A stretch of DNA of 64,000 nucleotides from Glaciimonas sp. CA11.2. Lineage in GTDB: Bacteria > Pseudomonadota > Gammaproteobacteria > Burkholderiales > Burkholderiaceae_D. Every line of letters begins with the position of its first letter. The first letter of the stretch is position 1. Made by a program: the position numbers and the translations under genes. Shown piece by piece: positions 1-64,000 of the stretch. The stretch spans positions 5,314,950 to 5,378,949 of the forward strand of contig NZ_JAVIWL010000001.1 of the NCBI RefSeq assembly GCF_034314045.1. Reading direction: 5' to 3'. Under the pieces are notes generated by a model that was not told the DNA's origin, did no database searches, and was given only the letters and a program-made list of their open reading frames with translations.

Positions 1-414
1 TTCTTGCTGATCCACCAAGTCTTTCAACGAAACCGAATCCAGATATTCAACCATTTTTGCATTCAACGTCGACCACAGATCATGTGTCATACATCGACCA
101 CCGCCTTGATCAGAGCTGTGACAATTTTCTTTCCCGCCGCATTGTGTTGCATCCAGCGGTTCATCGACGGCAATAATAATGTCGGCGACTGTAACGTCTT
201 TTGCTGGTCGGGCCAGATTATAGCCACCACCAGGTCCACGTACCGACTCCACTATTTTGTGGCGTCGTAACTTTCCGAACAGCTGCTCCAGATAGGATAA
301 CGAAATTTCTTGCCTCTCGCTGATCGCTGACAATGTGACAGGGCCGTTACCTTGGCGCGATGCCAGGTCGATCATTGCTGTTACTGCAAATCGGCCTTTC
401 GTAGTCAACCGCAT
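1..414 (-). CDS. iscR: Fe-S cluster regulator IscR (3' end outside window)
   Basis: Rrf2-family transcription factor that represses the ISC operon when it carries a [2Fe-2S] cluster. The first 138 codons are visible, read leftward from the ATG at 412-414 (MRLTTKGRFAVTAM...); the gene runs off the window edge with no stop. The N-terminal winged helix is followed by the wing segment GPGGGYNLARPA. The three cluster cysteines appear in the expected spacing as C-x5-C-x7-C (TQCGGKENCHSSDQGGRCMT), followed by the family's H residue. In related bacteria iscS, iscU and iscA follow, here off the left edge. A good IscR type 1 box lies 43-67 bp upstream of the start, so autoregulation is likely. Seen: start, cysteines, domain. 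Inferred: operon membership. Confidence 0.93.
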   Translation of the reverse strand, partial: MRLTTKGRFAVTAMIDLASRQGNGPVTLSAISERQEISLSYLEQLFGKLRRHKIVESVRGPGGGYNLARPAKDVTVADIIIAVDEPLDATQCGGKENCHSSDQGGGRCMTHDLWSTLNAKMVEYLDSVSLKDLVDQQE

Positions 415-456
415 GGAATCTCCGTTCGTAGAACACTCTTTCATTCTTTATTCGGA

Positions 457-481
457 ATACCTGAATAATTTTGTCTAGTAT
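457..481. promoter_or_regulatory. IscR type 1 binding site (predicted)
   Basis: The 25-bp dyad starting ATACCTGA and ending GTCTAGTAT fits the published E. coli type 1 consensus (ATASYYGACTRWWWYAGTCRRSTAT) at about 22 of 25 positions by eye. It lies just upstream of iscR, where holo-IscR would repress its own operon. Confidence 0.7.
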
Positions 482-768
482 AACAAACTTGAGTGAATCC
501 GTCAGGTATTACCCTATTTTCAAAAATTCATATAAACTTCAATCACTTGCACGATATTTCTATAGCAAAATCTATTCTAATTTGCGCACTATTTGACGAT
601 ATTTCTTTCAGTCACTCGGATTATTCTGCCTTGCAATGATCACATTCACAGGATACCGCCGGGCAAGACAAAAAAGATCAGCATTTCTTTTAAACGAGGC
701 CGCAAGCAAGCCATCGATAGCACTATAATATCGCCCCTTCCGGTATAAATATTTAGAAGCACAGACGC
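482..768. other. Intergenic region, iscR / tetR
   Basis: AT-rich divergent spacer. No convincing gene is visible on either strand; short open frames here lack start signals and family resemblance. It should hold the promoters of iscR (leftward) and of the TetR gene (rightward). Confidence 0.5.
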
Positions 769-1650
769 ATGGCCACCCGCAAATCCAAAACACCGCAGTC
801 ACCGACCCATAGAGCTGAGAAGAAACGCGCCGATATTTTAAAATCGGCCGGAAAATGCTTCCGCAAAACTGGCTTCCATCAAACCTCCATGCAAGAAATT
901 TGCAACGAGGTCGGCCTTGGACCGGGTGCCGTCTATCGCTACTTCACCGGCAAAGACGCAATTATCGCCGCCATGGCCGAGGACGAACGACGTCAGGCAC
1001 GCACGATGCTGAGCGAATTTCATGACACCGATAATTTGCCGCAAGCGCTATCTGCCATTACCCAAGCCTTTGCCTTACGCTACGCGGCAACCAGCGACGC
1101 GGGGTTGATGACAGAAATCTACGCCGAAGGACTGCGCAACAAAAAAGTCGGCGCCATCATTAAAAAAGCAGAATCAGAATGGGTCGACGGCCTCGCTGAC
1201 ATGTTGCGCACGGCACAAAAACGCAAACAAATTGATCGCAAACTTGATGCAGGGCAAGTCGCACTACTGTTGACTGCCATGTGGGACGGCCTTGTTATAC
1301 GGCAAGCCTACACACCAAACCCGCCAGAAGCGTTATTAGCCCTGTTTGACAATATGCTCACAAGCTGGCTGACCCGCGACCCAAGCCAGGACAAATCACC
1401 TAAAACAACAACAGACCAAAAAACCAAACTACCGGTTGCGCGTCCCGTGACGGAAAAAGCAGCCCAAAAAGCCGAAGACGATCTCCGCCAATCCAATCTG
1501 TTCAAACCAGAAAAAAAGAAAGCCGGAAAAAAATCTAGCGAACCAGAAGGGTTGCCAGCTTTGCCATCAATGTTCCCAGAGCCAGACGACACATCAGAAA
1601 CCGACGAAAATACGGTTGAATTAGACCTTCGCCAAATGAGTCTAATTTGA
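769..1650 (+). CDS. TetR-family regulator with long C-terminal tail
   Basis: 293-aa DNA-binding protein. Residues about 15-65 form the TetR helix-turn-helix (RADILKSAGKCFRKTGFHQT ... GAVYRYFTGKDAII), followed by an all-helical ligand/dimer domain to about residue 205. The remaining 85 residues are an unusual extension: Lys/Glu/Pro-rich (FKPEKKKAGKK), then an acidic stretch and the hydrophobic end LDLRQMSLI. TetR proteins normally end near 190-220 residues, so this tail may be a partner-binding or disordered arm. The gene converges on the UDG-like gene. A perfect 14-bp palindrome overlaps its stop codon. Target genes and ligand cannot be predicted from sequence. Confidence 0.85.
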   Translation: MATRKSKTPQSPTHRAEKKRADILKSAGKCFRKTGFHQTSMQEICNEVGLGPGAVYRYFTGKDAIIAAMAEDERRQARTMLSEFHDTDNLPQALSAITQAFALRYAATSDAGLMTEIYAEGLRNKKVGAIIKKAESEWVDGLADMLRTAQKRKQIDRKLDAGQVALLLTAMWDGLVIRQAYTPNPPEALLALFDNMLTSWLTRDPSQDKSPKTTTDQKTKLPVARPVTEKAAQKAEDDLRQSNLFKPEKKKAGKKSSEPEGLPALPSMFPEPDDTSETDENTVELDLRQMSLI

Positions 1651-1661
1651 ATGATCATTCA
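1648..1661. promoter_or_regulatory. Perfect palindrome TGAATGATCATTCA
   Basis: 14-bp perfect palindrome covering the tetR stop codon. Its length and symmetry resemble TetR-family operators, but its place between two convergent genes is odd for one; it could also help end transcription. Function is inference only. Confidence 0.35.
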
Positions 1662-1691
1662 ATATTAAGGCTACCTAAAACAAGAACGTAA

Positions 1692-2498
1692 TCAAGCCTT
1701 CCGCAACAAGTGCATCGGCCCAAACAGGCCCTGCATACGCGCATTTCCGATAAAGCTCAGATTATAAGGATGCTCTGCCATCATCTTCGGGAATTGCGCA
1801 GCCACAGCCAGCGCATTGACTTGCTCGGCAATCTTTCCCCACAACACCAGCGTCGGTAATTCAGGCGCCGCATTCACACTATGATCTGCCAGTCCGCGCA
1901 AAACAACTTGCAAAAACGGCAACCACGGCTTAGCCTCCTTGACCGGCGGCACAGAAGATCGAAACACCAAGGTCGCGTTGAGCAACAGAAATCCCTTTGC
2001 AGTCAGATTTTTTTGCAGCTCAGCCAGAGTCTGAATTGTCGCAGAAGCACTATTTTGCGCTTGCAATGCAACCCCCACCATCGCATCACCCGCGGTCCTC
2101 TCAATATTTAACTGACCGTCCGCGACCAGCAACATTTTCATAAAGTTACGCAGCGACGTTGCACGATTGACGGGCTTTGACAGGCCCTTTTCAGACCACA
2201 ACGCACCAACCGCACCATCCATAAAACAGACCCCCGTTGCACTCGCATCCCGCGGATAAGGCCCTTCGCCGACCAACACATACTCAACCTCATCCAAAGG
2301 CAGCGCAAAAGCAGCAAACAAACGCCCTTGCGTCGGCAAAAAGTCAGACCTTACCAAATCAGGCAGATAGTCAGGATATAGCGCCGCCATCGCCGACAAA
2401 CCCTCCAACAAAATTGGACGCCAGGAGGGATCAGCAACCTCTAACGCTACATGGATATCCGAAGGAATAACAGCATCAGATGGATCAAGCTTCATCAT
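1692..2498 (-). CDS. Uracil-DNA glycosylase-like protein
   Basis: 268-aa protein with the layout of the UDG superfamily: motif 1 at about residue 77 (VLVGEGPYPRD, compare GQDPYH of UNG), a central GFLLLNATLVF strand (compare GVLLLNTVLTV), LVLWGKIAEQ, and a C-terminal HPYNLSF at the place of the HPSPLS loop. In motif 1 the UNG catalytic Asp is replaced by Gly and the His by Pro, so it is not a classical UNG. It may belong to a divergent glycosylase family or bind DNA without cleavage. Starts at MMKLDPS; either Met could be used. It is followed toward uvrB by a hairpin-containing spacer, and a DNA-repair role next to uvrB is plausible but inferred. Confidence 0.7.
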   Translation of the reverse strand: MMKLDPSDAVIPSDIHVALEVADPSWRPILLEGLSAMAALYPDYLPDLVRSDFLPTQGRLFAAFALPLDEVEYVLVGEGPYPRDASATGVCFMDGAVGALWSEKGLSKPVNRATSLRNFMKMLLVADGQLNIERTAGDAMVGVALQAQNSASATIQTLAELQKNLTAKGFLLLNATLVFRSSVPPVKEAKPWLPFLQVVLRGLADHSVNAAPELPTLVLWGKIAEQVNALAVAAQFPKMMAEHPYNLSFIGNARMQGLFGPMHLLRKA

Positions 2499-2531
2499 TT
2501 AAAATCAATTTCATCAAGTTGCCTAACGAGA

Positions 2532-2565
2532 CAATATTAAGGCCCAATAAGGTGCCTTAATATTG
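2532..2565. repeat. Perfect 12-bp stem-loop between udg-like gene and uvrB
   Basis: CAATATTAAGGC (2532-2543) and its exact reverse complement (2554-2565) enclose a 10-nt loop. No T-run follows, so it is not a classic terminator. The same 12-mer occurs again at 1660-1671, on the other side of the UDG-like gene. Confidence 0.6.
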
Positions 2566-2713
2566 CGCTTAATAACATGCCTAATAATGCATAAAAATTA
2601 TTTTAAATAACAATTTTTCACTCTAATTTTTGAATGAATGCTCAAATTTATATTCAGTCTTTTTACAATCTGATTCAAGCTCAAATATCGACGCAATTTA
2701 AACATAAAGCATA

Positions 2714-4807
2714 TCAAGTTGGCACCACATTATCCACTCCCGGCGCACCAAACAACTGCTGCTTCAACTGATGCATTTGATCCCGCACTTGCGCCGCCTT
2801 TTCAAACTCCAAATTTTTCGCATGATCACTCATCTGCTTCTCCAGTCGCTTGATTTCTTTACTCATTTGCTTTTCACTCATCGACTCATACTTCACGCGA
2901 TCTTGTGCCGCATGCAACTCCTCCCGCGCGCCCGAAGGACTGTACACGCCATCGATCAGGTCACGAATTTCCTTCCGAATACCAACCGGCGTAATCCCAT
3001 TTTCAAAATTGAAAGCAACCTGCTTGGCACGACGTCGTTCGGTCTCATCTATTGCACGGCGCATTGAATCCGTCATCCGATCCGCGTACAAAATCGCCGT
3101 ACCATTCAGGTTACGGGCGGCGCGACCAATTGTTTGAATGAGGCTTCGCTCAGAGCGCAAGAATCCCTCCTTATCCGCATCCAGAATAGCCACCAACGAT
3201 ACCTCTGGAATATCCAGACCCTCGCGCAACAAGTTAATCCCAACCAGCACATCAAACGTACCCAAACGCAAATCACGGATAATTTCAACGCGCTCGACCG
3301 TTTCAATATCACTGTGCAAATAACGCACCTTGATACCGTTATCACTCAAGAAGTCAGTCAACTGCTCCGCCATGCGCTTGGTCAGCGTCGTCACCAGAAC
3401 CCGCTCACCCTTTTTAATGCGAGCGTTCGCTTCGGTCATCAGGTCATCCACCTGACTCAACGCTGGGCGCACCTCGATCAACGGATCGACCAAACCGGTC
3501 GGACGCACCACCTGCTCCACCACCTGATCAGCATGCTGTTTTTCGTAATCGGCGGGTGTCGCCGAAACAAAAATCGTCTGCCGCATCTTGCCCTCAAACT
3601 CATCGAACCTCAGCGGCCGATTATCCAACGCGGATGGCAAACGAAATCCATAATCGACCAGATTGGTCTTTCGTGCGCGATCGCCGTTATACATGCCATT
3701 AAGTTGCCCAATGAGCACGTGCGACTCATCCAGAAACATCAATGCATCTTTTGGCAAATAATCAACTAAAGTCGGCGGCGGATCACCCGCTTTCGCACCG
3801 CTTAGGTGGCGCGAATAATTTTCAATTCCTTTAGTGAACCCAATTTCCTGCATCATCTCCAGATCGAATCGGGTGCGCTGCTCAATACGCTGCTCTTCGA
3901 TGAGCTTGTTTTCACGCCGGAAAAAATCCAGCCGCTCACGCAACTCATCCTTGATAGTCTCAATGGCGCGCAACACCGTACCGCGTGGCGTCACATAATG
4001 CGAACCTGGATAAACCGTAAAGCGTGGAATCTTTTGCTTGACACGCCCGGTCAACGGATCAAATAGTTGAAGACTGTCGATTTCGTCATCGAACATCTCA
4101 ATGCGCAACGCCAACTCCGCATGCTCAGCCGGAAACACATCTACCGTGTCGCCACGCACGCGGAACGTACCGCGCCCAAAATCGATTTCATTGCGGGTGT
4201 ATTGCATCTGAATCAACCGCGCAATCAGATCCCGCTGGCTCACCTTATCCCTCACGCGCAGGGTCAAAATCATCTGATGGTATTCGCTCGGGTTACCAAT
4301 ACCGTAAATAGCCGATACAGTTGCAACGATTACAACATCGCGCCGCTCCATCAACGATTTTGTGCACGACAACCGCATTTGCTCGATATGCTCATTGATG
4401 GATGAATCTTTCTCAATAAACAAGTCTCGCTGCGGTACGTAGGCTTCCGGCTGGTAATAATCGTAGTAACTAACGAAGTATTCCACCGCGTTCTGCGGAA
4501 AGAATTCTCGGAACTCGCTATATAGTTGCGCCGCAAGCGTCTTATTAGGCGCAAATATGATCGCCGGACGCCCCATCCGTGCAATCACATTAGCCATCGT
4601 ATAAGTCTTACCCGAGCCCGTTACACCCAGCAAAGTCTGGTAAAACAGTCCGTCTTCAATGCCCTCAGACAACTTATCGATCGCCGCTGGTTGATCACCA
4701 GCCGGCAAAAATGGCTGGAACAATTTATAAGGCGAATTGGGAAACGTGACGATCTTCGAATCATCAATCTTGTTAGAAACCTGTGCAACTTGTGATTTGT
4801 CAGCCAT
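2714..4807 (-). CDS. uvrB: Excinuclease ABC subunit B
   Basis: DNA-damage recognition helicase of nucleotide excision repair; takes DNA from UvrA and recruits UvrC. 697 aa from the chosen start MADKSQVA. A longer frame to 4873 adds 22 residues with no family match, and UvrB N-termini begin shortly before the FLPAGDQP segment seen here. Walker [11 protein letters not shown], beta-hairpin region [12 protein letters not shown], Walker B-type LFLDESH (visible as [11 protein letters not shown]), helicase motifs V/VI ([19 protein letters not shown]) and a C-terminal UVR motif ([21 protein letters not shown]) are all present. Complete. Divergent from the aminotransferase gene across a 278-bp spacer. 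Confidence 0.97.
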
Positions 4808-4953
4808 GAGCGTCGACCTTTGGTAGAATATGATGTTATTTCGCGCCGCCTCGATTGTGATCCGGCACAGCATTCAACCTGGAGTCTGTCGGACTGTGGG
4901 AGTCGAAGCGAGAAATGGGCTGGGCGAGGATAGATTTTGCCGGATTCACAGCG

Positions 4954-4971
4954 CCAATAGCATGCTATTGG
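4954..4971. promoter_or_regulatory. 18-bp perfect palindrome upstream of uvrB
   Basis: CCAATAGCATGCTATTGG is a perfect dyad in the divergent spacer between uvrB and the aminotransferase. It does not match the E. coli LexA box (CTGT-N8-ACAG). Binding factor unknown. Confidence 0.35.
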
Positions 4972-5085
4972 TCAAGAAACTGGTGAAATACGGACCGCCC
5001 AGGTCATTTTGTAGTCGATTTCCATAGTCCGGCAAACTCCTAGCTGCAAACCTCCTGTTGGCAGCCAACTTTTTATGTTATCACG

Positions 5086-6303
5086 ATGAACGCTCCTCTT
5101 TCAGCCTCCCTCTTCACCGCCATCGAAATGGCGCCACGCGATCCTATCCTTGGCGTCACTGACGGCTTCAACTCTGACAAAAATCCGAACAAAATCAACC
5201 TCGGCGTTGGCGTGTACTCCGACGACGATAGCAAAGTACCGCTACTGCAATGCGTACGCAAAGCCGAGGCGCAACTGATAGAAAAACTGTCACCGCGTAC
5301 TTACTTGCCTATCGACGGTTTAGCCGCGTACGACAAAGCTGTCCAAGAACTAGTATTTGGGGCCGACAGTGCCGTAATTAAAGAGAAGCGCGCCATCACC
5401 GTGCAAGCCATCGGCGGCACTGGCGCGTTGAAGCTAGGTGCAGATTTTCTCAAACGCTTTTCTGCAGAAGATACGCAGGTATGGATCAGCGATCCAAGCT
5501 GGGAAAACCACCGCGCATTGTTTGAATTTGCAGGCTTCACGGTCAACAACTATCCGTACTACGACGCGGCTACACGCGGCGTCAATTTTGCGGCCATGCT
5601 CGACGCATTGAAGGCAATGCCACGCGGATCGATTGTCTTGTTGCACGCTTGCTGCCACAACCCAACTGGCGCCGATCTAAGCAGCGACCAATGGACCGAA
5701 GTCATTCAGGTTGTCACGCAAAATGGATTAATTCCTTTCCTCGATATGGCCTATCAAGGATTTGGCGACGGCATTGACGCTGACGGCGAAGTCGTACGTC
5801 GCTTCACTGACGCTGGCGGCCCACTGTTCATCTCGAACTCATTCTCTAAATCGTTTTCACTGTACGGCGAACGCGTAGGTGCATTAAGCATCGTCGCCAC
5901 ATCCGCAGAAGAAGCCGGTCGCATCATGTCGCAACTCAAGCGCGTCATCCGCACCAACTACTCCAACCCACCGATTCACGGCGGTCAGGTAGTCGCCACC
6001 GCACTGGCATCGCCAGAGCTGCGTGCATTATGGGAAGAAGAACTGGCAGGCATGCGCGTACGTATCCGCGAAATGCGCGAACTGCTCGCCAAGAAATTAA
6101 AAGAACAAGCACCCGCCCACGATTTCAGCTTCGTCACCAAACAGCGCGGCATGTTTTCATACACAGGCCTCACCAAAGCACAGGTAGAAAAACTGCGCGA
6201 CGAGTACTCAATCCACACCATCGATACCGGTCGTATTTGTGTTGCTGCATTAAATACGAAAAATATTGATTATGTTGTAGCGTCAATCGCAAAAGTCCTT
6301 TAA
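5086..6303 (+). CDS. tyrB: Aromatic amino acid / aspartate aminotransferase
   Basis: 405-aa class I PLP-dependent aminotransferase that moves amino groups between aspartate or aromatic amino acids and 2-oxoglutarate. The N-terminus (GVTDGFNSD...KINLGVGVY) and the segment LSPRTYLPIDG are typical of the TyrB/AspC group. HACCHNPTGADL contains the PLP-contacting Asn. The Schiff-base Lys is in SNSFSKSFSLYGERVGAL, with the phosphate-binding Arg next to it, and the substrate Arg lies in the C-terminal TGRICVAALN. Length is normal (about 400). The uvrB-aminotransferase divergent pair is common in Burkholderiales. Specificity (aspC or tyrB) cannot be settled by eye; a tyrB-like assignment is preferred. 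Confidence 0.9.
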   Translation: MNAPLSASLFTAIEMAPRDPILGVTDGFNSDKNPNKINLGVGVYSDDDSKVPLLQCVRKAEAQLIEKLSPRTYLPIDGLAAYDKAVQELVFGADSAVIKEKRAITVQAIGGTGALKLGADFLKRFSAEDTQVWISDPSWENHRALFEFAGFTVNNYPYYDAATRGVNFAAMLDALKAMPRGSIVLLHACCHNPTGADLSSDQWTEVIQVVTQNGLIPFLDMAYQGFGDGIDADGEVVRRFTDAGGPLFISNSFSKSFSLYGERVGALSIVATSAEEAGRIMSQLKRVIRTNYSNPPIHGGQVVATALASPELRALWEEELAGMRVRIREMRELLAKKLKEQAPAHDFSFVTKQRGMFSYTGLTKAQVEKLRDEYSIHTIDTGRICVAALNTKNIDYVVASIAKVL

Positions 6304-6386
6304 TATACGGGCTCTTTTGGACGAAGACGATATTGAGTTTAAAACGTTTTCGGCCAAAAAAGATTGCAAATTAAATGACGAAAAAT

Positions 6387-6416
6387 TTGACAGTTTGAAT
6401 CTTTCGAGACTATAAT
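6387..6416 (+). promoter_or_regulatory. Sigma-70 promoter of tRNA-Asn
   Basis: TTGACA (6387-6392) and TATAAT (6411-6416), both exact consensus hexamers, are 18 bp apart. Transcription would start about 8 bp before the mature tRNA. Confidence 0.85.
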
Positions 6417-6431
6417 TCTGCTTCTTTCTTT

Positions 6432-6507
6432 TCCCTGATAGCTCAGTTGGTAGAGCGACGGACTGTTAATCCGCAGGTCCCTGGTTCGAGTCCAGGTCGG
6501 GGAGCCA
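6432..6507 (+). tRNA. tRNA-Asn (anticodon GTT)
   Basis: 76-nt cloverleaf. The acceptor stem TCCCTGA pairs with TCGGGGA (one G-T pair), then discriminator G and encoded CCA. The D loop is AGCTCAGTTGGTAGAGC, the anticodon loop CTGTTAA gives GTT, and the T loop is GGTTCGAGTCC. It is the probable attachment site of the integrase gene that follows. Confidence 0.97.
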
Positions 6508-6528
6508 GAACACTAGTAGTAGAGAATC

Positions 6529-6562
6529 AAGCACTTACGAGAAATCGGAGTGCTTTTTTTTC
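6529..6562 (+). terminator. Rho-independent terminator after tRNA-Asn
   Basis: AAGCACT (6529-6535) pairs with AGTGCTT (6549-6555), and the second arm runs straight into an uninterrupted T tract ending at 6562. Confidence 0.85.
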
Positions 6563-6665
6563 GTCTATCTATTCCCGATTAGATTCAAAAACTGGCCTTT
6601 GCCGGAAATCTGCCGGAATGAAAGAATCCAGACCAAGCGCCTTATTAACGATCGGAGAAACTGGA

Positions 6666-7691
6666 ATGGCATATATCAAGGAACGCGGGGCCTATTGGAG
6701 AGCTGAAGTTCGGCGCAAAGGATACAAACCGACATATCGCACCTTCGATACTCAGAAGCAGGCCCAACAATGGGCACGCCGTATTGAATCGGAAATGGAC
6801 TCGGGTCTATACGCTGATAGGGCCGAGGCAGAACGTACTACCCTACGCGAGGCGCTTGAGCGCTACAATAAAGATATCGTCCCAACCAAGCGCCACCCCT
6901 ACCAAGAAACCTGTCGCATTAACAGGTGGCTGCAAAATGACCTTTGCTACCGAACCCTGGCGAACCTTAAGGGTGCCGATTTTGCCCGTTATAGGGACGC
7001 TAGGCGAGAAGCCGGTCGAGCAGAAAATACAATCCGACTGGAACTCCAGCTCATCAGCCATCTATTCGAGATTGCTCGCAAAGAATGGGGTATGGAAAGC
7101 CTTCCCAATCCCCTACAAAATATTCGAAAGCCCGCTGGCAGTCGTGCCCGCAGTCGCCGCTTGGAAATCGGAGAATACGATCTGATCCTTGAACGTTTGA
7201 ATGCAAGTGAGAACAAGTGTGCCGCATGCGCCTTCGATCTCGCCATTGAAACAAGCCTGCGACAAGGTATGCTATTTAAACTTCGGTGGGAGTGGATAGA
7301 TCTATCGGCACGCATGATACGGTTTCCGGCCGGTGCTATAGAAATTGCGAATAAGGGCGTGCCTGCGATATTACCGTTATCGAAACATGCTATCAAGACA
7401 TTACATGCGATCTGTCCAAGAGATGACAAAGGCGAAATCGCGTTGTCAAACTCTGGACTCGTGCTGGATACCACTGCAAATGCAGTCATTTGTATTTGGA
7501 AACGCGCCCTTGCGAAACTTCAAATCAAAGACCTGCGTTGGCACGATCTGCGACACGAAGCTGCATCGCGCCTCTTCGAAAAAGGATTGCACCCGATGGA
7601 GGTAGCCAGCATCACTGGACATAAAAGTATGCAAATGCTCAAAAGATACACACACCTTAAACCGGAAAGCCTTTTAGAAAAGCTCGGATAG
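6666..7691 (+). CDS. Tyrosine recombinase / integrase (tRNA-Asn island)
   Basis: 341-aa phage-type integrase. The start MAYIKERG at 6666 is preceded by CGGAGA; the open frame extends upstream through the tRNA, which cannot be coding, so the internal ATG is preferred. It has an N-terminal AP2/Arm-type region (GAYWRAEVRRKGYKPTYRTF), a SAM-like core-binding domain at about 60-160, and a complete catalytic set: Arg in ETSLRQGMLFKLRW, His-x-x-Arg in LRWHDLRHEAASR, His in ITGHKS and the nucleophile Tyr in RYTHLKPE. It sits directly after tRNA-Asn in the usual orientation for site-specific integration. The far attachment repeat was not found, so the island is probably eroded. Confidence 0.92.
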   Translation: MAYIKERGAYWRAEVRRKGYKPTYRTFDTQKQAQQWARRIESEMDSGLYADRAEAERTTLREALERYNKDIVPTKRHPYQETCRINRWLQNDLCYRTLANLKGADFARYRDARREAGRAENTIRLELQLISHLFEIARKEWGMESLPNPLQNIRKPAGSRARSRRLEIGEYDLILERLNASENKCAACAFDLAIETSLRQGMLFKLRWEWIDLSARMIRFPAGAIEIANKGVPAILPLSKHAIKTLHAICPRDDKGEIALSNSGLVLDTTANAVICIWKRALAKLQIKDLRWHDLRHEAASRLFEKGLHPMEVASITGHKSMQMLKRYTHLKPESLLEKLG

Positions 7692-8180
7692 TGCCCTGCT
7701 TCGATTTTTTTGGGTACAGATTCGACTTCAATTTCTCGATAACACCATTTATATAGCAACTCCAATGTAATAATTTATTTAATTCGTCACGGTGAAAGCG
7801 CCTCCAAGGCAAGCAACTGATGATCCTGGCCTAAACTCCACTAAGTAAGCACATGAATTGGCATCATGAATAGTGAGTTAGCTGGACTTCCCCTAATTCA
7901 GTAGACACTATTAAGTGCCACTAATTTAGGGGAAATCCATTTCTTTGATAATGCTTGATGCAAGTCTGCACTTTCACAACCGCATCGGAAGTTGGGAATC
8001 AGCAATTAATCCTCACTGTATGGAGTTTTTTCAAAAAGAAATAGATTGAAGGTATACGTATCTCGATAATGCTTGAAAACATCAATAAACTAGTCCTCTG
8101 GTAAGATAAAATGTTGCAAATAGTTAAATAACACTACCTTTGCAAGCAAGCCAACTGCCCGGATACACACGAGGACATCC
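7692..8180. other. Gene-poor stretch in the island
   Basis: About 490 bp with no supportable gene. It contains an imperfect inverted repeat: TGGACTTCCCCTAA near 7883 against TTAGGGGAAATCCA ending at 7939, with conserved GTAGACAC / GTGCCAC inner parts. This may be two abutted ends of a lost IS, or a hairpin. Confidence 0.4.
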
Positions 8181-8333
8181 TTTCCTATCGTTGACAAGAA
8201 AAGCCTTTCCGAACGCGACATCTGCTCCAAGTACATCACACCGGCCATAACGGCCGCAGGCTGGGATCTGCATACTCAGATTCGCGAGGAAGTGAGCTTT
8301 ACCAAGGGGCGCGTGATTGTGCGCGGCAAACTG
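8181..8333 (+). pseudogene. hsdR: Type I restriction endonuclease HsdR, 5' fragment
   Basis: Encodes the HsdR N-terminus (VDKKSLSERDICSKYITPAI ... GRVIVRGKL) up to the point where an IS21-family element is inserted. The exact start codon is unclear; a frame is open upstream without a convincing ATG. Reading resumes in the same frame after the element at 10970. No hsdM or hsdS gene is seen nearby. Confidence 0.85.
8328..8333. repeat. 6-bp target duplication (left) of IS21 element
   Basis: AAACTG here is repeated at 10964-10969 on the other side of the element; joining the flanks with one copy restores the hsdR frame. Confidence 0.85.
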
Positions 8334-8586
8334 TGGGTATTCTGGCCGATCGTGACCACCGATTCTGGTCTATCGTGACCGACCATTCTGGCGCATCGTG
8401 ACCGCTCATTCCGGTCTATCGTGACCGATTTCAAGCCCGACCAGAATCGGCGGTCACGATAGCAGAATCATCGGTCACGATACCGGAATGGTGTCGTACA
8501 GCACCGTGATGATGTTACGCATAGAGCAACCGAACGGGTACGCTTCCAGTTTGTCTGGAGACAACGTGCCCGTACAAAGGATCACT

Positions 8587-10089
8587 ATGCGTAAGATAAA
8601 AGACGTATTACGTTTAAAACTGGATGCCAAACTATCGCACCAGCAGATTGCCGCAGCACTGGGGATTTCAAAAGGAGTCGTCACCAAGTATGTCGGCCTG
8701 GCCGCCGTTGCCGGTTTGGACTGGTCGGCGGTGCAAGATGTAGACGACACCGAGTTGGCGCACCGGCTTTTGGTCACGCCAGAACGGACCCGAGACCATG
8801 TCCAGCCAGATTACGCCAGGCTGCATCACGAACTGCGGCGCAAGGGGATGACGCTGATGTTGCTATGGGAAGAGTATCGTGCCGATTATGCCCAGCACCA
8901 GACCTATGCCTACTCACAGTTCTGCGTGAATTACCGGCAGTTTGCCAAACAGCTCAAACGCTCTATGCGCCAGATTCACCGGGCTGGCGAGAAACTGTTC
9001 ATTGATTATGCTGGTCCGACTATCGGTCTCACTGATGGTAGCCGTGCCCACATCTTCGTCGCTGCTCTGGGCGCATCGAGCTACACCTATGCCTGTGCTA
9101 CGCCGCGTGAGACGATGGCCGACTGGCTCACTTCGACAGCGCGTGCGCTGCGCTTCTTCGGCGGGGTACCGCAGTTGATTGTTCCCGATAATCCGAAGGC
9201 TATGATCGCCGACGCCAATCGCTACGAACCACGCAGTAACGACACCGTACGCGATTTTGCGCGCCACTACGGCACCTCCATCTTGCCAGCCCGTCCGCGT
9301 CATCCTCAGGATAAAGCGAAGGCCGAATCAGCAGTGCAGATCGTCGAGCGCTGGATCATGGCGCGTCTGCGACATCAGCAATTTAGCAGCGTCCACGAGG
9401 TCGATGTCGCCATCGCACCGCTGCTGAGCGTACTTAACGATAAGCCGTTTCAGAAGCTACCCGGTAGTCGCGCCAGTGCGTTTGCCCAACTCGATGTCCC
9501 GGCGCTACGGCCTTTGCCATTGCAATGTTATGAGATGGCGCATTTCAAGACTGTCAGGGTGCATAACGATTACCACGTTGAGATCGGCCGCCATCACTAC
9601 AGTGTGCCGCAAGCCCTGGTCGGTCAGGTGCTGGAAGCCCGGATGACAGCGACGACAGTGGAAATCCTGCATCGCGGTCAACGTGTCGCCAGTCATCCGC
9701 GCAACAGTGGCGAAGGCGGGTTCACCACCGACACCCTGCATATGCCGGTGGCGCATCGTGCGCAATTGGAATGGACGCCACAGCGACTGATTCACTGGGG
9801 ACAGACCATCGGTACGGCGACAGCGGAGGCGGTGACGCGTCTGATGGCCGAGAACAGACATCCCGAGCACGGCTACCGTGCCTGTCTTGGTCTGCTGTCA
9901 TTGGCCAAGCGCTACGGCAAGCCACGTCTTGAAGCAGGATGCATGCTGGCCTTACAGCTCGGTGCCTGCCAATACCGCCACGTCCGTGACATTCTCAAAA
10001 ATAACCGTGATCGCACACCGTGTGCCCCAGTTGGCGATTGGGTCAGTCCTGACCATGCCCATGTGCGTGGCCCTGATTACTATCAATGA
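8587..10089 (+). CDS. istA: IS21-family transposase IstA
   Basis: 500-aa DDE transposase. The start ATG at 8587 has AAAGGA upstream; the open frame reaches further back into the terminal repeats and is not used. N-terminal HTH (LSHQQIAAALGISKGVVTKYV) and integrase catalytic core with D in LFIDYAGPT, D in LIVPDNPKA and E in KAKAESAVQ. The C-terminal beta domain (YHVEIGRHHYSVP) matches IstA. Its stop overlaps the region before istB, as usual for translational coupling. Full-length and probably active. Confidence 0.95.
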   Translation: MRKIKDVLRLKLDAKLSHQQIAAALGISKGVVTKYVGLAAVAGLDWSAVQDVDDTELAHRLLVTPERTRDHVQPDYARLHHELRRKGMTLMLLWEEYRADYAQHQTYAYSQFCVNYRQFAKQLKRSMRQIHRAGEKLFIDYAGPTIGLTDGSRAHIFVAALGASSYTYACATPRETMADWLTSTARALRFFGGVPQLIVPDNPKAMIADANRYEPRSNDTVRDFARHYGTSILPARPRHPQDKAKAESAVQIVERWIMARLRHQQFSSVHEVDVAIAPLLSVLNDKPFQKLPGSRASAFAQLDVPALRPLPLQCYEMAHFKTVRVHNDYHVEIGRHHYSVPQALVGQVLEARMTATTVEILHRGQRVASHPRNSGEGGFTTDTLHMPVAHRAQLEWTPQRLIHWGQTIGTATAEAVTRLMAENRHPEHGYRACLGLLSLAKRYGKPRLEAGCMLALQLGACQYRHVRDILKNNRDRTPCAPVGDWVSPDHAHVRGPDYYQ

Positions 10090-10100
10090 GGATGTCAACG

Positions 10101-10871
10101 ATGATGATGCATACCACTCTGGCCCAATTGCGGACCTTAAAACTCGATGGCTTAGCGACCGGACTGGAGGAACAATTGACGCAGGCCAGTATGGCGGCGA
10201 TGAGTTTCGAGGAACGTCTGGCACTCTTGGTTGATCGCGAAGTCCATTGCCGCAATGACCGCAAGCTCCTGCGCCTGCTTAAGAACGCCCACCTGAAATA
10301 CGCACAAGCGGCGATTGAAGACATTGATGCCCGCTCGGGGCGTGGCATCGACCGCCGTGAAGTGATGAGTCTGGCGCTGGGAGATTGGGTCAGTGCTGGC
10401 CACAGCATTCTCATTACCGGACCGACCGGTGCTGGCAAATCGTGGCTGGCCTGCGCACTGGCACAGTACGCCTGTCGGCGCGGATACTCTGCTGTTTATC
10501 AACGCGTACCCCGTCTACAGGAAGAACTACGCATCCGGCACGGCAGCGGCAGCTTTGGGAAATGGCTGCTCCAACTCGCCAAGATCGATGTCTTGGTACT
10601 TGATGACTGGGGCATGGGCGCGATCGACAGCACGACCCGTTCCGACTTGCTGGAGATGATTGACGACCGGGCGGCAAACAGAGCGACGATTATTACCAGT
10701 CAACTTCCTGTTGACCATTGGCATGCCTGGATTGGCGACGCCACTATTGCCGACGCCATCCTGGACCGCATTCTGCAGCGCAATCATCGGCTGACACTGA
10801 CCGGCGATTCACTGCGTGGCGCAGAACGACCTAAAACCAGCAAAAAGGAGAAAACTATCGACCCATCGTGA
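10101..10871 (+). CDS. istB: IS21-family ATPase helper IstB
   Basis: 256-aa AAA+ ATPase that assists IstA in target choice. Walker A GPTGAGKSW and Walker B VLVLDDWG are present, with an IstB N-terminal helical region. The start is placed at the ATG-ATG-ATG run at 10101 because GAGGA lies 8 bp upstream; an ATG overlapping the istA stop (10086) is the alternative. The stop codon lies inside one of the element's ATCGTGACC repeats. Confidence 0.93.
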   Translation: MMMHTTLAQLRTLKLDGLATGLEEQLTQASMAAMSFEERLALLVDREVHCRNDRKLLRLLKNAHLKYAQAAIEDIDARSGRGIDRREVMSLALGDWVSAGHSILITGPTGAGKSWLACALAQYACRRGYSAVYQRVPRLQEELRIRHGSGSFGKWLLQLAKIDVLVLDDWGMGAIDSTTRSDLLEMIDDRAANRATIITSQLPVDHWHAWIGDATIADAILDRILQRNHRLTLTGDSLRGAERPKTSKKEKTIDPS

Positions 10872-10963
10872 CCGCAGACATTACAATTTAACCGCGTAAC
10901 AACATCGCAGGCGCAGCGGTCACGATCGGCCAGAATGAGCGGTCACGTTGACCAGAATACGCA

Positions 10964-11341
10964 AAACTGCATACCCGTGGTGAACAAAAGCGCGCAGATT
11001 ACATCTTGTACTACAAGCCAAATATCCCGCTAGCAGTCATCGAAGCCGAGGAAAACGCTCAAAGCGTCGGGGCTGGCATGCAACAGGCTTTGAACTATGC
11101 CGAAACCCTCGGCGTACCGTTTGTGTTTAGCTCCAATGGCGATGCCTTCCTGATGCATGACCGTACTGGGCTGGCTAAAAGGACCGAGCAGGAACTGGCA
11201 TTGGATGCTTTCCCCTCACCCGCAGAACTGTGGCAGCGCTACTTTCAGTGGAAAGGGCTAGAAACACCCGATGCCCTTCACACTGTGGAAATGCCCTATT
11301 ACGATGACGGCGGAGGACGCGCTCCGCGTTATGAGGTAGTC
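10964..11341 (+). pseudogene. hsdR: HsdR fragment continued, cut again by IS3
   Basis: Continues HsdR in the same frame after the IS21 element: HTRGEQKRADYILYYK ... AVIEAEENAQSVGAGMQQ ... FVFSSNGDAFLMHD ... PYYDDGGGRAPRY, then enters the IS3-family end at 11332 and stops at 11342-11344. This is the PD-(D/E)xK nuclease domain, about residues 50-175 of HsdR. The motif normally reads EAK (VIEAK); here it is EAE, so the catalytic Lys is lost as well. The helicase and C-terminal regions are absent. Clearly non-functional. Confidence 0.9.
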
Positions 11342-11391
11342 TGAAAAAAACGGACACACGAATTTGATAAACTGAGTTCAAAGGAGTGTGG

Positions 11392-11709
11392 ATGAAAACG
11401 CAAAAGAGATACAGCGACGAGTACAAAGCTGAAGCGGTAAAAATGGTATTAGAACAAGGTCTGTCAGGAAGAGAGGCGGCCATGCGACTAGGGATGTCGC
11501 AAAGTAATTTGAACAAATGGGTAGTTCTTGCCATGGGTAATAAGTCTGGCAAAGTGATGACAGTGGCTGGATCTCGAAGTGTGGCGGAGCTGGAAGAAGA
11601 GCTAGCTAAAATGCGGCGTGAACTGCATGAAACGCGCCAGGAACGCGATATATTAAAAAAAGCAACGGCGTACTTTGCACGGGAGTCGCTACCCGGTACG
11701 CGCACGTGA
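11392..11709 (+). CDS. IS3-family OrfA
   Basis: 105-aa helix-turn-helix plus leucine-zipper protein of an IS3 element (YSDEYKAEAVKMVLEQGLSG, then ELEEELAKMRRELHETRQE). The start ATG at 11392 has AAGGAG upstream. A run of seven A and a G at 11655-11662 is the likely -1 frameshift site that makes the OrfAB fusion transposase. Confidence 0.93.
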   Translation: MKTQKRYSDEYKAEAVKMVLEQGLSGREAAMRLGMSQSNLNKWVVLAMGNKSGKVMTVAGSRSVAELEEELAKMRRELHETRQERDILKKATAYFARESLPGTRT

Positions 11710-12566
11710 AAACATTGCAACTCCACTATCCTGTGAAGCTACTGTGTAAAGTATTGGTCGTATCACGCAGTGGTTTTTACGATTGGCTGACACGTGTTCC
11801 GAGCGAGCGCAGTTGCGAAGATGAACGGTTAAAAATAGCAATCAAAGTAGCGCATCGACGTACCCGTGAAACGTATAGCGTAAGACGTTTGCAGCCTGAA
11901 TTGGCAAATGATGGATTTACGGTTGGGCGGGATCGGCTCACGAGATTGCGTCGTCAGTTAGGTATTGTTTGCAAGCAAAAGCGGCAATTTAAAGTGACGA
12001 CCAATTCCAATCATAGCTTTCCAGTGGCTGACAATTTACTGAATCAAACGTTTAATCCGACTCAACCGAATCAAGTATGGGTCACTAATATCACCTATAT
12101 TCCGACTCAAGAGGGCTGGTTATATTTGGCTGGTATTAAGGATGTCTTTACCTGTGAAATCGTCGGTTATGCGATGGGTGATCGGATGACGCAAACGCTA
12201 ACCAGCCGTGCTCTATGGCGTGCAGTAGCACTTCAACGACCATCCGCTGGACTGATCCATCACTCTGATCGTGGCAGCCAATATTGCGCCCATGCTTATC
12301 GCCTGTTGTTAGAGCAATTTGACATGCAAGCGTCCATGTCACGCAAAGGAAACTGTTATGACAATGCACCAATGGAAAGTTGTTGGGGCAGCTTAAAAAA
12401 TGAGCTGGTACATCATCGGCGATATGCCACCCGTGCCGAAGCTGAGGCATCTATTGGTGAGTACATCGAAATCTTTTATAACCGTCAACGAAGGCATTCA
12501 CGATTGGGGTATTTATCCCCAGCTGCTTTTGCTGATAATTTTAACCGGCAGAAAAAATCTGCTTGA
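11706..12566 (+). CDS. IS3-family OrfB transposase (first catalytic Asp changed)
   Basis: 286-aa integrase-core protein in the -1 frame relative to orfA. The GTG at 11706 is the first start, but the frame is open back to the slippery site, so the fusion product is likely. Catalytic motifs: the second D in HHSDRGSQY and E in NAPMESCWGSLKNE are present. The first motif, normally W-V-T-D-I-T-Y, reads WVTNITYI, an Asp to Asn change that should abolish DDE catalysis. The same change is in the other copy (42075-42935). Confidence 0.92.
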   Translation: MKTLQLHYPVKLLCKVLVVSRSGFYDWLTRVPSERSCEDERLKIAIKVAHRRTRETYSVRRLQPELANDGFTVGRDRLTRLRRQLGIVCKQKRQFKVTTNSNHSFPVADNLLNQTFNPTQPNQVWVTNITYIPTQEGWLYLAGIKDVFTCEIVGYAMGDRMTQTLTSRALWRAVALQRPSAGLIHHSDRGSQYCAHAYRLLLEQFDMQASMSRKGNCYDNAPMESCWGSLKNELVHHRRYATRAEAEASIGEYIEIFYNRQRRHSRLGYLSPAAFADNFNRQKKSA

Positions 12567-12597
12567 GACGTGTGTCCGGGATTGACAGTTCACCTCA

Positions 12598-12953
12598 CTC
12601 TGCGGTTCTTGCACGAACAAGCCAGCGAACTCTCCGCCTGGATTCAAAATGTTCGATTCGATCAGCTCGATGGCAGTTGCCGCCGCCTCCAGCATTTGCA
12701 ACTGACCTGTCGCCAAACAACTGTTTACCGACGGGCCGCAGACACCGAAATCAGACCGATCAGGCTTGTCCTGTAAAAATCAATAACCTTTTTCAATATG
12801 AAAAACTTAAAACAACTCCGCAGCAACTTCGAACGTAGGACGAACCGATCAATGTAGATCCCATCGCTGGTTTGGTGATTTGAGATGGACAAATTCCGCC
12901 GGTTTGAGGGCGCTACACATAGTTGCAGAACAGTCAGTGCGCGCAAATGCTGT
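12598..12953. other. Island remnant, no gene recognised
   Basis: About 356 bp between the IS3 copy and the D2HGDH gene. Short open frames on both strands resemble nothing recognised. It holds GGACAAATTCCGCCGGTTTG (about 12893-12912), a near match to a segment at about 38947-38966. No copy of the tRNA-Asn 3' end (expected attR) was found. Confidence 0.4.
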
Positions 12954-14354
12954 CTATGTCAGGTCAAAAATTTTGCCCGGATTAATGATGCTGTTCGGAT
13001 CAAACACCTGCTTGATCGCCTGTAAATACGCAATTTCCTCCTTTGACCGGGTATAGCCCAAATACGGCTTCTTGGTCATGCCGACACCGTGTTCAGCAGA
13101 AATTGAACCGTCATATTTTTGCACGGTTTCAAACACCGATCGGTTCACAATCTGACATTTGGCAAAGAACTCGTCCTTGCCCAAGTTAGCAGGCTTGAGA
13201 ATATTCAGGTGCAAATTACCATCCCCAATATGGCCAAACCAGACGATATCGAAGTCCGGATAGTTGGCCTGCACGATAGCGTCGATGTCGGCAATAAATG
13301 CCGGAACATGCGTAATCAACACGGAAATATCGTTTTTGTACGGCGTAAATTTGGCGATCGTCGCCGAAATGTCCTCACGCAGGCGCCATAACTGCCTGGC
13401 CTGGGTTTCGCTCTGGCTCATCACGCCATTTTGTACCCAGCCGGCCTCCATGCACGCTTCAAAGACGTGCATCGCCTGCTCTTCAACGGTGGGCGATGAA
13501 GCTTCAAATTCGAGCAACACATAAAACGGTGTCGCATCCTCGAACGGACGGGCCACATCGCCACCGGCAATCACGCATTGCAGCGCCAGTTCCGAAAAAA
13601 ACTCGAATGCGGTCAAGTCCAGCCTGGCTTGAAACGCCTCCAGGACATGCATGATCGAATTGAAGTCCGGCATACCCAGTACCATCACACACAAATCGTG
13701 CGGTTGGCGTTCCAGTCGGATCTCCGCTTCGGTAATAAAACCGAGCGTGCCTTCGGCACCGATAAACAAATGCCGCAAGTCATATCCGGTCGCATTTTTC
13801 GTCATACCCTTGTTCAGGTGCAAAATGTCGCCGTTGCCGGTGACGACGGTCAAACCAAGCACCCAGTCGCGGGTCATGCCATAACGGATCACCTTGATTC
13901 CGCCGGCGTTGGTGGCAATATTGCCGCCGATCTGGCTGGAACCGGCCGACGCAAAATTGACCGGATAATACAGCCCTTGCTCGATGGCAAACTGCTGAAG
14001 TTGTCCGGTCAGCACGCCAGCCTGGACCCGCACCATATGATCGAGAGGTAAGAACTCGAGCACTTTGTTCATCCGGTCGAAGCTGACCACGACTTCGCCA
14101 TGCGCGGCCACGGCGCCGGCCGACAAGCCGGTGCGGCCACCCGATGGCACCAAAGCGATTTTTTTCAGATTGGCCAGTTTGACGATGGCTTGCACTTCTT
14201 CGGTGCTGGCTGGAAACACAATGGCTGTGGCGGCCGGCGCATATTGGCGGCTTGCGTCACAAGCCCAGTTTGCCAGGCTGTCGACATCGATTTTGACGTG
14301 CGTCGCGCCGACGATGGCTTGCAGTTTTTCAATCATGGTCTGGTGTCGATTCAT
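12954..14354 (-). CDS. FAD-linked D-2-hydroxyglutarate dehydrogenase
   Basis: 466-aa flavoprotein of the FAD_binding_4 / FAD-oxidase C family. It oxidises D-2-hydroxyglutarate (or a related D-2-hydroxyacid) to 2-oxoglutarate. The PCMH-type FAD domain includes VPSGGRTGLSAGAV and ASAGSSQIGGNIATNAGG. The C-terminal part has WFGHIGDGNLHLN and SISAEHGVGMTKKPYL with the metal-ligand His and Glu residues, ending at the usual INPGKIFDL. The start MNRHQTMIEK overlaps the serA stop as TGATG, so the pair is translationally coupled. SerA can make D-2-hydroxyglutarate from 2-oxoglutarate, and in Pseudomonas such a dehydrogenase removes it, which explains the pairing. D-lactate dehydrogenase is the alternative. 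Confidence 0.85.
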   Translation of the reverse strand: MNRHQTMIEKLQAIVGATHVKIDVDSLANWACDASRQYAPAATAIVFPASTEEVQAIVKLANLKKIALVPSGGRTGLSAGAVAAHGEVVVSFDRMNKVLEFLPLDHMVRVQAGVLTGQLQQFAIEQGLYYPVNFASAGSSQIGGNIATNAGGIKVIRYGMTRDWVLGLTVVTGNGDILHLNKGMTKNATGYDLRHLFIGAEGTLGFITEAEIRLERQPHDLCVMVLGMPDFNSIMHVLEAFQARLDLTAFEFFSELALQCVIAGGDVARPFEDATPFYVLLEFEASSPTVEEQAMHVFEACMEAGWVQNGVMSQSETQARQLWRLREDISATIAKFTPYKNDISVLITHVPAFIADIDAIVQANYPDFDIVWFGHIGDGNLHLNILKPANLGKDEFFAKCQIVNRSVFETVQKYDGSISAEHGVGMTKKPYLGYTRSKEEIAYLQAIKQVFDPNSIINPGKIFDLT

Positions 14355-15583
14355 CAATACAATACGCGGGCCCAAATCGTCCCCTCGACTTCCTGCAGCT
14401 TGTGCAGCGCCACGGTCGAGTAGTCGGCATCGACATCCATCACCAGATAACCGAGCGCATCGTTGGTCATCAGGCTTTGTGCAGCGATATTGAAGCCATT
14501 TTCGGAAAAAATGCGGTTAATGGCTGACAATACACCGGGAATATTTTTGTGTATGTGCAGCAAACGGTGTTTTCCTGCAAGCAGCGGCACCGCCACTTCC
14601 GGGAAGTTCACGGCGGACAGCGTGGCGCCGGTATCGGAGTAGCGGACAAATTTCTCGGCCACTTCTAGACCGATATTAGCCTGGGCTTCCAACGTCGAGC
14701 CACCGATATGCGGCGTTAAAATAACGTTGTCGAATCGACGCAGCGGCGACAGAAATTCTTCATCGTTGGCTTTCGGTTCTTTTGGGAACACGTCGATAGA
14801 AGCGCCACCGAGTTGTTTGCTTTCTAGCGCCTCAGCCAGCGCGTCGATATCGACGCAACTACCACGTGCTGCATTGATAAAGATGCTGCCAGGTTTCATT
14901 GTTGCAAATTGTTTGGCCCCCATCATGTTTTCGGTCGAGGCAATTTCAGGCACATGCAGGGATACGACATCGGCTTGCGCCAAGAGCTCGTCCAGTGTGC
15001 CCAGCTGACGGGCATTACCCAGTGCTAGTTTGGTGATGGCATCATAATAAATTACATGCATGCCCAGCGCTTCGGCCAGCACGGATAATTGACTGCCGAT
15101 GTTGCCATAACCGACAATACCCAGTGTCTTGCCACGGGCTTCAAACGAGCCTTCCGCAGATTTCGACCAACCGCCGCGATGCACCAGTGCATTTTTCTCC
15201 GGAATTCCGCGCAATAGCAGGATGGCTTCGGCCAGCACAAGTTCAGCCACAGAGCGAGTATTGGAATGGGGCGCATTGAAAACAGGAATGCCTTTGGCCA
15301 TCGCTGCGCGCAGATTGACCTGGTTGGTGCCGATACAGAAGCAGCCAATGGCAATCAGTTTATCGGCCGCTTGCAACACTCTTTCATTAATTTTGGTGCG
15401 CGAGCGGATGCCGACGAAGTGGACGTTCCTGATTTTTTCGATCAGCGCATCTTCATCGAGCGCCGTGTGCAGGTAGTCAATATTGGTGTAACCATTGCCG
15501 CTCAAGACATCGACGGCATTTTTATGTACACCTTCCAGCAACAGAAAGCGGATTTTTGATTTATCTAAAGATAATTGGCTCAT
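14354..15583 (-). CDS. serA: D-3-phosphoglycerate dehydrogenase
   Basis: 409 aa, the E. coli type, catalysing the first step of serine synthesis. Start MSQLSLDKSKIR at 15583 with AAGGA 7 bp upstream; 18 extra codons further up are not family-like. NAD-binding GIVGYGNIGSQ, catalytic Arg in NAARGSCVD, Glu in DVFPKEP and His in LTPHIGGST are visible. The C-terminal ACT domain (about 335-409, HRLLHIHKNIPGVLSAIN) suggests serine feedback. Length equals E. coli SerA (410). First gene of a two-gene unit with the FAD dehydrogenase. Confidence 0.96.
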   Translation of the reverse strand: MSQLSLDKSKIRFLLLEGVHKNAVDVLSGNGYTNIDYLHTALDEDALIEKIRNVHFVGIRSRTKINERVLQAADKLIAIGCFCIGTNQVNLRAAMAKGIPVFNAPHSNTRSVAELVLAEAILLLRGIPEKNALVHRGGWSKSAEGSFEARGKTLGIVGYGNIGSQLSVLAEALGMHVIYYDAITKLALGNARQLGTLDELLAQADVVSLHVPEIASTENMMGAKQFATMKPGSIFINAARGSCVDIDALAEALESKQLGGASIDVFPKEPKANDEEFLSPLRRFDNVILTPHIGGSTLEAQANIGLEVAEKFVRYSDTGATLSAVNFPEVAVPLLAGKHRLLHIHKNIPGVLSAINRIFSENGFNIAAQSLMTNDALGYLVMDVDADYSTVALHKLQEVEGTIWARVLY

Positions 15584-15683
15584 TACAATTCCTTGCTTCA
15601 TAAAAAAATAGGGTAAAACGCAGCGCCGGCTTCTCAAGTCGGCGCCAGCCTAGTGTTGATTGAAGCCACGTCGAGCGCGGCGA

Positions 15684-15809
15684 AGGTATTAATGACTCAA
15701 ATTAAATATTCAAATGAACCGTTAATGGCGCACTTTTTGTCTTGTTCAGTGCAACTATTAACGGTAGATGTTTTGCTGCAATTGCTATTGCTTTGTTTCA
15801 TTACTGCTG
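15684..15809. repeat. Dispersed hairpin repeat, copy 1
   Basis: About 110-125 bp nearly identical to 20090-20210. Core: ACCGTTAAT (15718-15726) and ATTAACGGT form the outer stem, with GCACT/AGTGC inside around a loop containing TTTTGTCTTGTTC. Located between ispH and serA. Confidence 0.8.
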
Positions 15810-15893
15810 TCTCTTTATGCGCGCAATGTAACCAATTGCTTCGATTGAACATAGCGCTGGCGCACCGGCATATCCAGCATCCGCACATGCGCC

Positions 15894-16835
15894 TTAAACC
15901 CCGATAACAGGACTCAGCCCTCTAGGCAGTGGAAAAACAACTGTCTCCTCTACTCCTTCCAATATCCGCACACTCTTCGCACCATATTCCTTCAAGCGAT
16001 CGACTACCCCCTGCACCAAAATCTCGGGAGAGGAAGCGCCAGCAGTGACACCGATGCGCTTTTTCCCTCCTAGCCATGCTGGATCGATTTACGCAGCGCT
16101 CTTTACCATATAAGCCAGCGCCCATTTTTTTTCCGCAACTTCGCGCAAACGATTGGCATTGGAACTATTCGGGCTACCGATAACGATCACTACATCAACC
16201 TGCAGCGCCATGAATTTGACGGCTTCCTGGCGATTCGTAGTGGCGTAGCATATGTCGCCTTTTTTAGGCTCCGCAATCGTGGGGAATTTGCGTTTTAATG
16301 TCGCTATCATGTCGGCAGTATCGTCGACTGACAATGTGGTTTGCGTTACATAGGCCAACATGTTGGGCATTTTCACCTGAAGATTCTCGACATCGGCGAC
16401 TGTCTCAACCAGATAAATGCCCTCGTTGGCCTGTCCCATCGTGCCTTCCACTTCCGGGTGCCCAGCATGACCTATCATAACAATTTCGCGTCCTTCGCTC
16501 CGCATCTTGGCGACCTCGCTATGCACCTTGGTGACCAGCGGACAAGTCGCATCGAACACCCGCAAGCCGCGTTCGGCAGCCTCGGCGACCACTACTTTAG
16601 GGACTCCGTGCGCAGAAAAAATGACCGTATTACCAGGTGGAACTTCGCTTAATTCTTCGATGAAAATAACGCCTTTATTACGCAAGCCATTGACAACATA
16701 AGCGTTATGCACGATTTCGTGACGCACATAAATAGGCGCGCCAAATTGGGCCAAGGCTCTCTTGACAATGTCGATTGCCCGGTCAACCCCAGCACAGAAT
16801 CCGCGTGGCTGCGCGAGCAGTATTTCGTTATCCAT
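15894..16835 (-). pseudogene. ispH: 4-hydroxy-3-methylbut-2-enyl diphosphate reductase with in-frame stop
   Basis: IspH makes IPP and DMAPP in the last step of the MEP pathway using a [4Fe-4S] cluster. Full homology spans 313 codons, the family length, but codon 249 is TAA (16089-16091). The protein reads ...AYMVKSAA, stop, then IDPAWLGGKKRIGVTAGASS in the same frame; relatives carry Glu here, so one GAA to TAA change explains it. The three cluster Cys ([22 protein letters not shown]), the active-site His residues and EVEGTMGQ precede the stop; the Ser of the AGASSPE motif follows it. The truncated product should not bind substrate properly. Because the pathway is essential, another ispH, readthrough or a sequence error is implied. 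Confidence 0.9.
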
Positions 16836-16942
16836 TTTTTCTTAGTATGTCCATTAATCTACCGTTTATTCTTTCTTTAACATTAACGACGCGCACCACA
16901 AACAGATAGTTAAAATTAAACCACGGTCAGCCAACACGTGAA

Positions 16943-17431
16943 TCAACGGTAGGGCGCGTCCGCTGCTCGCGCTGCCGCAATTTCTGTTTCATAACGATCC
17001 CCGATCGCTAGCAACATTTCCTTGGTGAAGTAGAGATCGCCGCGTTTTTCACCGTGATATTCCAGAATATGCGTTTCGACGATGGCATCGACCGGACAGG
17101 CTTCTTCGCAAAAACCGCAGAAAATACATTTGGTCAGGTCGATATCGTAACGTGTCGTGCGACGTGAACCATCATCACACTGTTCCGATTCGATCGTAAT
17201 GGCCAGCGCCGGACAGACTGCTTCGCATAATTGGCAGGCGATACAGCGCTCTTCACCGTTCGGGTAGCGACGCAATGCATGCAGACCACGAAAGCGCGGG
17301 GAGAGTGGCGTTTTTTCTTCGGGAAATTGAATCGTGATCTTTCGCGCAAACAGATAACGTCCAGTCAGAGCTAGCCCCTTGATCAAGTCACGTAGCATCA
17401 AACTGGCAAAAAACTCTTTAATGGCGTTCAT
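16943..17431 (-). CDS. nuoI: NuoI-type 2x[4Fe-4S] ferredoxin subunit, solitary
   Basis: 162 aa, the full length of NADH-quinone oxidoreductase chain I. Two cluster motifs, [12 protein letters not shown] and [12 protein letters not shown], each followed by the usual spacing, sit behind an N-terminal amphipathic segment ([20 protein letters not shown]) that docks NuoI to the membrane arm. It begins one base after the dxs stop (TAACATG) with AGGA inside dxs, so it is coupled to dxs rather than to a nuo operon; no other nuo gene is in the window. It may be a displaced complex I subunit, a second copy, or an electron donor for the adjacent IspH. Family is clear; role here is inference. Confidence 0.88.
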
Positions 17432-17432
17432 G

Positions 17433-19331
17433 TTATTTCCTAACCAACCCTAAGGTGACTTGGTTCTGAGTGGCGAGCAAGCAGACCGACTCATTACCAA
17501 AACGATGACGGATACTCGTTGTAATACCTTCTGTATTCAATCCGCACATGGCCAGCAATTGCGTCGCATCACCGTGATCGATAAAGCGATCTGGCAAGCC
17601 CAAGTGCAATAGCGCTTTGACACATCCAGCAGCAGCCAGTGCTTCTGCCACCGCAGCACCGGCTCCCCCCATGATCGAACCCTCTTCGACCGTGACCAAG
17701 GCATCATGGCTATGTGCCAGATCAAGCAGTAGCGCTATATCGAGTGGCTTGATGAAACGCATATTGGCGACGCTGGCGTTGAGTATTTCGCCAACGCACA
17801 GACTTGGCGCCAGCATCGTACCAAAAGCCAAAATCGCAATGCCCTTACCTTGACGCCGTAATTCACCTTGGCCAAACGGCAGCACAGTCAATGCCTTATC
17901 GATGGCGACACCCAATCCGCCCCCACGGGGATAGCGCACCGCAGCCGGCCCTGGGTAGTGGTAGGCGGTGCTTAACATCTGCCGACATTCATTTTCGTCA
18001 GAAGCTGCCATGAGCACCATGTTGGGGATGCAACGCAAATAGGCGATGTCGTAATTGCCCGCATGGGTAGCCCCATCCGCGCCAACCAGGCCAGCACGAT
18101 CGAGCGCAAATGTGACATCCAAATTTTGCAACGCGACGTCGTGTATCAGCTGATCGTAGGCACGCTGTAAGAAGGTGGAATAAATGGCCACGACCGGCTT
18201 TAGACCTTCGCAGGCGAGACCTGCGGCAAAGGTCACTGCGTGCTGCTCGGCAATGCCGACATCGTAATAGCGCTTGGGAAAGCGCTGTTCAAACTCGATC
18301 AGCCCAGAACCACCGGCCATCGCGGGCGTGATGCCTATGAGCTTATCGTCTTGCGCGGCCATATCGCACAACCAGTCGCTAAACACCTGGGTGTAGGTCA
18401 TCTTGCTGGAAGTCGCTGGCTGAATACCTTCGAGCGGATTGAATTTCCCCGGGCCGTGATAGAGCACCGGATCAGCCTCTGCCAGTTTGTAGCCGTTACC
18501 TTTTTTAGTCACGACATGCAGAAATTGCGGGCCTTTCAGATGTTTTATGTTGTGCAGAGTCGGAATCAAGGAGTCCAGATCATGGCCATCGATCGGTCCT
18601 ATGTAATTAAAACCCAACTCCTCAAACAGCGTCGCAGGTACAACCATGCCTTTGGTGTGCTCTTCAAAGCGCTTGGCCAATTGGAACACCGGCTCCGGTA
18701 GTATGGCCTTACCCGTATTCTTGGCCTTGGCGTAAAACTGGCCGGACATCAAGCGCGCCAGATAACGATTCAAGGCCCCGACCGGTGGCGAGATCGACAT
18801 ATCATTGTCGTTGAGAATCACCAATAGATTAATATCCTCATACACGCCGGCGTTGTTCATCGCTTCGAACGCCATTCCGGCAGTCATGGCACCGTCGCCT
18901 ATCACCGCGATCACGCGACGCTCCATTTCACCTTTGGTCAGCGCTGCCCGTGCCATACCCAGAGCCGCCGAAATTGAGGTCGATGCGTGGGCTGTGCCAA
19001 AGGTATCGTAGGCACTTTCATCACGTCGTGGAAATCCGGAAATGCCATTCAACTGACGCAAGGTTTTCATCTGATCACGCCGCCCAGTGAGAATTTTATG
19101 CGGGTAAGTTTGATGGCCAATGTCCCAAACCAGGCGATCTTCCGGGGTATTAAAGACATAATGCAGCGCGATGGTCAGTTCGACCGTCCCCAAATTAGAC
19201 GACAAATGACCGCCTGTTTGGGACACCGAATCGAGGACGAATTGGCGCAGCTCTTCGGCCAGTATTGGTAGTTGCGCATGCGACAGTCGACGCAAATCGA
19301 CTGGGCTGTTAATGTCATTGAGTAAATTCAT
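17433..19331 (-). CDS. dxs: 1-deoxy-D-xylulose-5-phosphate synthase
   Basis: 632-aa TPP-dependent enzyme joining pyruvate and glyceraldehyde-3-phosphate, the entry step of the MEP isoprenoid pathway. The TPP/Mg motif is [18 protein letters not shown], the catalytic Glu of the pyrimidine domain lies in [16 protein letters not shown], and PIDGHDL and a transketolase C-domain follow. Length is normal (about 620-640). It sits upstream of nuoI and ispH on the same strand, forming a MEP-related unit. Appears intact, unlike ispH. Confidence 0.97.
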
Positions 19332-19348
19332 ACCAGCTTAATTCTCTA

Positions 19349-19735
19349 CTAAACAGGCCCTTGTTTGTTTTGCATATGGTCGGCGACTTTGGCAAATGCG
19401 CTCGACAACTCACGGCGCAGATCGGCATTCTCTACCTCTTCACGCAATGCCCAGTTCATGCATAGCAGCCATTGGTCGCGTTCAGACTCGCCGATAGGAA
19501 ATGGCAGGTGCCGACGACGCAACATCGGATGGCCGTACTCCTGTACATACAGCGCTGGTCCGCCCATCCAGCCACACAAATATTTGAACAGCTTGTCCTC
19601 AGAGTCGCGCAAGTTGCCGGGGTGTAGTTGCCGGATGCCATAAGATTCGGGTAGCTCATCCATGAGCTGGTAGAAGCGCGTGACTAGGGCACGCACCTTT
19701 TCAACGCCCCCGATGCGGTCGTAATGCGTCGTCAT
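19349..19735 (-). CDS. Group II truncated hemoglobin
   Basis: 128-aa heme protein of the trHbO type, involved in O2 or NO chemistry. Recognisable as YDRIGGVEKVRALVTRFYQL at the start, FKYLCGWMGGPALYVQEYG in the E helix region, the proximal His in HPMLRRRHLPFPI and Trp in WLLCMNWALRE. Starts 8 bp after the erpA stop, so probably co-transcribed. No signal peptide; cytoplasmic. A link to Fe-S protection from NO is a reasonable inference from context only. Confidence 0.9.
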   Translation of the reverse strand: MTTHYDRIGGVEKVRALVTRFYQLMDELPESYGIRQLHPGNLRDSEDKLFKYLCGWMGGPALYVQEYGHPMLRRRHLPFPIGESERDQWLLCMNWALREEVENADLRRELSSAFAKVADHMQNKQGPV

Positions 19736-19743
19736 GTTGACAA

Positions 19744-20094
19744 TCAGGCCGAAAAAGAAGAGCCGCAGCCGCAGGTTGACGTCGCGCCAGGATTCTTGAT
19801 GACGAACTGCGCCCCTTCCAAGTCATCCTTGTAGTCGATTTCTGCGCCGACCAGGTACTGGTAACTCATGGAATCGATCAGCAACTGAACGCCATTTTTA
19901 ACCATCGTCGTATCATCTTCATTGGCCACTTCGTCAAAAGTGAAGCCGTATTGGAACCCTGAGCAACCGCCGCCCTGCACAAATACGCGTAACTTTAGCT
20001 CTGCATTTCCTTCTTCTTCAATTAATTGGGCGACTTTTCTTGCGGCGTTATCACTAAAGATAATCGGTGCTGGCATTTCAGTAATGGCGTTCAT
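19744..20094 (-). CDS. erpA: Iron-sulfur cluster insertion protein ErpA
   Basis: 116-aa A-type carrier that hands [4Fe-4S] clusters to apo-enzymes such as IspH and IspG. The three conserved Cys are in GGGCSGFQY and at the C-terminus in [10 protein letters not shown]. The start [10 protein letters not shown] at 20094 has GGAG 7 bp upstream; an upstream ATG at 20118 lies inside the hairpin repeat. In E. coli ErpA is needed for MEP Fe-S enzymes, fitting its place near dxs-ispH. Confidence 0.93.
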
Positions 20095-20210
20095 TGATGA
20101 CTCCAGATAAATATTCAAATGAACCGTTAATGGCGCACTTTTTGTCTTGTTCAGTGCAGCTATTAACGGTGGATGTTTTACTGCAACTGCTTTGTTTCAT
20201 TTACTGCTGA
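20090..20210. repeat. Dispersed hairpin repeat, copy 2
   Basis: Near-identical to 15684-15809. Runs from the erpA leader to the lipA stop codon. The stem is ACCGTTAAT (20124-20132) with ATTAACGGT (20162-20170). Similarity continues on both sides of the stem, including ATGACTC and TTACTGCTG flanks. Confidence 0.8.
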
Positions 20211-21211
20211 TCACTGGCAACGATTCCTGCCTTATATGCCTGCTGATCGGCATGGTATGAACTACGCACCATAGGGCCCGAGGCGGCATTCACAAAGTGC
20301 ATTTTGTAGGCTTCTTCCTCGTACATTTTGAAGGTGTCCGGGTGCACATAACGCAGCACCGGCATGTGACCGCCGGACGGTTGCAAGTACTGCCCGATGG
20401 TCAACATGCTGACAGCGTGCGCACGCAAATCACGCATCACTTGCAAGATTTCGGCATCGGTCTCACCCAGCCCCACCATGAGACCGGACTTGGTCGGTAT
20501 GGCGGGATGCGCGTGCTTGAAATTTTTTAACAAGTTGAGTGAGTTTTGAAAATCTGCACCGGGGCGGGCTTCTTTGTACAGGCGCGGCACGGTTTCGATA
20601 TTGTGGTTCAATACGTCCGGCGGCGCGGTGCTGAGGATGCTGAGCGCCAAATCCAGCCGGCCGCCAAAATCAGGCGTAAGGATTTCGATGCGCGTGTTGG
20701 GTGAGCGTGACCGTATCTGGCGTATGCATTCAACAAAATGGCCAGCACCGCCGTCAATCAAATCATCGCGGTCCACTGAGGTAATCACGACGTAATGGAG
20801 TTTCATCAAGGCGATCGTCTCGGCGAGCCGTTCCGGCTCGGTGCTATCGAGCGGGTTGGGGCGACCGGTGCTAACGTTGCAGAATCGGCAGCGCCGCGTG
20901 CATTTGTCGCCCATGATCATGAAGGTCGCGGCACCCTTACTCCAACATTCACCAATGTTAGGGCAAGAGGCTTCTTCACACACGGTCACCAGCTGATTGG
21001 TGCGCACGATCTCCTTGATGTCTTTGTAGCGGCCTGAGGCTGACGCCGCCTTGACGCGTATCCAATTTGGTTTTGGCAATCTTTCCGCGGCAAGAGTGTC
21101 GTCACGTTTGGTCTTCTGCGAGCCCCTTTGTTGATCGCGCCGAGTATTGGGCGATGCTGTCTGCGCTACCACAGACACGACATTTCTAAAGCGGATGGTT
21201 TCGATAGTCAT
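20201..21211 (-). CDS. lipA: Lipoyl synthase
   Basis: 336-aa radical-SAM enzyme that inserts two sulfurs into octanoyl groups of lipoyl domains. The auxiliary-cluster motif is [13 protein letters not shown] and the SAM-cluster motif is [10 protein letters not shown]; the C-terminal Ser that ligates the auxiliary cluster is within [12 protein letters not shown]. It needs two [4Fe-4S] clusters and uses one as sulfur donor, so it depends on Nfu/ErpA-type carriers encoded nearby. The N-terminal 40 residues are longer than in E. coli but typical of beta-proteobacteria. lipB is not adjacent. Confidence 0.96.
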
Positions 21212-21260
21212 CGTGCTGCTGTCCTCGCCTTTAAGCTTGTAGATGTGTCCATAAATAACA

Positions 21261-21875
21261 TTATCGTCCGTTCGCCAATGCCAGAAACTCCGTGCGCAGC
21301 GCCAGATTAGACAGAAGTTCGCCCAGCATGGCTGAGGTGATGGTTTCTTCTCCTTGTGTGCGGATACCCCGGCTTTCCATGCACAGGTGTCGGCAGTGTA
21401 TGACTACGCCAACCGCTTTTGGCTCCAGATGGCTCATGAAAGCATTGGCAATTTGAACGGTGAGTCGCTCCTGTCCCTGCAATCGCTTGGCAAAGCAATC
21501 AACCAAGCGCGTCAGCTTTGATAGACCGACTATTTTTCCGTCTGGAACATAGCCGATCGTGGCGGTACCAAAAAACGGCGCCAGATGGTGCTCACAATGG
21601 CTGTAGACCGGAATGCCCCGTATGAGGATCAACTCGTCGTACCCTTCCGCCCCGTCTTCAAACACTTTCAGCAGCTCAGCCGGGTCTTGCGCATAACCAG
21701 AAGTTCAGTGTTTCCAGGCTTTTGCAACACGGGACGGTGTTTCTACCAGGCCGGCTCTATCTGGATCCTCGCCTAAGCTGATGAGAAGACGACGCCAATC
21801 GTGCTCGGTAAATTGCTGCTCCGGACTCGGTATTTTTTCTGTCGATGTTGCTCGTGTTGTGAACGTGTTATTCAT
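21261..21875 (-). pseudogene. folE: GTP cyclohydrolase I with in-frame stop
   Basis: FolE converts GTP to dihydroneopterin triphosphate, the first step of folate synthesis. The homologous frame starts at [12 protein letters not shown] (21875) and spans 204 codons, but codon 57 is TGA (21705-21707): ...RVAKAWKH, stop, TSGYAQDPAELLK. Relatives have Trp at this place, so a single TGG to TGA change explains it. After the stop all key parts are intact: YSHCEHHLAPF and [10 protein letters not shown] with the Zn-binding Cys/His. Restart at the GTG at 21665 would give only 134 residues lacking the N-terminal helices. Another folE elsewhere would make this loss tolerable. Confidence 0.9.
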
Positions 21876-21978
21876 GCGGTTTGTTGACCTTTAGTCGTAA
21901 GCGACGTAATGCTTAAATATCAAATACATAAATCTTCACTTTTTTTGTCTGCTTACTGTCAGCCAGACAAGAGGTGCA

Positions 21979-22299
21979 TCAATCCCAGCGGTTATCGCGT
22001 ACCTGAACCTCGCCATTTTCTATGCGTACCGGGAAGGTGCTGGTCGGTTCGTAAGCGGGAGCAGACAATGCCACGCCGGTACGGATGCAGAAGCGTGCGC
22101 CGTGGCGCGGGCAAATGATCTGGTCGCCTTCGACGGTGCCGCCGGTAAGCTGGCCACCATCGTGGGTGCAGACGTCTTCGATGGCGTAATACTGGCCGTC
22201 GAGATTAAATACGACGATCTGCGTGTCGTCTACATCGATAACCCGTCGCTCGCCTGGCGCGACTTCTTCGGCCCGCGCTACTGTGACCCATTCACTCAT
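21979..22299 (-). CDS. Rieske-type [2Fe-2S] ferredoxin
   Basis: 106-aa ferredoxin of the non-heme dioxygenase family. The cluster ligands appear as CTH (VCTHDGGQLTGG) and CPRH (IICPRHGARF), the Cys-x-His / Cys-x2-His pattern of Rieske proteins, in a small beta-sandwich protein of normal length. No oxygenase subunit or reductase lies next to it, so it may serve as a general electron carrier. Similar small Rieske proteins occur in SUF gene clusters of other bacteria, consistent with the setting. Confidence 0.9.
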   Translation of the reverse strand: MSEWVTVARAEEVAPGERRVIDVDDTQIVVFNLDGQYYAIEDVCTHDGGQLTGGTVEGDQIICPRHGARFCIRTGVALSAPAYEPTSTFPVRIENGEVQVRDNRWD

Positions 22300-22438
22300 T
22301 GCAAGCCTTCATTCATCCAACTCCCCCTGTCAAATTGTGTGTTCGGTACGGCCTTGTGTCATACGAAATTCGCTCCCGCGTAGCGCCGAAACGGATCGGG
22401 CTGCGTCGGCGAATTCATATTCGGTGCGCATGAAATTT

Positions 22439-23542
22439 TCATCCACCGATATAAGACATCTCAATTTTTTTACTTTGTGCAGTCTCTTCCGTACGAATTT
22501 CTGAATACCTGTCTTCACGTTGACTCAAGATCAATCCGATGGCAGCGGCAATTTGTGCGTCGCTCTTGTCCGCACGGATGAGTGCGCGCAAATCATGACC
22601 GGACTGCGCGAACAGGCAGGTGTACAGCTTGCCATCGGTCGAGAGGCGGGCGCGCGTGCAAGTGGAACAAAAGGCTTGCGTCACGCTGGAGATGACGCCG
22701 ATTTCGCCGCTACCATCGGCATAGATCCAGCGCTCGGCAACTTCACCGGTGTAGTTGGGTTCGGCTTCGATGAGTGGCATCTCGGCGCCGATCATGCGCA
22801 CGATCTGAGCCGAGGGAATGACATCGTTCATGCGCCAGCCGTTGGAAGCGCCCACGTCCATGAATTCGATGAAGCGAACGATGTGGCCGCTACCCTTGAA
22901 GCGTCGCGCCATCGCAACAACATCCTGATCGTTGCCCCCTTTTTTCACCACCATGTTGATCTTGATGGGCGCAAAACTCGCGTCGTGCGCAGCGTCTATG
23001 CCTCTCAGCACATCCTCTACCGGAAAATCGACGTCATTCATGGCGCGGAATACTGCTTCATCGAGCGAATCGAGGGAGACGGTGACACTCTGTAGGCCTG
23101 CGGCCTTGAGCGCGCGGGCTTTTTTGGATAATAGCGAGGCGTTGGTGGTGAGGGTCAGATCTAGTGATTTTCCGTCATGCGTCTTGAGGGCGGCCAGCAT
23201 CTCGATCAACACTTCGAGGTTTTTACGCAGCAGAGGTTCGCCGCCGGTGAGGCGGATTTTTTCGACGCCATGGGCGACGAACAGGCGCGTCATGCGCGTG
23301 ATTTCCTCAAAGCTCAAGAGTTCGGATTTCGGCAAAAATTGATAGTCCTTGTCGAATACTAACTTTGGCATGCAATAGGTGCAGCGGAAATTGCAGCGGT
23401 CAGTTACAGAAATGCGCAGGTCACGCAAGAGCCGACCACGCGTGTCCGCCAGCGTACCACCTAGGCTAAACGCGTGCGCCGGAATGATGGCCACACGGCT
23501 GACGGCGCGCTGATCAACTACGGGAATGAGCGTCGTGCTCAT
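22439..23542 (-). CDS. moaA: GTP 3',8-cyclase MoaA
   Basis: 367-aa radical-SAM enzyme starting molybdopterin synthesis from GTP. The N-terminal cluster motif is CNFRCTYC; the C-terminal [4Fe-4S] motif is [18 protein letters not shown]; the chain ends in the essential Gly-Gly (SYIGG). Start MSTTLIPVV at 23542 is chosen because 47 upstream codons overlap the neighbouring Sel1 gene region and lack homology. No other moa gene adjoins. Complete. Confidence 0.95.
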
Positions 23543-23573
23543 AGAGGCTTTGTCGCCTGGAGTGTTTGTTTTT

Positions 23574-23927
23574 TCATACCGTCTTTGCTTGTGCCAAGCG
23601 TTGCAAATGTTCATTAGCAGTGAAATCACCTTGCAGTGCTGCAAGCTGATACCAGTGTGATGCCTGGCTAATGTCCGCCGCAATACCTAAACCGAATTCA
23701 TACAACTCGCCAAGACCACGCTGCGCCATAGCGAAATGTTGTTGTGCTGCGAGCTGCATCCAAGAAAAGGCGATGGCCTCGTCCTTACGCACGCCACGGC
23801 CGCGCAGGTAGCGTATCGCCAGCAAACGTTGTGCGCGGGCTATGCCATAGCTAGCGTCAGTTCGTAATACTTCCGCCGATTCTTCCCACGTCAAAAAAGC
23901 TTTCAGCGCATTGAGTTCGTCAGTCAT
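23574..23927 (-). CDS. Small Sel1-repeat protein
   Basis: 117-aa protein with two to three Sel1-like (TPR-type) repeats: [39 protein letters not shown] and [13 protein letters not shown]. These alpha-solenoid repeats usually mediate protein contacts. No signal peptide. The start is the second of two close ATGs (23927), since GGAGG is 7 bp before it and only one base before the other. It lies 31 bp upstream of moaA and may be co-transcribed; no specific role can be assigned. Confidence 0.8.
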
Positions 23928-24086
23928 TCTCATGCCTCCTATTAATCTCTTCGCCACGCCTCATACCTTGTCCGATCAGGTGATTCTCGCTCAACTTCTG
24001 CGTGAGCTTGTTGGTCACGGACAGGGATTCCTGTGGATCCTGCCCACTCACGTTTAGATATTCAATGTCCCTGTCTCCATGATGCG

Positions 24087-25928
<1,842 letters not shown>

Positions 25929-25977
25929 TTACATTTTGATTCGGCATATTCTGTGAGGGTGATGGCTGATGCAGAGA

Positions 25978-26586
25978 TCATCTCGATACGACACCGGCGG
26001 CAGCGTCCTTCATCGCCGCAGGCTTACCCGGGGCGAAGTTGATGCAAAGCTCGTCAACCTCATTCAACAGCAGCGGCACATTCACGAACCCGCACGCATA
26101 CGGTACCTGCCCCTCCCTGCAGCAGCCATCACCCTCCAGATACTTACACGATGCACAGGTGCCAAAGGGAGGCATACCCTTCTCCAACGTCACCTGACCA
26201 AGCATGCGCTGCAAGGTATGCGCGAAGTCGCCACGCACTCCGGCTGGCAGTGCATCCACCGCACGAACCATGACTTCAAAACAGTCGTTTGCAAGAACGG
26301 CCGTGGCTTTATCGGTAAGATCGAGCCGGGCGCTGCGCCCGTCGATCTCAGAGCGTAGCCGCGTCAGATAACCTTGTGTTTCGAGGTTTTTGATCGTCTG
26401 CGACGCTGTGCCCCGGGTCGTGCCATGAAACGTAGCGAAAGCGGAAGGCGTCCGCGAGAAGCGGTTGGCTCGCGCGAAGTATCTGAGCACCGTCCACTGT
26501 GCCGCCGTCAAGCCCTTCGCAAACCCTTCGCCGAATCCTATGCGCCCCAAGTGCAAGAACAGCTCTGCAATGCCACGACTATCCAT
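25978..26586 (-). CDS. MarR-family regulator with Cys-rich C-terminus
   Basis: 202-aa regulator. The winged helix is at about 25-100 (GLTAAQWTVLRYFARA, TRGTASQTIKNLETQGYLTR, SEIDGRSARLDLT). The last 60 residues hold six cysteines in the arrangement CASCKY-x4-GCC-x7-AC ... LCINF, which could bind a metal or an Fe-S cluster. Read toward thiC, 70 bp away, and downstream of the sulfite reductase remnant. A redox or Fe-S sensing role is inference from the cysteines and the surrounding genes. Confidence 0.8.
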   Translation of the reverse strand: MDSRGIAELFLHLGRIGFGEGFAKGLTAAQWTVLRYFARANRFSRTPSAFATFHGTTRGTASQTIKNLETQGYLTRLRSEIDGRSARLDLTDKATAVLANDCFEVMVRAVDALPAGVRGDFAHTLQRMLGQVTLEKGMPPFGTCASCKYLEGDGCCREGQVPYACGFVNVPLLLNEVDELCINFAPGKPAAMKDAAAGVVSR

Positions 26587-26659
26587 TTTAGCTCCTTGAT
26601 CATGCTGATATAGTAGCGTTTAAAAACCATAGTTACAAGAATTTAATTTCGTATAGCTA

Positions 26660-27205
26660 CTAATAATCGGTAAGTACCACCTCTGCGTGGAAACGGTTGC
26701 CGGCCAAGGTTGCCGTGACGAATTCAGCGCGGATCACGAAGTCGCCGAAGCGTTCGCCCTCGTTCCGCTGTTTCGCGTACTGCACGATTAGCGGATCGCC
26801 TCGATCTGCGCTCGCGCCTCGGCCGTGATGTTGGCGAGGATCGCCTTCGCCCCATGTCGCCGCATAGACAATGAGGTTCTTCGTCTTGGCGAGAAGACCC
26901 ATGTCGGCGTCCGCCATGTCGATGACGCGTGCATCGAGGCCATGCTTCTGTGCGGCCTTCTTCGCCTTGATGGCGAGGCTTTCGGCGTTGCCACTTTCGG
27001 TGGCGTAGAGGACCGTCAGAGATGCCCGCGGCCTAGCCGTAGTCGCCGGCACCGCCTCAGCGCCCTGTGCCGCCTCGAAGCCCGCGAAAAAACCAGCGAG
27101 CCAGCTCCGCTGCAGCGACGTCGTTCGCGACACGACCTTGTTCAAAACGCTAATCTCCTCCGTAGAGAACGGAGCGTTTTTTGGGATCAACGGTATGGCG
27201 CTCAT
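26660..27205 (-). pseudogene. Sulfite reductase remnant (flavodoxin part joined to hemoprotein tail)
   Basis: 181 codons. The N-terminal portion (SWLAGFFAGFEA ... LTVLYATESGNAESLAIKAK ... AATWGEGDP) is the FMN-binding flavodoxin domain of CysJ-type sulfite reductase flavoprotein. After about residue 125 the frame changes character: a segment like ANITAEARAQIEAI occurs in another frame, then DPLIVQYAKQRNEGERFGDFVIRAEFV resembles the C-terminus of sulfite reductase hemoprotein (CysI). An internal deletion that fused two neighbouring genes, with a frame disturbance, best explains this. The catalytic FAD, siroheme and cluster parts are missing. Confidence 0.6.
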
Positions 27206-27248
27206 AAATGCTTTCTACAATTCATTGTTTCGTGTTTCTGCAGGACCG

Positions 27249-27293
27249 TGTCAATGCCGGAGTAAAGATGTACCAAATGGCGCGTTAAAAGTG
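27249..27293. mobile_element. Solo 45-bp end of the IS21-type element found at 58088
   Basis: Begins TGTCAATGCCGGAGTAAAG and matches the terminal 45 bp of the second IS21 element exactly; similarity then stops. It is a scar of insertion followed by deletion. The selO stop codon lies within it. Confidence 0.85.
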
Positions 27294-28561
27294 CCGAGTC
27301 CAAGTTTAGCAGCCCACATCTTCTCCATTTGCGCTTGCATCACTGTCGCAAAGCCACTTTGAATCTCGTCGAGCTGTCGCAGAGTGTCCTGATGCGAGGA
27401 CAGCGATGTCATTGATGATAGTAACGGCCGCAACGCCGTACAAAACATGTGGAAGTTGCGTCCCGCTGCCACGGCTTGGTTCAGGAACGCGAAGTGATGT
27501 CCGCCACCCGTCCATGGCTGGTAGTGCGGGTTGAACACATCGCAGAATCCGAATGGACCGTAGTCGAGTGTGAAGCCACCGGCCGCGCAGTTGTCGCTGT
27601 TGAAGTTGCCCTGGCAGTAGCCGACGCGGATCCAGTTCGCCACAAGCGACGTCAGGCGGCTGCGTAACTCGCGCGCGAGCAACACCACTTTTTCGGCAGT
27701 GCTTAGTTTCTTGTCGATGACGTTACCGTACTCACGATCGATCAAGTGCAACACAATCTGCTCGAGCTCCTCCATCGCTTTCGGGTGTTCCTTCTTGCGC
27801 GCACGGCGACCGAAGAGCTCGAGTTGACCGACCCGAATGAACGACGGTGCGACCCGCGTCGAAATAGCGACTGCCTCCGATATAAGCATGTCGGGATCCT
27901 GCGAGCGCGAGCCCTCCGAATACCACGGCCGCTTGACCTTCTCCGTTTTTGAAACGTACAAACTCAGAGACCGTGACGTTGGCACACCGAGCGCATGCAT
28001 GTGCTCCTGCGCTAAGAACTCCCGGACACTTGAGCGCAGGACGGCGTGACCATCCGCGCCGCGGCAGTATGGCGTCCGGCCGCCACCTTTTAGCTGCATT
28101 TCCCAGCGTCGACTGTTGATGACGGCCTCAAGCACGGAAACTGCGCGACCGTCGCCGTATCCGTTGCCGGTTTGGAACGGGCACTGTTGGGTGTATTCGG
28201 TGCCGAAGATGGACAATGCGTACACACACGCCCAACCCACCTTGCGCATCGGCTTCGGAACGTGCGAGATGTCGCCGGAGAACATGCGGACGAAGTCGCC
28301 CGACTGTGCCATGCGGTCGGCGAAGCCAAGTTCGCGAAAAAAGTTTTTGCTGTGAGCGACGTACTCGGGGTCTTTGATTGGCGTGGGATTGATGGGGACA
28401 TAATGGCCCGTAAAAACTTGTCGCGGCGCGTGGTCGGCTCCGTCTGCTTTCGCGTCAGGATCGCAGTTGAGCGCGTCCATAAGCGAGTAGTTTGCCAACT
28501 TTGCAAGATCGTCGAGCGTCGCGATGGTTGGGGAGATTTCGTGGAATAGTCGATTTTGCAT
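27251..28561 (-). pseudogene. selO: SelO/YdiU pseudokinase, 3' truncated
   Basis: SelO-family protein AMPylase (Fic-independent pseudokinase fold) linked to redox homeostasis. The visible 424 genuine residues include the nucleotide-binding [19 protein letters not shown] and [36 protein letters not shown], and [23 protein letters not shown] with the metal-site Asn/Asp residues. After [10 protein letters not shown] the frame runs into the 45-bp IS end and adds 12 foreign residues before a stop. Related proteins of this subfamily continue beyond this point. Catalytic residues are present, so partial activity cannot be excluded. Confidence 0.8.
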
Positions 28562-28600
28562 GTATTGGCCTGATTTTTGCCCTGATATTTATCTTGGTAT

Positions 28601-29215
28601 CTACCCAGCCCGCGAGTAGAACGGCTGCTTACCTGCGGCGTGATCTGTCACATCGACGATTTCCAGGATTTCTGGGGCGACTCTTCTTACCATCACTTCC
28701 AAGCCCTGCCTCAGGGTTACTTGAGAAGACCCGCAGCCTTGGCAGCCGCCGCTCATGCTGATGAAAAGCTTGCCTTGGCGGACCTCCACCAGCGAAATTT
28801 TTCCGCCGTGGTTCGCTACAGAGCGATTGACTTCCTTGGCCAGCAGTTGCTGGACAAGTACGCCAAGTTCGACATCGGATCGTCCTTGCGGGCTGGTGCA
28901 AGCCGCCATCTCCAGGATCGATGGCACGCCGCTGAGCAACTGCATCCGGATCGCCGTTGCGATGGCCGTTTTCAGTTCTGCCCACGAGGTGCCCGCTTGC
29001 TTGACGATGGTCGCCACATTTTCTGCGATGAGCACATTGGCCACACCAGAAAGCGCGAACAGTCGCTCGACTAGCGGCGACCCGGCAGATCGTTCCTGGC
29101 TACCGAAAAAAAAAGGGCCGCCGGGATGTAAGCTGCGGCTCACGGTGAACTTGCAGGTGTCAGGGTCGGCCAGAGAAGTCTGCGCGCGGATACTGACTGG
29201 CTGCTCTACCAGCAT
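28601..29215 (-). CDS. Nfu-type Fe-S carrier, second copy
   Basis: 204-aa protein with an N-terminal Nfu_N-like domain (DTCKFTVSRSLHPGGPFFF, ERLFALSGVANVLI) and a C-terminal NifU-like domain with the cluster motif GGCQGCGSSQ (CxxC). Such proteins carry [4Fe-4S] clusters from scaffolds to targets like LipA. The start MLVEQPVSIR at 29215 is chosen 11 bp after the mrp stop. It is more divergent than the copy at 30881. The two Nfu genes bracket rhodanese and mrp. Confidence 0.83.
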   Translation of the reverse strand: MLVEQPVSIRAQTSLADPDTCKFTVSRSLHPGGPFFFGSQERSAGSPLVERLFALSGVANVLIAENVATIVKQAGTSWAELKTAIATAIRMQLLSGVPSILEMAACTSPQGRSDVELGVLVQQLLAKEVNRSVANHGGKISLVEVRQGKLFISMSGGCQGCGSSQVTLRQGLEVMVRRVAPEILEIVDVTDHAAGKQPFYSRAG

Positions 29216-29225
29216 GCTGCCTGTG

Positions 29226-30473
29226 TTAGACACTTTCGACGTCCTTCGCCGCAGCGCCCAAGGCGCGCAGGTCATTGAAGGCATGTATTCCCGTGTTATG
29301 ACCATCGCTCCAATGGAAGCCGAGCGCATAGTTGCCGATGCTCTGTATCTGTTGCGGACTGACATCAGAGCGCACCGTTTTTGGGTCGAGCAAGGGGCGT
29401 CCGCTCATCTCCTCGACGCACAGGGCGCAACGACACGACAGACGCAACTCACGCACATCAAGCTCGTCGCGATGGCCATCCTCCCAGAGGATGGATAAGG
29501 TACGCGGATCGCGGCGCGCAAATCCGATGGGAATGTTGTGCGCACCGTCAGGCCGCGCCGTGCCCTCCATCCAGGCTGGCGCGCCCTCGTTGCTATCCCA
29601 CTTCCAGACAAAGGGTTTCAACGCCACGACCGTCGTGTGCAGCTTTGCCACCAGCGTTGCTGCGATGGCGGCATACACCAAGGAGCTGTCCGACTTCGGC
29701 TGATCCACTACGATAGGTCTACCCTCATCACCGCAAGTGACAACATCGGCATCAAGCGGTAAGGCACCCAGAAACGGGATGCCGAGCTCCTGGCTCATCT
29801 GCTCGCCGCCGCCGTGACGGAAGATATCCGTGCTCTCGCCGCAGTGCGGGCAGGTGAAGCTGCGCATGTTTTCGACGATACCGAGAATTGGCACCTGCAC
29901 TTTCTCGAACATGCGCAAGCCGCGCCGCGCGATCTTGAGGCTCACGGCCTGAGGTGTCGTGACGATCACCACGCCCGACAGCGGCATGCTCTGCGCCAGC
30001 GTCAACTGGGTGTCGCCAGTGCCTGGCGGGAGATCGAGTATCAGGTAGTCCAATCTTCCCCATTGCACACCGCCGACGAACATCTTCAGATATTTTCCCA
30101 CCATTGGTCCGCGCAAAACGGCCGGTTTATCGTCTCCGGTGAGCATGCCCATCGATACCGCCTTCAGGCCGTGCCGTTCTGCCGGGATCATCATGTTCTC
30201 CGCGGTCATCGCTGGTAGCTCACCGGTCGGGATACCGAGCATGCCGGGGATGCTAGGGCCAAGGATGTCGGCATCAACTATGCCGACCCGCGCGCCTAGT
30301 TGTTGCAGTGCGAGTGCCAGATTGACGCTGACAGTGGATTTTCCGACGCCACCCTTACCACTGCCGACGGCGATGATATGCCGTATCCCTGGCAGTTTTT
30401 CAGCATCAACCCCCGCTTGGGATGCGGCGACTGGCGCCTGCTGTGGGCGGTAAGACTGTTCAGTGCTTTGCAT
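29226..30473 (-). CDS. Mrp/ApbC Fe-S carrier ATPase fused to DUF971
   Basis: 415 aa. Residues about 25-290 are a P-loop Mrp/NBP35-type ATPase (VGSGKGGVGKSTVSVNLA, DADILGPSIPGMLG, LDLPPGTGDTQLTL) with the dimer cluster site FTCPHCGES. Residues about 310-410 form a DUF971 domain (SILWEDGHRDELDVRELRLSCRCALC ... YALGFHWSDGHNTGI). DUF971 occurs as a separate small protein or fused to Mrp in other bacteria. The protein probably transfers [4Fe-4S] clusters. In line with its neighbours, it lies 11 bp from a Nfu gene. Confidence 0.9.
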   Translation of the reverse strand: MQSTEQSYRPQQAPVAASQAGVDAEKLPGIRHIIAVGSGKGGVGKSTVSVNLALALQQLGARVGIVDADILGPSIPGMLGIPTGELPAMTAENMMIPAERHGLKAVSMGMLTGDDKPAVLRGPMVGKYLKMFVGGVQWGRLDYLILDLPPGTGDTQLTLAQSMPLSGVVIVTTPQAVSLKIARRGLRMFEKVQVPILGIVENMRSFTCPHCGESTDIFRHGGGEQMSQELGIPFLGALPLDADVVTCGDEGRPIVVDQPKSDSSLVYAAIAATLVAKLHTTVVALKPFVWKWDSNEGAPAWMEGTARPDGAHNIPIGFARRDPRTLSILWEDGHRDELDVRELRLSCRCALCVEEMSGRPLLDPKTVRSDVSPQQIQSIGNYALGFHWSDGHNTGIHAFNDLRALGAAAKDVESV

Positions 30474-30546
30474 GGCGCAAGTTCCTTGTGTTTTTAGTTT
30501 AGGGTTAAATTACGCTAAGTCAGGCAACCGGCAAGTTGAGCATGCC

Positions 30547-30870
30547 TCAATACATCGACAACGCGCTGTCAACGTGTTGTGACCATGCATGGACGCCACC
30601 TGGCAGGCTTATCATCTCTGTAAAACCATTCCGTTCTAAAAATAACGCCACCTGCATGGTGCGGGCGCCGTGGTGGCAGATGCAGAATATAGGCTGCTGT
30701 CTGTCCAGCTCAGACAGTCTGTCGAAAATGGTATTCATCGGCATTGGTACGGCGCCGTCAATATGACCTGCTTGAAATTCCCACTCTTCACGGACATCAA
30801 GTAAGACGGGCTGCAAACGCAGATCATCTGCAAGCCATGCGGCCAATTCAAAGGCGTTTAAAGTCTTCAT
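30547..30870 (-). CDS. Rhodanese-like sulfurtransferase
   Basis: 107-aa single-domain rhodanese. The active-site loop is CHHGARTM, preceded by FCI; PVLLDVREEWEFQAGHIDGA is the family signature. It could deliver or accept persulfide sulfur for cluster assembly. Ten bases downstream of the nfu gene at 30881, same strand. Confidence 0.9.
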   Translation of the reverse strand: MKTLNAFELAAWLADDLRLQPVLLDVREEWEFQAGHIDGAVPMPMNTIFDRLSELDRQQPIFCICHHGARTMQVALFLERNGFTEMISLPGGVHAWSQHVDSALSMY

Positions 30871-30880
30871 TTTTTCTTCT

Positions 30881-31441
30881 CTACACCGCTATCAGTTCGA
30901 TATTCGGCTCTATCGTCCGCACCAGATTCTCGATGCCTTTGAGCGTCCCCGCGATTGAGCTCGGGCAGGTGCCACAAGCACCTTGATAGTGAATGCTGAG
31001 ATAATTGCCCGCCAAACCAACTATGTGCAGATCACCGCCATCGCCTTGTAAAGAAGGGCGGATCTGTTCATCAATCAGCTCGGTGATGTGTTCAAGACGG
31101 GCCTGATCCTCGTCACTGAGGTCGGCGATGGCAGTGCGCGCTTGCGCAAGCGTGGCAGCCGATTGCGCAGCAGCTGCCGGTGCGGCGCGCAGTGGCACGG
31201 CAATTAAGCGCACTAACTCGGGCCAGTCGGCCTCGCCATCTTGCGTTACGGTGAGCCAGCGATCCACGTAAAACACATTGCTTACGTGTTCAATCTCGAA
31301 CAGTGTCGAGGCGAGTACATCGTCCCGGGCTTGTCCGGCGTTTTCGTAGGAGTGGCTAATACCCCAGGTGAGTGGCTCGTGGAGCGTAAATTTCACCGCA
31401 TTCGGGTTGGGCGTGTCTTCAATTTCAGCAATTTTTGGCAT
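30881..31441 (-). CDS. Nfu-type Fe-S carrier/scaffold protein
   Basis: 186 aa. N-terminal Nfu_N domain (DTPNPNAVKFTLHEPL ... LFEIEHVSNVFYVDRWLTVT) and C-terminal NifU domain (LIDEQIRPSLQGDGGDLHIV ... GACGTCPSSIAGTLKGIE) with the CxxC that holds a [4Fe-4S] cluster at the dimer interface. The start MPKIAEIED at 31441 has AAGGAAATTGCC just before it. Full-length. Lies 10 bp after grxD. Confidence 0.9.
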   Translation of the reverse strand: MPKIAEIEDTPNPNAVKFTLHEPLTWGISHSYENAGQARDDVLASTLFEIEHVSNVFYVDRWLTVTQDGEADWPELVRLIAVPLRAAPAAAAQSAATLAQARTAIADLSDEDQARLEHITELIDEQIRPSLQGDGGDLHIVGLAGNYLSIHYQGACGTCPSSIAGTLKGIENLVRTIEPNIELIAV

Positions 31442-31451
31442 GGCAATTTCC

Positions 31452-31778
31452 TTAAACTGATTCGACTGCCGCTTGCAGCAATTTTTGCAGTTCGCCTTGA
31501 TCAAACATCTCGCGCATGATGTCGGAACCGCCGACAAACTCGCCCTTGATATACAGCTGCGGTATGGTCGGCCAATTAGCGTAGGTCTTGATGCCATCGC
31601 GGATTGCCTGGTCGCCCAACACATCCACCGTGAACAGCGTGGGTCCACCGCAAGCTGCGAGCATCTTGATTGCCGCACCGGAGAAGCCGCACTGCGGGAA
31701 GTTGGGCGACCCCTTCATGTATAGGACGACTGGGTGAGTAGTTACTTGTTGCTTAATTCTTTTTTGCGTGTCTATCAT
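31452..31778 (-). CDS. grxD: Monothiol CGFS glutaredoxin (Grx4 type)
   Basis: 108-aa glutaredoxin binding a glutathione-coordinated [2Fe-2S] cluster. Active site PQCGFSGAA, with TIPQLYIKGEFVGGSDIM forming the glutathione site. The start MIDTQKRIKQQV at 31778 has AGGAAAAG upstream. It is paired with a BolA-type gene 19 bp upstream, matching the known Grx4-BolA complex. Confidence 0.95.
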   Translation of the reverse strand: MIDTQKRIKQQVTTHPVVLYMKGSPNFPQCGFSGAAIKMLAACGGPTLFTVDVLGDQAIRDGIKTYANWPTIPQLYIKGEFVGGSDIMREMFDQGELQKLLQAAVESV

Positions 31779-31797
31779 GATTCTTTTCCTCGGCAAT

Positions 31798-32043
31798 TTA
31801 ATTGCCATCTTTGAGCCAAGTCTCAGGCGTAAAAGTTCGTATTGACAGTGCATGAATTTCTGAACGCATGCGCTCGCCTAGTGCCAAATATACTAATTGA
31901 TGTTGCTGCACCATGTTCTTGCCGTTGAATTGCGGGCTAACGATCACCGCCTCGAAGTGCTGACCGTCATCGCCCTTCACTTCGACGTAATCACTAGGCA
32001 ATCCATCTATGATGTAGCTTCTTAAATCACTTGCTGTCAGCAT
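31798..32043 (-). CDS. BolA/IbaG-family protein
   Basis: 81-aa BolA-fold protein (DYVEVKGDDGQHFEAVIVSPQF, KNMVQQHQLVYLAL with the conserved His/Arg region). Partners monothiol glutaredoxins through a bridging [2Fe-2S] cluster. Immediately upstream of grxD, as in many bacteria. The sequence is closer to IbaG/YrbA than to BolA itself. Confidence 0.9.
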   Translation of the reverse strand: MLTASDLRSYIIDGLPSDYVEVKGDDGQHFEAVIVSPQFNGKNMVQQHQLVYLALGERMRSEIHALSIRTFTPETWLKDGN

Positions 32044-32149
32044 CGTCTACTCTCAATGTAAAGTTACCCGGAACACCTACAAGGACCACAGGAACGATGC
32101 AATCGTCAAAACTTCTGTGTGTTCCTATCGGGAAAATTATTTTCATGGC

Positions 32150-32635
32150 TCAGGCAGCGCCGATTGCCGCGTGCATAGGGTCATGTTCCGCCTCGGTCGT
32201 CGTGTTCTCAATGGCGTTGAATGCTGCCTGCAGTGTGTGCCACGGCAGAATCGCGCATTTGACGCGCGTCGGCAGCTCGGCTATCCCGGCAAACACCGTC
32301 AGCCGACCGATGTGGTGAGCGCCGTTCAGATCGAGCTTGCCGGTCGCCATGTCGAGAAATTCGTGGATCAATACTTCTGCCTCACCCCGGGTTTTTCCCT
32401 TGACAGCGACCGTCATCATCGATGCCGAGGCCTTGCAGATTGCGCACGCGGCGCCTTGAAACGCGATGCCGTCGACACATTCACCACACAGATTCAGTGC
32501 TACGTCGATGTGGTCGCCACACAGCGGATTGTGGCCTGCCGCATGGTGACTGGCATGCGCGAGCATGCCGTAATTGCGCGGCTTCTTGTTATGGTCGAGG
32601 ATAACCTCTTGATATAAAGCTCTAGGATCGGCCAT
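32150..32635 (-). CDS. sufU: SUF-system scaffold/sulfur acceptor SufU
   Basis: 161-aa IscU-fold protein. The three conserved Cys are in NPLCGDHIDV, GAACAICKASASMM and VKCAILPWHTL, in the SufU arrangement. It accepts sulfur from SufS, or acts as scaffold. The start codon shares its A with the sufS stop (TAATG), so it is coupled to sufS. The presence of SufU rather than SufE follows the Gram-positive layout. Confidence 0.92.
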   Translation of the reverse strand: MADPRALYQEVILDHNKKPRNYGMLAHASHHAAGHNPLCGDHIDVALNLCGECVDGIAFQGAACAICKASASMMTVAVKGKTRGEAEVLIHEFLDMATGKLDLNGAHHIGRLTVFAGIAELPTRVKCAILPWHTLQAAFNAIENTTTEAEHDPMHAAIGAA

Positions 32636-33906
32636 TATGCAAACACTTTCTGCACGGTGCGGATACCGGCGATCAGGGCATCGACTTCTGCCATGCTGTT
32701 GTAAAACGCAAACGAGGCGCGCGAGGTGGCCGGCAATTTGAAGCGCTGCATTACTGGCTGCGCGCAATGATGCCCGGTGCGCACAGCGACGCCTTCTTGA
32801 TTGAGTAAGGTCCCGATGTCGTGCGGGTGCACACCGTCAACTGCAAACGACAACACTGCGGCCTTGTGCAGAGCGGTGCCGATAATGCGCACTCCCGGTA
32901 TCCGAACCATCTGCTCGCTGGCGTAATTGAGCAGAGCAAGTTCATGCTGGCCAATGGTGTCCATGCCGATGTCCGACAAATAATCCACTGCGGCACCAAG
33001 CCCGATGGCGGCCGCGATCGGTGGCGTCCCAGCTTCAAATTTGTGCGGGATCGTATTGTAGGTGGTTTTCTCAAACGTCACCGACATGATCATGTCGCCG
33101 CCGCCCTTGAACGGAGCCATCTGCTCTAACCATGCAGCCTTGCCATAGAGAATGCCGATGCCAGTCGGACCGCATAGTTTGTGACCTGAAAATGCATAAA
33201 AGTCACAGTCCAGATCCTGTACGTCGACCGGCATGTGCGGCACGGCCTGTGCACCATCGACCAGCACCGGCACCCCGTGTGCATGGGCAAAGGCGATCAT
33301 CTGCTTGATCGGATTGATCGTGCCCAGCGCGTTCGAGACGTGCATGACGCCGACAAATTTAGTGCGCGCATTAAATAGCTGCTCGTACTCGTCTATCAGT
33401 AGCTCGCCGGCGTCATTGATCGGCACTACACGAATCCTTGCGCCTTTTTCTTCTGCCAGCATTTGCCACGGCACGATGTTGGAATGGTGCTCGAGCGTGG
33501 TCAGGATGATTTCATCACCTGGCCCGATGAACTTGCGGCCGTAGCCGTGCATCACCAGATTGATGGCATCGGTGGTGCCGCTGGTGAAGATCACTTCGCG
33601 TTCTTCCCGCGCGTGAATGAAATGTTGCAGCTTGCGCCGCGCCTCTTCAAATTCGTTAGTCGCGATCTCCGAAAGAGTATGCACCGCACGATTGATATTA
33701 GCGTGTTGTGTGCTTTGATAACGCACCATGCGATCAATCACCTGCTGCGGCATCTGGCTAGATGCCGCATTGTCGAGATACACCAAAGGTTTGCCGTTCA
33801 CTTGCAGCTTGAGGATGGGAAAATCGGCACGTATCCGCTCGACGTCGAAGCTGGCGTCGGTTGCTGCTTCAAGCGCTATTTTTTGGACTATTTGGAGGCT
33901 ACTCAT
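32635..33906 (-). CDS. sufS: Cysteine desulfurase SufS
   Basis: 423-aa group II cysteine desulfurase, PLP-dependent. N-term LVYLDNAASSQMPQQVI, PLP Lys in AFSGHKLCGPTGIG, and the catalytic Cys in VRTGHHCAQPVM. The ATG overlaps the sufD stop (ATGA). Supplies persulfide sulfur to SufU and SufBCD. Full length. Confidence 0.96.
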   Translation of the reverse strand: MSSLQIVQKIALEAATDASFDVERIRADFPILKLQVNGKPLVYLDNAASSQMPQQVIDRMVRYQSTQHANINRAVHTLSEIATNEFEEARRKLQHFIHAREEREVIFTSGTTDAINLVMHGYGRKFIGPGDEIILTTLEHHSNIVPWQMLAEEKGARIRVVPINDAGELLIDEYEQLFNARTKFVGVMHVSNALGTINPIKQMIAFAHAHGVPVLVDGAQAVPHMPVDVQDLDCDFYAFSGHKLCGPTGIGILYGKAAWLEQMAPFKGGGDMIMSVTFEKTTYNTIPHKFEAGTPPIAAAIGLGAAVDYLSDIGMDTIGQHELALLNYASEQMVRIPGVRIIGTALHKAAVLSFAVDGVHPHDIGTLLNQEGVAVRTGHHCAQPVMQRFKLPATSRASFAFYNSMAEVDALIAGIRTVQKVFA

Positions 33907-35258
33907 GGCGAGCCCGTCGTTTGTTCGAGCACGGTCTGCTCGAGTTGAAGTTTGAGTGAGGCAACCGGAATACGGTCGATGATCTCGGCGCCGAACGCAT
34001 ACGTCAGTAGATTGCGCGCCGCCGCCTCGGTCAAGCCGCGGCTCTGTAGATAAAACACCTCTTCGCTGTCGAGCTGGCCTATGGTTGCACCGTGCGTGCA
34101 TTTAACATCGGAAGCAAAAATTTCTAGCTGCGGCTTGGTATCGATGTGCGCCTTGGTAGTCAATAGCAAGTTACGGTTGGACTGTTTTGCATCGGTACCC
34201 TGTGCACCTTTGTGCACCATGACTTTACCGTTGAAGACGGCATGCGCGCTGCCGCCGACGATGCACTTGTGCTGCTGACGGCTGGTACCGTGTGGATGGG
34301 CATGATCCATACAGGTATGCGTATCAGCCAGCTGCCTGCCTGAGATTAGCGTCAGACCGTCAAGTGCGCAGGTGGCGCCATCGGCCGTTTGCAGCACGTT
34401 CAGGTTATAGCGCGAAATGCGCGCACCCAGCGCGACACTCACCGACTGATAATTGCTGGCGCGCCCAAGCGACACCGCGCAGCTCGCAATATGAAACGCT
34501 TGACTACCTTCGCGCTGCACCCGGATGTGATTCACATGCGCACTCTCTTCGAGCACGATTTCGGTCACCGCGTTGGTGAAGTGGGGCTCTTCTTGCCAGC
34601 GCGGTTGGTACAACACCACGTAATCCTCGATCACGGTCACGGCACTGCCAGCCTCAGCCAGTACCAGGCAACGCGGCGTACTGACCACCTCTTTTTGGGT
34701 CGCAATAAACAGTACATGCACAGGCGCTGCCAGCGCTATGTCACGCGGCAAGATGAGTACGGCAGCATCATGCAAAAATGCGGTATTTTGTGCAGTAAAT
34801 ACCTCGTTATTAAATGCGGCGTGGCGGCCAAGATGGGCTTCTAGCGCCGCTTTGTGGGTAGCCATTGCTGCCGTCAGGCTGGACACCATCACACCACTAT
34901 CTAAGCCGTCACCTTCATTGGCACTGGACAAATGCGGCGCATAAAGTCCATCCACAAAGACCAGCCTGGTAGTTGCTTCTTCAATGTAAAAATGAGCAAC
35001 ATCAGCTGCGTCGATTGCACTTGCACTGAGTGCTGGTGCAAACGACATCTTGCTCAGCAGGGAAATATCGGTAAAGCGCCAATCCTCGTCACGGGTAGTG
35101 GGCTGCTTGAGTACGCCGAAGCGCTCAACCGCCTGCGCGCGCAATGCCTTGAGCCACGCCGATTGGCTCGCCTCCATTTGCAGTTGCGGCTGCCCTGCCA
35201 TCAGGCTGGTAAAATAATGTCCGGCAAGCGCCGGCACCAATGGGGTCGTTTCGCTCAT
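33903..35258 (-). CDS. sufD: Fe-S assembly protein SufD
   Basis: 451-aa beta-helix component of SufBCD. Recognised by DEDWRFTDIS near the start, HTCMDHAHPHGTSRQQHKCI in the middle and CTHGATIGQLDSEEVFYLQS followed by LTYAFGAEIIDRIP. These contain the conserved His and the Cys-Thr-His loop that face SufB. The start [10 protein letters not shown] at 35258 overlaps the sufC stop (ATGA); more upstream codons are not homologous. Complete. Confidence 0.95.
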   Translation of the reverse strand: MSETTPLVPALAGHYFTSLMAGQPQLQMEASQSAWLKALRAQAVERFGVLKQPTTRDEDWRFTDISLLSKMSFAPALSASAIDAADVAHFYIEEATTRLVFVDGLYAPHLSSANEGDGLDSGVMVSSLTAAMATHKAALEAHLGRHAAFNNEVFTAQNTAFLHDAAVLILPRDIALAAPVHVLFIATQKEVVSTPRCLVLAEAGSAVTVIEDYVVLYQPRWQEEPHFTNAVTEIVLEESAHVNHIRVQREGSQAFHIASCAVSLGRASNYQSVSVALGARISRYNLNVLQTADGATCALDGLTLISGRQLADTHTCMDHAHPHGTSRQQHKCIVGGSAHAVFNGKVMVHKGAQGTDAKQSNRNLLLTTKAHIDTKPQLEIFASDVKCTHGATIGQLDSEEVFYLQSRGLTEAAARNLLTYAFGAEIIDRIPVASLKLQLEQTVLEQTTGSP

Positions 35259-36049
35259 GCGGGCACACTCGCAGCAACCTTGTGCTCGGCGCTGACCCAT
35301 TCGTAACCGCGCGTCTCCAGTTCCATTGCCAGCGCCTTGCCGCCAGTCTTGATAATGCGCCCGGCTTCCATCACGTGCACGTAGTCTGGCACGATATAGT
35401 TCAGCAGACGCTGATAGTGGGTCACCATCACCATCGCATTGTCTTGTTTAGCGAGCTGATTCACACCTTGGGCGACGACCCTGAGCGCATCGATGTCGAG
35501 ACCAGAATCGGTCTCATCAAGAATGGCCAGACGGGGAGCCAGCAGCGCCATCTGCAATATTTCGTTACGTTTTTTCTCGCCGCCGGAGAAGCCTTCATTG
35601 ACACTACGGTCGAGAAAATCGGGGTTCATTTCCAGCAGCTTCATCTTTTCGCGCACGAAATCATCAAATTCAAGTGGGTCGAGTTCTTCCTTGCCACGCT
35701 GTTTTTGAACCGTGTTGTACGTCAAGCGCAGGAACTGGCTGTTGCCGACGCCGGGCACCTCGATCGGATACTGGAAAGCCAGAAAAAATCCGGCGCGCGC
35801 ACGTTCTTCAGGTTTCAACGCCAACAGGTTTTGGCCTTCGAGCAGCACGCTGCCGCTGGTCACTTCATAGGCTGGGTGACCGGCAAGCACCTTGGCAAAA
35901 GTGCTCTTGCCAGAACCATTGAGGCCCATGATCGCGTGGATTTCACCGCTCCTGACGGTGAAGTCAAGGTCCTTCAGAATTTCAACGCCATTGACGCTCG
36001 CGCACAGTCCGCGTACCTCAAGCAATACCTTGCTGTCTGGGTAAATCAT
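35255..36049 (-). CDS. sufC: Fe-S assembly ATPase SufC
   Basis: 264-aa ABC-type ATPase driving the SufBCD complex. Walker [11 protein letters not shown]-loop [10 protein letters not shown], signature [11 protein letters not shown], Walker [13 protein letters not shown] and H-loop VTHYQRLL are all present. Soluble; overlaps both neighbours by ATGA, so sufBCDS are tightly coupled. Confidence 0.97.
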
Positions 36050-37482
36050 CCGACACTCCCTTCGAGTTTAAAACTGAGGAGATTGGTCGCCTCGACCGCA
36101 AACTCCAATGGTAATTGTTGAAATACGTCTTTACAGAAGCCATTGATGATCATCGATACCGCAGCCTCGGCATCGACACCACGCTGGGCAAAGTAAAACA
36201 TTTGGTCTTCGCCTATCTTCGAGGTTGACGCCTCGTGCTCAACCTGGGCACTGTTATTGAGTACCTGGATATACGGGAAGGTGTTGGCACCGCACTCTTC
36301 ACCAATCAGCATCGAATCGCATTGGGAATAATTGCGCGCACCGCTGGCGCTGGCAGCAATTTTGACTAGCCCGCGGTAACTGTTGTTCGACTTGCCTGCG
36401 GAAATTCCTTTGCTCACTATCGTGCTGCGTGTATTTTTGCCTATGTGGATCATCTTGGTGCCGGTGTCGGCTTGCTGATAATTATTGGTCACCGCCACCG
36501 AATAAAACTCACCGATCGAGTTATCCCCCAACAAAACCACCGATGGATATTTCCAGGTAATCGCCGCACCGGTCTCAACCTGGGTCCACGAGATACGCGA
36601 GTGAACACCTTTGGCCAGGCCGCGCTTGGTTACAAAGTTGTAAATGCCACCGACGCCATTTTCGTCGCCCGCGTACCAGTTCTGCACGGTGGAATATTTG
36701 ATGTCGGCATTGTCGAGGGCGACCAATTCAACTACCGCCGCATGCAGTTGATTAGTGCTGAACGCCGGTGCGGTGCAACCTTCCAGATAGGACACTGAGG
36801 CACCTTCCTCGGCGATGATCAAGGTGCGCTCGAATTGCCCTGACTCTTCGGTGTTGATGCGGAAGTAGGTCGACAAATCCATGGGACACTTGACGCCCTT
36901 GGGAATAAAGCAAAACGAGCCGTCGGTAAATACTGCCGAGTTAAGCGCAGCGTAAAAATTATCGGTATTCGGTACTACGCTGCCGAGATACTTTTGTACC
37001 AACTCGGGATGCTCCAGTACCGCTTCCGACATTGAGCAGAAAATGACACCGACTTCAGCCAGCTTGTGCTTGTAGGTGGTAGCTACCGAGACACTATCAA
37101 AAATCACATCGACCGCCACGCCCGCCAGCGCCATGCGCTCGTGCAGCGGTACACCCAGCTTTTCGAAGGTGCGCAACAATTCAGGATCAACCTCATCAAT
37201 ACTGGCTAACTTAGCTTTCAGCTTGGGCGCGGCGTAGTAGCTGATGGCCTGATAATCGATGGCAGGATGATGGCAATTTTGCCACTCCGGCTCTGTCATC
37301 TTGAGCCATGCCTGGTACGACTTGAGGCGAAAGTCGAGCAGCCATTCGGGTTCTTTTTTCTTGCTCGAAATCATACGAATAATGTCTTCATTGAGGCCCT
37401 TAGGCGCGACCTCTGATTCGATGTTGGTCACGAACCCGTGCTTGTAGGGTTGGTTGACTAGATTTTGCAGTGCCACACTCAT
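36046..37482 (-). CDS. sufB: Fe-S assembly scaffold SufB
   Basis: 478 aa. Central scaffold on which clusters form. The start MSVALQNLV at 37482 has GAGGTAAATAG before it. Signature stretches include [30 protein letters not shown] and the C-terminal CGANTFPYI and [20 protein letters not shown] region with the SufD-facing residues. Length is as in E. coli SufB (about 495). Confidence 0.97.
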
Positions 37483-37533
37483 ACTATTTACCTCAATGTT
37501 TTCCACGCAATGAGCATTCATTGCGAACCGGAT

Positions 37534-37863
37534 TTATTTTTTCAGGTTGAAGCTTTCACCACAGCCGCACTCGCTTTCGGCGTTGGGATTGTCGAACTTG
37601 AACGTCTCATTGAATCCTTCCTTGACGAAATCAACGTGTGAGCCGTCGAGAAATGGCAGGCTGACAGCATCGACCACCAGCGCTGCGTCATGCGACTCGA
37701 ACACCTGGTCTCCAGCACGCACTTCGTCGGCGTAGTCGAATGTGTATGCAAAGCCGGAACAGCCGACCTTTTTTATACCCACTCGCAAGCCCACCCCGCT
37801 GCCGTTTTTCGCCACCTGCGCCAGGATTTTTTTTGCTGCTTTTTCCGTCAAAGTGATTGTCAT
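37534..37863 (-). CDS. sufA: A-type Fe-S carrier SufA
   Basis: 109-aa HesB/IscA-fold protein with the three Cys in KVGCSGFAY and ECGCGESFNL. First gene of the suf run, downstream of the predicted promoter and palindrome. Assigned sufA by position; iscA would be outside the window with iscR. MTITLTEKAAKKI is a typical start. Confidence 0.93.
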   Translation of the reverse strand: MTITLTEKAAKKILAQVAKNGSGVGLRVGIKKVGCSGFAYTFDYADEVRAGDQVFESHDAALVVDAVSLPFLDGSHVDFVKEGFNETFKFDNPNAESECGCGESFNLKK

Positions 37864-38030
37864 AACTATTTGCCTTTCAAATTGGGCTTATATCGCCAAG
37901 TATTTAAGCCGAGATGTCCATTAGTTCCTTGCGTCGTCATTGGTTACGTCTACTTATTACGGCGCGGCAGAGCATGACGGCTGGAGGTGGTGTCATCGAC
38001 ACCCTGGTCGCCTTCTCGTCGAACTTTAAG

Positions 38031-38046
38031 ATACTTTGCAAAGTAT
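38031..38046. promoter_or_regulatory. Probable suf operator, perfect 16-bp palindrome
   Basis: ATACTTTGCAAAGTAT is a perfect dyad that directly follows the -10 box of the leftward suf promoter, where a bound protein would block transcription start. A half-site ATACTTT recurs at 38076-38082. The divergent SufR-like gene makes SufR the obvious candidate binder. Inference. Confidence 0.6.
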
Positions 38047-38076
38047 ATTATATGCTTATGTCATTTGACTAGTAAA
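38047..38076 (-). promoter_or_regulatory. Predicted sigma-70 promoter of the suf operon
   Basis: Read on the minus strand: TTTACT (38076-38071), an 18-bp spacer and a perfect TATAAT (38052-38047). The palindrome starts at the next base. Confidence 0.6.
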
Positions 38077-38161
38077 TACTTTATAATCTAAATAATTTCT
38101 GGGCAAAAGCTGGGAAAATTATCAATAATTCAATTTTAAATGAATGGAAAGATAGGTGACT

Positions 38162-38848
38162 ATGCAAGCTGCCAACGTGAGCGCGTCAGAGCCCGGTTCC
38201 GGTCGCGATCGCATCCTATTCCTGCTTAAGAGGGACGGACCTCAGTCGACCTCTGCGCTAGCACAACAGTTGACCGTGACGGCTATGGCCGTCCGCCAGC
38301 ACCTTTCCGTCTTGAACGCAGAGGGGTTGGTCGATTTCAGCGACGAGCAGCGCAAACTGGGGCGACCTGCACGTATTTGGCAGCTGACAGCCGTGGCCCA
38401 TGAACGATTCCCGGATCACCACGCCCAGCTCGCGGTTGACATGCTGCAGGTGGTTCAGAGCGTCTTCGGCGAAGAAGGCCTGGAACGAGTCACCGACGAA
38501 TGGACGCGCCAACAAGTGGTCGCCTATCGCGCACGGATGCCCAGCCCAGACCTGCCACTAGCCCAGCGCGTGGCCGCACTGGTCAGGATCCGCCGTGAGG
38601 AAGGCTTTATGGCCGAGTGCGGCCCCGCCCAGACTGGCGTGATCGAACTCGTCGAGAATCACTGCGCGATCGCCAAAGCAGCGCACCTTTGTACCAAGCT
38701 CTGCGGCGGCGAACTGACGGTGTTCCGTGCGGTTCTCGGCGTCGGTGTCACGGTTGAGCGCGTCGAGCACTTCCTCGCTGGCGATCGCCGCTGTACTTAC
38801 CGCATCCTGGAGGAGCCTGGCGTGCCCTTGCCGAACTCCGGCCAGTAG
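38162..38848 (+). CDS. sufR: SufR-like Fe-S repressor
   Basis: 228-aa regulator with an N-terminal DeoR/ArsR-type winged helix (RDRILFLLKRDGPQSTSALA, VTAMAVRQHLSVLNAEGLV) and a C-terminal cluster region with Cys in VENHCAIAKAAHLCTKLC and DRRCTYRI. This matches the cyanobacterial/actinobacterial SufR pattern in which three Cys bind [4Fe-4S] and the holo-form represses suf. Divergently transcribed from sufA, as expected. The start ATG at 38162 is preferred over a GTG six bases earlier because AGG sits closer to the proper distance. Confidence 0.85.
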   Translation: MQAANVSASEPGSGRDRILFLLKRDGPQSTSALAQQLTVTAMAVRQHLSVLNAEGLVDFSDEQRKLGRPARIWQLTAVAHERFPDHHAQLAVDMLQVVQSVFGEEGLERVTDEWTRQQVVAYRARMPSPDLPLAQRVAALVRIRREEGFMAECGPAQTGVIELVENHCAIAKAAHLCTKLCGGELTVFRAVLGVGVTVERVEHFLAGDRRCTYRILEEPGVPLPNSGQ

Positions 38849-38868
38849 TTGTAGTGACTCGCGTTTGA

Positions 38869-38905
38869 AACCCCAATGACTTGCAATCGTCAGCCTCTTG
38901 GGGTT
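38869..38905 (+). terminator. Hairpin after sufR, possible terminator
   Basis: AACCCCAA (38869-38876) pairs with TTGGGGTT (38898-38905), with a shorter inner GAC/GTC stem. No T-run follows, so termination may be weak or Rho-dependent. Confidence 0.5.
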
Positions 38906-39049
38906 GACGGGTCAATACATATAAGTTGCCAATGTTGGCAGGTAGGACAAATTCCGGCGGTTTGGGCTTGCTATCTCTAAGAGAGTATATTAATTGGCAG
39001 ACTATGAGTGTTACCGGTCTTGCATTTTTTGCATTTTTCGGGAGAAACT

Positions 39050-41791
39050 ATGAACGACTCTTACTCCACCCGCGACACTCTCAGCGTTAACGGCACCGAC
39101 TACGCCATCTTCAGCTTGGCGAAACTGGGCCAGCGCTTCGACTTGGCCCGTCTGCCGTTTTCGATGAAAATCTTGTTGGAAAACCTGCTGCGCGGCGAAG
39201 ACGGCGTGTCGGTCACCAAAGCCTCGATCGAGGCAGTCGCTCAGTGGCAAGCAACGGAAGAACCCAGAACAGAAATCGCCTTCATGCCGGCGCGCGTCGT
39301 GCTACAGGACTTCACTGGAGTGCCCTGCATCGTCGATTTTGCGGCGATGCGCGACGCAGTGGTCAAGCTAGGTGGTTCGGCCGCCAACATCAACCCCTTG
39401 ATCCCGTCCGAGCTGGTGATTGACCATTCGGTACAGGTCGATTCCTTCGGTAAGTCCGACTCCCGCGAGATTAACGGTCAGATGGAATTTGCCCGCAACG
39501 GCGAACGTTACAGCTTCTTGCGCTGGGGCCAGAAAGCCTTCAACAATTTTAAGGTTGTGCCGCCCAACACCGGCATTGTGCATCAGGTGAACCTCGAGCA
39601 TCTGGCGCGCGTAGTGATGGAGGGCACTATTGACGGCGTGAAGTACGCGTTCCCCGATACGGTGTTTGGCACCGATTCACACACCACAATGGTCAATGGG
39701 CTGGGTGTGCTCGGCTGGGGCGTTGGCGGCATCGAAGCCGAGGCCGCGATGCTGGGGCAGCCGAGTTCGATGCTGATTCCGCAAGTGGTCGGTTTCAAGC
39801 TTACCGGCAAGCTGCCCGAAGGCACAACCGCGACTGATCTCGTGCTGACTGTTACACAAATGCTGCGTGCATTTGGCGTGGTCAACAAATTCGTTGAGTT
39901 CTATGGAGACGGCCTGAACTACTTGCCACTGGCTGACCGAGCGACCATCGCCAACATGGCACCGGAATACGGCGCCACTTGCGGGATCTTCCCTATCGAT
40001 AACGAATCCTTGAGTTATCTGCGCCTGTCCGGCCGCAGTGAAGAACATATCGGCCTCGTCGAGGCCTACGCTAAGGCCCAAGGCCTGTGGCACAGCGACC
40101 AGGAAGCCGATTACAGTGCAACCTTGCATCTGGACATGGGTACGGTGTTACCATCGCTCGCCGGTCCGAAACGACCGCAGGACCGCGTGCAGTTATCGGA
40201 CATGAAGAACAATTTCACGACCAACCTCGTGGGCTTCACCGCCAACCGCAAGCCGGACAAACAATCCACTCAACGCTTCGAAGACGAGGGCGGCGACACC
40301 GCCGTCGAGCATGACACCTCAGTCCACGCTTCGAGTCCAGTATTGATGAACGGGCACGATACTGAGCTGAAAGACGGTGCAGTGGTTATCGCCGCGATCA
40401 CATCGTGTACCAATACGTCCAATCCTGCGGTGATGCTGGCAGCTGGACTAGTCGCTCGCAATGCTCTGGCTAAGGGTTTAAAGGCTGCGCCATGGGTCAA
40501 GACTTCCATGGCTCCAGGTTCATTAGTGGTGACTGATTACTTGACCAAGGCAGGCCTACTCGCTGACCTGGAACAACTCGGCTTCTTCATCGTCGGCTAC
40601 GGTTGCACGACTTGCATCGGTAATTCCGGCCCCTTGCCCGACGATGTGTCCCGTCGCATCGCTGACAAAGACCTGATCGTGGCTGCGGTCTTGTCCGGCA
40701 ACCGCAACTTTGAAGGCCGTGTACATCCGGAAGTGAAAATGAATTATCTGGCGTCGCCACCGCTGGTCGTGGCCTATGCACTGGCCGGCACGGTAAACAT
40801 CGACCTGACTCGTGACCCGCTAGGTACTGGCGGCGACGGCAAACCGGTCTATCTGCATGATATCTGGCCGTCGAACAAGGAAGTCGGTGACTTGATCGCG
40901 CGCAGCGTCAGCCCGGACATGTTCACGCGCAATTATGCCGATGTTTTCGCCGGTGACAGCCGCTGGAACCAGATCTCCTCGCCCGATGGAGAAGCATTCG
41001 CATGGGACGAGGCTTCGACTTATATCAAGAACCCACCCTACTTCGAAGGCATGCAGATGAGCGTTGGCAGCATCGACGATATTCACGCTGCGCGGATGCT
41101 TGGCCTGTTCGGCGACTCGATCACCACGGATCATATTTCCCCCGCCGGCAACATCAAGGCCAACTCGCCGGCCGGTCGCTTCCTGCAATCGCGAGGGGTG
41201 CAGCCCGCGGACTTTAACTCCTATGGTTCGCGTCGCGGCAATGACGACGTGATGGTGCGCGGAACCTTCGCCAACATCCGCATTAAGAATCTGATGCTCG
41301 GCGGTGAGGAAGGCGGTAACACTATCCACTATCCGTCGAAAGAAAAACTAGCGATTTACGATGCGGCGATGAAATATAAGACCGACCAGGTGCCGTTGGT
41401 GGTTATCGCTGGCAAGGAATACGGCACAGGCTCATCGCGCGACTGGGCGGCAAAGGGCACCTTGCTGCTAGGCGTCAAGGCAGTGATCGCCGAGAGCTTC
41501 GAACGCATCCATCGCTCCAATCTGGTCGGCATGGGGGTGCTGCCGCTGCAATTCATGGCCGGTCAGAATGGCGCATCCCTGGGCTTGACGGGCGATGAGT
41601 CGTTCGACATTGCCGGTCTGCGAGATGGTGCTGGCCGAATCGCCGACGTTGTCGCCACCAGCAGTGATGGTCGCCCGGTTTCCTTCAAAGCGCAGGTGTT
41701 GTTGATCACGCCAAAGGAAGTAGAGTACTTCCGCCACGGCGGCATCCTGCATTATGTGCTGCGCCAGCTGGCGTCCAGAAAGACTGCGTGA
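39050..41791 (+). CDS. acnA: Aconitate hydratase A
   Basis: 913-aa TCA-cycle [4Fe-4S] enzyme, citrate to isocitrate. The start MNDSYSTRDTLSV at 39050 has GGGAG upstream. Cluster Cys are in ITSCTNTSNP and YGCTTCIGNSGP; FGTDSHTTMVNGLGVLGWGVGG and the C-terminal swivel-domain GKEYGTGSSRDWAAKG are intact. Length and order match AcnA. It lies downstream of sufR on the same strand, separated by a hairpin. Confidence 0.97.
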   Translation: MNDSYSTRDTLSVNGTDYAIFSLAKLGQRFDLARLPFSMKILLENLLRGEDGVSVTKASIEAVAQWQATEEPRTEIAFMPARVVLQDFTGVPCIVDFAAMRDAVVKLGGSAANINPLIPSELVIDHSVQVDSFGKSDSREINGQMEFARNGERYSFLRWGQKAFNNFKVVPPNTGIVHQVNLEHLARVVMEGTIDGVKYAFPDTVFGTDSHTTMVNGLGVLGWGVGGIEAEAAMLGQPSSMLIPQVVGFKLTGKLPEGTTATDLVLTVTQMLRAFGVVNKFVEFYGDGLNYLPLADRATIANMAPEYGATCGIFPIDNESLSYLRLSGRSEEHIGLVEAYAKAQGLWHSDQEADYSATLHLDMGTVLPSLAGPKRPQDRVQLSDMKNNFTTNLVGFTANRKPDKQSTQRFEDEGGDTAVEHDTSVHASSPVLMNGHDTELKDGAVVIAAITSCTNTSNPAVMLAAGLVARNALAKGLKAAPWVKTSMAPGSLVVTDYLTKAGLLADLEQLGFFIVGYGCTTCIGNSGPLPDDVSRRIADKDLIVAAVLSGNRNFEGRVHPEVKMNYLASPPLVVAYALAGTVNIDLTRDPLGTGGDGKPVYLHDIWPSNKEVGDLIARSVSPDMFTRNYADVFAGDSRWNQISSPDGEAFAWDEASTYIKNPPYFEGMQMSVGSIDDIHAARMLGLFGDSITTDHISPAGNIKANSPAGRFLQSRGVQPADFNSYGSRRGNDDVMVRGTFANIRIKNLMLGGEEGGNTIHYPSKEKLAIYDAAMKYKTDQVPLVVIAGKEYGTGSSRDWAAKGTLLLGVKAVIAESFERIHRSNLVGMGVLPLQFMAGQNGASLGLTGDESFDIAGLRDGAGRIADVVATSSDGRPVSFKAQVLLITPKEVEYFRHGGILHYVLRQLASRKTA

Positions 41792-41999
41792 TCGGCTTTA
41801 CAGCAAGGAGAAAGATGTCCTTGCCGTGGACCGGATGACTGCGATTGACTTTCGTCGCTATGTGTTCGGTTAGGTCACACGAGCGCAGGGCGTCCCACGT
41901 GCGATAGGTATCAGGGGTCGTCGTGGCGAAATTGCCGCCCAGGACGACGGACACTTTTATCTTAAGTTCGAGCATTGCAGCGACCGTATTGACCACGCT
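41792..41999 (-). pseudogene. Molybdopterin oxidoreductase (YdeP/FdhF-like) fragment
   Basis: About 65 codons resembling an internal stretch of the YdeP-type formate-dehydrogenase alpha family: VVLGGNFATTTPDTYRTWDA, SCDLTEHIATKVNRSHPVHG. The fragment is cut on its upstream side close to the IS3 copy at 42044 and on the other side by acnA. A deleted remnant. Confidence 0.7.
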
Positions 42000-42074
42000 T
42001 TAACACATATCCTAGCGTACTATTTTTTCCGTTCACCCTGTTATGAGGTGAACTGTCAATCCCGGACACACGTC

Positions 42075-42935
42075 TCAAGCAGATGTTTTCTGCCGGTTAA
42101 AATTATCAGCAAAAGCAGCTGGGGATAAATACCCCAATCGTGAATGCCTTCGTTGACGGTTATAAAAGATTTCGATGTACTCACCAATAGATGCCTCAGC
42201 TTCGGCACGGGTGGCATATCGCCGATGATGTACCAGCTCATTTTTTAAGCTGCCCCAACAACTTTCCATTGGTGCATTGTCATAACAGTTTCCTTTGCGT
42301 GACATGGACGCTTGCATGTCAAATTGCTCTAACAACAGGCGATAAGCATGGGCGCAATATTGGCTGCCACGATCAGAGTGATGGATCAGTCCAGCGGATG
42401 GTCGTTGAAGTGCTACTGCACGCCATAGAGCACGGCTGGTTAGCGTTTGCGTCATCCGATCACCCATCGCATAACCGACGATTTCACAGGTAAAGACATC
42501 CTTAATACCAGCCAAATATAACCAGCCCTCTTGAGTCGGAATATAGGTGATATTAGTGACCCATACTTGATTCGGTTGAGTCAGATTAAACGTTTGATTC
42601 AGTAAATTGTCAGCCACTGGAAAGCTATGATTGGAATTGGTCGTCACTTTAAATTGCCGCTTTTGCTTGCAAACAATGCCTAACTGACGACGCAATCTCG
42701 TGAGCCGATCCCGCCCAACCGTAAATCCATCATTTGCCAATTCAGGCTGCAAACGTCTTACGCTATACGTTTCACGGGTACGTCGATGCGCTACTTTGAT
42801 TGCTATTTTTAACCGTTCATCTTCGCAACTGCGCTCGCTCGGAACACGTGTCAGCCAATCGTAAAAACCACTGCGTGATACGACCAATACTTTACACAGT
42901 AGCTTCACAGGATAGTGGAGTTGCAATGTTTTCAC
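42075..42935 (-). CDS. IS3-family OrfB transposase, copy 2
   Basis: 286 aa, differing from copy 1 by very few residues (for example NLTQPNQ for NPTQPNQ and QKTSA for QKKSA). It carries the same WVTNITYI change of the first catalytic Asp. Since orfA is split by the transposon, no OrfAB fusion can be made. Confidence 0.9.
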   Translation of the reverse strand: MKTLQLHYPVKLLCKVLVVSRSGFYDWLTRVPSERSCEDERLKIAIKVAHRRTRETYSVRRLQPELANDGFTVGRDRLTRLRRQLGIVCKQKRQFKVTTNSNHSFPVADNLLNQTFNLTQPNQVWVTNITYIPTQEGWLYLAGIKDVFTCEIVGYAMGDRMTQTLTSRALWRAVALQRPSAGLIHHSDRGSQYCAHAYRLLLEQFDMQASMSRKGNCYDNAPMESCWGSLKNELVHHRRYATRAEAEASIGEYIEIFYNRQRRHSRLGYLSPAAFADNFNRQKTSA

Positions 42936-43194
42936 GTGCGCGTACCGGGTAGCGACTCCCGTGCAAAGTACGCCGTTGCTTTTTTTAATATATCGCGTTC
43001 CTGGCGCGTTTCATGCAGTTCACGCCGCATTTTAGCTAGCTCTTCTTCCAGCTCCGCCACACTTCGAGATCCAGCCACTGTCATCATTTTGCCAGACTTA
43101 TTACCCATGGTAAGAACTACCCATTTGTTCAAATTACTTTGCGACATCCCTAGTCGCATGGCCGCCTCTCTTCCTGACAGACCTTGTTCTAATA
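42932..43194 (-). pseudogene. IS3-family OrfA, 3' part (split by Tn3 element)
   Basis: Codes for the C-terminal three quarters of OrfA (from EQGLSGREAAMRLGMSQ onward). The first codons are at 57854-57913, on the far side of the transposon. Confidence 0.9.
43190..43194. repeat. Tn3 target duplication, left copy (TAATA)
   Basis: TAATA; repeated at 57854-57858 immediately outside the right inverted repeat. Five bp is the Tn3-family value. Confidence 0.92.
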
Positions 43195-43232
43195 GGGGTA
43201 TGGGGAGTAACGGAACAGAAACTACGGTTAAG
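43195..43232. repeat. Tn3-family left inverted repeat
   Basis: 38 bp, starting GGGGTATGGGGAGTAACGGA. Matches the right repeat at about 33 of 38 positions and has the GGGG...TTAAG shape of Tn3/Tn21 ends. Confidence 0.93.
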
Positions 43233-43449
43233 CGTTACAGTTATAATGCTTCTTCCCAACTATAGATTTTTTATATATTGTAGATTTTTATTATCTTTTC
43301 GACCAGAATTAACGGTGTGCCCTCACATCAAACCAGAGATAGTTGCGAATGAACCCGCGTTCAGCCGTGTTGGTGGCAATGCGTAGAAACACGTCTCTAC
43401 ACAAGCGAGGCACCATGCCTCACCTGTGTGAATGCCTTTTTTTCAATAA
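43233..43449. other. Spacer, transposon left end to porin
   Basis: No gene seen. GAGGCACCATGCCTC near the porin stop forms a small stem and may end porin transcription. Confidence 0.4.
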
Positions 43450-44571
43450 TTAGAACAAATGACGGATTCCGACTTGAACACCTGTTTCACTTTGCCCGGC
43501 GCCCGGCGTCAGAAAAGATCCAGTCGTGATGCTGGCACCCGCCATCTTTAACTGCGCGGTATTGGAATTATTCAATCGCGACGCAACGGAATAAAGTCGC
43601 GTCCGTTTAGACAGATCGTAATTCACGATCAGGCTGACCTGTCTGGCATTATTCCCAAAAGAAGAGCTATCCTTGATCAAGCCATAGCCAGCAGCAATCG
43701 TCGTTACAGGGTTGACGCGATAATCTGCGGAAACGCTATAAGTGTTATGATAGTTACCAGGCGTGTTACTTACCGGACCGACGGTCGGATCGTATTTTCC
43801 CGCAGGATTGCTGAGCGCGTTGCCGGTCGTCGCCGAAATCACCTCATTCGCACGGAAATAGCCAAGATAGATTTTTCCGTGGCCATAGTCCACATTCCCG
43901 CCGGCCATGAATTCCTGAACGCGATTGGTGTTGGTAGCATTTGCCGCGATCAGATAAGCCAACGCAAAGAAAACAGGCCCCTGCTGCGTCTGTCCCGCCG
44001 CCTGATAGACCGCATTGCCCGCAATATTGCCAGCTTTTTCGCCCAGCGAGTAATGCAATTCAATTTGTGAATTATAAATTTTCGGCGAAGTATAGCTAAT
44101 GTCGTTATCGACGCGCGCCAGCCAATTGGAAAAGTTGTTGTAAGCAGACCCATAGGTTGCTGCACCGAATGCATCCATGTTCCCGCTATAAGCGAACATT
44201 GGTGTGTTCTGGCGCCCGGCGCGCACTTCACCGAAATTACCTGAAATGCCGACCCAAGCCTGGCGATCAAACAAGCGGAAGGAATTTTGTTGTTGGCCTG
44301 TACCTGGATCAAATCCATTTTCGAGATCGAACGTGGTCTTATAACCGCCACCGAGATCCTCATTACCACGGATGCCCAAGCGACTTGTCATTTCACCGTT
44401 GTTACCGAGCACCGTCAGTGAAGTGTGCTTACCTCCGACCGTTGACGATTGATAGCCACTGAACATATCGTGTACGCCGTAAAGTGTTACCGAAGACTGT
44501 GCGAATGCGGCTGAACTAGCGACCATTCCCAGCGATGCGGCCATTAATGTAATGTTGATATTCTTTTTCAT
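43450..44571 (-). CDS. Gram-negative porin (cargo)
   Basis: 373-aa outer-membrane beta-barrel. It has a cleavable signal peptide (MKKNINITLMAASLGMVASSAAFA, cut before QSSVTLYG), the burkholderial porin start SVTLYG(V/L)xD, the L3-region AWVGISGNFGEVRAGRQNTP, and a C-terminal Phe (VGIRHLF) for BAM recognition. It likely admits gallate or related aromatic acids, judging from the cluster. A 313-bp leader precedes it. Confidence 0.92.
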   Translation of the reverse strand: MKKNINITLMAASLGMVASSAAFAQSSVTLYGVHDMFSGYQSSTVGGKHTSLTVLGNNGEMTSRLGIRGNEDLGGGYKTTFDLENGFDPGTGQQQNSFRLFDRQAWVGISGNFGEVRAGRQNTPMFAYSGNMDAFGAATYGSAYNNFSNWLARVDNDISYTSPKIYNSQIELHYSLGEKAGNIAGNAVYQAAGQTQQGPVFFALAYLIAANATNTNRVQEFMAGGNVDYGHGKIYLGYFRANEVISATTGNALSNPAGKYDPTVGPVSNTPGNYHNTYSVSADYRVNPVTTIAAGYGLIKDSSSFGNNARQVSLIVNYDLSKRTRLYSVASRLNNSNTAQLKMAGASITTGSFLTPGAGQSETGVQVGIRHLF

Positions 44572-44884
44572 AAGTTCTCCCCTTTTCTATATATATATTT
44601 GACGCATTTCATTCAAAAGATATTTGTATTCTTCTTCGGAGTGGTGCAACAGGTTGATTCGATATTTTTTTGGCGTGTAGACAACGCCATCATTTATTCT
44701 TAATGCGCAACAAGCTGTCGTCACGCACTTCGCGCCTTACTCACTCAAGGATCCGTCCATAAATCTCCAAAAAGACGGCGGTGAAATCGCTTTCCACGCG
44801 ACAAGCAGCCTGCACTTATCGCACAATGGGTAATGATCGTTAAAGCGCCGCACGTAAAGTATTTACAAAGTAGTGCTAGCGTAT
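44572..44884. other. Porin leader / spacer
   Basis: 313 bp without a gene. AT-rich near the porin start (a run of TATATATATATT); probably contains the porin promoter. Nothing else is recognised. Confidence 0.4.
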
Positions 44885-45421
44885 TTATTGAATAGACAGT
44901 CGGCGCTTGACAGTCAGTGCCAAGGGCACCGTAAAGAAGAAGTGCGACATGAATCCCCCGATGATCACGACAGGATCATAGTAATTAGGGTGGTTGTCGG
45001 AGGCGATCATGATCGCCACATGCATGATGATCCAGGCAAACATGGCGTAAAAAAGCGCTACTAGCGTTGCTTCATACCCGCGTCGACAAAAATACGGCCA
45101 AATGGCGGCAAATAAGACACCCCAGGCACTTGAGAAAATAAAGTGGATGGCAATACCGATGATGTAAGCCCATATGCCGATCGACTCTTGGACCTCTTTT
45201 CCGAACACCAAGCCCGTTGCGTTTCTAGGAATTCCAGCCAGTGGCAATAAATGCTGCGCTCCTACCCAAACAAGGGCTTCGTAGATCCAGATAACTACTC
45301 CGCCGGTCAAACCAGCGATCACTCCGGCGCGTATGATTGCTTTCCAACTCGGCATTTCTGAAGCGTATGATGTCGAATCACCGTTGCCTTCAACGCCGCT
45401 TATATGTATGTTGCTAGCCAT
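44885..45421 (-). CDS. Hypothetical inner-membrane protein (cargo)
   Basis: 178 aa with four predicted membrane segments (AGVIAGLTGGVVIWIYEALV, IGIWAYIIGIAIHFIFSSAW, ATLVALFYAMFAWIIMHVAI and PVVIIGGFMSHFFFTVPLAL). Start MASNIHISG at 45421. No family that allows a function is recognised; transport or electron-transfer support of the pathway is only a guess. Confidence 0.75.
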   Translation of the reverse strand: MASNIHISGVEGNGDSTSYASEMPSWKAIIRAGVIAGLTGGVVIWIYEALVWVGAQHLLPLAGIPRNATGLVFGKEVQESIGIWAYIIGIAIHFIFSSAWGVLFAAIWPYFCRRGYEATLVALFYAMFAWIIMHVAIMIASDNHPNYYDPVVIIGGFMSHFFFTVPLALTVKRRLSIQ

Positions 45422-45568
45422 GTCTAATCTCCTCTTTTTTATTAAAAAATACTTCCTTACAAACATCACGTTTCACCACATCCTTCAATTGCACGCATAC
45501 CGCGTACACTTTCGAATTTTCGCCAGCGGACATTTGTGAAACGATGCCGCTGTCATTGATAATCGTCA

Positions 45569-46546
45569 CTAGTCAGCGGTCGCATTAAGTACCGGTTGCG
45601 GTGCTGTCAATTCTCCTGTCATCTCTTCTTTACCTGCAAAAAGTAGTCGTTCCGCATACTCCTGCCATGACGCACTCTTTGGGACTTTGTCGAACAAGCC
45701 GTCACTTGCCAGCGTAGCGACCCAGTCAAGTTTTTCTGCGATGCCGACGGCCATCAGTGGCGCAAATCCGGCCTCGCGCACTGTGGCGGCAGATTCACGC
45801 ATTTCTTCAGCCCGCCGCTTGCCATGCTGTACAACACGATTAAAGAAATAAGTACCTTGGGCCGACCAGTCAATTTGCGGGAAGGTTTCAGCCAGCGTCG
45901 GCAGCACCTTGTCGGCCACCCCGTAGTACAGCGCGGTGCTGTAGCTTTCGATGACCAGCGCCTCCAGACCTTTGATCATGATGCTGCGGCACATTTTGAT
46001 TGCGGAAGCTACACCGATGTCGACGGCAACTATCGTGGCATCCATGCCCCAGGCGCGCAGCGCAGGTGCCAGCTCGTCGGCTCTTGCGCCACCAAGAAGC
46101 ATTGGCACCCTAATGCCATGCGGCGGTACCGAGCTCATCACCCCGGCTTCCACATAATGGCCTCCTGCCTCTTCAATGGCCTACGCCGCCTGACGTTTAG
46201 TACCGGGCGAAGCCGAGTTCAGGTCTAGGAATAGGGTACCCGGCCGAATATGTCGGGCTGCTTCCTGTGCCACTGCCAGCGTATTAGAAGCGGTCACCGC
46301 CGAAATAATCAGTGTTGCCGCGTCGCATAAGGCTCCCAAATTGGGGGCAATATCGATGCCAGCGTCGATGCCAGCGCGAGCGGCAGTCTTTAAAAGCTCC
46401 AGCTCCGTACCAGAATTCTCAAGCTTTCGGTCGTAGGTTGTGACGGACGTAATCCCACGCTGTCCCTTGAGCCCGGCAGCAAATATCCTACCGACCTCGC
46501 CATAGCCGATTATTCCAATATAATTATTTGTCATGGTACAGGTCAT
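45569..46546 (-). pseudogene. NAD(P)-dependent DUF1932-type dehydrogenase with amber stop (cargo)
   Basis: 325-codon frame resembling the 6-phosphogluconate dehydrogenase-like DUF1932 family: Rossmann start YIGIIGYGEVGRIFAAGL, NSASPGTKRQAA, then TAG at 46181-46183, then AIEEAGGHYVEAGVMSSVPP and a helical C-domain (IKMCRSIMIKGLEALVIES). The protein is continuous across the stop in one frame, so a single base change is enough. It follows the aldolase gene directly. Its reaction in gallate metabolism is unknown, perhaps reducing or oxidising an intermediate. The pathway does not need it on current knowledge. Confidence 0.8.
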
Positions 46547-46547
46547 A

Positions 46548-47237
46548 TCAGTCGATGTAACGCAGCCCTGCCTTGGCTAGTAAATCGCGCATTTGATACA
46601 TGTCAAGGCCCAGGACGCCGCTGGCAAGCGTTTCCCTTTTTTCGGCTTCATTAGCTTCGCGCGCCGCCGCCGCCGCCGCAGTCGCGGCCGCAAATTGGGC
46701 GGGTACCACAACGATGCCGTCGTCGTCGGCGATCACCACATCACCCGGATTGACCATCGCGCCGCCGCAGACCACAGGTATGTTGACCGAACCCAAGGTC
46801 GCCTTGATGGTGCCCTTGGCGCTGATCGCCTTTGAAAATACTGGAAACTGCATCGCGGTCAAATCCTTGATATCGCGTACACCGGCGTCAATGACAAGAC
46901 CCTTGGCGCCGCGAGCACGAAAGGAAGTCGCGAGCAGGTCGCCGAAATAGCCATCGGTACATTCCGCCGTAACGGCTGCTACTACGACATCTCCCGGTTC
47001 AATTTGCTCGGCGGCGACATGCATCATCCAATTGTCGCCAGGTTGTAGCAACACTGTTACCGCTGTGCCGCACATGTATGCACCGACATAGATAGGACGG
47101 AGGTACGGCCACATCAGGCCAACCCGCCCCATGGCTTCATGAATGGTAGCGGAGCCGAACGCTGAGAGAGCTTCGACGTCGGCCTTACTTGCACGTTGGA
47201 TATTGCGTTTGACGATGCCGAGATTATTCAGTGACAT
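46548..47237 (-). CDS. galC: 4-carboxy-4-hydroxy-2-oxoadipate aldolase (cargo)
   Basis: 229-aa RraA-fold class II aldolase splitting CHA into pyruvate and oxaloacetate, the last gallate/protocatechuate-4,5 step. [21 protein letters not shown] and VRDIKDL hold the pyruvate- and metal-binding Arg and Asp. Start [10 protein letters not shown] at 47237. Overlaps the ligJ gene (13 bp), so coupled. Close to LigK/GalC/HMG aldolases. Confidence 0.9.
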
Positions 47238-48291
47238 GTTGTGTATCCTCTTGTTTCGTTTTAGCATTTAGAGCAGCGTCCAGACGCGGGAATACACGGC
47301 GGGCATTGCCTTCGTAAATCTTGTAGCGGTCTTCAGCGCTTAGCTGGACTGACGCTTCGATATAACGCTTGGTATCGTCGAAATAGTTGCCGGTCTCGGG
47401 ATCGATCCCCCGTACCGCGCCGATCATTTCGGAGGCGAACAAAACGTTGTCAACCGGGATAACTTTGGTCAGTAAATCGATCCCCGGCTGGTGATAGACA
47501 CAAGTGTCAAAGAAGATGTTGTTGAGCAGATGCTCTTTCAGTAGCGGCTTCTTCATTTCTTGCGCCAACCCACGGAAACGGCCCCAGTGATAAGGCACGG
47601 CGCCGCCGCCGTGCGGAATCACGAACTTCAACGTGGGGAAGTCATGGAACAGGTCGCTGGACAAGAACTGCATAAAAGCCGTGGTGTCGGCATTCAGGTA
47701 ATGCGCGCCGGTGGTGTGAAAGCACGCGTTGCAACTGGTGCTGACATGGACCATTGCCGGAATTTGATACTCAACCATCTTTTCATAAAGGGGATACCAG
47801 TGGCGATCCGACAGTGGTGGCGATGTCCAGTGGCCACCGGAAGGGTCGGGATTCAGATTGATGCCGACAAAGCCGTATTCGGCCATGCATTTTTCAAGCT
47901 CGGGAATGCAACTGCTCGGATCCATACCGGCTGACTGCGGCAACATCGCCGCGCCGATAAAGTTATCCGGGAACAGTTGCGATACCCGGTAACACAGCTC
48001 ATTGCAGATCGCAGCCCAGGTGGCGCTGGTGTTGAAGTCGCCAATATGGTGCGCCATGAAACTTGCGCGCGGCGAGAAAATCGTCATATCCAGGCCACGC
48101 TGCTTCATTAGACGCAACTGGTTAGTTTCAATCGATTCGCGCAGTTCGTCATCGCTGATTCGTAACTCCGAAGGTTTCGGTCCAAGCTTCGGAGTCGCAA
48201 GGTTGGCGATCTGGCGATTGCGCCAATCCTCCAGCGCTTTAGGGGCGGTAGTGTAATGGCCGTGGCAATCAATGATTAACGGATGTTGCAT
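47224..48291 (-). CDS. ligJ: 4-oxalomesaconate hydratase, LigJ type (cargo)
   Basis: 355-aa amidohydrolase-superfamily enzyme adding water to 4-oxalomesaconate to give CHA. Metal ligands are in [12 protein letters not shown]; the body has [68 protein letters not shown] and [14 protein letters not shown], all LigJ-like. This is the Sphingobium type and not the unrelated GalB of Pseudomonas. Lies between galD and galC. Confidence 0.93.
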
Positions 48292-48292
48292 A

Positions 48293-49432
48293 TTATTTTC
48301 CTTTCCAGGCTGATGCGGGAATCATGACTTCGCCACGCATGATCAGACGAGCGGTGCGAAGCAGGGCGGCGCGGGTAACGCTTTGTGGATGAGCAGGATC
48401 CAGTCCGAGTTCGACGCTAAATTCACCGGTCGGATGCTCGACAGATATGATTTTGGTGATGCCATCCGGGACGACAGCCAAGCCTTGGGCGACCGATCCT
48501 TCCAGTACGCAAGCGGTGGCCACGGTCACTGCGGCTAGTACGCCGATGGCGTCGTGACAGACGTGAGGAATGAAACAGCGGGTAATAATATTACCTGCGG
48601 CTTGTGGTAGGGCAAGCAGGCACATCTTTGGATAATTTTTTTTACTGACGTCGCCCAGTCCCATCATCGGGCCTGCCTGTAGCCGTAAGGCTTCTAGTTT
48701 TCCCTTCAGTTCGGTGTCGGCGTCTAGCTGTGCCACGGTCTCGTTACCACTGCGGTTGAGATCCGCAGCCCTTACCAGCACCATCGGCATGCCATTGTCA
48801 ATCAGTGTCGCGTCGATGGTGAAAGGCGCAACGTTACTACCTTGCACGGCGATGGTGTCCAGTGCGCGTCCCGTTGGCAGCAACGCAGGGCATACTGAAC
48901 CGGCTGTATCGAGGAAGTTAATAGTGACGGGTGCGGATGTACCGGGTACGCCGTCGATTCTGGCATCGCCGCCATATTGCATCCGACCGTTTGGTGTTTG
49001 GACTGTGATGTCGCATTGCATGCCGGTGTTCAGGGTCAACACTCTGACGGTCGTGGTGTCGCCTTGGGCAACGATGATGCCGCGCTCTAGCGCGAACGGG
49101 ACAACGGCGGCCAGCATATTGCCGCAGTTAGGCGTGGTATCGACCGTGTTGTTGTCGGGCTGCAATTGCGCAAACAGGAATTCGAGGTCAACGCCGGGCT
49201 TGCTGCTGAGGCCTACGATGCCAGCTTTGCTGGTCAGCGGATGAGCCCCTCCCAGTCCATCAATCTGGCGGCGGTCCGGCGAACCCATGACGGCCAGCAA
49301 TATGCTGTCGCGCAAGGCCCGATCCTGCGGCAAGTCGGAGTTGAGGAAGAATGGTCCGCGTGAGGTGCCACCACGCATCAGCATGCAAGGCACTGGAAGC
49401 AGATCAGATTCAGTGTTAAATGTGGTGGTCAT
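48293..49432 (-). CDS. galD: 4-oxalomesaconate tautomerase (cargo)
   Basis: 379-aa PrpF/diaminopimelate-epimerase-fold isomerase, converting the keto form of 4-oxalomesaconate to the enol form for the hydratase. CMLMRGGTSRGPFF, TPNCGNMLAAV and the C-terminal VEHPTGEF segment mark the GalD/PrpF family. Start MTTTFNTESD at 49432. Transcribed leftward and divergent from the LysR gene across about 140 bp, so probably regulated by it. Confidence 0.9.
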   Translation of the reverse strand: MTTTFNTESDLLPVPCMLMRGGTSRGPFFLNSDLPQDRALRDSILLAVMGSPDRRQIDGLGGAHPLTSKAGIVGLSSKPGVDLEFLFAQLQPDNNTVDTTPNCGNMLAAVVPFALERGIIVAQGDTTTVRVLTLNTGMQCDITVQTPNGRMQYGGDARIDGVPGTSAPVTINFLDTAGSVCPALLPTGRALDTIAVQGSNVAPFTIDATLIDNGMPMVLVRAADLNRSGNETVAQLDADTELKGKLEALRLQAGPMMGLGDVSKKNYPKMCLLALPQAAGNIITRCFIPHVCHDAIGVLAAVTVATACVLEGSVAQGLAVVPDGITKIISVEHPTGEFSVELGLDPAHPQSVTRAALLRTARLIMRGEVMIPASAWKGK

Positions 49433-49571
49433 GGTAAAAAGGTCATCTGACTTGAATGTGTCTAGTATCTGCAGGTAAGCGCGTCTTTTGGTTGCCTTAT
49501 ACCGTGATAAGCGTTCTAATTTGCTTATCAAGTTGTATCAGTGAGCGCGTCTTCAGCTATCCTCCTACTCC

Positions 49572-50777
49572 ATGCCTATCCTGAACCTTCACCATCTTCA
49601 TGTATTTAGCACCGTTGCTGCCACGGGAGGGATACGTCGCTCTGCGGACCTGTTGTATCGCGCGTCTTCTGCGGTGGGGAGATCGGTGGCGGCGCTGGAA
49701 AAACACCTTGAAATTCAGCTGTTTGAGCGCAAAGGAAACGGTATGCTATTGACGGCGGCCGGAGAAACCGTGCGCTTGCGGGCCCACATTATCGAGGCGG
49801 AGTTGCGCGATGTTCGCGATGACGCGGTGCGGTTTGCTGCGCGCGAAGGCGGCTTTGTTGGGAGCATGGAAGCACTGTTTAATGAGCGCCGCCTGCAGAG
49901 CGCGGTCCTGCTGGCTGACGTGCATCACATGCCAAGCGTGGCACGTGTGATGGGCATGTCGCAGTCGGCGATTAGCCAGGCGATAACAAAACTGGAGGAC
50001 GCTCTTGGGCAGACGCTGTTCCGTCGTACCGCGCAAGGGATGATGCCTACTGACGCTGGAACACGCTGGATTTTACGATTCAATCGCGCGCTGGTGGAAC
50101 TGGATCATATCGTTTCCGACGTTGCCGCGCTAAAGGGCGTGCTCGAAGGCGTCATCACGGTGGGTGCGCTTCCGCTTGCGCGCACGTTGGTGCTGCCCAC
50201 TGCGATCACATCCATACTGAAAAAGTATCCGCAACTGCGGGTGCGTTCATTGGAAAGCACCTACGAAGAACTCACCGCAGGACTGCTTAGCGGTCGGGTT
50301 GATTTCATTATCGGCGCGCTACGAACCCCAACCGAGAACGGGCTGCAAGCATCGACCTTGCTGCAGGACGAGACGGCAGTGATTGCCCGAGCCGACCATC
50401 CGTTGGCATCAAAGTCTGTGCTGAGCTTTGATGATTTGCAACAGTACGCTTGGGTATTGTCCCGCGCCGGGACGCCGCTGCGAGCGTCGCTGGAACAATT
50501 TTTTCAAGACCACGGTAGAAAATCGCCACAACCCGCAGCAGAAACAGGAGACCTTGCCCTCCTTCGCGGACTGCTTGTGTCAAGCGATATGATCACTGTG
50601 CTGTCTGCCCATCAGCTGCATTATGAAATTACCACTGGGCAGTTGACGGTATTGCGGTTTCCAATGGATGGTCTCAACCGGCAAATTGGCGTGACAACGC
50701 GTGCTGGCGCGTACTTGTCTCCCGGTGCAAATGCGCTGCTGGCAGAACTTCAATCCGTGGCCAAAATCTGGCAATAG
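49572..50777 (+). CDS. galR: LysR-type regulator with two HTH domains (cargo)
   Basis: 401 aa, about 100 more than a usual LysR. Two LysR-type helix-turn-helix regions are seen: residues about 5-64 (LHHLHVFSTVAATGGIRRSA ... LEKHLEIQLFERKGNGM) and about 105-165 (LLADVHHMPSVARVMGMSQS ... ALGQTLFRRTAQGMMPTDAG). The effector-binding domain follows (about 190-400). Positioned between the divergent catabolic arms, it is the obvious regulator. Symbol by analogy with the gallate regulator of Pseudomonas. Confidence 0.85.
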   Translation: MPILNLHHLHVFSTVAATGGIRRSADLLYRASSAVGRSVAALEKHLEIQLFERKGNGMLLTAAGETVRLRAHIIEAELRDVRDDAVRFAAREGGFVGSMEALFNERRLQSAVLLADVHHMPSVARVMGMSQSAISQAITKLEDALGQTLFRRTAQGMMPTDAGTRWILRFNRALVELDHIVSDVAALKGVLEGVITVGALPLARTLVLPTAITSILKKYPQLRVRSLESTYEELTAGLLSGRVDFIIGALRTPTENGLQASTLLQDETAVIARADHPLASKSVLSFDDLQQYAWVLSRAGTPLRASLEQFFQDHGRKSPQPAAETGDLALLRGLLVSSDMITVLSAHQLHYEITTGQLTVLRFPMDGLNRQIGVTTRAGAYLSPGANALLAELQSVAKIWQ

Positions 50778-51082
50778 CGCATATTTTGACGGTCTCACCT
50801 CGATAAGATTTGTCATTGCACTTGAAGCAATAATTTCGCAGCGTGAGACGAAATACATCTATATTTAGTCAATGAATTGAAGTGGGCCACCTACCTCCAA
50901 TAAGTAAGTTGCAACGCTCTCGAAGCTGAGAGCAATGCGACATATAGGCACTCTGCGTAGACTTCAATTATCAAGTTACTACATCTGCATGCCAGCAGTA
51001 ACAGCGTCTTGGTGGCCCGCTACTGCGGTAATTAGCCCCATAAATTACAAAAACAATAATTGAATTTCTCTCAGGAGACGAA
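50778..51082. promoter_or_regulatory. galT-galA upstream region
   Basis: 305 bp. GCTCTC (50916-50921) and GAGAGC (50928-50933) form a dyad that could bind the LysR protein. AGGAGA precedes the MFS start. No gene is seen. Confidence 0.4.
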
Positions 51083-52411
51083 ATGACTACTTCTCAAACG
51101 CTCGATGTTCGGGCTTATATTAATGACCGGAAAATGACCGGTTACCAATGGTTATTGCTTGGGCTTTGCTTTCTCATCGTGGCGACTGATGGTATGGATG
51201 TCGCCATCATGGGTTTTCTCGCACCGGGCATCACCAAAGAGTGGGGTATTGGCCGTGCGGTCTTTGGTCTTGTGATGAGCGCCGCCCCACTCGGGCTGGC
51301 TATCGGCGCATTGCTTGTCGGCCCGCTATCGGACCGATTCGGTCGCAAAAAACTATTAATGACCGCCGTGGCGTTGTTCAGTATATTCAGCATCCTTAGC
51401 GCCTACAGTACAGGCGTGACATCGTTATCCGTGCTGCGCTTTCTGACCGGACTTGGGTTAGGTGCGGCCATGCCGAGTACTACCACGCTGTTATCAGAGT
51501 ATCTGCCCGAGCGGTCGCGCAGCACGTTGTTGGCGTTGATGTTCACCGGCTTTAATCTCGGTTCGGCACTGGTCGGGTTCGGTGCCGCGGCGTTGTTGCC
51601 GCATTACGGATGGCGTACGGTGTTGATGGTCGGCGGTGCGATTCCTCTGGCCTGTCTGCCATTTTATTTGTGGCTCATACCTGAATCAGCACGCTTTTTG
51701 GTGGTACGAAACTTTCCCAGTGACAAGATCGCGCGTACTCTACGAAGAGTTTGCGGTGGCAGCTTTTCCAGCGGCACGCGCTTCCTCCTGAATGAACCAC
51801 CGGTGCAAAAAGGTATGCCTGTAAAAGCATTACTGTCGCCGTCCTATCGCAAGATGACGATCGCGCTATGGGTTACCTATTTCATGGGATTGCTGGTCAT
51901 CTATCTTCTCAGCGGCTGGCTGCCGACGCTCATTAAAGATGCTGGCCTGCCAATCGAGCGTGCCGCTAATCTCACCGCACTGTTCCAGCTCGGTGGCACC
52001 GTAGGGGCTTTGGCCGTAGGTTACTACATGGACAAATTGACGCCGAACCGTGTTATTGCAACGGCATATATCGGCGGCGCGATATTCATTGTGCTGTTGG
52101 CTTCGGGTAGCGCCATCTCCAGCTTGTTCGGCGTCTACGTACTGCTTGCTGGCTTCTGCATGAGCGGCGCGCAGACCGGCATGAATGCTTTTGCACCGGC
52201 GTGCTATCCGACTGCGGTGAGAGCGACGGGCGTGAGCTGGATGTTGGGTATAGGCCGCTTTGGCAGCATCTCTGGCTCATTTGCCGGTGGTCTGATGCTA
52301 TCGATGGGATGGGGATTCAGCGCGGTCATCGCTATTCTTGCAGTGCCCGCGATGATTGCAGCATTTTCAATTGTTTTCACCAGGTTTGCCCCCCGCGCCG
52401 CGAGCGCATAA
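51083..52411 (+). CDS. galT: MFS aromatic acid:H+ symporter (cargo)
   Basis: 442-aa transporter of the AAHS family with 12 predicted membrane helices. Family signatures: ATDGMDVAIMGFLAPGI in helix 1, the loop 2-3 motif VGPLSDRFGRKK, and LIPESARFLV between the halves. AAHS proteins import benzoate-type acids; gallate is the likely substrate by cluster context. Start ATG 51083 with AGGAGACGAA upstream. Confidence 0.92.
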   Translation: MTTSQTLDVRAYINDRKMTGYQWLLLGLCFLIVATDGMDVAIMGFLAPGITKEWGIGRAVFGLVMSAAPLGLAIGALLVGPLSDRFGRKKLLMTAVALFSIFSILSAYSTGVTSLSVLRFLTGLGLGAAMPSTTTLLSEYLPERSRSTLLALMFTGFNLGSALVGFGAAALLPHYGWRTVLMVGGAIPLACLPFYLWLIPESARFLVVRNFPSDKIARTLRRVCGGSFSSGTRFLLNEPPVQKGMPVKALLSPSYRKMTIALWVTYFMGLLVIYLLSGWLPTLIKDAGLPIERAANLTALFQLGGTVGALAVGYYMDKLTPNRVIATAYIGGAIFIVLLASGSAISSLFGVYVLLAGFCMSGAQTGMNAFAPACYPTAVRATGVSWMLGIGRFGSISGSFAGGLMLSMGWGFSAVIAILAVPAMIAAFSIVFTRFAPRAASA

Positions 52412-52550
52412 GACATGTCGGATGAACGTTGAGCAGGTACGCCTCGCTCTCCGTTTGATCGGAAATTCCACTGGCACTGGCGCAATATGACTATCGCATT
52501 TTTCTTTCCACACATCATGTCCGTGCCTGCGCGCGGATTAGGAGCTCATT

Positions 52551-53855
52551 ATGGCCAACATCATCGGCGCGATAGCGTCATCCCACACTCCCACGATTGG
52601 CTTTGCGCTGGATACCGGCAAACAACAGGACCCAGCTTGGGCGCCCATCTTCAAGGCTTACGAACCGGTCAGGCAATGGCTTTCAGAAAAAAAACCAGAT
52701 GTGATTCTGATGATCTACAACGATCACGTCACCTCTTTCTTTTTCGATCATTATTCTGCGTTCGCGCTCGGCATCGGTGACTCCTGGCGGGTTGCAGATG
52801 AAGGCGGCGGTGCGCGTGCATTGCCGCCAGTGGACGGCCATCCCGCACTGTCGCGGCATATCGGTGCGTCGCTCATGGCCGACGAGTTCGATATGTCTTT
52901 TTTCCAGGATAAAGGGCTGGACCACGGCTGCTTTTCTCCGCTCTCTATTCTGTGGCCAAACACACCAAGCTGGCCCGGTGCCATCGTGCCACTGCAGGTG
53001 GGCGTGCTGCAATTCCCGGTGCCATCCGCACGCCGTTGTTACAAGCTGGGTAATGCGTTACGACGTGCAATTGAAAGCTATCCCGACGATATAAAGGTCG
53101 TACTGGTTGCCACCGGTGGACTATCTCACCAAGTACATGGTGAGCGCGCCGGATTTAACAATACCCCGTGGGACCACGAATTTCTGAACCTGATTGAAAA
53201 CGACCCTGAGTCCCTCACCAACATGACCCATGCCGATTTTGCGCGGCTAGGCGGATTTGAAAGCGCCGAGGTCATCATGTGGTTGATCATGCGCGGCGCT
53301 ATGTCAAGTCACATCAAGTGCCTGCATAAAGACTACTACCTGCCGTCCATGACCGGCATCGCCGTTGCGCTGTATGAGAACGATGCTACCGCGTCAGAGA
53401 CTATCACTGCGCGCGCACGTGAAGAACACATGAACCACATGAATCATCAGCTAGCGGGTATCGAAAAACTACCAGGAACCTATCCTTTTAGCCTTGAGAC
53501 CAGTGTCCGAACCTACCGCATAAACCAGTATCTCCATCAACTGGTAGAGCCAGAATTTCGGGTACGTTTTCTTGGCGATGCCGAAAGCACCTTTGAGGAA
53601 GCGGGGTTGACCGAGGTGGAGAGGAAGATGATTACTGAGCGCGACTGGCGGGCCATGATTCACTACGGCGTTATTTTCTTTTTGTTAGAAAAGCTAGGAG
53701 CAGTCGTCGGAGTGTCCAACCTGCATATTTATGCCGCCATGCGCGGCGAATCATTGGATACATTTCGCCAGACGCGCAATGCGCCAGGTGCACTGTATTC
53801 GGTGGCAGGAAAGGTAGATAAGGATTTAGCATGGAATAGCGAAATCAGGAAATGA
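52551..53855 (+). CDS. galA: Gallate dioxygenase (cargo)
   Basis: 434-aa extradiol ring-cleavage enzyme opening gallate at the 4,5 bond to 4-oxalomesaconate. The N-terminal ~280 residues are a LigB-type catalytic domain with Fe ligands expected in SSHTPTIGFA, YNDHVTSFFFD and ATGGLSHQVHG. The C-terminal ~130 residues are LigA-like (YRINQYLHQLVEPEFRVRFL ... RDWRAMIHYG), so both domains are fused as in Pseudomonas GalA. Length agrees with GalA (about 420). It makes the substrate for the leftward genes. Confidence 0.94.
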   Translation: MANIIGAIASSHTPTIGFALDTGKQQDPAWAPIFKAYEPVRQWLSEKKPDVILMIYNDHVTSFFFDHYSAFALGIGDSWRVADEGGGARALPPVDGHPALSRHIGASLMADEFDMSFFQDKGLDHGCFSPLSILWPNTPSWPGAIVPLQVGVLQFPVPSARRCYKLGNALRRAIESYPDDIKVVLVATGGLSHQVHGERAGFNNTPWDHEFLNLIENDPESLTNMTHADFARLGGFESAEVIMWLIMRGAMSSHIKCLHKDYYLPSMTGIAVALYENDATASETITARAREEHMNHMNHQLAGIEKLPGTYPFSLETSVRTYRINQYLHQLVEPEFRVRFLGDAESTFEEAGLTEVERKMITERDWRAMIHYGVIFFLLEKLGAVVGVSNLHIYAAMRGESLDTFRQTRNAPGALYSVAGKVDKDLAWNSEIRK

Positions 53856-53965
53856 ATCGTCATAAAGTTGACTTGATATGTGATCGATAATTTGATTTTG
53901 TCGAGCAATCAACCTTATGAAACAGATTTTGGGTGGACTATAAGACTCACACCTAATTAGCCCTT

Positions 53966-54571
53966 TTATAGCAATTTCTGGCCGTCCGGCCGGAGTTCTC
54001 CTTGAGGAGAAACGTGCCGATACAACGTCTGCCGGGTAATTCCCATTTCGTCGCAAAGATCGCCTACGGTTGTCTCAGGCTGCCCCATGGCAGCCATTGC
54101 CAGACGCAGCTTGGCAGGTGTCATTTTGAATGGTCTCCCACCTTTTCGGCCCCGGGCGCGTGCCGAAGCCAGTCCGGCAATGGTACGTTCGGAAATGAGT
54201 TCTCGTTCGAACTCAGCCAACGCGGCGAAGATACCAAAGACCAGTTTGCCAGCGGCGGTCGTGGTATCTATTGCTACACCATCTCCGGATAACACCTTGA
54301 GTCCCACACCTCGACCGGTTAGATCATGCACCGTGTTGATGAGATGACGTAAATTCCGGCCGAGCCGATCCAGTTTCCACACCACCAAGGTATCGCCTTC
54401 GCGCAATGCTTTGAGGCACGCGGTGAGGCTGGGGCGATCTTCTCGTTTGCCAGAAGCTTGGTCTTCATAAAGATGTTTTGGATCGACGCCAGCAGCCACC
54501 ATAGCATCGTGCTGCAAGTTGGTGTTCTGGGAGCCGTCCGCCTTTGATACGCGCATGTAGCCAACTAGCAT
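53966..54571 (-). CDS. tnpR: Tn3-family serine resolvase
   Basis: 201-aa resolvase. Catalytic Ser in GYMRVSKADGS, LDRLGRNLRHL, and a C-terminal HTH (TTVGDLCDEMGITRQTLYRH). The start MLVGYMRVS at 54571 is chosen; an upstream ATG adds five residues. Divergent from tnpA, with res between them. Confidence 0.94.
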   Translation of the reverse strand: MLVGYMRVSKADGSQNTNLQHDAMVAAGVDPKHLYEDQASGKREDRPSLTACLKALREGDTLVVWKLDRLGRNLRHLINTVHDLTGRGVGLKVLSGDGVAIDTTTAAGKLVFGIFAALAEFERELISERTIAGLASARARGRKGGRPFKMTPAKLRLAMAAMGQPETTVGDLCDEMGITRQTLYRHVSPQGELRPDGQKLL

Positions 54572-54591
54572 ATTTTTACCTGTCACTCACT

Positions 54592-54714
54592 TGTCACTTA
54601 TACGGTCGATTATGTGACATTGTCCCGCAGTATTACTTCTTCAACAAAATTTGTCACTTAACCCGTTATTTATTGTATGACATACAAAGGGCTATAATCG
54701 ATAAAAATGTGACA
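54592..54714. other. res recombination site (three subsites)
   Basis: Three TGTCA/TGACA-framed dyads: site I 54592-54619 (TGTCACTT...ATGTGACA), site II 54652-54682 and site III 54683-54714. The arrangement between divergent tnpR and tnpA is the standard Tn3 form. Confidence 0.8.
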
Positions 54715-54756
54715 CCAATTCGACCCATTCGACCCACGTTCTTATGATCATTTATT

Positions 54757-57700
54757 GTGCCTGTTAATTTTCTTACTCCTAGTCAGATTCGGAGCCATGG
54801 CCGTTACGATGGTCCGCCTACCGTAGACGAACTCTCACGCTATTTTCATCTGGACGACACCGATCATGCGTTAATCAATACGCGTCGGGAAAAACACACC
54901 AGGCTTGGATTTGCACTTCAACTCGCCACCGTCCGGTTTCTCGGTACCTTTCTCGATGATCCGGCGGACGTCCCCAACGAAGTTATCAGGATACTGAGCC
55001 AGCAACTGGCGATTGACGATGGCGATTACCTTTCAAAATACCGCAATAGTCGGCAACGCTGGGAACACGCGGCTGAAATACGCAGGCATTACGGTTACCG
55101 GGAATTTGCCGAGTATCCGGTTGGTTTCCGTCTGGGGCGATGGCTCTATGCCTTGTGCTGGACCGGAACCGATCGGCCGAGCGTGCTGTTCGAGCACGCC
55201 ACTACTTGGCTATTGACCGGCAAGGTTCTACTGCCAGGCGCGACCGTGCTGGAACGTTTTATCGCGCGATTACGGCAGCGCGTGGAAACGCGGCTCTGGC
55301 GCATGTTGGCGCACGGACTGAGTCTCGAACAGCGTATGCGGTTAGATGACTTACTCACGGTTCCGGCAGGCAACCGCAATTCGACGCTTGACCGACTGCG
55401 TACCGGTCCGGTTATGGTCAGTGCCTCGGCGCTGGTGCGCGCTCTTTTGCGCATCGAGGCCATTCGTGCGTTAGAAATTAGGTTGCCGGGGACGGCAAAA
55501 ATTCCGCCGAGTCGCATTGCCGCGTTGGCCCGCTTCGCCAACACATCGAAAGTCACGGTGGTGTCTAGACTGCCTGAGGCACGCCGCATGGCAACGCTGG
55601 TGGCTTTCGTTTATACGCTGGAAGCCACAGCGCAGGACGATGCGTTGGAAGTCATGGAAATATTGCTGCATCAGTTGTTCAGCGGCGCGATGAAAGTTGA
55701 TCAAAAAGCGCGCCTGCGAAGTCTGAAAGATCTGGATGCGGCAGCGACGGTGTTGGCGCAGGCTTGTGCATTTCTGCTCGACGTCGAATTGCCCGATAAA
55801 AAGTTGCGCGCAACGGTGTTCGAGAAAATTCAACAGGAACGACTCGCTGAAGCTATGCAAAAGGTGAGCCCCTTAGTTCGGCCGCCACAAGACGTTTTTT
55901 ATCGGGAACTACACGCCCGTTATCTTAGGGTGCGGCGGTTTTTGCCTTCGCTACTACAACATATACATGTTGGTGCCGGACCCGCCGGCCGCACTGTGCT
56001 GGAAGCCATCAAATATCTGCATGTGCATGAAATCGATCATAAACGGAAGATCGATCCTCCGATGGCGATCGTGACGAAAGCATGGTTACCGCATGTGATC
56101 CCGGGAGAGGGCCGACTGGATCAACGAGCGTATATGTTTTGTGCGCTTGATCAGTTGCGTTCTGCATTGCGGCGACGCGATGTATTTGCTGAGCCAAGTT
56201 GGCGCTACGCCGATCCGCGCAAAGGATTATTGTCAGACGCCGACTGGACGGCGACGCGACCGGTTATTTGCCGCACGCTCGGATTTTCTTCGGACGTCAC
56301 ACCGGTGCTGGCGGGCTTGGCGACAGAACTGGATCAAACGTATCGCGCTGTGGCGGCACGCCTGCCGGAAAATCCGGCTGTGCGCATTGTGTGCAATAAC
56401 GAGCAACATGATCTCGTTCTGAGTCCGCTTGACAAGATCGAAGAGCCATCCTACTTGCTGGCATTGCGAGCAGAAGTGGCGGCGCGTCTGCCGCGTGTCG
56501 ATGTGGCGGAAATTCTGCTTGAGATTGCCGCCCGTACCGATTTTGCGGAGGCGTTCACGCATGTGAGCGAACGCGAGGCGCGGGCGGCCGACTTGGTCAC
56601 CAGTGTCTGCGCCGTATTACTGGCCGAATCGTGCAACACCGGATTTGAGCCTTTGGTGCGGCAAGATGTCGCGGCCCTGCGACGTGATCGACTGTCTTGG
56701 GTCAATCAAAATTACATTCGCGATGAAACGCTGATTGCCGTGAACATGCGTCTGGTGTCGGCGCAAAACAAGATCGGATTGGCGCATGCCTGCGGCGGAG
56801 GCGAAGTCGCTTCTGCTGATGGCATGCGTTTCGTAGTTCCGGTGCGCACCGTGCACGCCGGACCAAATCCCAAGTATTTTGGTATAGGCCGCGGCGTTAC
56901 CTGGTACAATATGCTGTCCAGCCAATTTACTGGCTTGAATGCCATCACGGTACCCGGTACATTGCGCGATAGCCTGGTCTTACTAGCCGTCGTGCTGGAA
57001 CAGCAAACCGAGCTGCAGCCGACCCACATCATGACCGACACGGGCGCTTATACGGACATCATCTTCGGTCTGTTTAGATTGCTGGGATATCGCTTCAGTC
57101 CTCGCCTTGCCAATGTCGGTGGCACGCGGTTTTGGCGCATCGACCCCGATGCCGATTACGGCCCGCTCGACAAGATTGCGAAACAACGGGTCAACATGGC
57201 ACTGGTCGCTGAGCAATGGGACGATATTTTGCGCTTAATCGGTTCGCTGAAGTTAGGACGGATACCGGCTACAGGGATCATGCGCACGCTGCAGGTCGGC
57301 GACCGGCCTACGCGACTGGCCAAAGCCCTGGCAGAATTCGGACGTATTGAGAAATCGTTACACACACTGACCTTCATCGATGATGAAACCAAACGCCGTA
57401 ATATTCTGATTCAGCTAAACCGTGGCGAAAGCCGCCACGCTCTTGCGCGGGCCATATTCCACGGAAAACGTGGCGAGTTGCATCAGCGTTATCGAGAAGG
57501 CCAGGAAGACCAACTGGGTGCTTTGGGGCTGGTCGCCAATGTCATAGTATTGTGGAATACCATTTATATGGAAGCGATTTTGAACAAACTACGCTGTGAA
57601 GGTTACGTGGTGATAGACGAAGATGTGGCGCGATTGTCACCCTTGATTCATGAGCATATCAACATGATGGGACGCTATTCTTTCGCGGTTCCAGAATCTG

Positions 57701-57765
57701 TGCTTCGCGGAGAATTGCGACCGCTTAGGTCGCCGGGCGATACGGATAGGGAGTCTATTCCGTAA
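54757..57765 (+). CDS. tnpA: Tn3-family transposase
   Basis: 1002-aa DDE transposase; GTG start giving MPVNFLTPSQ, the common Tn3 beginning. Catalytic region visible as PTHIMTDTGAYTDIIFGLF (first D), YRFSPRLANV and GLVANVIVLWNTIYMEA with the C-terminal E nearby (HQRYREGQEDQLG). Length normal (about 1000). Appears intact; its ends and target duplication indicate recent activity. Confidence 0.96.
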   Translation: MPVNFLTPSQIRSHGRYDGPPTVDELSRYFHLDDTDHALINTRREKHTRLGFALQLATVRFLGTFLDDPADVPNEVIRILSQQLAIDDGDYLSKYRNSRQRWEHAAEIRRHYGYREFAEYPVGFRLGRWLYALCWTGTDRPSVLFEHATTWLLTGKVLLPGATVLERFIARLRQRVETRLWRMLAHGLSLEQRMRLDDLLTVPAGNRNSTLDRLRTGPVMVSASALVRALLRIEAIRALEIRLPGTAKIPPSRIAALARFANTSKVTVVSRLPEARRMATLVAFVYTLEATAQDDALEVMEILLHQLFSGAMKVDQKARLRSLKDLDAAATVLAQACAFLLDVELPDKKLRATVFEKIQQERLAEAMQKVSPLVRPPQDVFYRELHARYLRVRRFLPSLLQHIHVGAGPAGRTVLEAIKYLHVHEIDHKRKIDPPMAIVTKAWLPHVIPGEGRLDQRAYMFCALDQLRSALRRRDVFAEPSWRYADPRKGLLSDADWTATRPVICRTLGFSSDVTPVLAGLATELDQTYRAVAARLPENPAVRIVCNNEQHDLVLSPLDKIEEPSYLLALRAEVAARLPRVDVAEILLEIAARTDFAEAFTHVSEREARAADLVTSVCAVLLAESCNTGFEPLVRQDVAALRRDRLSWVNQNYIRDETLIAVNMRLVSAQNKIGLAHACGGGEVASADGMRFVVPVRTVHAGPNPKYFGIGRGVTWYNMLSSQFTGLNAITVPGTLRDSLVLLAVVLEQQTELQPTHIMTDTGAYTDIIFGLFRLLGYRFSPRLANVGGTRFWRIDPDADYGPLDKIAKQRVNMALVAEQWDDILRLIGSLKLGRIPATGIMRTLQVGDRPTRLAKALAEFGRIEKSLHTLTFIDDETKRRNILIQLNRGESRHALARAIFHGKRGELHQRYREGQEDQLGALGLVANVIVLWNTIYMEAILNKLRCEGYVVIDEDVARLSPLIHEHINMMGRYSFAVPESVLRGELRPLRSPGDTDRESIP

Positions 57766-57815
57766 CCTTTTATATGAAAATTTTGTGGCTATCTAGTGTT
57801 TATATGACTTTTAGA

Positions 57816-57853
57816 CTTAATCGCAGTTTCTGTTCCGTTGCTCCCCACACCCC
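57816..57853. repeat. Tn3-family right inverted repeat
   Basis: Reverse complement begins GGGGTGTGGGGAGCAACGGA; 38 bp, pairing with 43195-43232. Confidence 0.93.
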
Positions 57854-57973
57854 TAATACCATTTTTACCGCTTCAGCTTTGTACTCGTCGCTGTATCTCT
57901 TTTGCGTTTTCATCCACACTCCTTTGAACTCAGTTTATCAAATTCGTGTGTCCGTTTTTTTCAGACTACCTCA
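57854..57973 (-). mobile_element. IS3-family copy 2, remaining end
   Basis: Completes the IS3 copy begun at 42044: OrfA start codon (57911-57913), AAGGAG ribosome site and the terminal CGGACACACG / TGAGGTAGTC end. Starts with the second TAATA. Confidence 0.93.
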
Positions 57974-58087
57974 GGTGGGCGAGTGCTGGTGGTCACATAC
58001 ACCACAAACAACCAAGCGGAGCTACGCTCCCGTTTTTCCGACCTTTACGGCACCAGCAGCGAGCATTTCGTCGTAAAGGGACTATTC
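57974..58087 (+). pseudogene. UvrD/Rep-type helicase fragment
   Basis: 38 in-frame codons between two mobile elements, GGRVLVVTYTTNNQAELRSR then FSDLYGTSSEHFVVKGLF. This resembles the motif Ia region of superfamily I helicases (VLVLTYTNxNxxEL). The start is lost at the IS3 edge, the rest at the IS21 edge. Not functional. Confidence 0.55.
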
Positions 58088-58263
58088 TGTCAATGCCGGA
58101 GTAAAGATGTACCAAATGGCGCGTTAAAAGTGTACCAATCCGGGTTAATAAATAGAGCCGTTGAGGGCCTGAATTATTCTCTTTTCAATGCACATTTCTA
58201 TACTCTGCAGAGTTGGGGTGGCGGGCGCAGCGCAGCGTAGCCCGTTCCCTCAAGACGTTGCTT

Positions 58264-58771
58264 TTACGGGTTGGCCCCTCCTTTTTCAGCAGTGCTGTTT
58301 GGTTTGACATTGCGCTGTTGCCGTTTCTTGCTGGTGGCCAATCGATACGATTCGCCGTTCATTTCCAGGATGTGGACGTGATGGGTAAGCCGGTCAAGCA
58401 AGGCGCCAGTCAGCCGCTCCGAACCGAGGACGCTGGTCCACTCGTCAAACGGTAAATTCGAGGTCACCAGCGTGGCACCGTGCTCATAGCGTCGGCTAAA
58501 GACCTCAAACAACAATTCCGCACCGACCGCTGTGAACGGCACATAGCCCAGTTCATCGATAATCAGTAACTTCACGTTAGTCAGTTGCTTTTGCAAGGCA
58601 CGCAGTCGTTTCTCGTCACGCGCTTCCATCAGTTCATGGACCAGGGCGGCGGCCGTCGTAAAGGCAACGCTGTGTCCTTTCTGACAGGCAGCTAATCCTA
58701 GTGCCAGCGCAGTATGCGTCTTGCCAACACCCGAAGGTCCTAACGCGATGACGTTCTCGCGCTTATCAATC
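58264..58771 (-). pseudogene. istB: IstB, C-terminal part (split by IS66)
   Basis: Contains the Walker A region (ALGPSGVGKTHTALALGL), Walker B LLIIDELGYVPF and sensor region LVTSNLPFDEW. The N-terminal third is at 61364-61697. The frame reconstructs when the IS66 element and one 8-bp duplication are removed. Confidence 0.9.
58764..58771. repeat. 8-bp target duplication of IS66, left
   Basis: TATCAATC, repeated at 61364-61371. Confidence 0.92.
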
Positions 58772-58847
58772 GTAAGCGATCATTTGAGTACGTCTGGTAA
58801 ATCGTACCGAGAATCGTGATGATGGTGTCCACAATAAGGGGACAGCT

Positions 58848-59270
58848 ATGGAAGAGAATCACTTCGGCTTATCGTGTACTTTGATTGTCAAGCGCTTACG
58901 GAATGGTCGTTGTCAGTATGACCCACGGGCCAAACGCGAATTAGTGGAAGCCAGTTTTCAGCCTGGGGTATCGGTGGCCAAACTGGCGTACCAGCATACG
59001 CTCAATGCCAATTTGTTACGTAAGTGGATTGTCCAATATCAACGCAAAAGCGGTGCGGCCCCGATGAAGGTGACGCGTGTCCCGGCACTGCTTTCTGCAT
59101 TTATTCCTGTGGTGACAGTTAACACTGCAACGCCCGTGACGATGCCCACGCTGCGTGCGAGATTGCCCAACGGCATTGATATCGATGCCAATTGCACGAC
59201 CCGCGACGAGATATTGTCGCTCCTTGAGATGCTTTGCCAGTTGCCATGTTCCGCCTTGACCCGGGACTGA
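58848..59270 (+). CDS. tnpA: IS66 accessory protein TnpA
   Basis: 140-aa protein with an N-terminal Hin/transposase-type HTH (YDPRAKRELVEASFQPGVSV, NLLRKWIVQYQ shape). It is the first of the three IS66 frames and overlaps tnpB. GGGGACAG upstream. Confidence 0.9.
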   Translation: MEENHFGLSCTLIVKRLRNGRCQYDPRAKRELVEASFQPGVSVAKLAYQHTLNANLLRKWIVQYQRKSGAAPMKVTRVPALLSAFIPVVTVNTATPVTMPTLRARLPNGIDIDANCTTRDEILSLLEMLCQLPCSALTRD

Positions 59271-59596
59271 AGGTGCATGTGCACCGGGATGCGGTCGATG
59301 GTCGCAAGAGCATTAACGGACTGGCGGCCATCGTCGAGCAGGCGCTAGGACTCGATCCGTTTGCCCGGGCCGTGTATGTCTTTTGTAACCGGCGGCGCGA
59401 CCGTATCAAACTCTTGCTCTGGGATCGCAACGGATTCTGGTTAATGTTCAAGCGGCTTGAGGCAGACCGCTTCGCCTGGCCGCGTGAAGCCGCGCTGCTG
59501 GAACTGAGCGTCGAACAATTACACTGGCTGCTCGATGGCATTGACCTCAGCGCCATGCACAAACATCCGCTGCGCAGCTATGCGCGGGCGAGCTAA
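59246..59596 (+). CDS. tnpB: IS66 accessory protein TnpB
   Basis: 116 aa (MFRLDPGLKVHVHRDAVDGR ... VYVFCNRRRDRIKLLLWDRN). This is the conserved IS66 Orf2 protein of unknown mechanism needed for transposition. Overlaps the tnpA end. Confidence 0.94.
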   Translation: MFRLDPGLKVHVHRDAVDGRKSINGLAAIVEQALGLDPFARAVYVFCNRRRDRIKLLLWDRNGFWLMFKRLEADRFAWPREAALLELSVEQLHWLLDGIDLSAMHKHPLRSYARAS

Positions 59597-59692
59597 GACA
59601 AATAGTGCAGTTTCATTCGATTGTTGTCGGTAAACAACGGGTAACGCCCTTATGTTGAAATGACGTAAACCTATTTAGCGCGACATTCCGGT

Positions 59693-61321
59693 ATGTTGTC
59701 AGTCATGGCACCTACACAGCTCCACTCCTCGCTTACCGCTGATGCATTTCAGACGCTCATCGCCGAGCGCGACGCTGCGTTGGCGCAACGCGATGCTGTG
59801 CTGGGCGAACGGGATATCGTGCGCGGTGAATTGCGTGTCATGCAAGTCGAGCGCGATCTGCTCAAGGAACAGCTCAAAGCCTTTCAGCGCCGATTATTCG
59901 GCGCAAAGAGCGAAGCGCGCAGCGCCGATCAACGCGACCTGTTTCTCAATGAGGCGGAGGCGCTCGCCGCACACGCTGCCCTGCCATCGCAAGAGAGCGA
60001 AGTAGACATTCCCGTTTCAGGTCATCAGCGCAAGAAACCGGGCCGCAAGCCACTGGACCCGGCATTGCCACGTGAAGTCATTCGCACCACGTTGCCAAAA
60101 TCGGCCCGTATCTGCGCGCATGATGGCGCGATACTGGTGAAAATCGGCGTGGAAGTCAGCGAACAACTCGATATTATTCCGCAGCAAGTACGCGTGATCC
60201 GGCATGAGCGGGTGAAATATGCCTGTCCCTGCTGCGATCAAAGCATCAAAGTTACCCCGACTCGCTTGCGCATTATTCCCAAGGGATTGTTCACCGAAGC
60301 CGCGCTGGCCTGGTTCATTACCGCCAAATTCATCGACGGCTTGCCGCTGTACCGGATTGCGGCGTTAATCAAACGCTTTGGCGGCGATATCTCGCGCAAT
60401 ACCCTGGCCGCCAGTGTGGTGCGCATCGGGATTGCTGTTCAACCGCTGATTAATTTACTGCGCGATCATTTGCTCGACAGTGAGGTCGTATTTGGCGATG
60501 AAACGGTGGTGCAGGTACTCAAGGAGCCCGGGCGCGCAGCCCAAACCAGGAGTTATATGTGGATTCAGATGAACGGCGGCGTCGGTCCGCCGGTACGGCT
60601 ATTCGGCTATGCGCCAGGACGCAGTACCCAACATGGGGCCGATCTCTGGGCCGGCGTGCGCACGGGCGCTGCGTTAATGACCGACGGCTATGCGCCGTAT
60701 AACGCGATATCGGCCGTCAATGGACTTGTCCATTTAGCGTGCTGGGCGCATGTGAGAAGGTATTTTATTGAAGCCGAAGCCGTACTGCCCAGGGAAGCGC
60801 GCAGTGCGCAGCAGCCAGCCACGCAATTCATTACTCTGATCGGTAAACTGTACGCGGCAGAATCTCGTGCCAGCACATTGACGGCGCTGCAACGACAACG
60901 TTTGCGCATGAAATACAGCAAAGCGGTGTTGGCAGCGATCAAAGTCTTGCTCGACCATCATCTGGCAACGACTGCGCCGAGCGGATTGCTGGGCAAAGCC
61001 TTGCAGTATCTGGCAGGGCAATGGCCCAAACTCACGCGCTATGTCGAGAACGGCACCTGGCCGATCGATAATAATGTGGCCGAGAACGCGATTCGGCCGT
61101 TCGTGATCGGGCGCAAGAATTGGCTATTTGCCGATACCGTTGGTGGCGCAAAAGCCAGTGCCAATCTGTACTCATTGATTGAAACGTGCAAGGCGGGAAA
61201 TATTGACGCTTACCAATATCTCACCGAAATGTTCACGGCACTGCCTTATGCCAATACTGTCGATGACTACGAAGCGCTGTTGCCCTGGAATCTGCAGCTG
61301 AAGAACCAGGCACCGGCATAA
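59693..61321 (+). CDS. tnpC: IS66 transposase TnpC
   Basis: 542-aa DDE transposase: N-terminal coiled coil (ERDAALAQRDAVLGERDIVR), a zinc-finger-like segment (YACPCCDQ), the catalytic D in VFGDETVVQV, D in MTDGYAPYN and E in DNNVAENAIRPFVIGRKNW. Intact. ATG at 59705 is an alternative start. Confidence 0.94.
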   Translation: MLSVMAPTQLHSSLTADAFQTLIAERDAALAQRDAVLGERDIVRGELRVMQVERDLLKEQLKAFQRRLFGAKSEARSADQRDLFLNEAEALAAHAALPSQESEVDIPVSGHQRKKPGRKPLDPALPREVIRTTLPKSARICAHDGAILVKIGVEVSEQLDIIPQQVRVIRHERVKYACPCCDQSIKVTPTRLRIIPKGLFTEAALAWFITAKFIDGLPLYRIAALIKRFGGDISRNTLAASVVRIGIAVQPLINLLRDHLLDSEVVFGDETVVQVLKEPGRAAQTRSYMWIQMNGGVGPPVRLFGYAPGRSTQHGADLWAGVRTGAALMTDGYAPYNAISAVNGLVHLACWAHVRRYFIEAEAVLPREARSAQQPATQFITLIGKLYAAESRASTLTALQRQRLRMKYSKAVLAAIKVLLDHHLATTAPSGLLGKALQYLAGQWPKLTRYVENGTWPIDNNVAENAIRPFVIGRKNWLFADTVGGAKASANLYSLIETCKAGNIDAYQYLTEMFTALPYANTVDDYEALLPWNLQLKNQAPA

Positions 61322-61363
61322 ATCAATTTATGCCGCAAGGGACGTGGATGATTGATCGCTTAC

Positions 61364-61697
61364 TATCAATCCACTCACAGCGTGTCAGTTCGAGCACCAG
61401 GGATTTGTTTAAGGTTGGCATCGCCATGAAGTCGAAGGTATCCAGACTCTTGGTCACCGGAAACCTGGCCAGACGGATGCGCCGCTCCATCGTGCGGCGT
61501 TCACGGTCGATACGTTCGAGTTCGCACAACCGTAATAAATAGCGTGGGTAATCTACGCCTTCACGCGCGCAGTCGGCGCCGACCTTCTCATACTCCCGGG
61601 CAAAGGTCGGCAGCTTCAGGGCTTTGAAGTGGTTGACCAACAGTACCTGCGGTGCCACCGTGGTGGTCTCGGACAGCGCCGCGCTGTTGGCGTTCAT
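61364..61697 (-). pseudogene. istB: IstB, N-terminal part (split by IS66)
   Basis: Starts MNANSAALSETTTVAPQ at 61697, overlapping the istA stop (ATGA). Reads LPTFAREYEKVGADCAREGV ... ELTRCEWID and then enters IS66. Continues at 58771. Confidence 0.9.
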
Positions 61698-63229
61698 GCG
61701 AGGTCTCCGGTAACAGGTTGCGTCAGTAGCGCATTCCCGCTGAGCAAGCTGAGGTAGCTGCCGGCATCGGTCGTGCCGACCGTGGCGTTCGGCAAATACG
61801 GATACAGGGTTAAATCCAGCTTGGGTGGTCGTCGTTCGATGGCGCACAATACTAGGTGTTTGATGGCATCAAAGCTGAGCACGCCCAGATGATGGGCCTG
61901 GCCAATGGCACGCTCGACTTGCCCGATGCTGAAGGTTTCCAGCAACCGCAGGACCTGGATATATTCCTTGCGCCCACGCTTGTCCATGCGCGCTTCCAGC
62001 AGGCGTCGCAATCGCTCGAAGGCCGCTGGTAATGCCCACTCTTGCAGCGGTGCAGCCTGGTCAAGCGCACGCGGCTTCCTCTCCAGCAACGCCAGATAGT
62101 GCAGCGGGTTCACCACGAAGTCCGCTTTGGCATAACTGCGACGATGGTGCGCAATGCACTCCGGATTGCCAACCAGATAGATGTCGACCCAGTCGACGGT
62201 GCCTTTGACCAGCACCGCCTGATGACCGTATTGCGTCGGTACCGAATAGTCGTTGGTGCGGTAACGGACCAACGATTGCGATGATACCCGGCTGGTTTGC
62301 TTGTGACTGGCGTCATAGAGCGTTACCGGCAACGGCATCAATGCCGCCCGGTCATGGATGAGGCGCTGGCCGATGGTGTCAGATTGACCACGCAGCACGG
62401 CACGCTGACGTTTCAGGCAGCCGTCCAGCAATTGGCTATTCAATGCAGCGAAGTCATCTGCCACCGGCAATGGCACCATGAAGTGGCGTCGGCTGTAGCC
62501 GACCAGTCCTTCCACTTTACCCTTGTCGTTACCTTTGGCGGGACGTCCGAATTTATCATCAAACAAGTAATAACTCTGCAATTCGGCAAAGGCATGGGTC
62601 CGTCGGCGCTGGCCATCGCCTAATATCTTGGCCACTGCAATCCTGGTGTTGTCGTACAGAATTGATTGCGGCACGCCACCGAGAAACGCGAAGGCAGCAA
62701 GATGACCGTCCAGAAAGGCTTCCGTGTCTTCGGTCGGATACGCCTTGACGAAACACGCATCCGAATGCGGCATGTCCAGGCAGAAATAGTGGAAGCGGAC
62801 CTTCTTGCCGCCGATGTACCCGTCGGCTTCGCCGAAATCGACCTGGGCATGGCCGGGGCGATGCGCCAGTGGCATGAACACTTCCTTCTGCCGGCTGGCC
62901 ACACCGTTGACGTACTCGCGCACCAGGGTGTAGCTACCGTCGTAACCATGCTCGTCACGTAATCGTTCGCGGATACGTACCGCCGTATGGCGCTGTTTCA
63001 CATGGACTTGCTTATCGGCCTCGAGAATGGCGTCGATGATGGCTGCGAACGGTGCCAGCGTCGGAGAGACCGGGGCCGGCGCTCGCCGATATCCCGGCGG
63101 TGCCGCGAACTGGCACATCTTCCTGACGGTATTGCGATGGATACCGAAGTAGCGCGCAACCGCACGCTCACTCTTGTTCTCGACCATCACGGCGCGACGT
63201 ACTTTGACGTATATGTCCACGGGAAACAT
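61694..63229 (-). CDS. istA: IS21-family transposase IstA (element 2)
   Basis: 511-aa transposase. N-terminal HTH (ERAVARYFGIHRNTVRKM), catalytic D in AQVDFGEAD, D in SILYDNTRIA and E in KGKVEGLVGY, then the beta-barrel C-domain. It differs strongly from the istA at 8587, so the two elements belong to separate groups. Intact, but its partner istB is broken. Confidence 0.94.
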   Translation of the reverse strand: MFPVDIYVKVRRAVMVENKSERAVARYFGIHRNTVRKMCQFAAPPGYRRAPAPVSPTLAPFAAIIDAILEADKQVHVKQRHTAVRIRERLRDEHGYDGSYTLVREYVNGVASRQKEVFMPLAHRPGHAQVDFGEADGYIGGKKVRFHYFCLDMPHSDACFVKAYPTEDTEAFLDGHLAAFAFLGGVPQSILYDNTRIAVAKILGDGQRRRTHAFAELQSYYLFDDKFGRPAKGNDKGKVEGLVGYSRRHFMVPLPVADDFAALNSQLLDGCLKRQRAVLRGQSDTIGQRLIHDRAALMPLPVTLYDASHKQTSRVSSQSLVRYRTNDYSVPTQYGHQAVLVKGTVDWVDIYLVGNPECIAHHRRSYAKADFVVNPLHYLALLERKPRALDQAAPLQEWALPAAFERLRRLLEARMDKRGRKEYIQVLRLLETFSIGQVERAIGQAHHLGVLSFDAIKHLVLCAIERRPPKLDLTLYPYLPNATVGTTDAGSYLSLLSGNALLTQPVTGDLA

Positions 63230-63474
63230 CCTTTCCGCCTTTCTTATGCACCATCAAGGGCATAAGACTACAGGCTGGGATTGGTACACTTTTAACGCGC
63301 CATTCACGGCCGTTTCAAGTGCGCTATCCGGTACATTATTCACGCGGCATTTATAGCTCATAATCACGTCAGATAAGTATCTGAGATTTATTAGAGGCGA
63401 TGTCAATGTTTTTGCGAATGATAAAACGTGAGTCGTTGCCGAATTTCCAATCACATCGAATGACCGCTCTTAAT

Positions 63475-63537
63475 CCAGCATCGCTCGTGCTGACAGTGGA
63501 GCTCCGCAAATACGGATACAGCATTAGGTCCAGCTTG
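63475..63537 (-). pseudogene. Relic of an istA 3' end
   Basis: About 20 codons like the IstA C-terminus at 61750-61830: KLDLMLYPYLRSSTVSTSDA against KLDLTLYPYLPNATVGTTDA. A trace of an older, related insertion. Confidence 0.65.
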
Positions 63538-63695
63538 GATATTCACGCGCTATTTATGGATTTTCGCGTCCGCGAAAATACCGCTTAATTTAATAGATAC
63601 ATTATGCATTCAACCAGTTAGCGCTGGAGAATTTGTTGTTTAAAAATGAAGCTAACCAAACAGAAAGGCGAGCGTCAGCCGCTTTTATGTGCGTA

Positions 63696-63947
63696 GCGCG
63701 CCAACGCGCGGAGGGCAGGATGAGAGCCCCAAGGCGAGCAAAGCTATGTTTTCGCCCCAGCGGAAAATAGCTGTTCCCGTCTTGAGCTCACGCCAGTGTG
63801 CTCAAGATTGCCACTCGTTCAGAGTGGCAACCAAGCAAGGATGGCTGCGCCCAAGTGCAGCCAAACTCTTTTGAGCGAAGCGTCCGCCCCAGCGGCAAAA
63901 GAGTGTGCCTTGCTGCCGTCGTCAGGACCCGCAGCCAGCGGGCACTC
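63696..63947. repeat. Array of seven consecutive stem-loops
   Basis: Stems: GCGCG/CGCGC 63696-63709; AGCTAT...ATAGCT 63742-63772; CTTGAGC/GCTCAAG 63781-63806; TTGCCACTC/GAGTGGCAA 63808-63830; TGGCTGC/GCAGCCA 63842-63863; ACTCTTTTG/CAAAAGAGT 63865-63904; CCCGC/GCGGG 63928-63942. CGCCCCAGCGG occurs in the loops of the second and sixth. No gene overlaps convincingly. May be a structured RNA or a plasmid/ICE control region. Confidence 0.6.
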
Positions 63948-64000
63948 GACCAAAGCGGAAAAGCATGGAGCGTCCAGCGCAACCCGAAGGGCGATACTAC

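Follow-up and report, generated by a model that had tools for sequence, protein, structure and literature searches.

A Tn3-family transposon with a predicted gallate degradation cluster, inserted at different, unrelated sites in two genera of a bacterial family

Introduction

The best-known catabolic transposons are plasmid-borne and act on petroleum or man-made compounds. In the Tn3 family, the transposase TnpA acts on the 38-bp ends and generates a 5-bp target duplication, the resolvase TnpR resolves the cointegrates at the res site, and exchange of resolvases and transposases between elements is common. The catabolic transposons of the TOL plasmid pWW0, presumably Tn4651 and Tn4653, carry aromatic catabolic genes as does the element described here, but they have other substrates and are plasmid-borne, and the two pWW0 transposases are only 20% (the one that we take to be that of Tn4651) and 30% (presumably that of Tn4653) identical to ours; the R100 transposase used for comparison, which we assume to be that of Tn21, is 29% identical. 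Among the named elements compared, the transposase is closest to that of plasmid pRA2, in an element that we take to be Tn5563. This element resembles ours by its TnpA (65% identity), by its divergent tnpR and tnpA genes and by similar ends starting with GGGG, whereas it differs by its mer genes, by a PIN-type toxin-antitoxin pair located beside tnpA and by a TnpR that is only 49% identical. The resolvase, in contrast, has its likeness in a module located beside TniQ/TniB, presumably of the Tn402/Tn5053 family, with which the element shares tnpR and most of res (74% at the DNA level, 88% at the protein level), although its own transposase is of the Tn3 type.

In the sections of the literature that bear on these elements, Tn5563a is placed in the Tn3 subgroup and genes for the degradation of organic compounds are included among the Tn3 passengers (PMC7157771). 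Tn4676, which likewise carries aromatic catabolic genes, is presented there as a class II transposon for carbazole on pCAR1 (PMC7494797); it is set apart from our element by this description only, that is by its substrate and its plasmid location. Tn4676 and Tn4655 are both named as catabolic elements in passages where the word gallate does not occur (PMC7494797, PMC13343209), and PMC5897751 has gallate genes in a table, its remark on transposons being about the upper diphenylamine pathway. The plasmid records and open-licence papers covered by our search yielded no transposon named for gallate (TnCentral and ISfinder lay outside its scope). The earlier note on this DNA had proposed the same, and its statement holds for the records and papers searched, with the reservation that an unnamed copy, 96% identical, is already present in public data.

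Here, we analysed a stretch of 64,000 nucleotides of the genome of Glaciimonas sp. CA11.2 (contig NZ_JAVIWL010000001.1, positions 5,314,950 to 5,378,949), hereafter the window, whose positions are used throughout. Our reading, to which we give a probability of about 0.93, is that it contains a complete Tn3-family transposon with a full, regulated gallate cluster, and that this transposon has passed from genus to genus within a bacterial family. The boundaries, the duplications, two insertions of the whole unit, a third, truncated copy and the spread across genera can all be read from the DNA itself.

Results and discussion

Boundaries and target site

The transposon, complete and of the Tn3 family, extends from 43195 to 57853 (14,659 bp, 14.7 kb), exactly as the earlier note had placed it. 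End comparison and pattern search both recovered the 38-bp inverted repeats that it had reported, the left one at 43195-43232 (plus strand) and the right one at 57816-57853 (minus strand), with 34 of 38 positions alike, and the 5-bp duplication TAATA is present on both sides (43190-43194 and 57854-57858). A degenerate pattern of these ends, allowing up to 3 mismatches, occurs at 2 places in the window, whereas the average over 100 shuffles is 0.00. Three features of the Tn3 family are found together: a TnpA of approximately 1000 residues with the Tn3 DDE domain, inverted repeats of approximately 38 bp and a 5-bp duplication. Base composition gave no sign of a foreign origin, the GC content being 53.2% in the element and 53.5% in the remaining window. 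An Rfam search of 38000-62000 gave no match, no significant fold was detected in 43233-43449, and promoter-like (15 vs 13.2) and terminator-like sites (17 vs 15.5) were barely more frequent than in shuffles.

The insertion point lies in orfA of an IS3-family element on the minus strand, whose 3' part (orfB side) occupies 42044-43194 and whose 5' part (start of orfA) occupies 57854-57973. An uninterrupted copy of the same element (1266 bp, 11332-12597, plus strand) is present in the window and provides a natural empty-site control. Once rejoined, the flanks restore a full IS3 element that is 99.6% identical to this copy, with 5 mismatches, so that the clean split claimed before was confirmed. 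The left and the right flank of the transposon both cover positions 116-121 of the IS3 copy, which corresponds to the 5-bp duplication plus one chance base, and the TAATA stretch is single in the uninterrupted copy. Since the insertion took place within one of two IS3 copies of such high identity, the doubling of the IS3 element probably came first. These two near-identical copies (11332-12597 and 42044-57973) are inverted with respect to each other and enclose approximately 30 kb of chromosomal genes, including dxs, a moaA-like gene, thiC and suf. A matching target duplication is absent from both copies, so that a past inversion between them is possible. Immediately to the right of the split IS3, a cluster of IS21-type and IS66 transposase genes is located at 58264-63229.

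Transposition module

The tnpA gene (54757-57765, plus strand) is an open frame of 1002 codons whose product covers the DDE_Tnp_Tn3 domain entirely (389/389), together with DUF4158, and reaches 1011 bits on the NCBIfam model transpos_Tn3 (cut-off 500). Facing away from it, tnpR (53966-54586, minus strand, 206 aa) is also open and encodes a serine resolvase (Resolvase, PF00239) of the Tn402/Tn5053 TniR type. The region between them (54587-54756) is a candidate res site, proposed because it contains two dyads (54592-54619 and 54652-54682) and is homologous to DNA beside other resolvase genes; all of the 161 aligned positions are identical in the Gout2 copy described below, which is 9 bases shorter here. 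Of the tnpR-res-tnpA arrangement proposed earlier, the two genes are thus well founded, and res keeps the rank of a candidate.

Among the matches listed from the protein collection, the closest other TnpA is 85% identical (P0003), followed by proteins at 71-72%; among those listed from plasmids, the best TnpA reaches 66%. Judged by identities (65% to pRA2, 20-30% to pWW0 and R100) and not by a tree, TnpA falls with the Tn5563-type elements in the Tn3 subgroup. The 88% match of TnpR is the resolvase beside TniQ/TniB on plasmid pPNP1, and the DNA match (74% over 741 bases) continues into the res region up to approximately 54721; a scan of 12 frames of the element identified no tniA, tniB or tniQ. 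The transposition module is, on these similarities, a mosaic, with a transposase of the Tn5563 kind and a resolvase of the Tn402/Tn5053 kind.

Several partial relatives were noticed during these comparisons. Another genome of the window's genus (G002) has a broken TnpA relative (58-63% identity), with a resolvase of a different type (37%) close by. In the window's own genome, the second contig (123 kb) bears a lone transposon-like end (G000:C2:50455-50485; L008, L092) with 3 mismatches in 31 bases, and neither a second end nor other element DNA was found in the 20 kb examined. Plasmid pPNP1 carries a 3.4-kb unit (L011, 8504-11889) bounded by identical 38-bp ends of the same type and by a 5-bp duplication, ATAGT; it contains LysE and Lrp-type genes and no annotated tnpA, lies close to the Tni-element resolvase gene, and is possibly a non-autonomous relative.

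Cargo genes and predicted pathway

On the minus strand, the cargo comprises successively a porin gene, a membrane-protein-like gene, a DUF1932 dehydrogenase gene, galC, ligJ and galD, followed on the plus strand by lysR, galT and galA; to the right of the cargo lie tnpR (minus strand) and tnpA (plus strand). Profile and structure matches confirmed the families previously assigned to galA, galD, ligJ, galC, galT, the porin and the LysR regulator, and two cargo genes were added to them, the DUF1932 and the membrane-protein-like genes. The gallate dioxygenase gene galA (52551-53855, plus strand) reaches 768 bits on NF009904 (cut-off 412), and its product matches DesB (3wku, 1.5e-166) across residues 1-421 of 434, with the same fused LigB-LigA form. 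The 4-oxalomesaconate tautomerase gene galD (48293-49531, minus strand, the true start being probably near 49432) reaches 519 bits on NF033377 (cut-off 440) and matches solved 4-oxalomesaconate isomerases (PDB 6p3j). The 4-carboxy-4-hydroxy-2-oxoadipate aldolase gene galC/ligK (46548-47267, minus strand) reaches 400 bits on TIGR02798 (cut-off 304.5; PDB 3noj, 4e-82), so that GalA, GalD and GalC all exceed their curated NCBIfam cut-offs. The hydratase (47224-48291, minus strand; Pfam Amidohydro_2, no NCBIfam match) has the 4-oxalomesaconate hydratase 2gwg as its best solved relative (1.5e-202) and is of the LigJ type, not GalB.

The galR-like LysR regulator (49572-50777, plus strand, 401 aa) has two HTH regions. 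This double form was first regarded as an oddity and then dismissed as such, two HTH_1 stretches being present in 10/10 homologues scanned, drawn from at least 120; among the matches listed, many homologues are named as regulators of gallate degradation. LysR-type binding motifs in 49301-51100 were no more frequent than expected (3 found vs 5.0 in single-base shuffles). The MFS aromatic acid transporter gene galT (51083-52411, plus strand) remains below the curated cut-offs of both TIGR00895 (393 vs 418.6 bits) and PcaK (466 vs 770 bits), and the porin (43450-44571, minus strand; Porin_4, PF13609, 9.6e-50), a possible route through the outer membrane, has a general family match without a gallate-specific one. 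The small membrane-protein-like gene (44885-45469, minus strand, start uncertain) is described as such from its translation and matches no Pfam or NCBIfam family. The DUF1932/NAD-binding dehydrogenase gene (45569-46546, minus strand) is interrupted by an in-frame TAG in the window, where it has 12 bases more than in the Gout2 copy; it is open in the two other copies.

As in known gal/lig pathways, a predicted enzyme is available for every step that leads from gallate to pyruvate and oxaloacetate, and gallate degradation is the function predicted for the cluster. The proposal of a complete route from uptake to central metabolites is supported in this way for the enzyme families, whereas the porin and the transporter are attributed to gallate by their position in the cluster and their general family. 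In the proposed scheme, gallate would enter through the porin and then the MFS transporter, GalA would open the ring to give 4-oxalomesaconate, GalD and LigJ would convert the latter into CHA, and GalC would split CHA into pyruvate and oxaloacetate. The probable activator of the two divergent operons is the LysR protein, which perhaps responds to 4-oxalomesaconate, reported in PMC9942251 as the effector of P. putida GalR. At the level of the transposon, TnpA would act on the 38-bp ends and produce the 5-bp duplication, and TnpR would resolve the cointegrates at res. The transposition chemistry, the enzyme activities and a growth benefit are in this scheme what we infer from the genes.

Outside transposons, Herbaspirillum and Duganella gal clusters have their six core genes arranged and oriented as in our element, with identities of 62-86% in the best segments, and five Herbaspirillum loci also have the porin, in the same place, and the membrane protein. 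In contrast to our element, neither tnpA nor tnpR was found in the flanks examined of any of the 79 GalA loci other than the Undibacterium one presented below.

Other copies of the element

A search of 392 family genomes, drawn from a larger group, revealed a complete second element, 96% identical end to end, in the genome recorded as Glaciimonas sp. Gout2 (G322), which is of another genus than the window's. This copy has its own duplication, TATTT, on both sides, and its ends are alike at 34/38 positions. Its insertion site is unrelated and is not an IS3 element, the left neighbour being a molybdopterin oxidoreductase gene and the right one a PPIC-type isomerase gene. None of its 11 genes, that for DUF1932 included, has an internal stop, its tnpR extends two residues further to its stop, and it encodes letter for letter the regulator protein P0122, attributed by NCBI to Glaciimonas sp. 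Gout2. With two insertions that differ in duplication and in host genus, the sequences compared show at least two transpositions of the whole unit, and the claim that it moved as one piece, made earlier from the split IS3 alone, is strengthened by this end-to-end copy.

A third copy was found on an 18-kb contig of an Undibacterium MAG (L012 = G376:C50), in which the gal cluster and the 3' half of tnpR, with the same galA-tnpR junction, are 97% identical to the window; this contig lacks the left end, res and tnpA. Both sides run into the same IS6/IS240-type element in opposite orientation (L012 11154-11965), and on the left side, where the contig ends, 100/100 bases match it. It is likely that the IS6/IS240-type element trimmed the transposon by insertion and deletion, although the left contig end may be an assembly artefact, and this element is possibly a second way of moving the gallate pathway.

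Distribution, transfer and selection

Among the matches listed, the element exceeds 90% identity in 3 of the 392 family genomes, its own included. In a second sample of 399 genomes drawn from the order, only the window's own copy was listed above 74% (G322 and G376 being absent from that listing). The shared parts of the element are 96-97% alike among copies, against 75% for uvrB between the window and G322, 79% for a 0.6-kb part of uvrB between the window and G376, and 72% for aceK between the window and the Undibacterium MAG. Such a difference from housekeeping genes indicates, as far as sequence comparison can, that the element spread between genera by transfer and not by descent. The two genes replaced the window's aconitase as controls, which was rejected because the genome has other aconitase matches (pieces of 66-69%, at C1:4.49 Mb); its pieces are 67-73% identical in G322 and 68-71% in G376. 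This AcnA (39008-41791), which is not the sole aconitase and whose closest named relatives among the matches listed are from Massilia sp. TWR1-2-2 and Polaromonas, may have been acquired too.

GalA and LigJ each have one strong match in the window's genome (G000), in G322 and in G376. At 1e-60, GalA is absent from all four other genomes of the window's genus, one of which (G001) has a weak match (26%, E 7e-4), and G322 has an additional weak one (31%, E 7e-4). To place the cargo, the best 80 of 364 GalA relatives were used, and a tree was built on 79 rows, namely 77 of these 80 (L043, L057 and L074 being excluded for a stop in the matched stretch) plus two rows. The three mobile copies are united in a single clade (100/100), whose sister group consists of 20 Oxalobacteraceae rows. 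All six core gene segments occur at 60% identity or more in 20 of these 80 loci, the Undibacterium one included, which alone among the 80 has tnpR in the flanks examined; tnpA occurs in none of these flanks. The position of the GalA clade and the shared core genes suggest that the cargo was probably captured from an Oxalobacteraceae genome.

Between the window and Gout2 copies, dN/dS ranges from 0.06 to 0.35 in all ten genes compared (the broken DUF1932 gene being excluded), with 0.25 for tnpA, 0.27 for tnpR (from 9 changes) and the highest value, 0.35, for the membrane-protein-like gene (from 11 changes). We see in these ratios signs of purifying selection on the element genes. The overall difference of 4% is uneven, with identities of 93-99% per kb across the first 11 kb, which suggests recombination among copies; the transfer would thus be not very recent, or would have proceeded via intermediates with recombination. 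No conjugative carrier was identified.

Alternative explanations

A 5-bp duplication taken alone proves only that two ends moved jointly, and a cargo-free Tn3 element could in principle have entered the IS3 first, the gal cluster being recombined into it later in this genome. We regard this assembly in place as highly improbable, since the Gout2 copy has the same cargo, junctions and ends at another site with a duplication of its own, and since the galA-tnpR junction recurs in the Undibacterium MAG. The cluster could also serve another 3,4,5-trihydroxylated or protocatechuate-type substrate, as GalA-type enzymes belong to the LigAB superfamily and the transporter scores fall short of their cut-offs. 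The score of GalA on the gallate dioxygenase model, its DesB-like fused form and the many LysR homologues named as gallate regulators argue against it, and none of the 12 frames scanned was identified as a CHMS dehydrogenase, an enzyme that protocatechuate 4,5-cleavage would be expected to need. Another substrate is on this evidence improbable.

The transposon might finally be a fixed island, whose ends and genes persist although movement has stopped. G000 and G322 have one full copy apiece among the matches listed, these copies differ by 4%, and a cargo gene is decaying in the window, which is also one of the points that count against our preferred reading; all three observations are in agreement with such an arrest. 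The open and apparently constrained tnpA and tnpR genes, the two intact ends and an insertion that probably postdates the IS3 doubling speak for continued movement, so that we consider a fixed island rather unlikely, while giving it more weight than the two former explanations. The preferred reading is therefore still that of a complete gallate transposon that moved as a unit between genera.

Significance

Catabolic Tn3-family transposons are a known kind of element, and it is the gallate cargo that is new, as far as our searches reached. One compact transposon brings together what is predicted to be a complete pathway for gallic acid, a phenol common in plants, and the whole unit lies at unrelated sites in two genera, where it provides each time the sole strong match to the key enzyme GalA. 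From strain names only, one may guess at a spread among cold-habitat strains feeding on gallate-like phenolics. We give even odds to the broader view that a self-contained gallate transposon circulates among Oxalobacteraceae and gives genomes lacking GalA the whole pathway at once, its core having later been captured by an IS6-like element in Undibacterium. Whether one transposition event is enough to gain a natural carbon source can thereby be tested directly.
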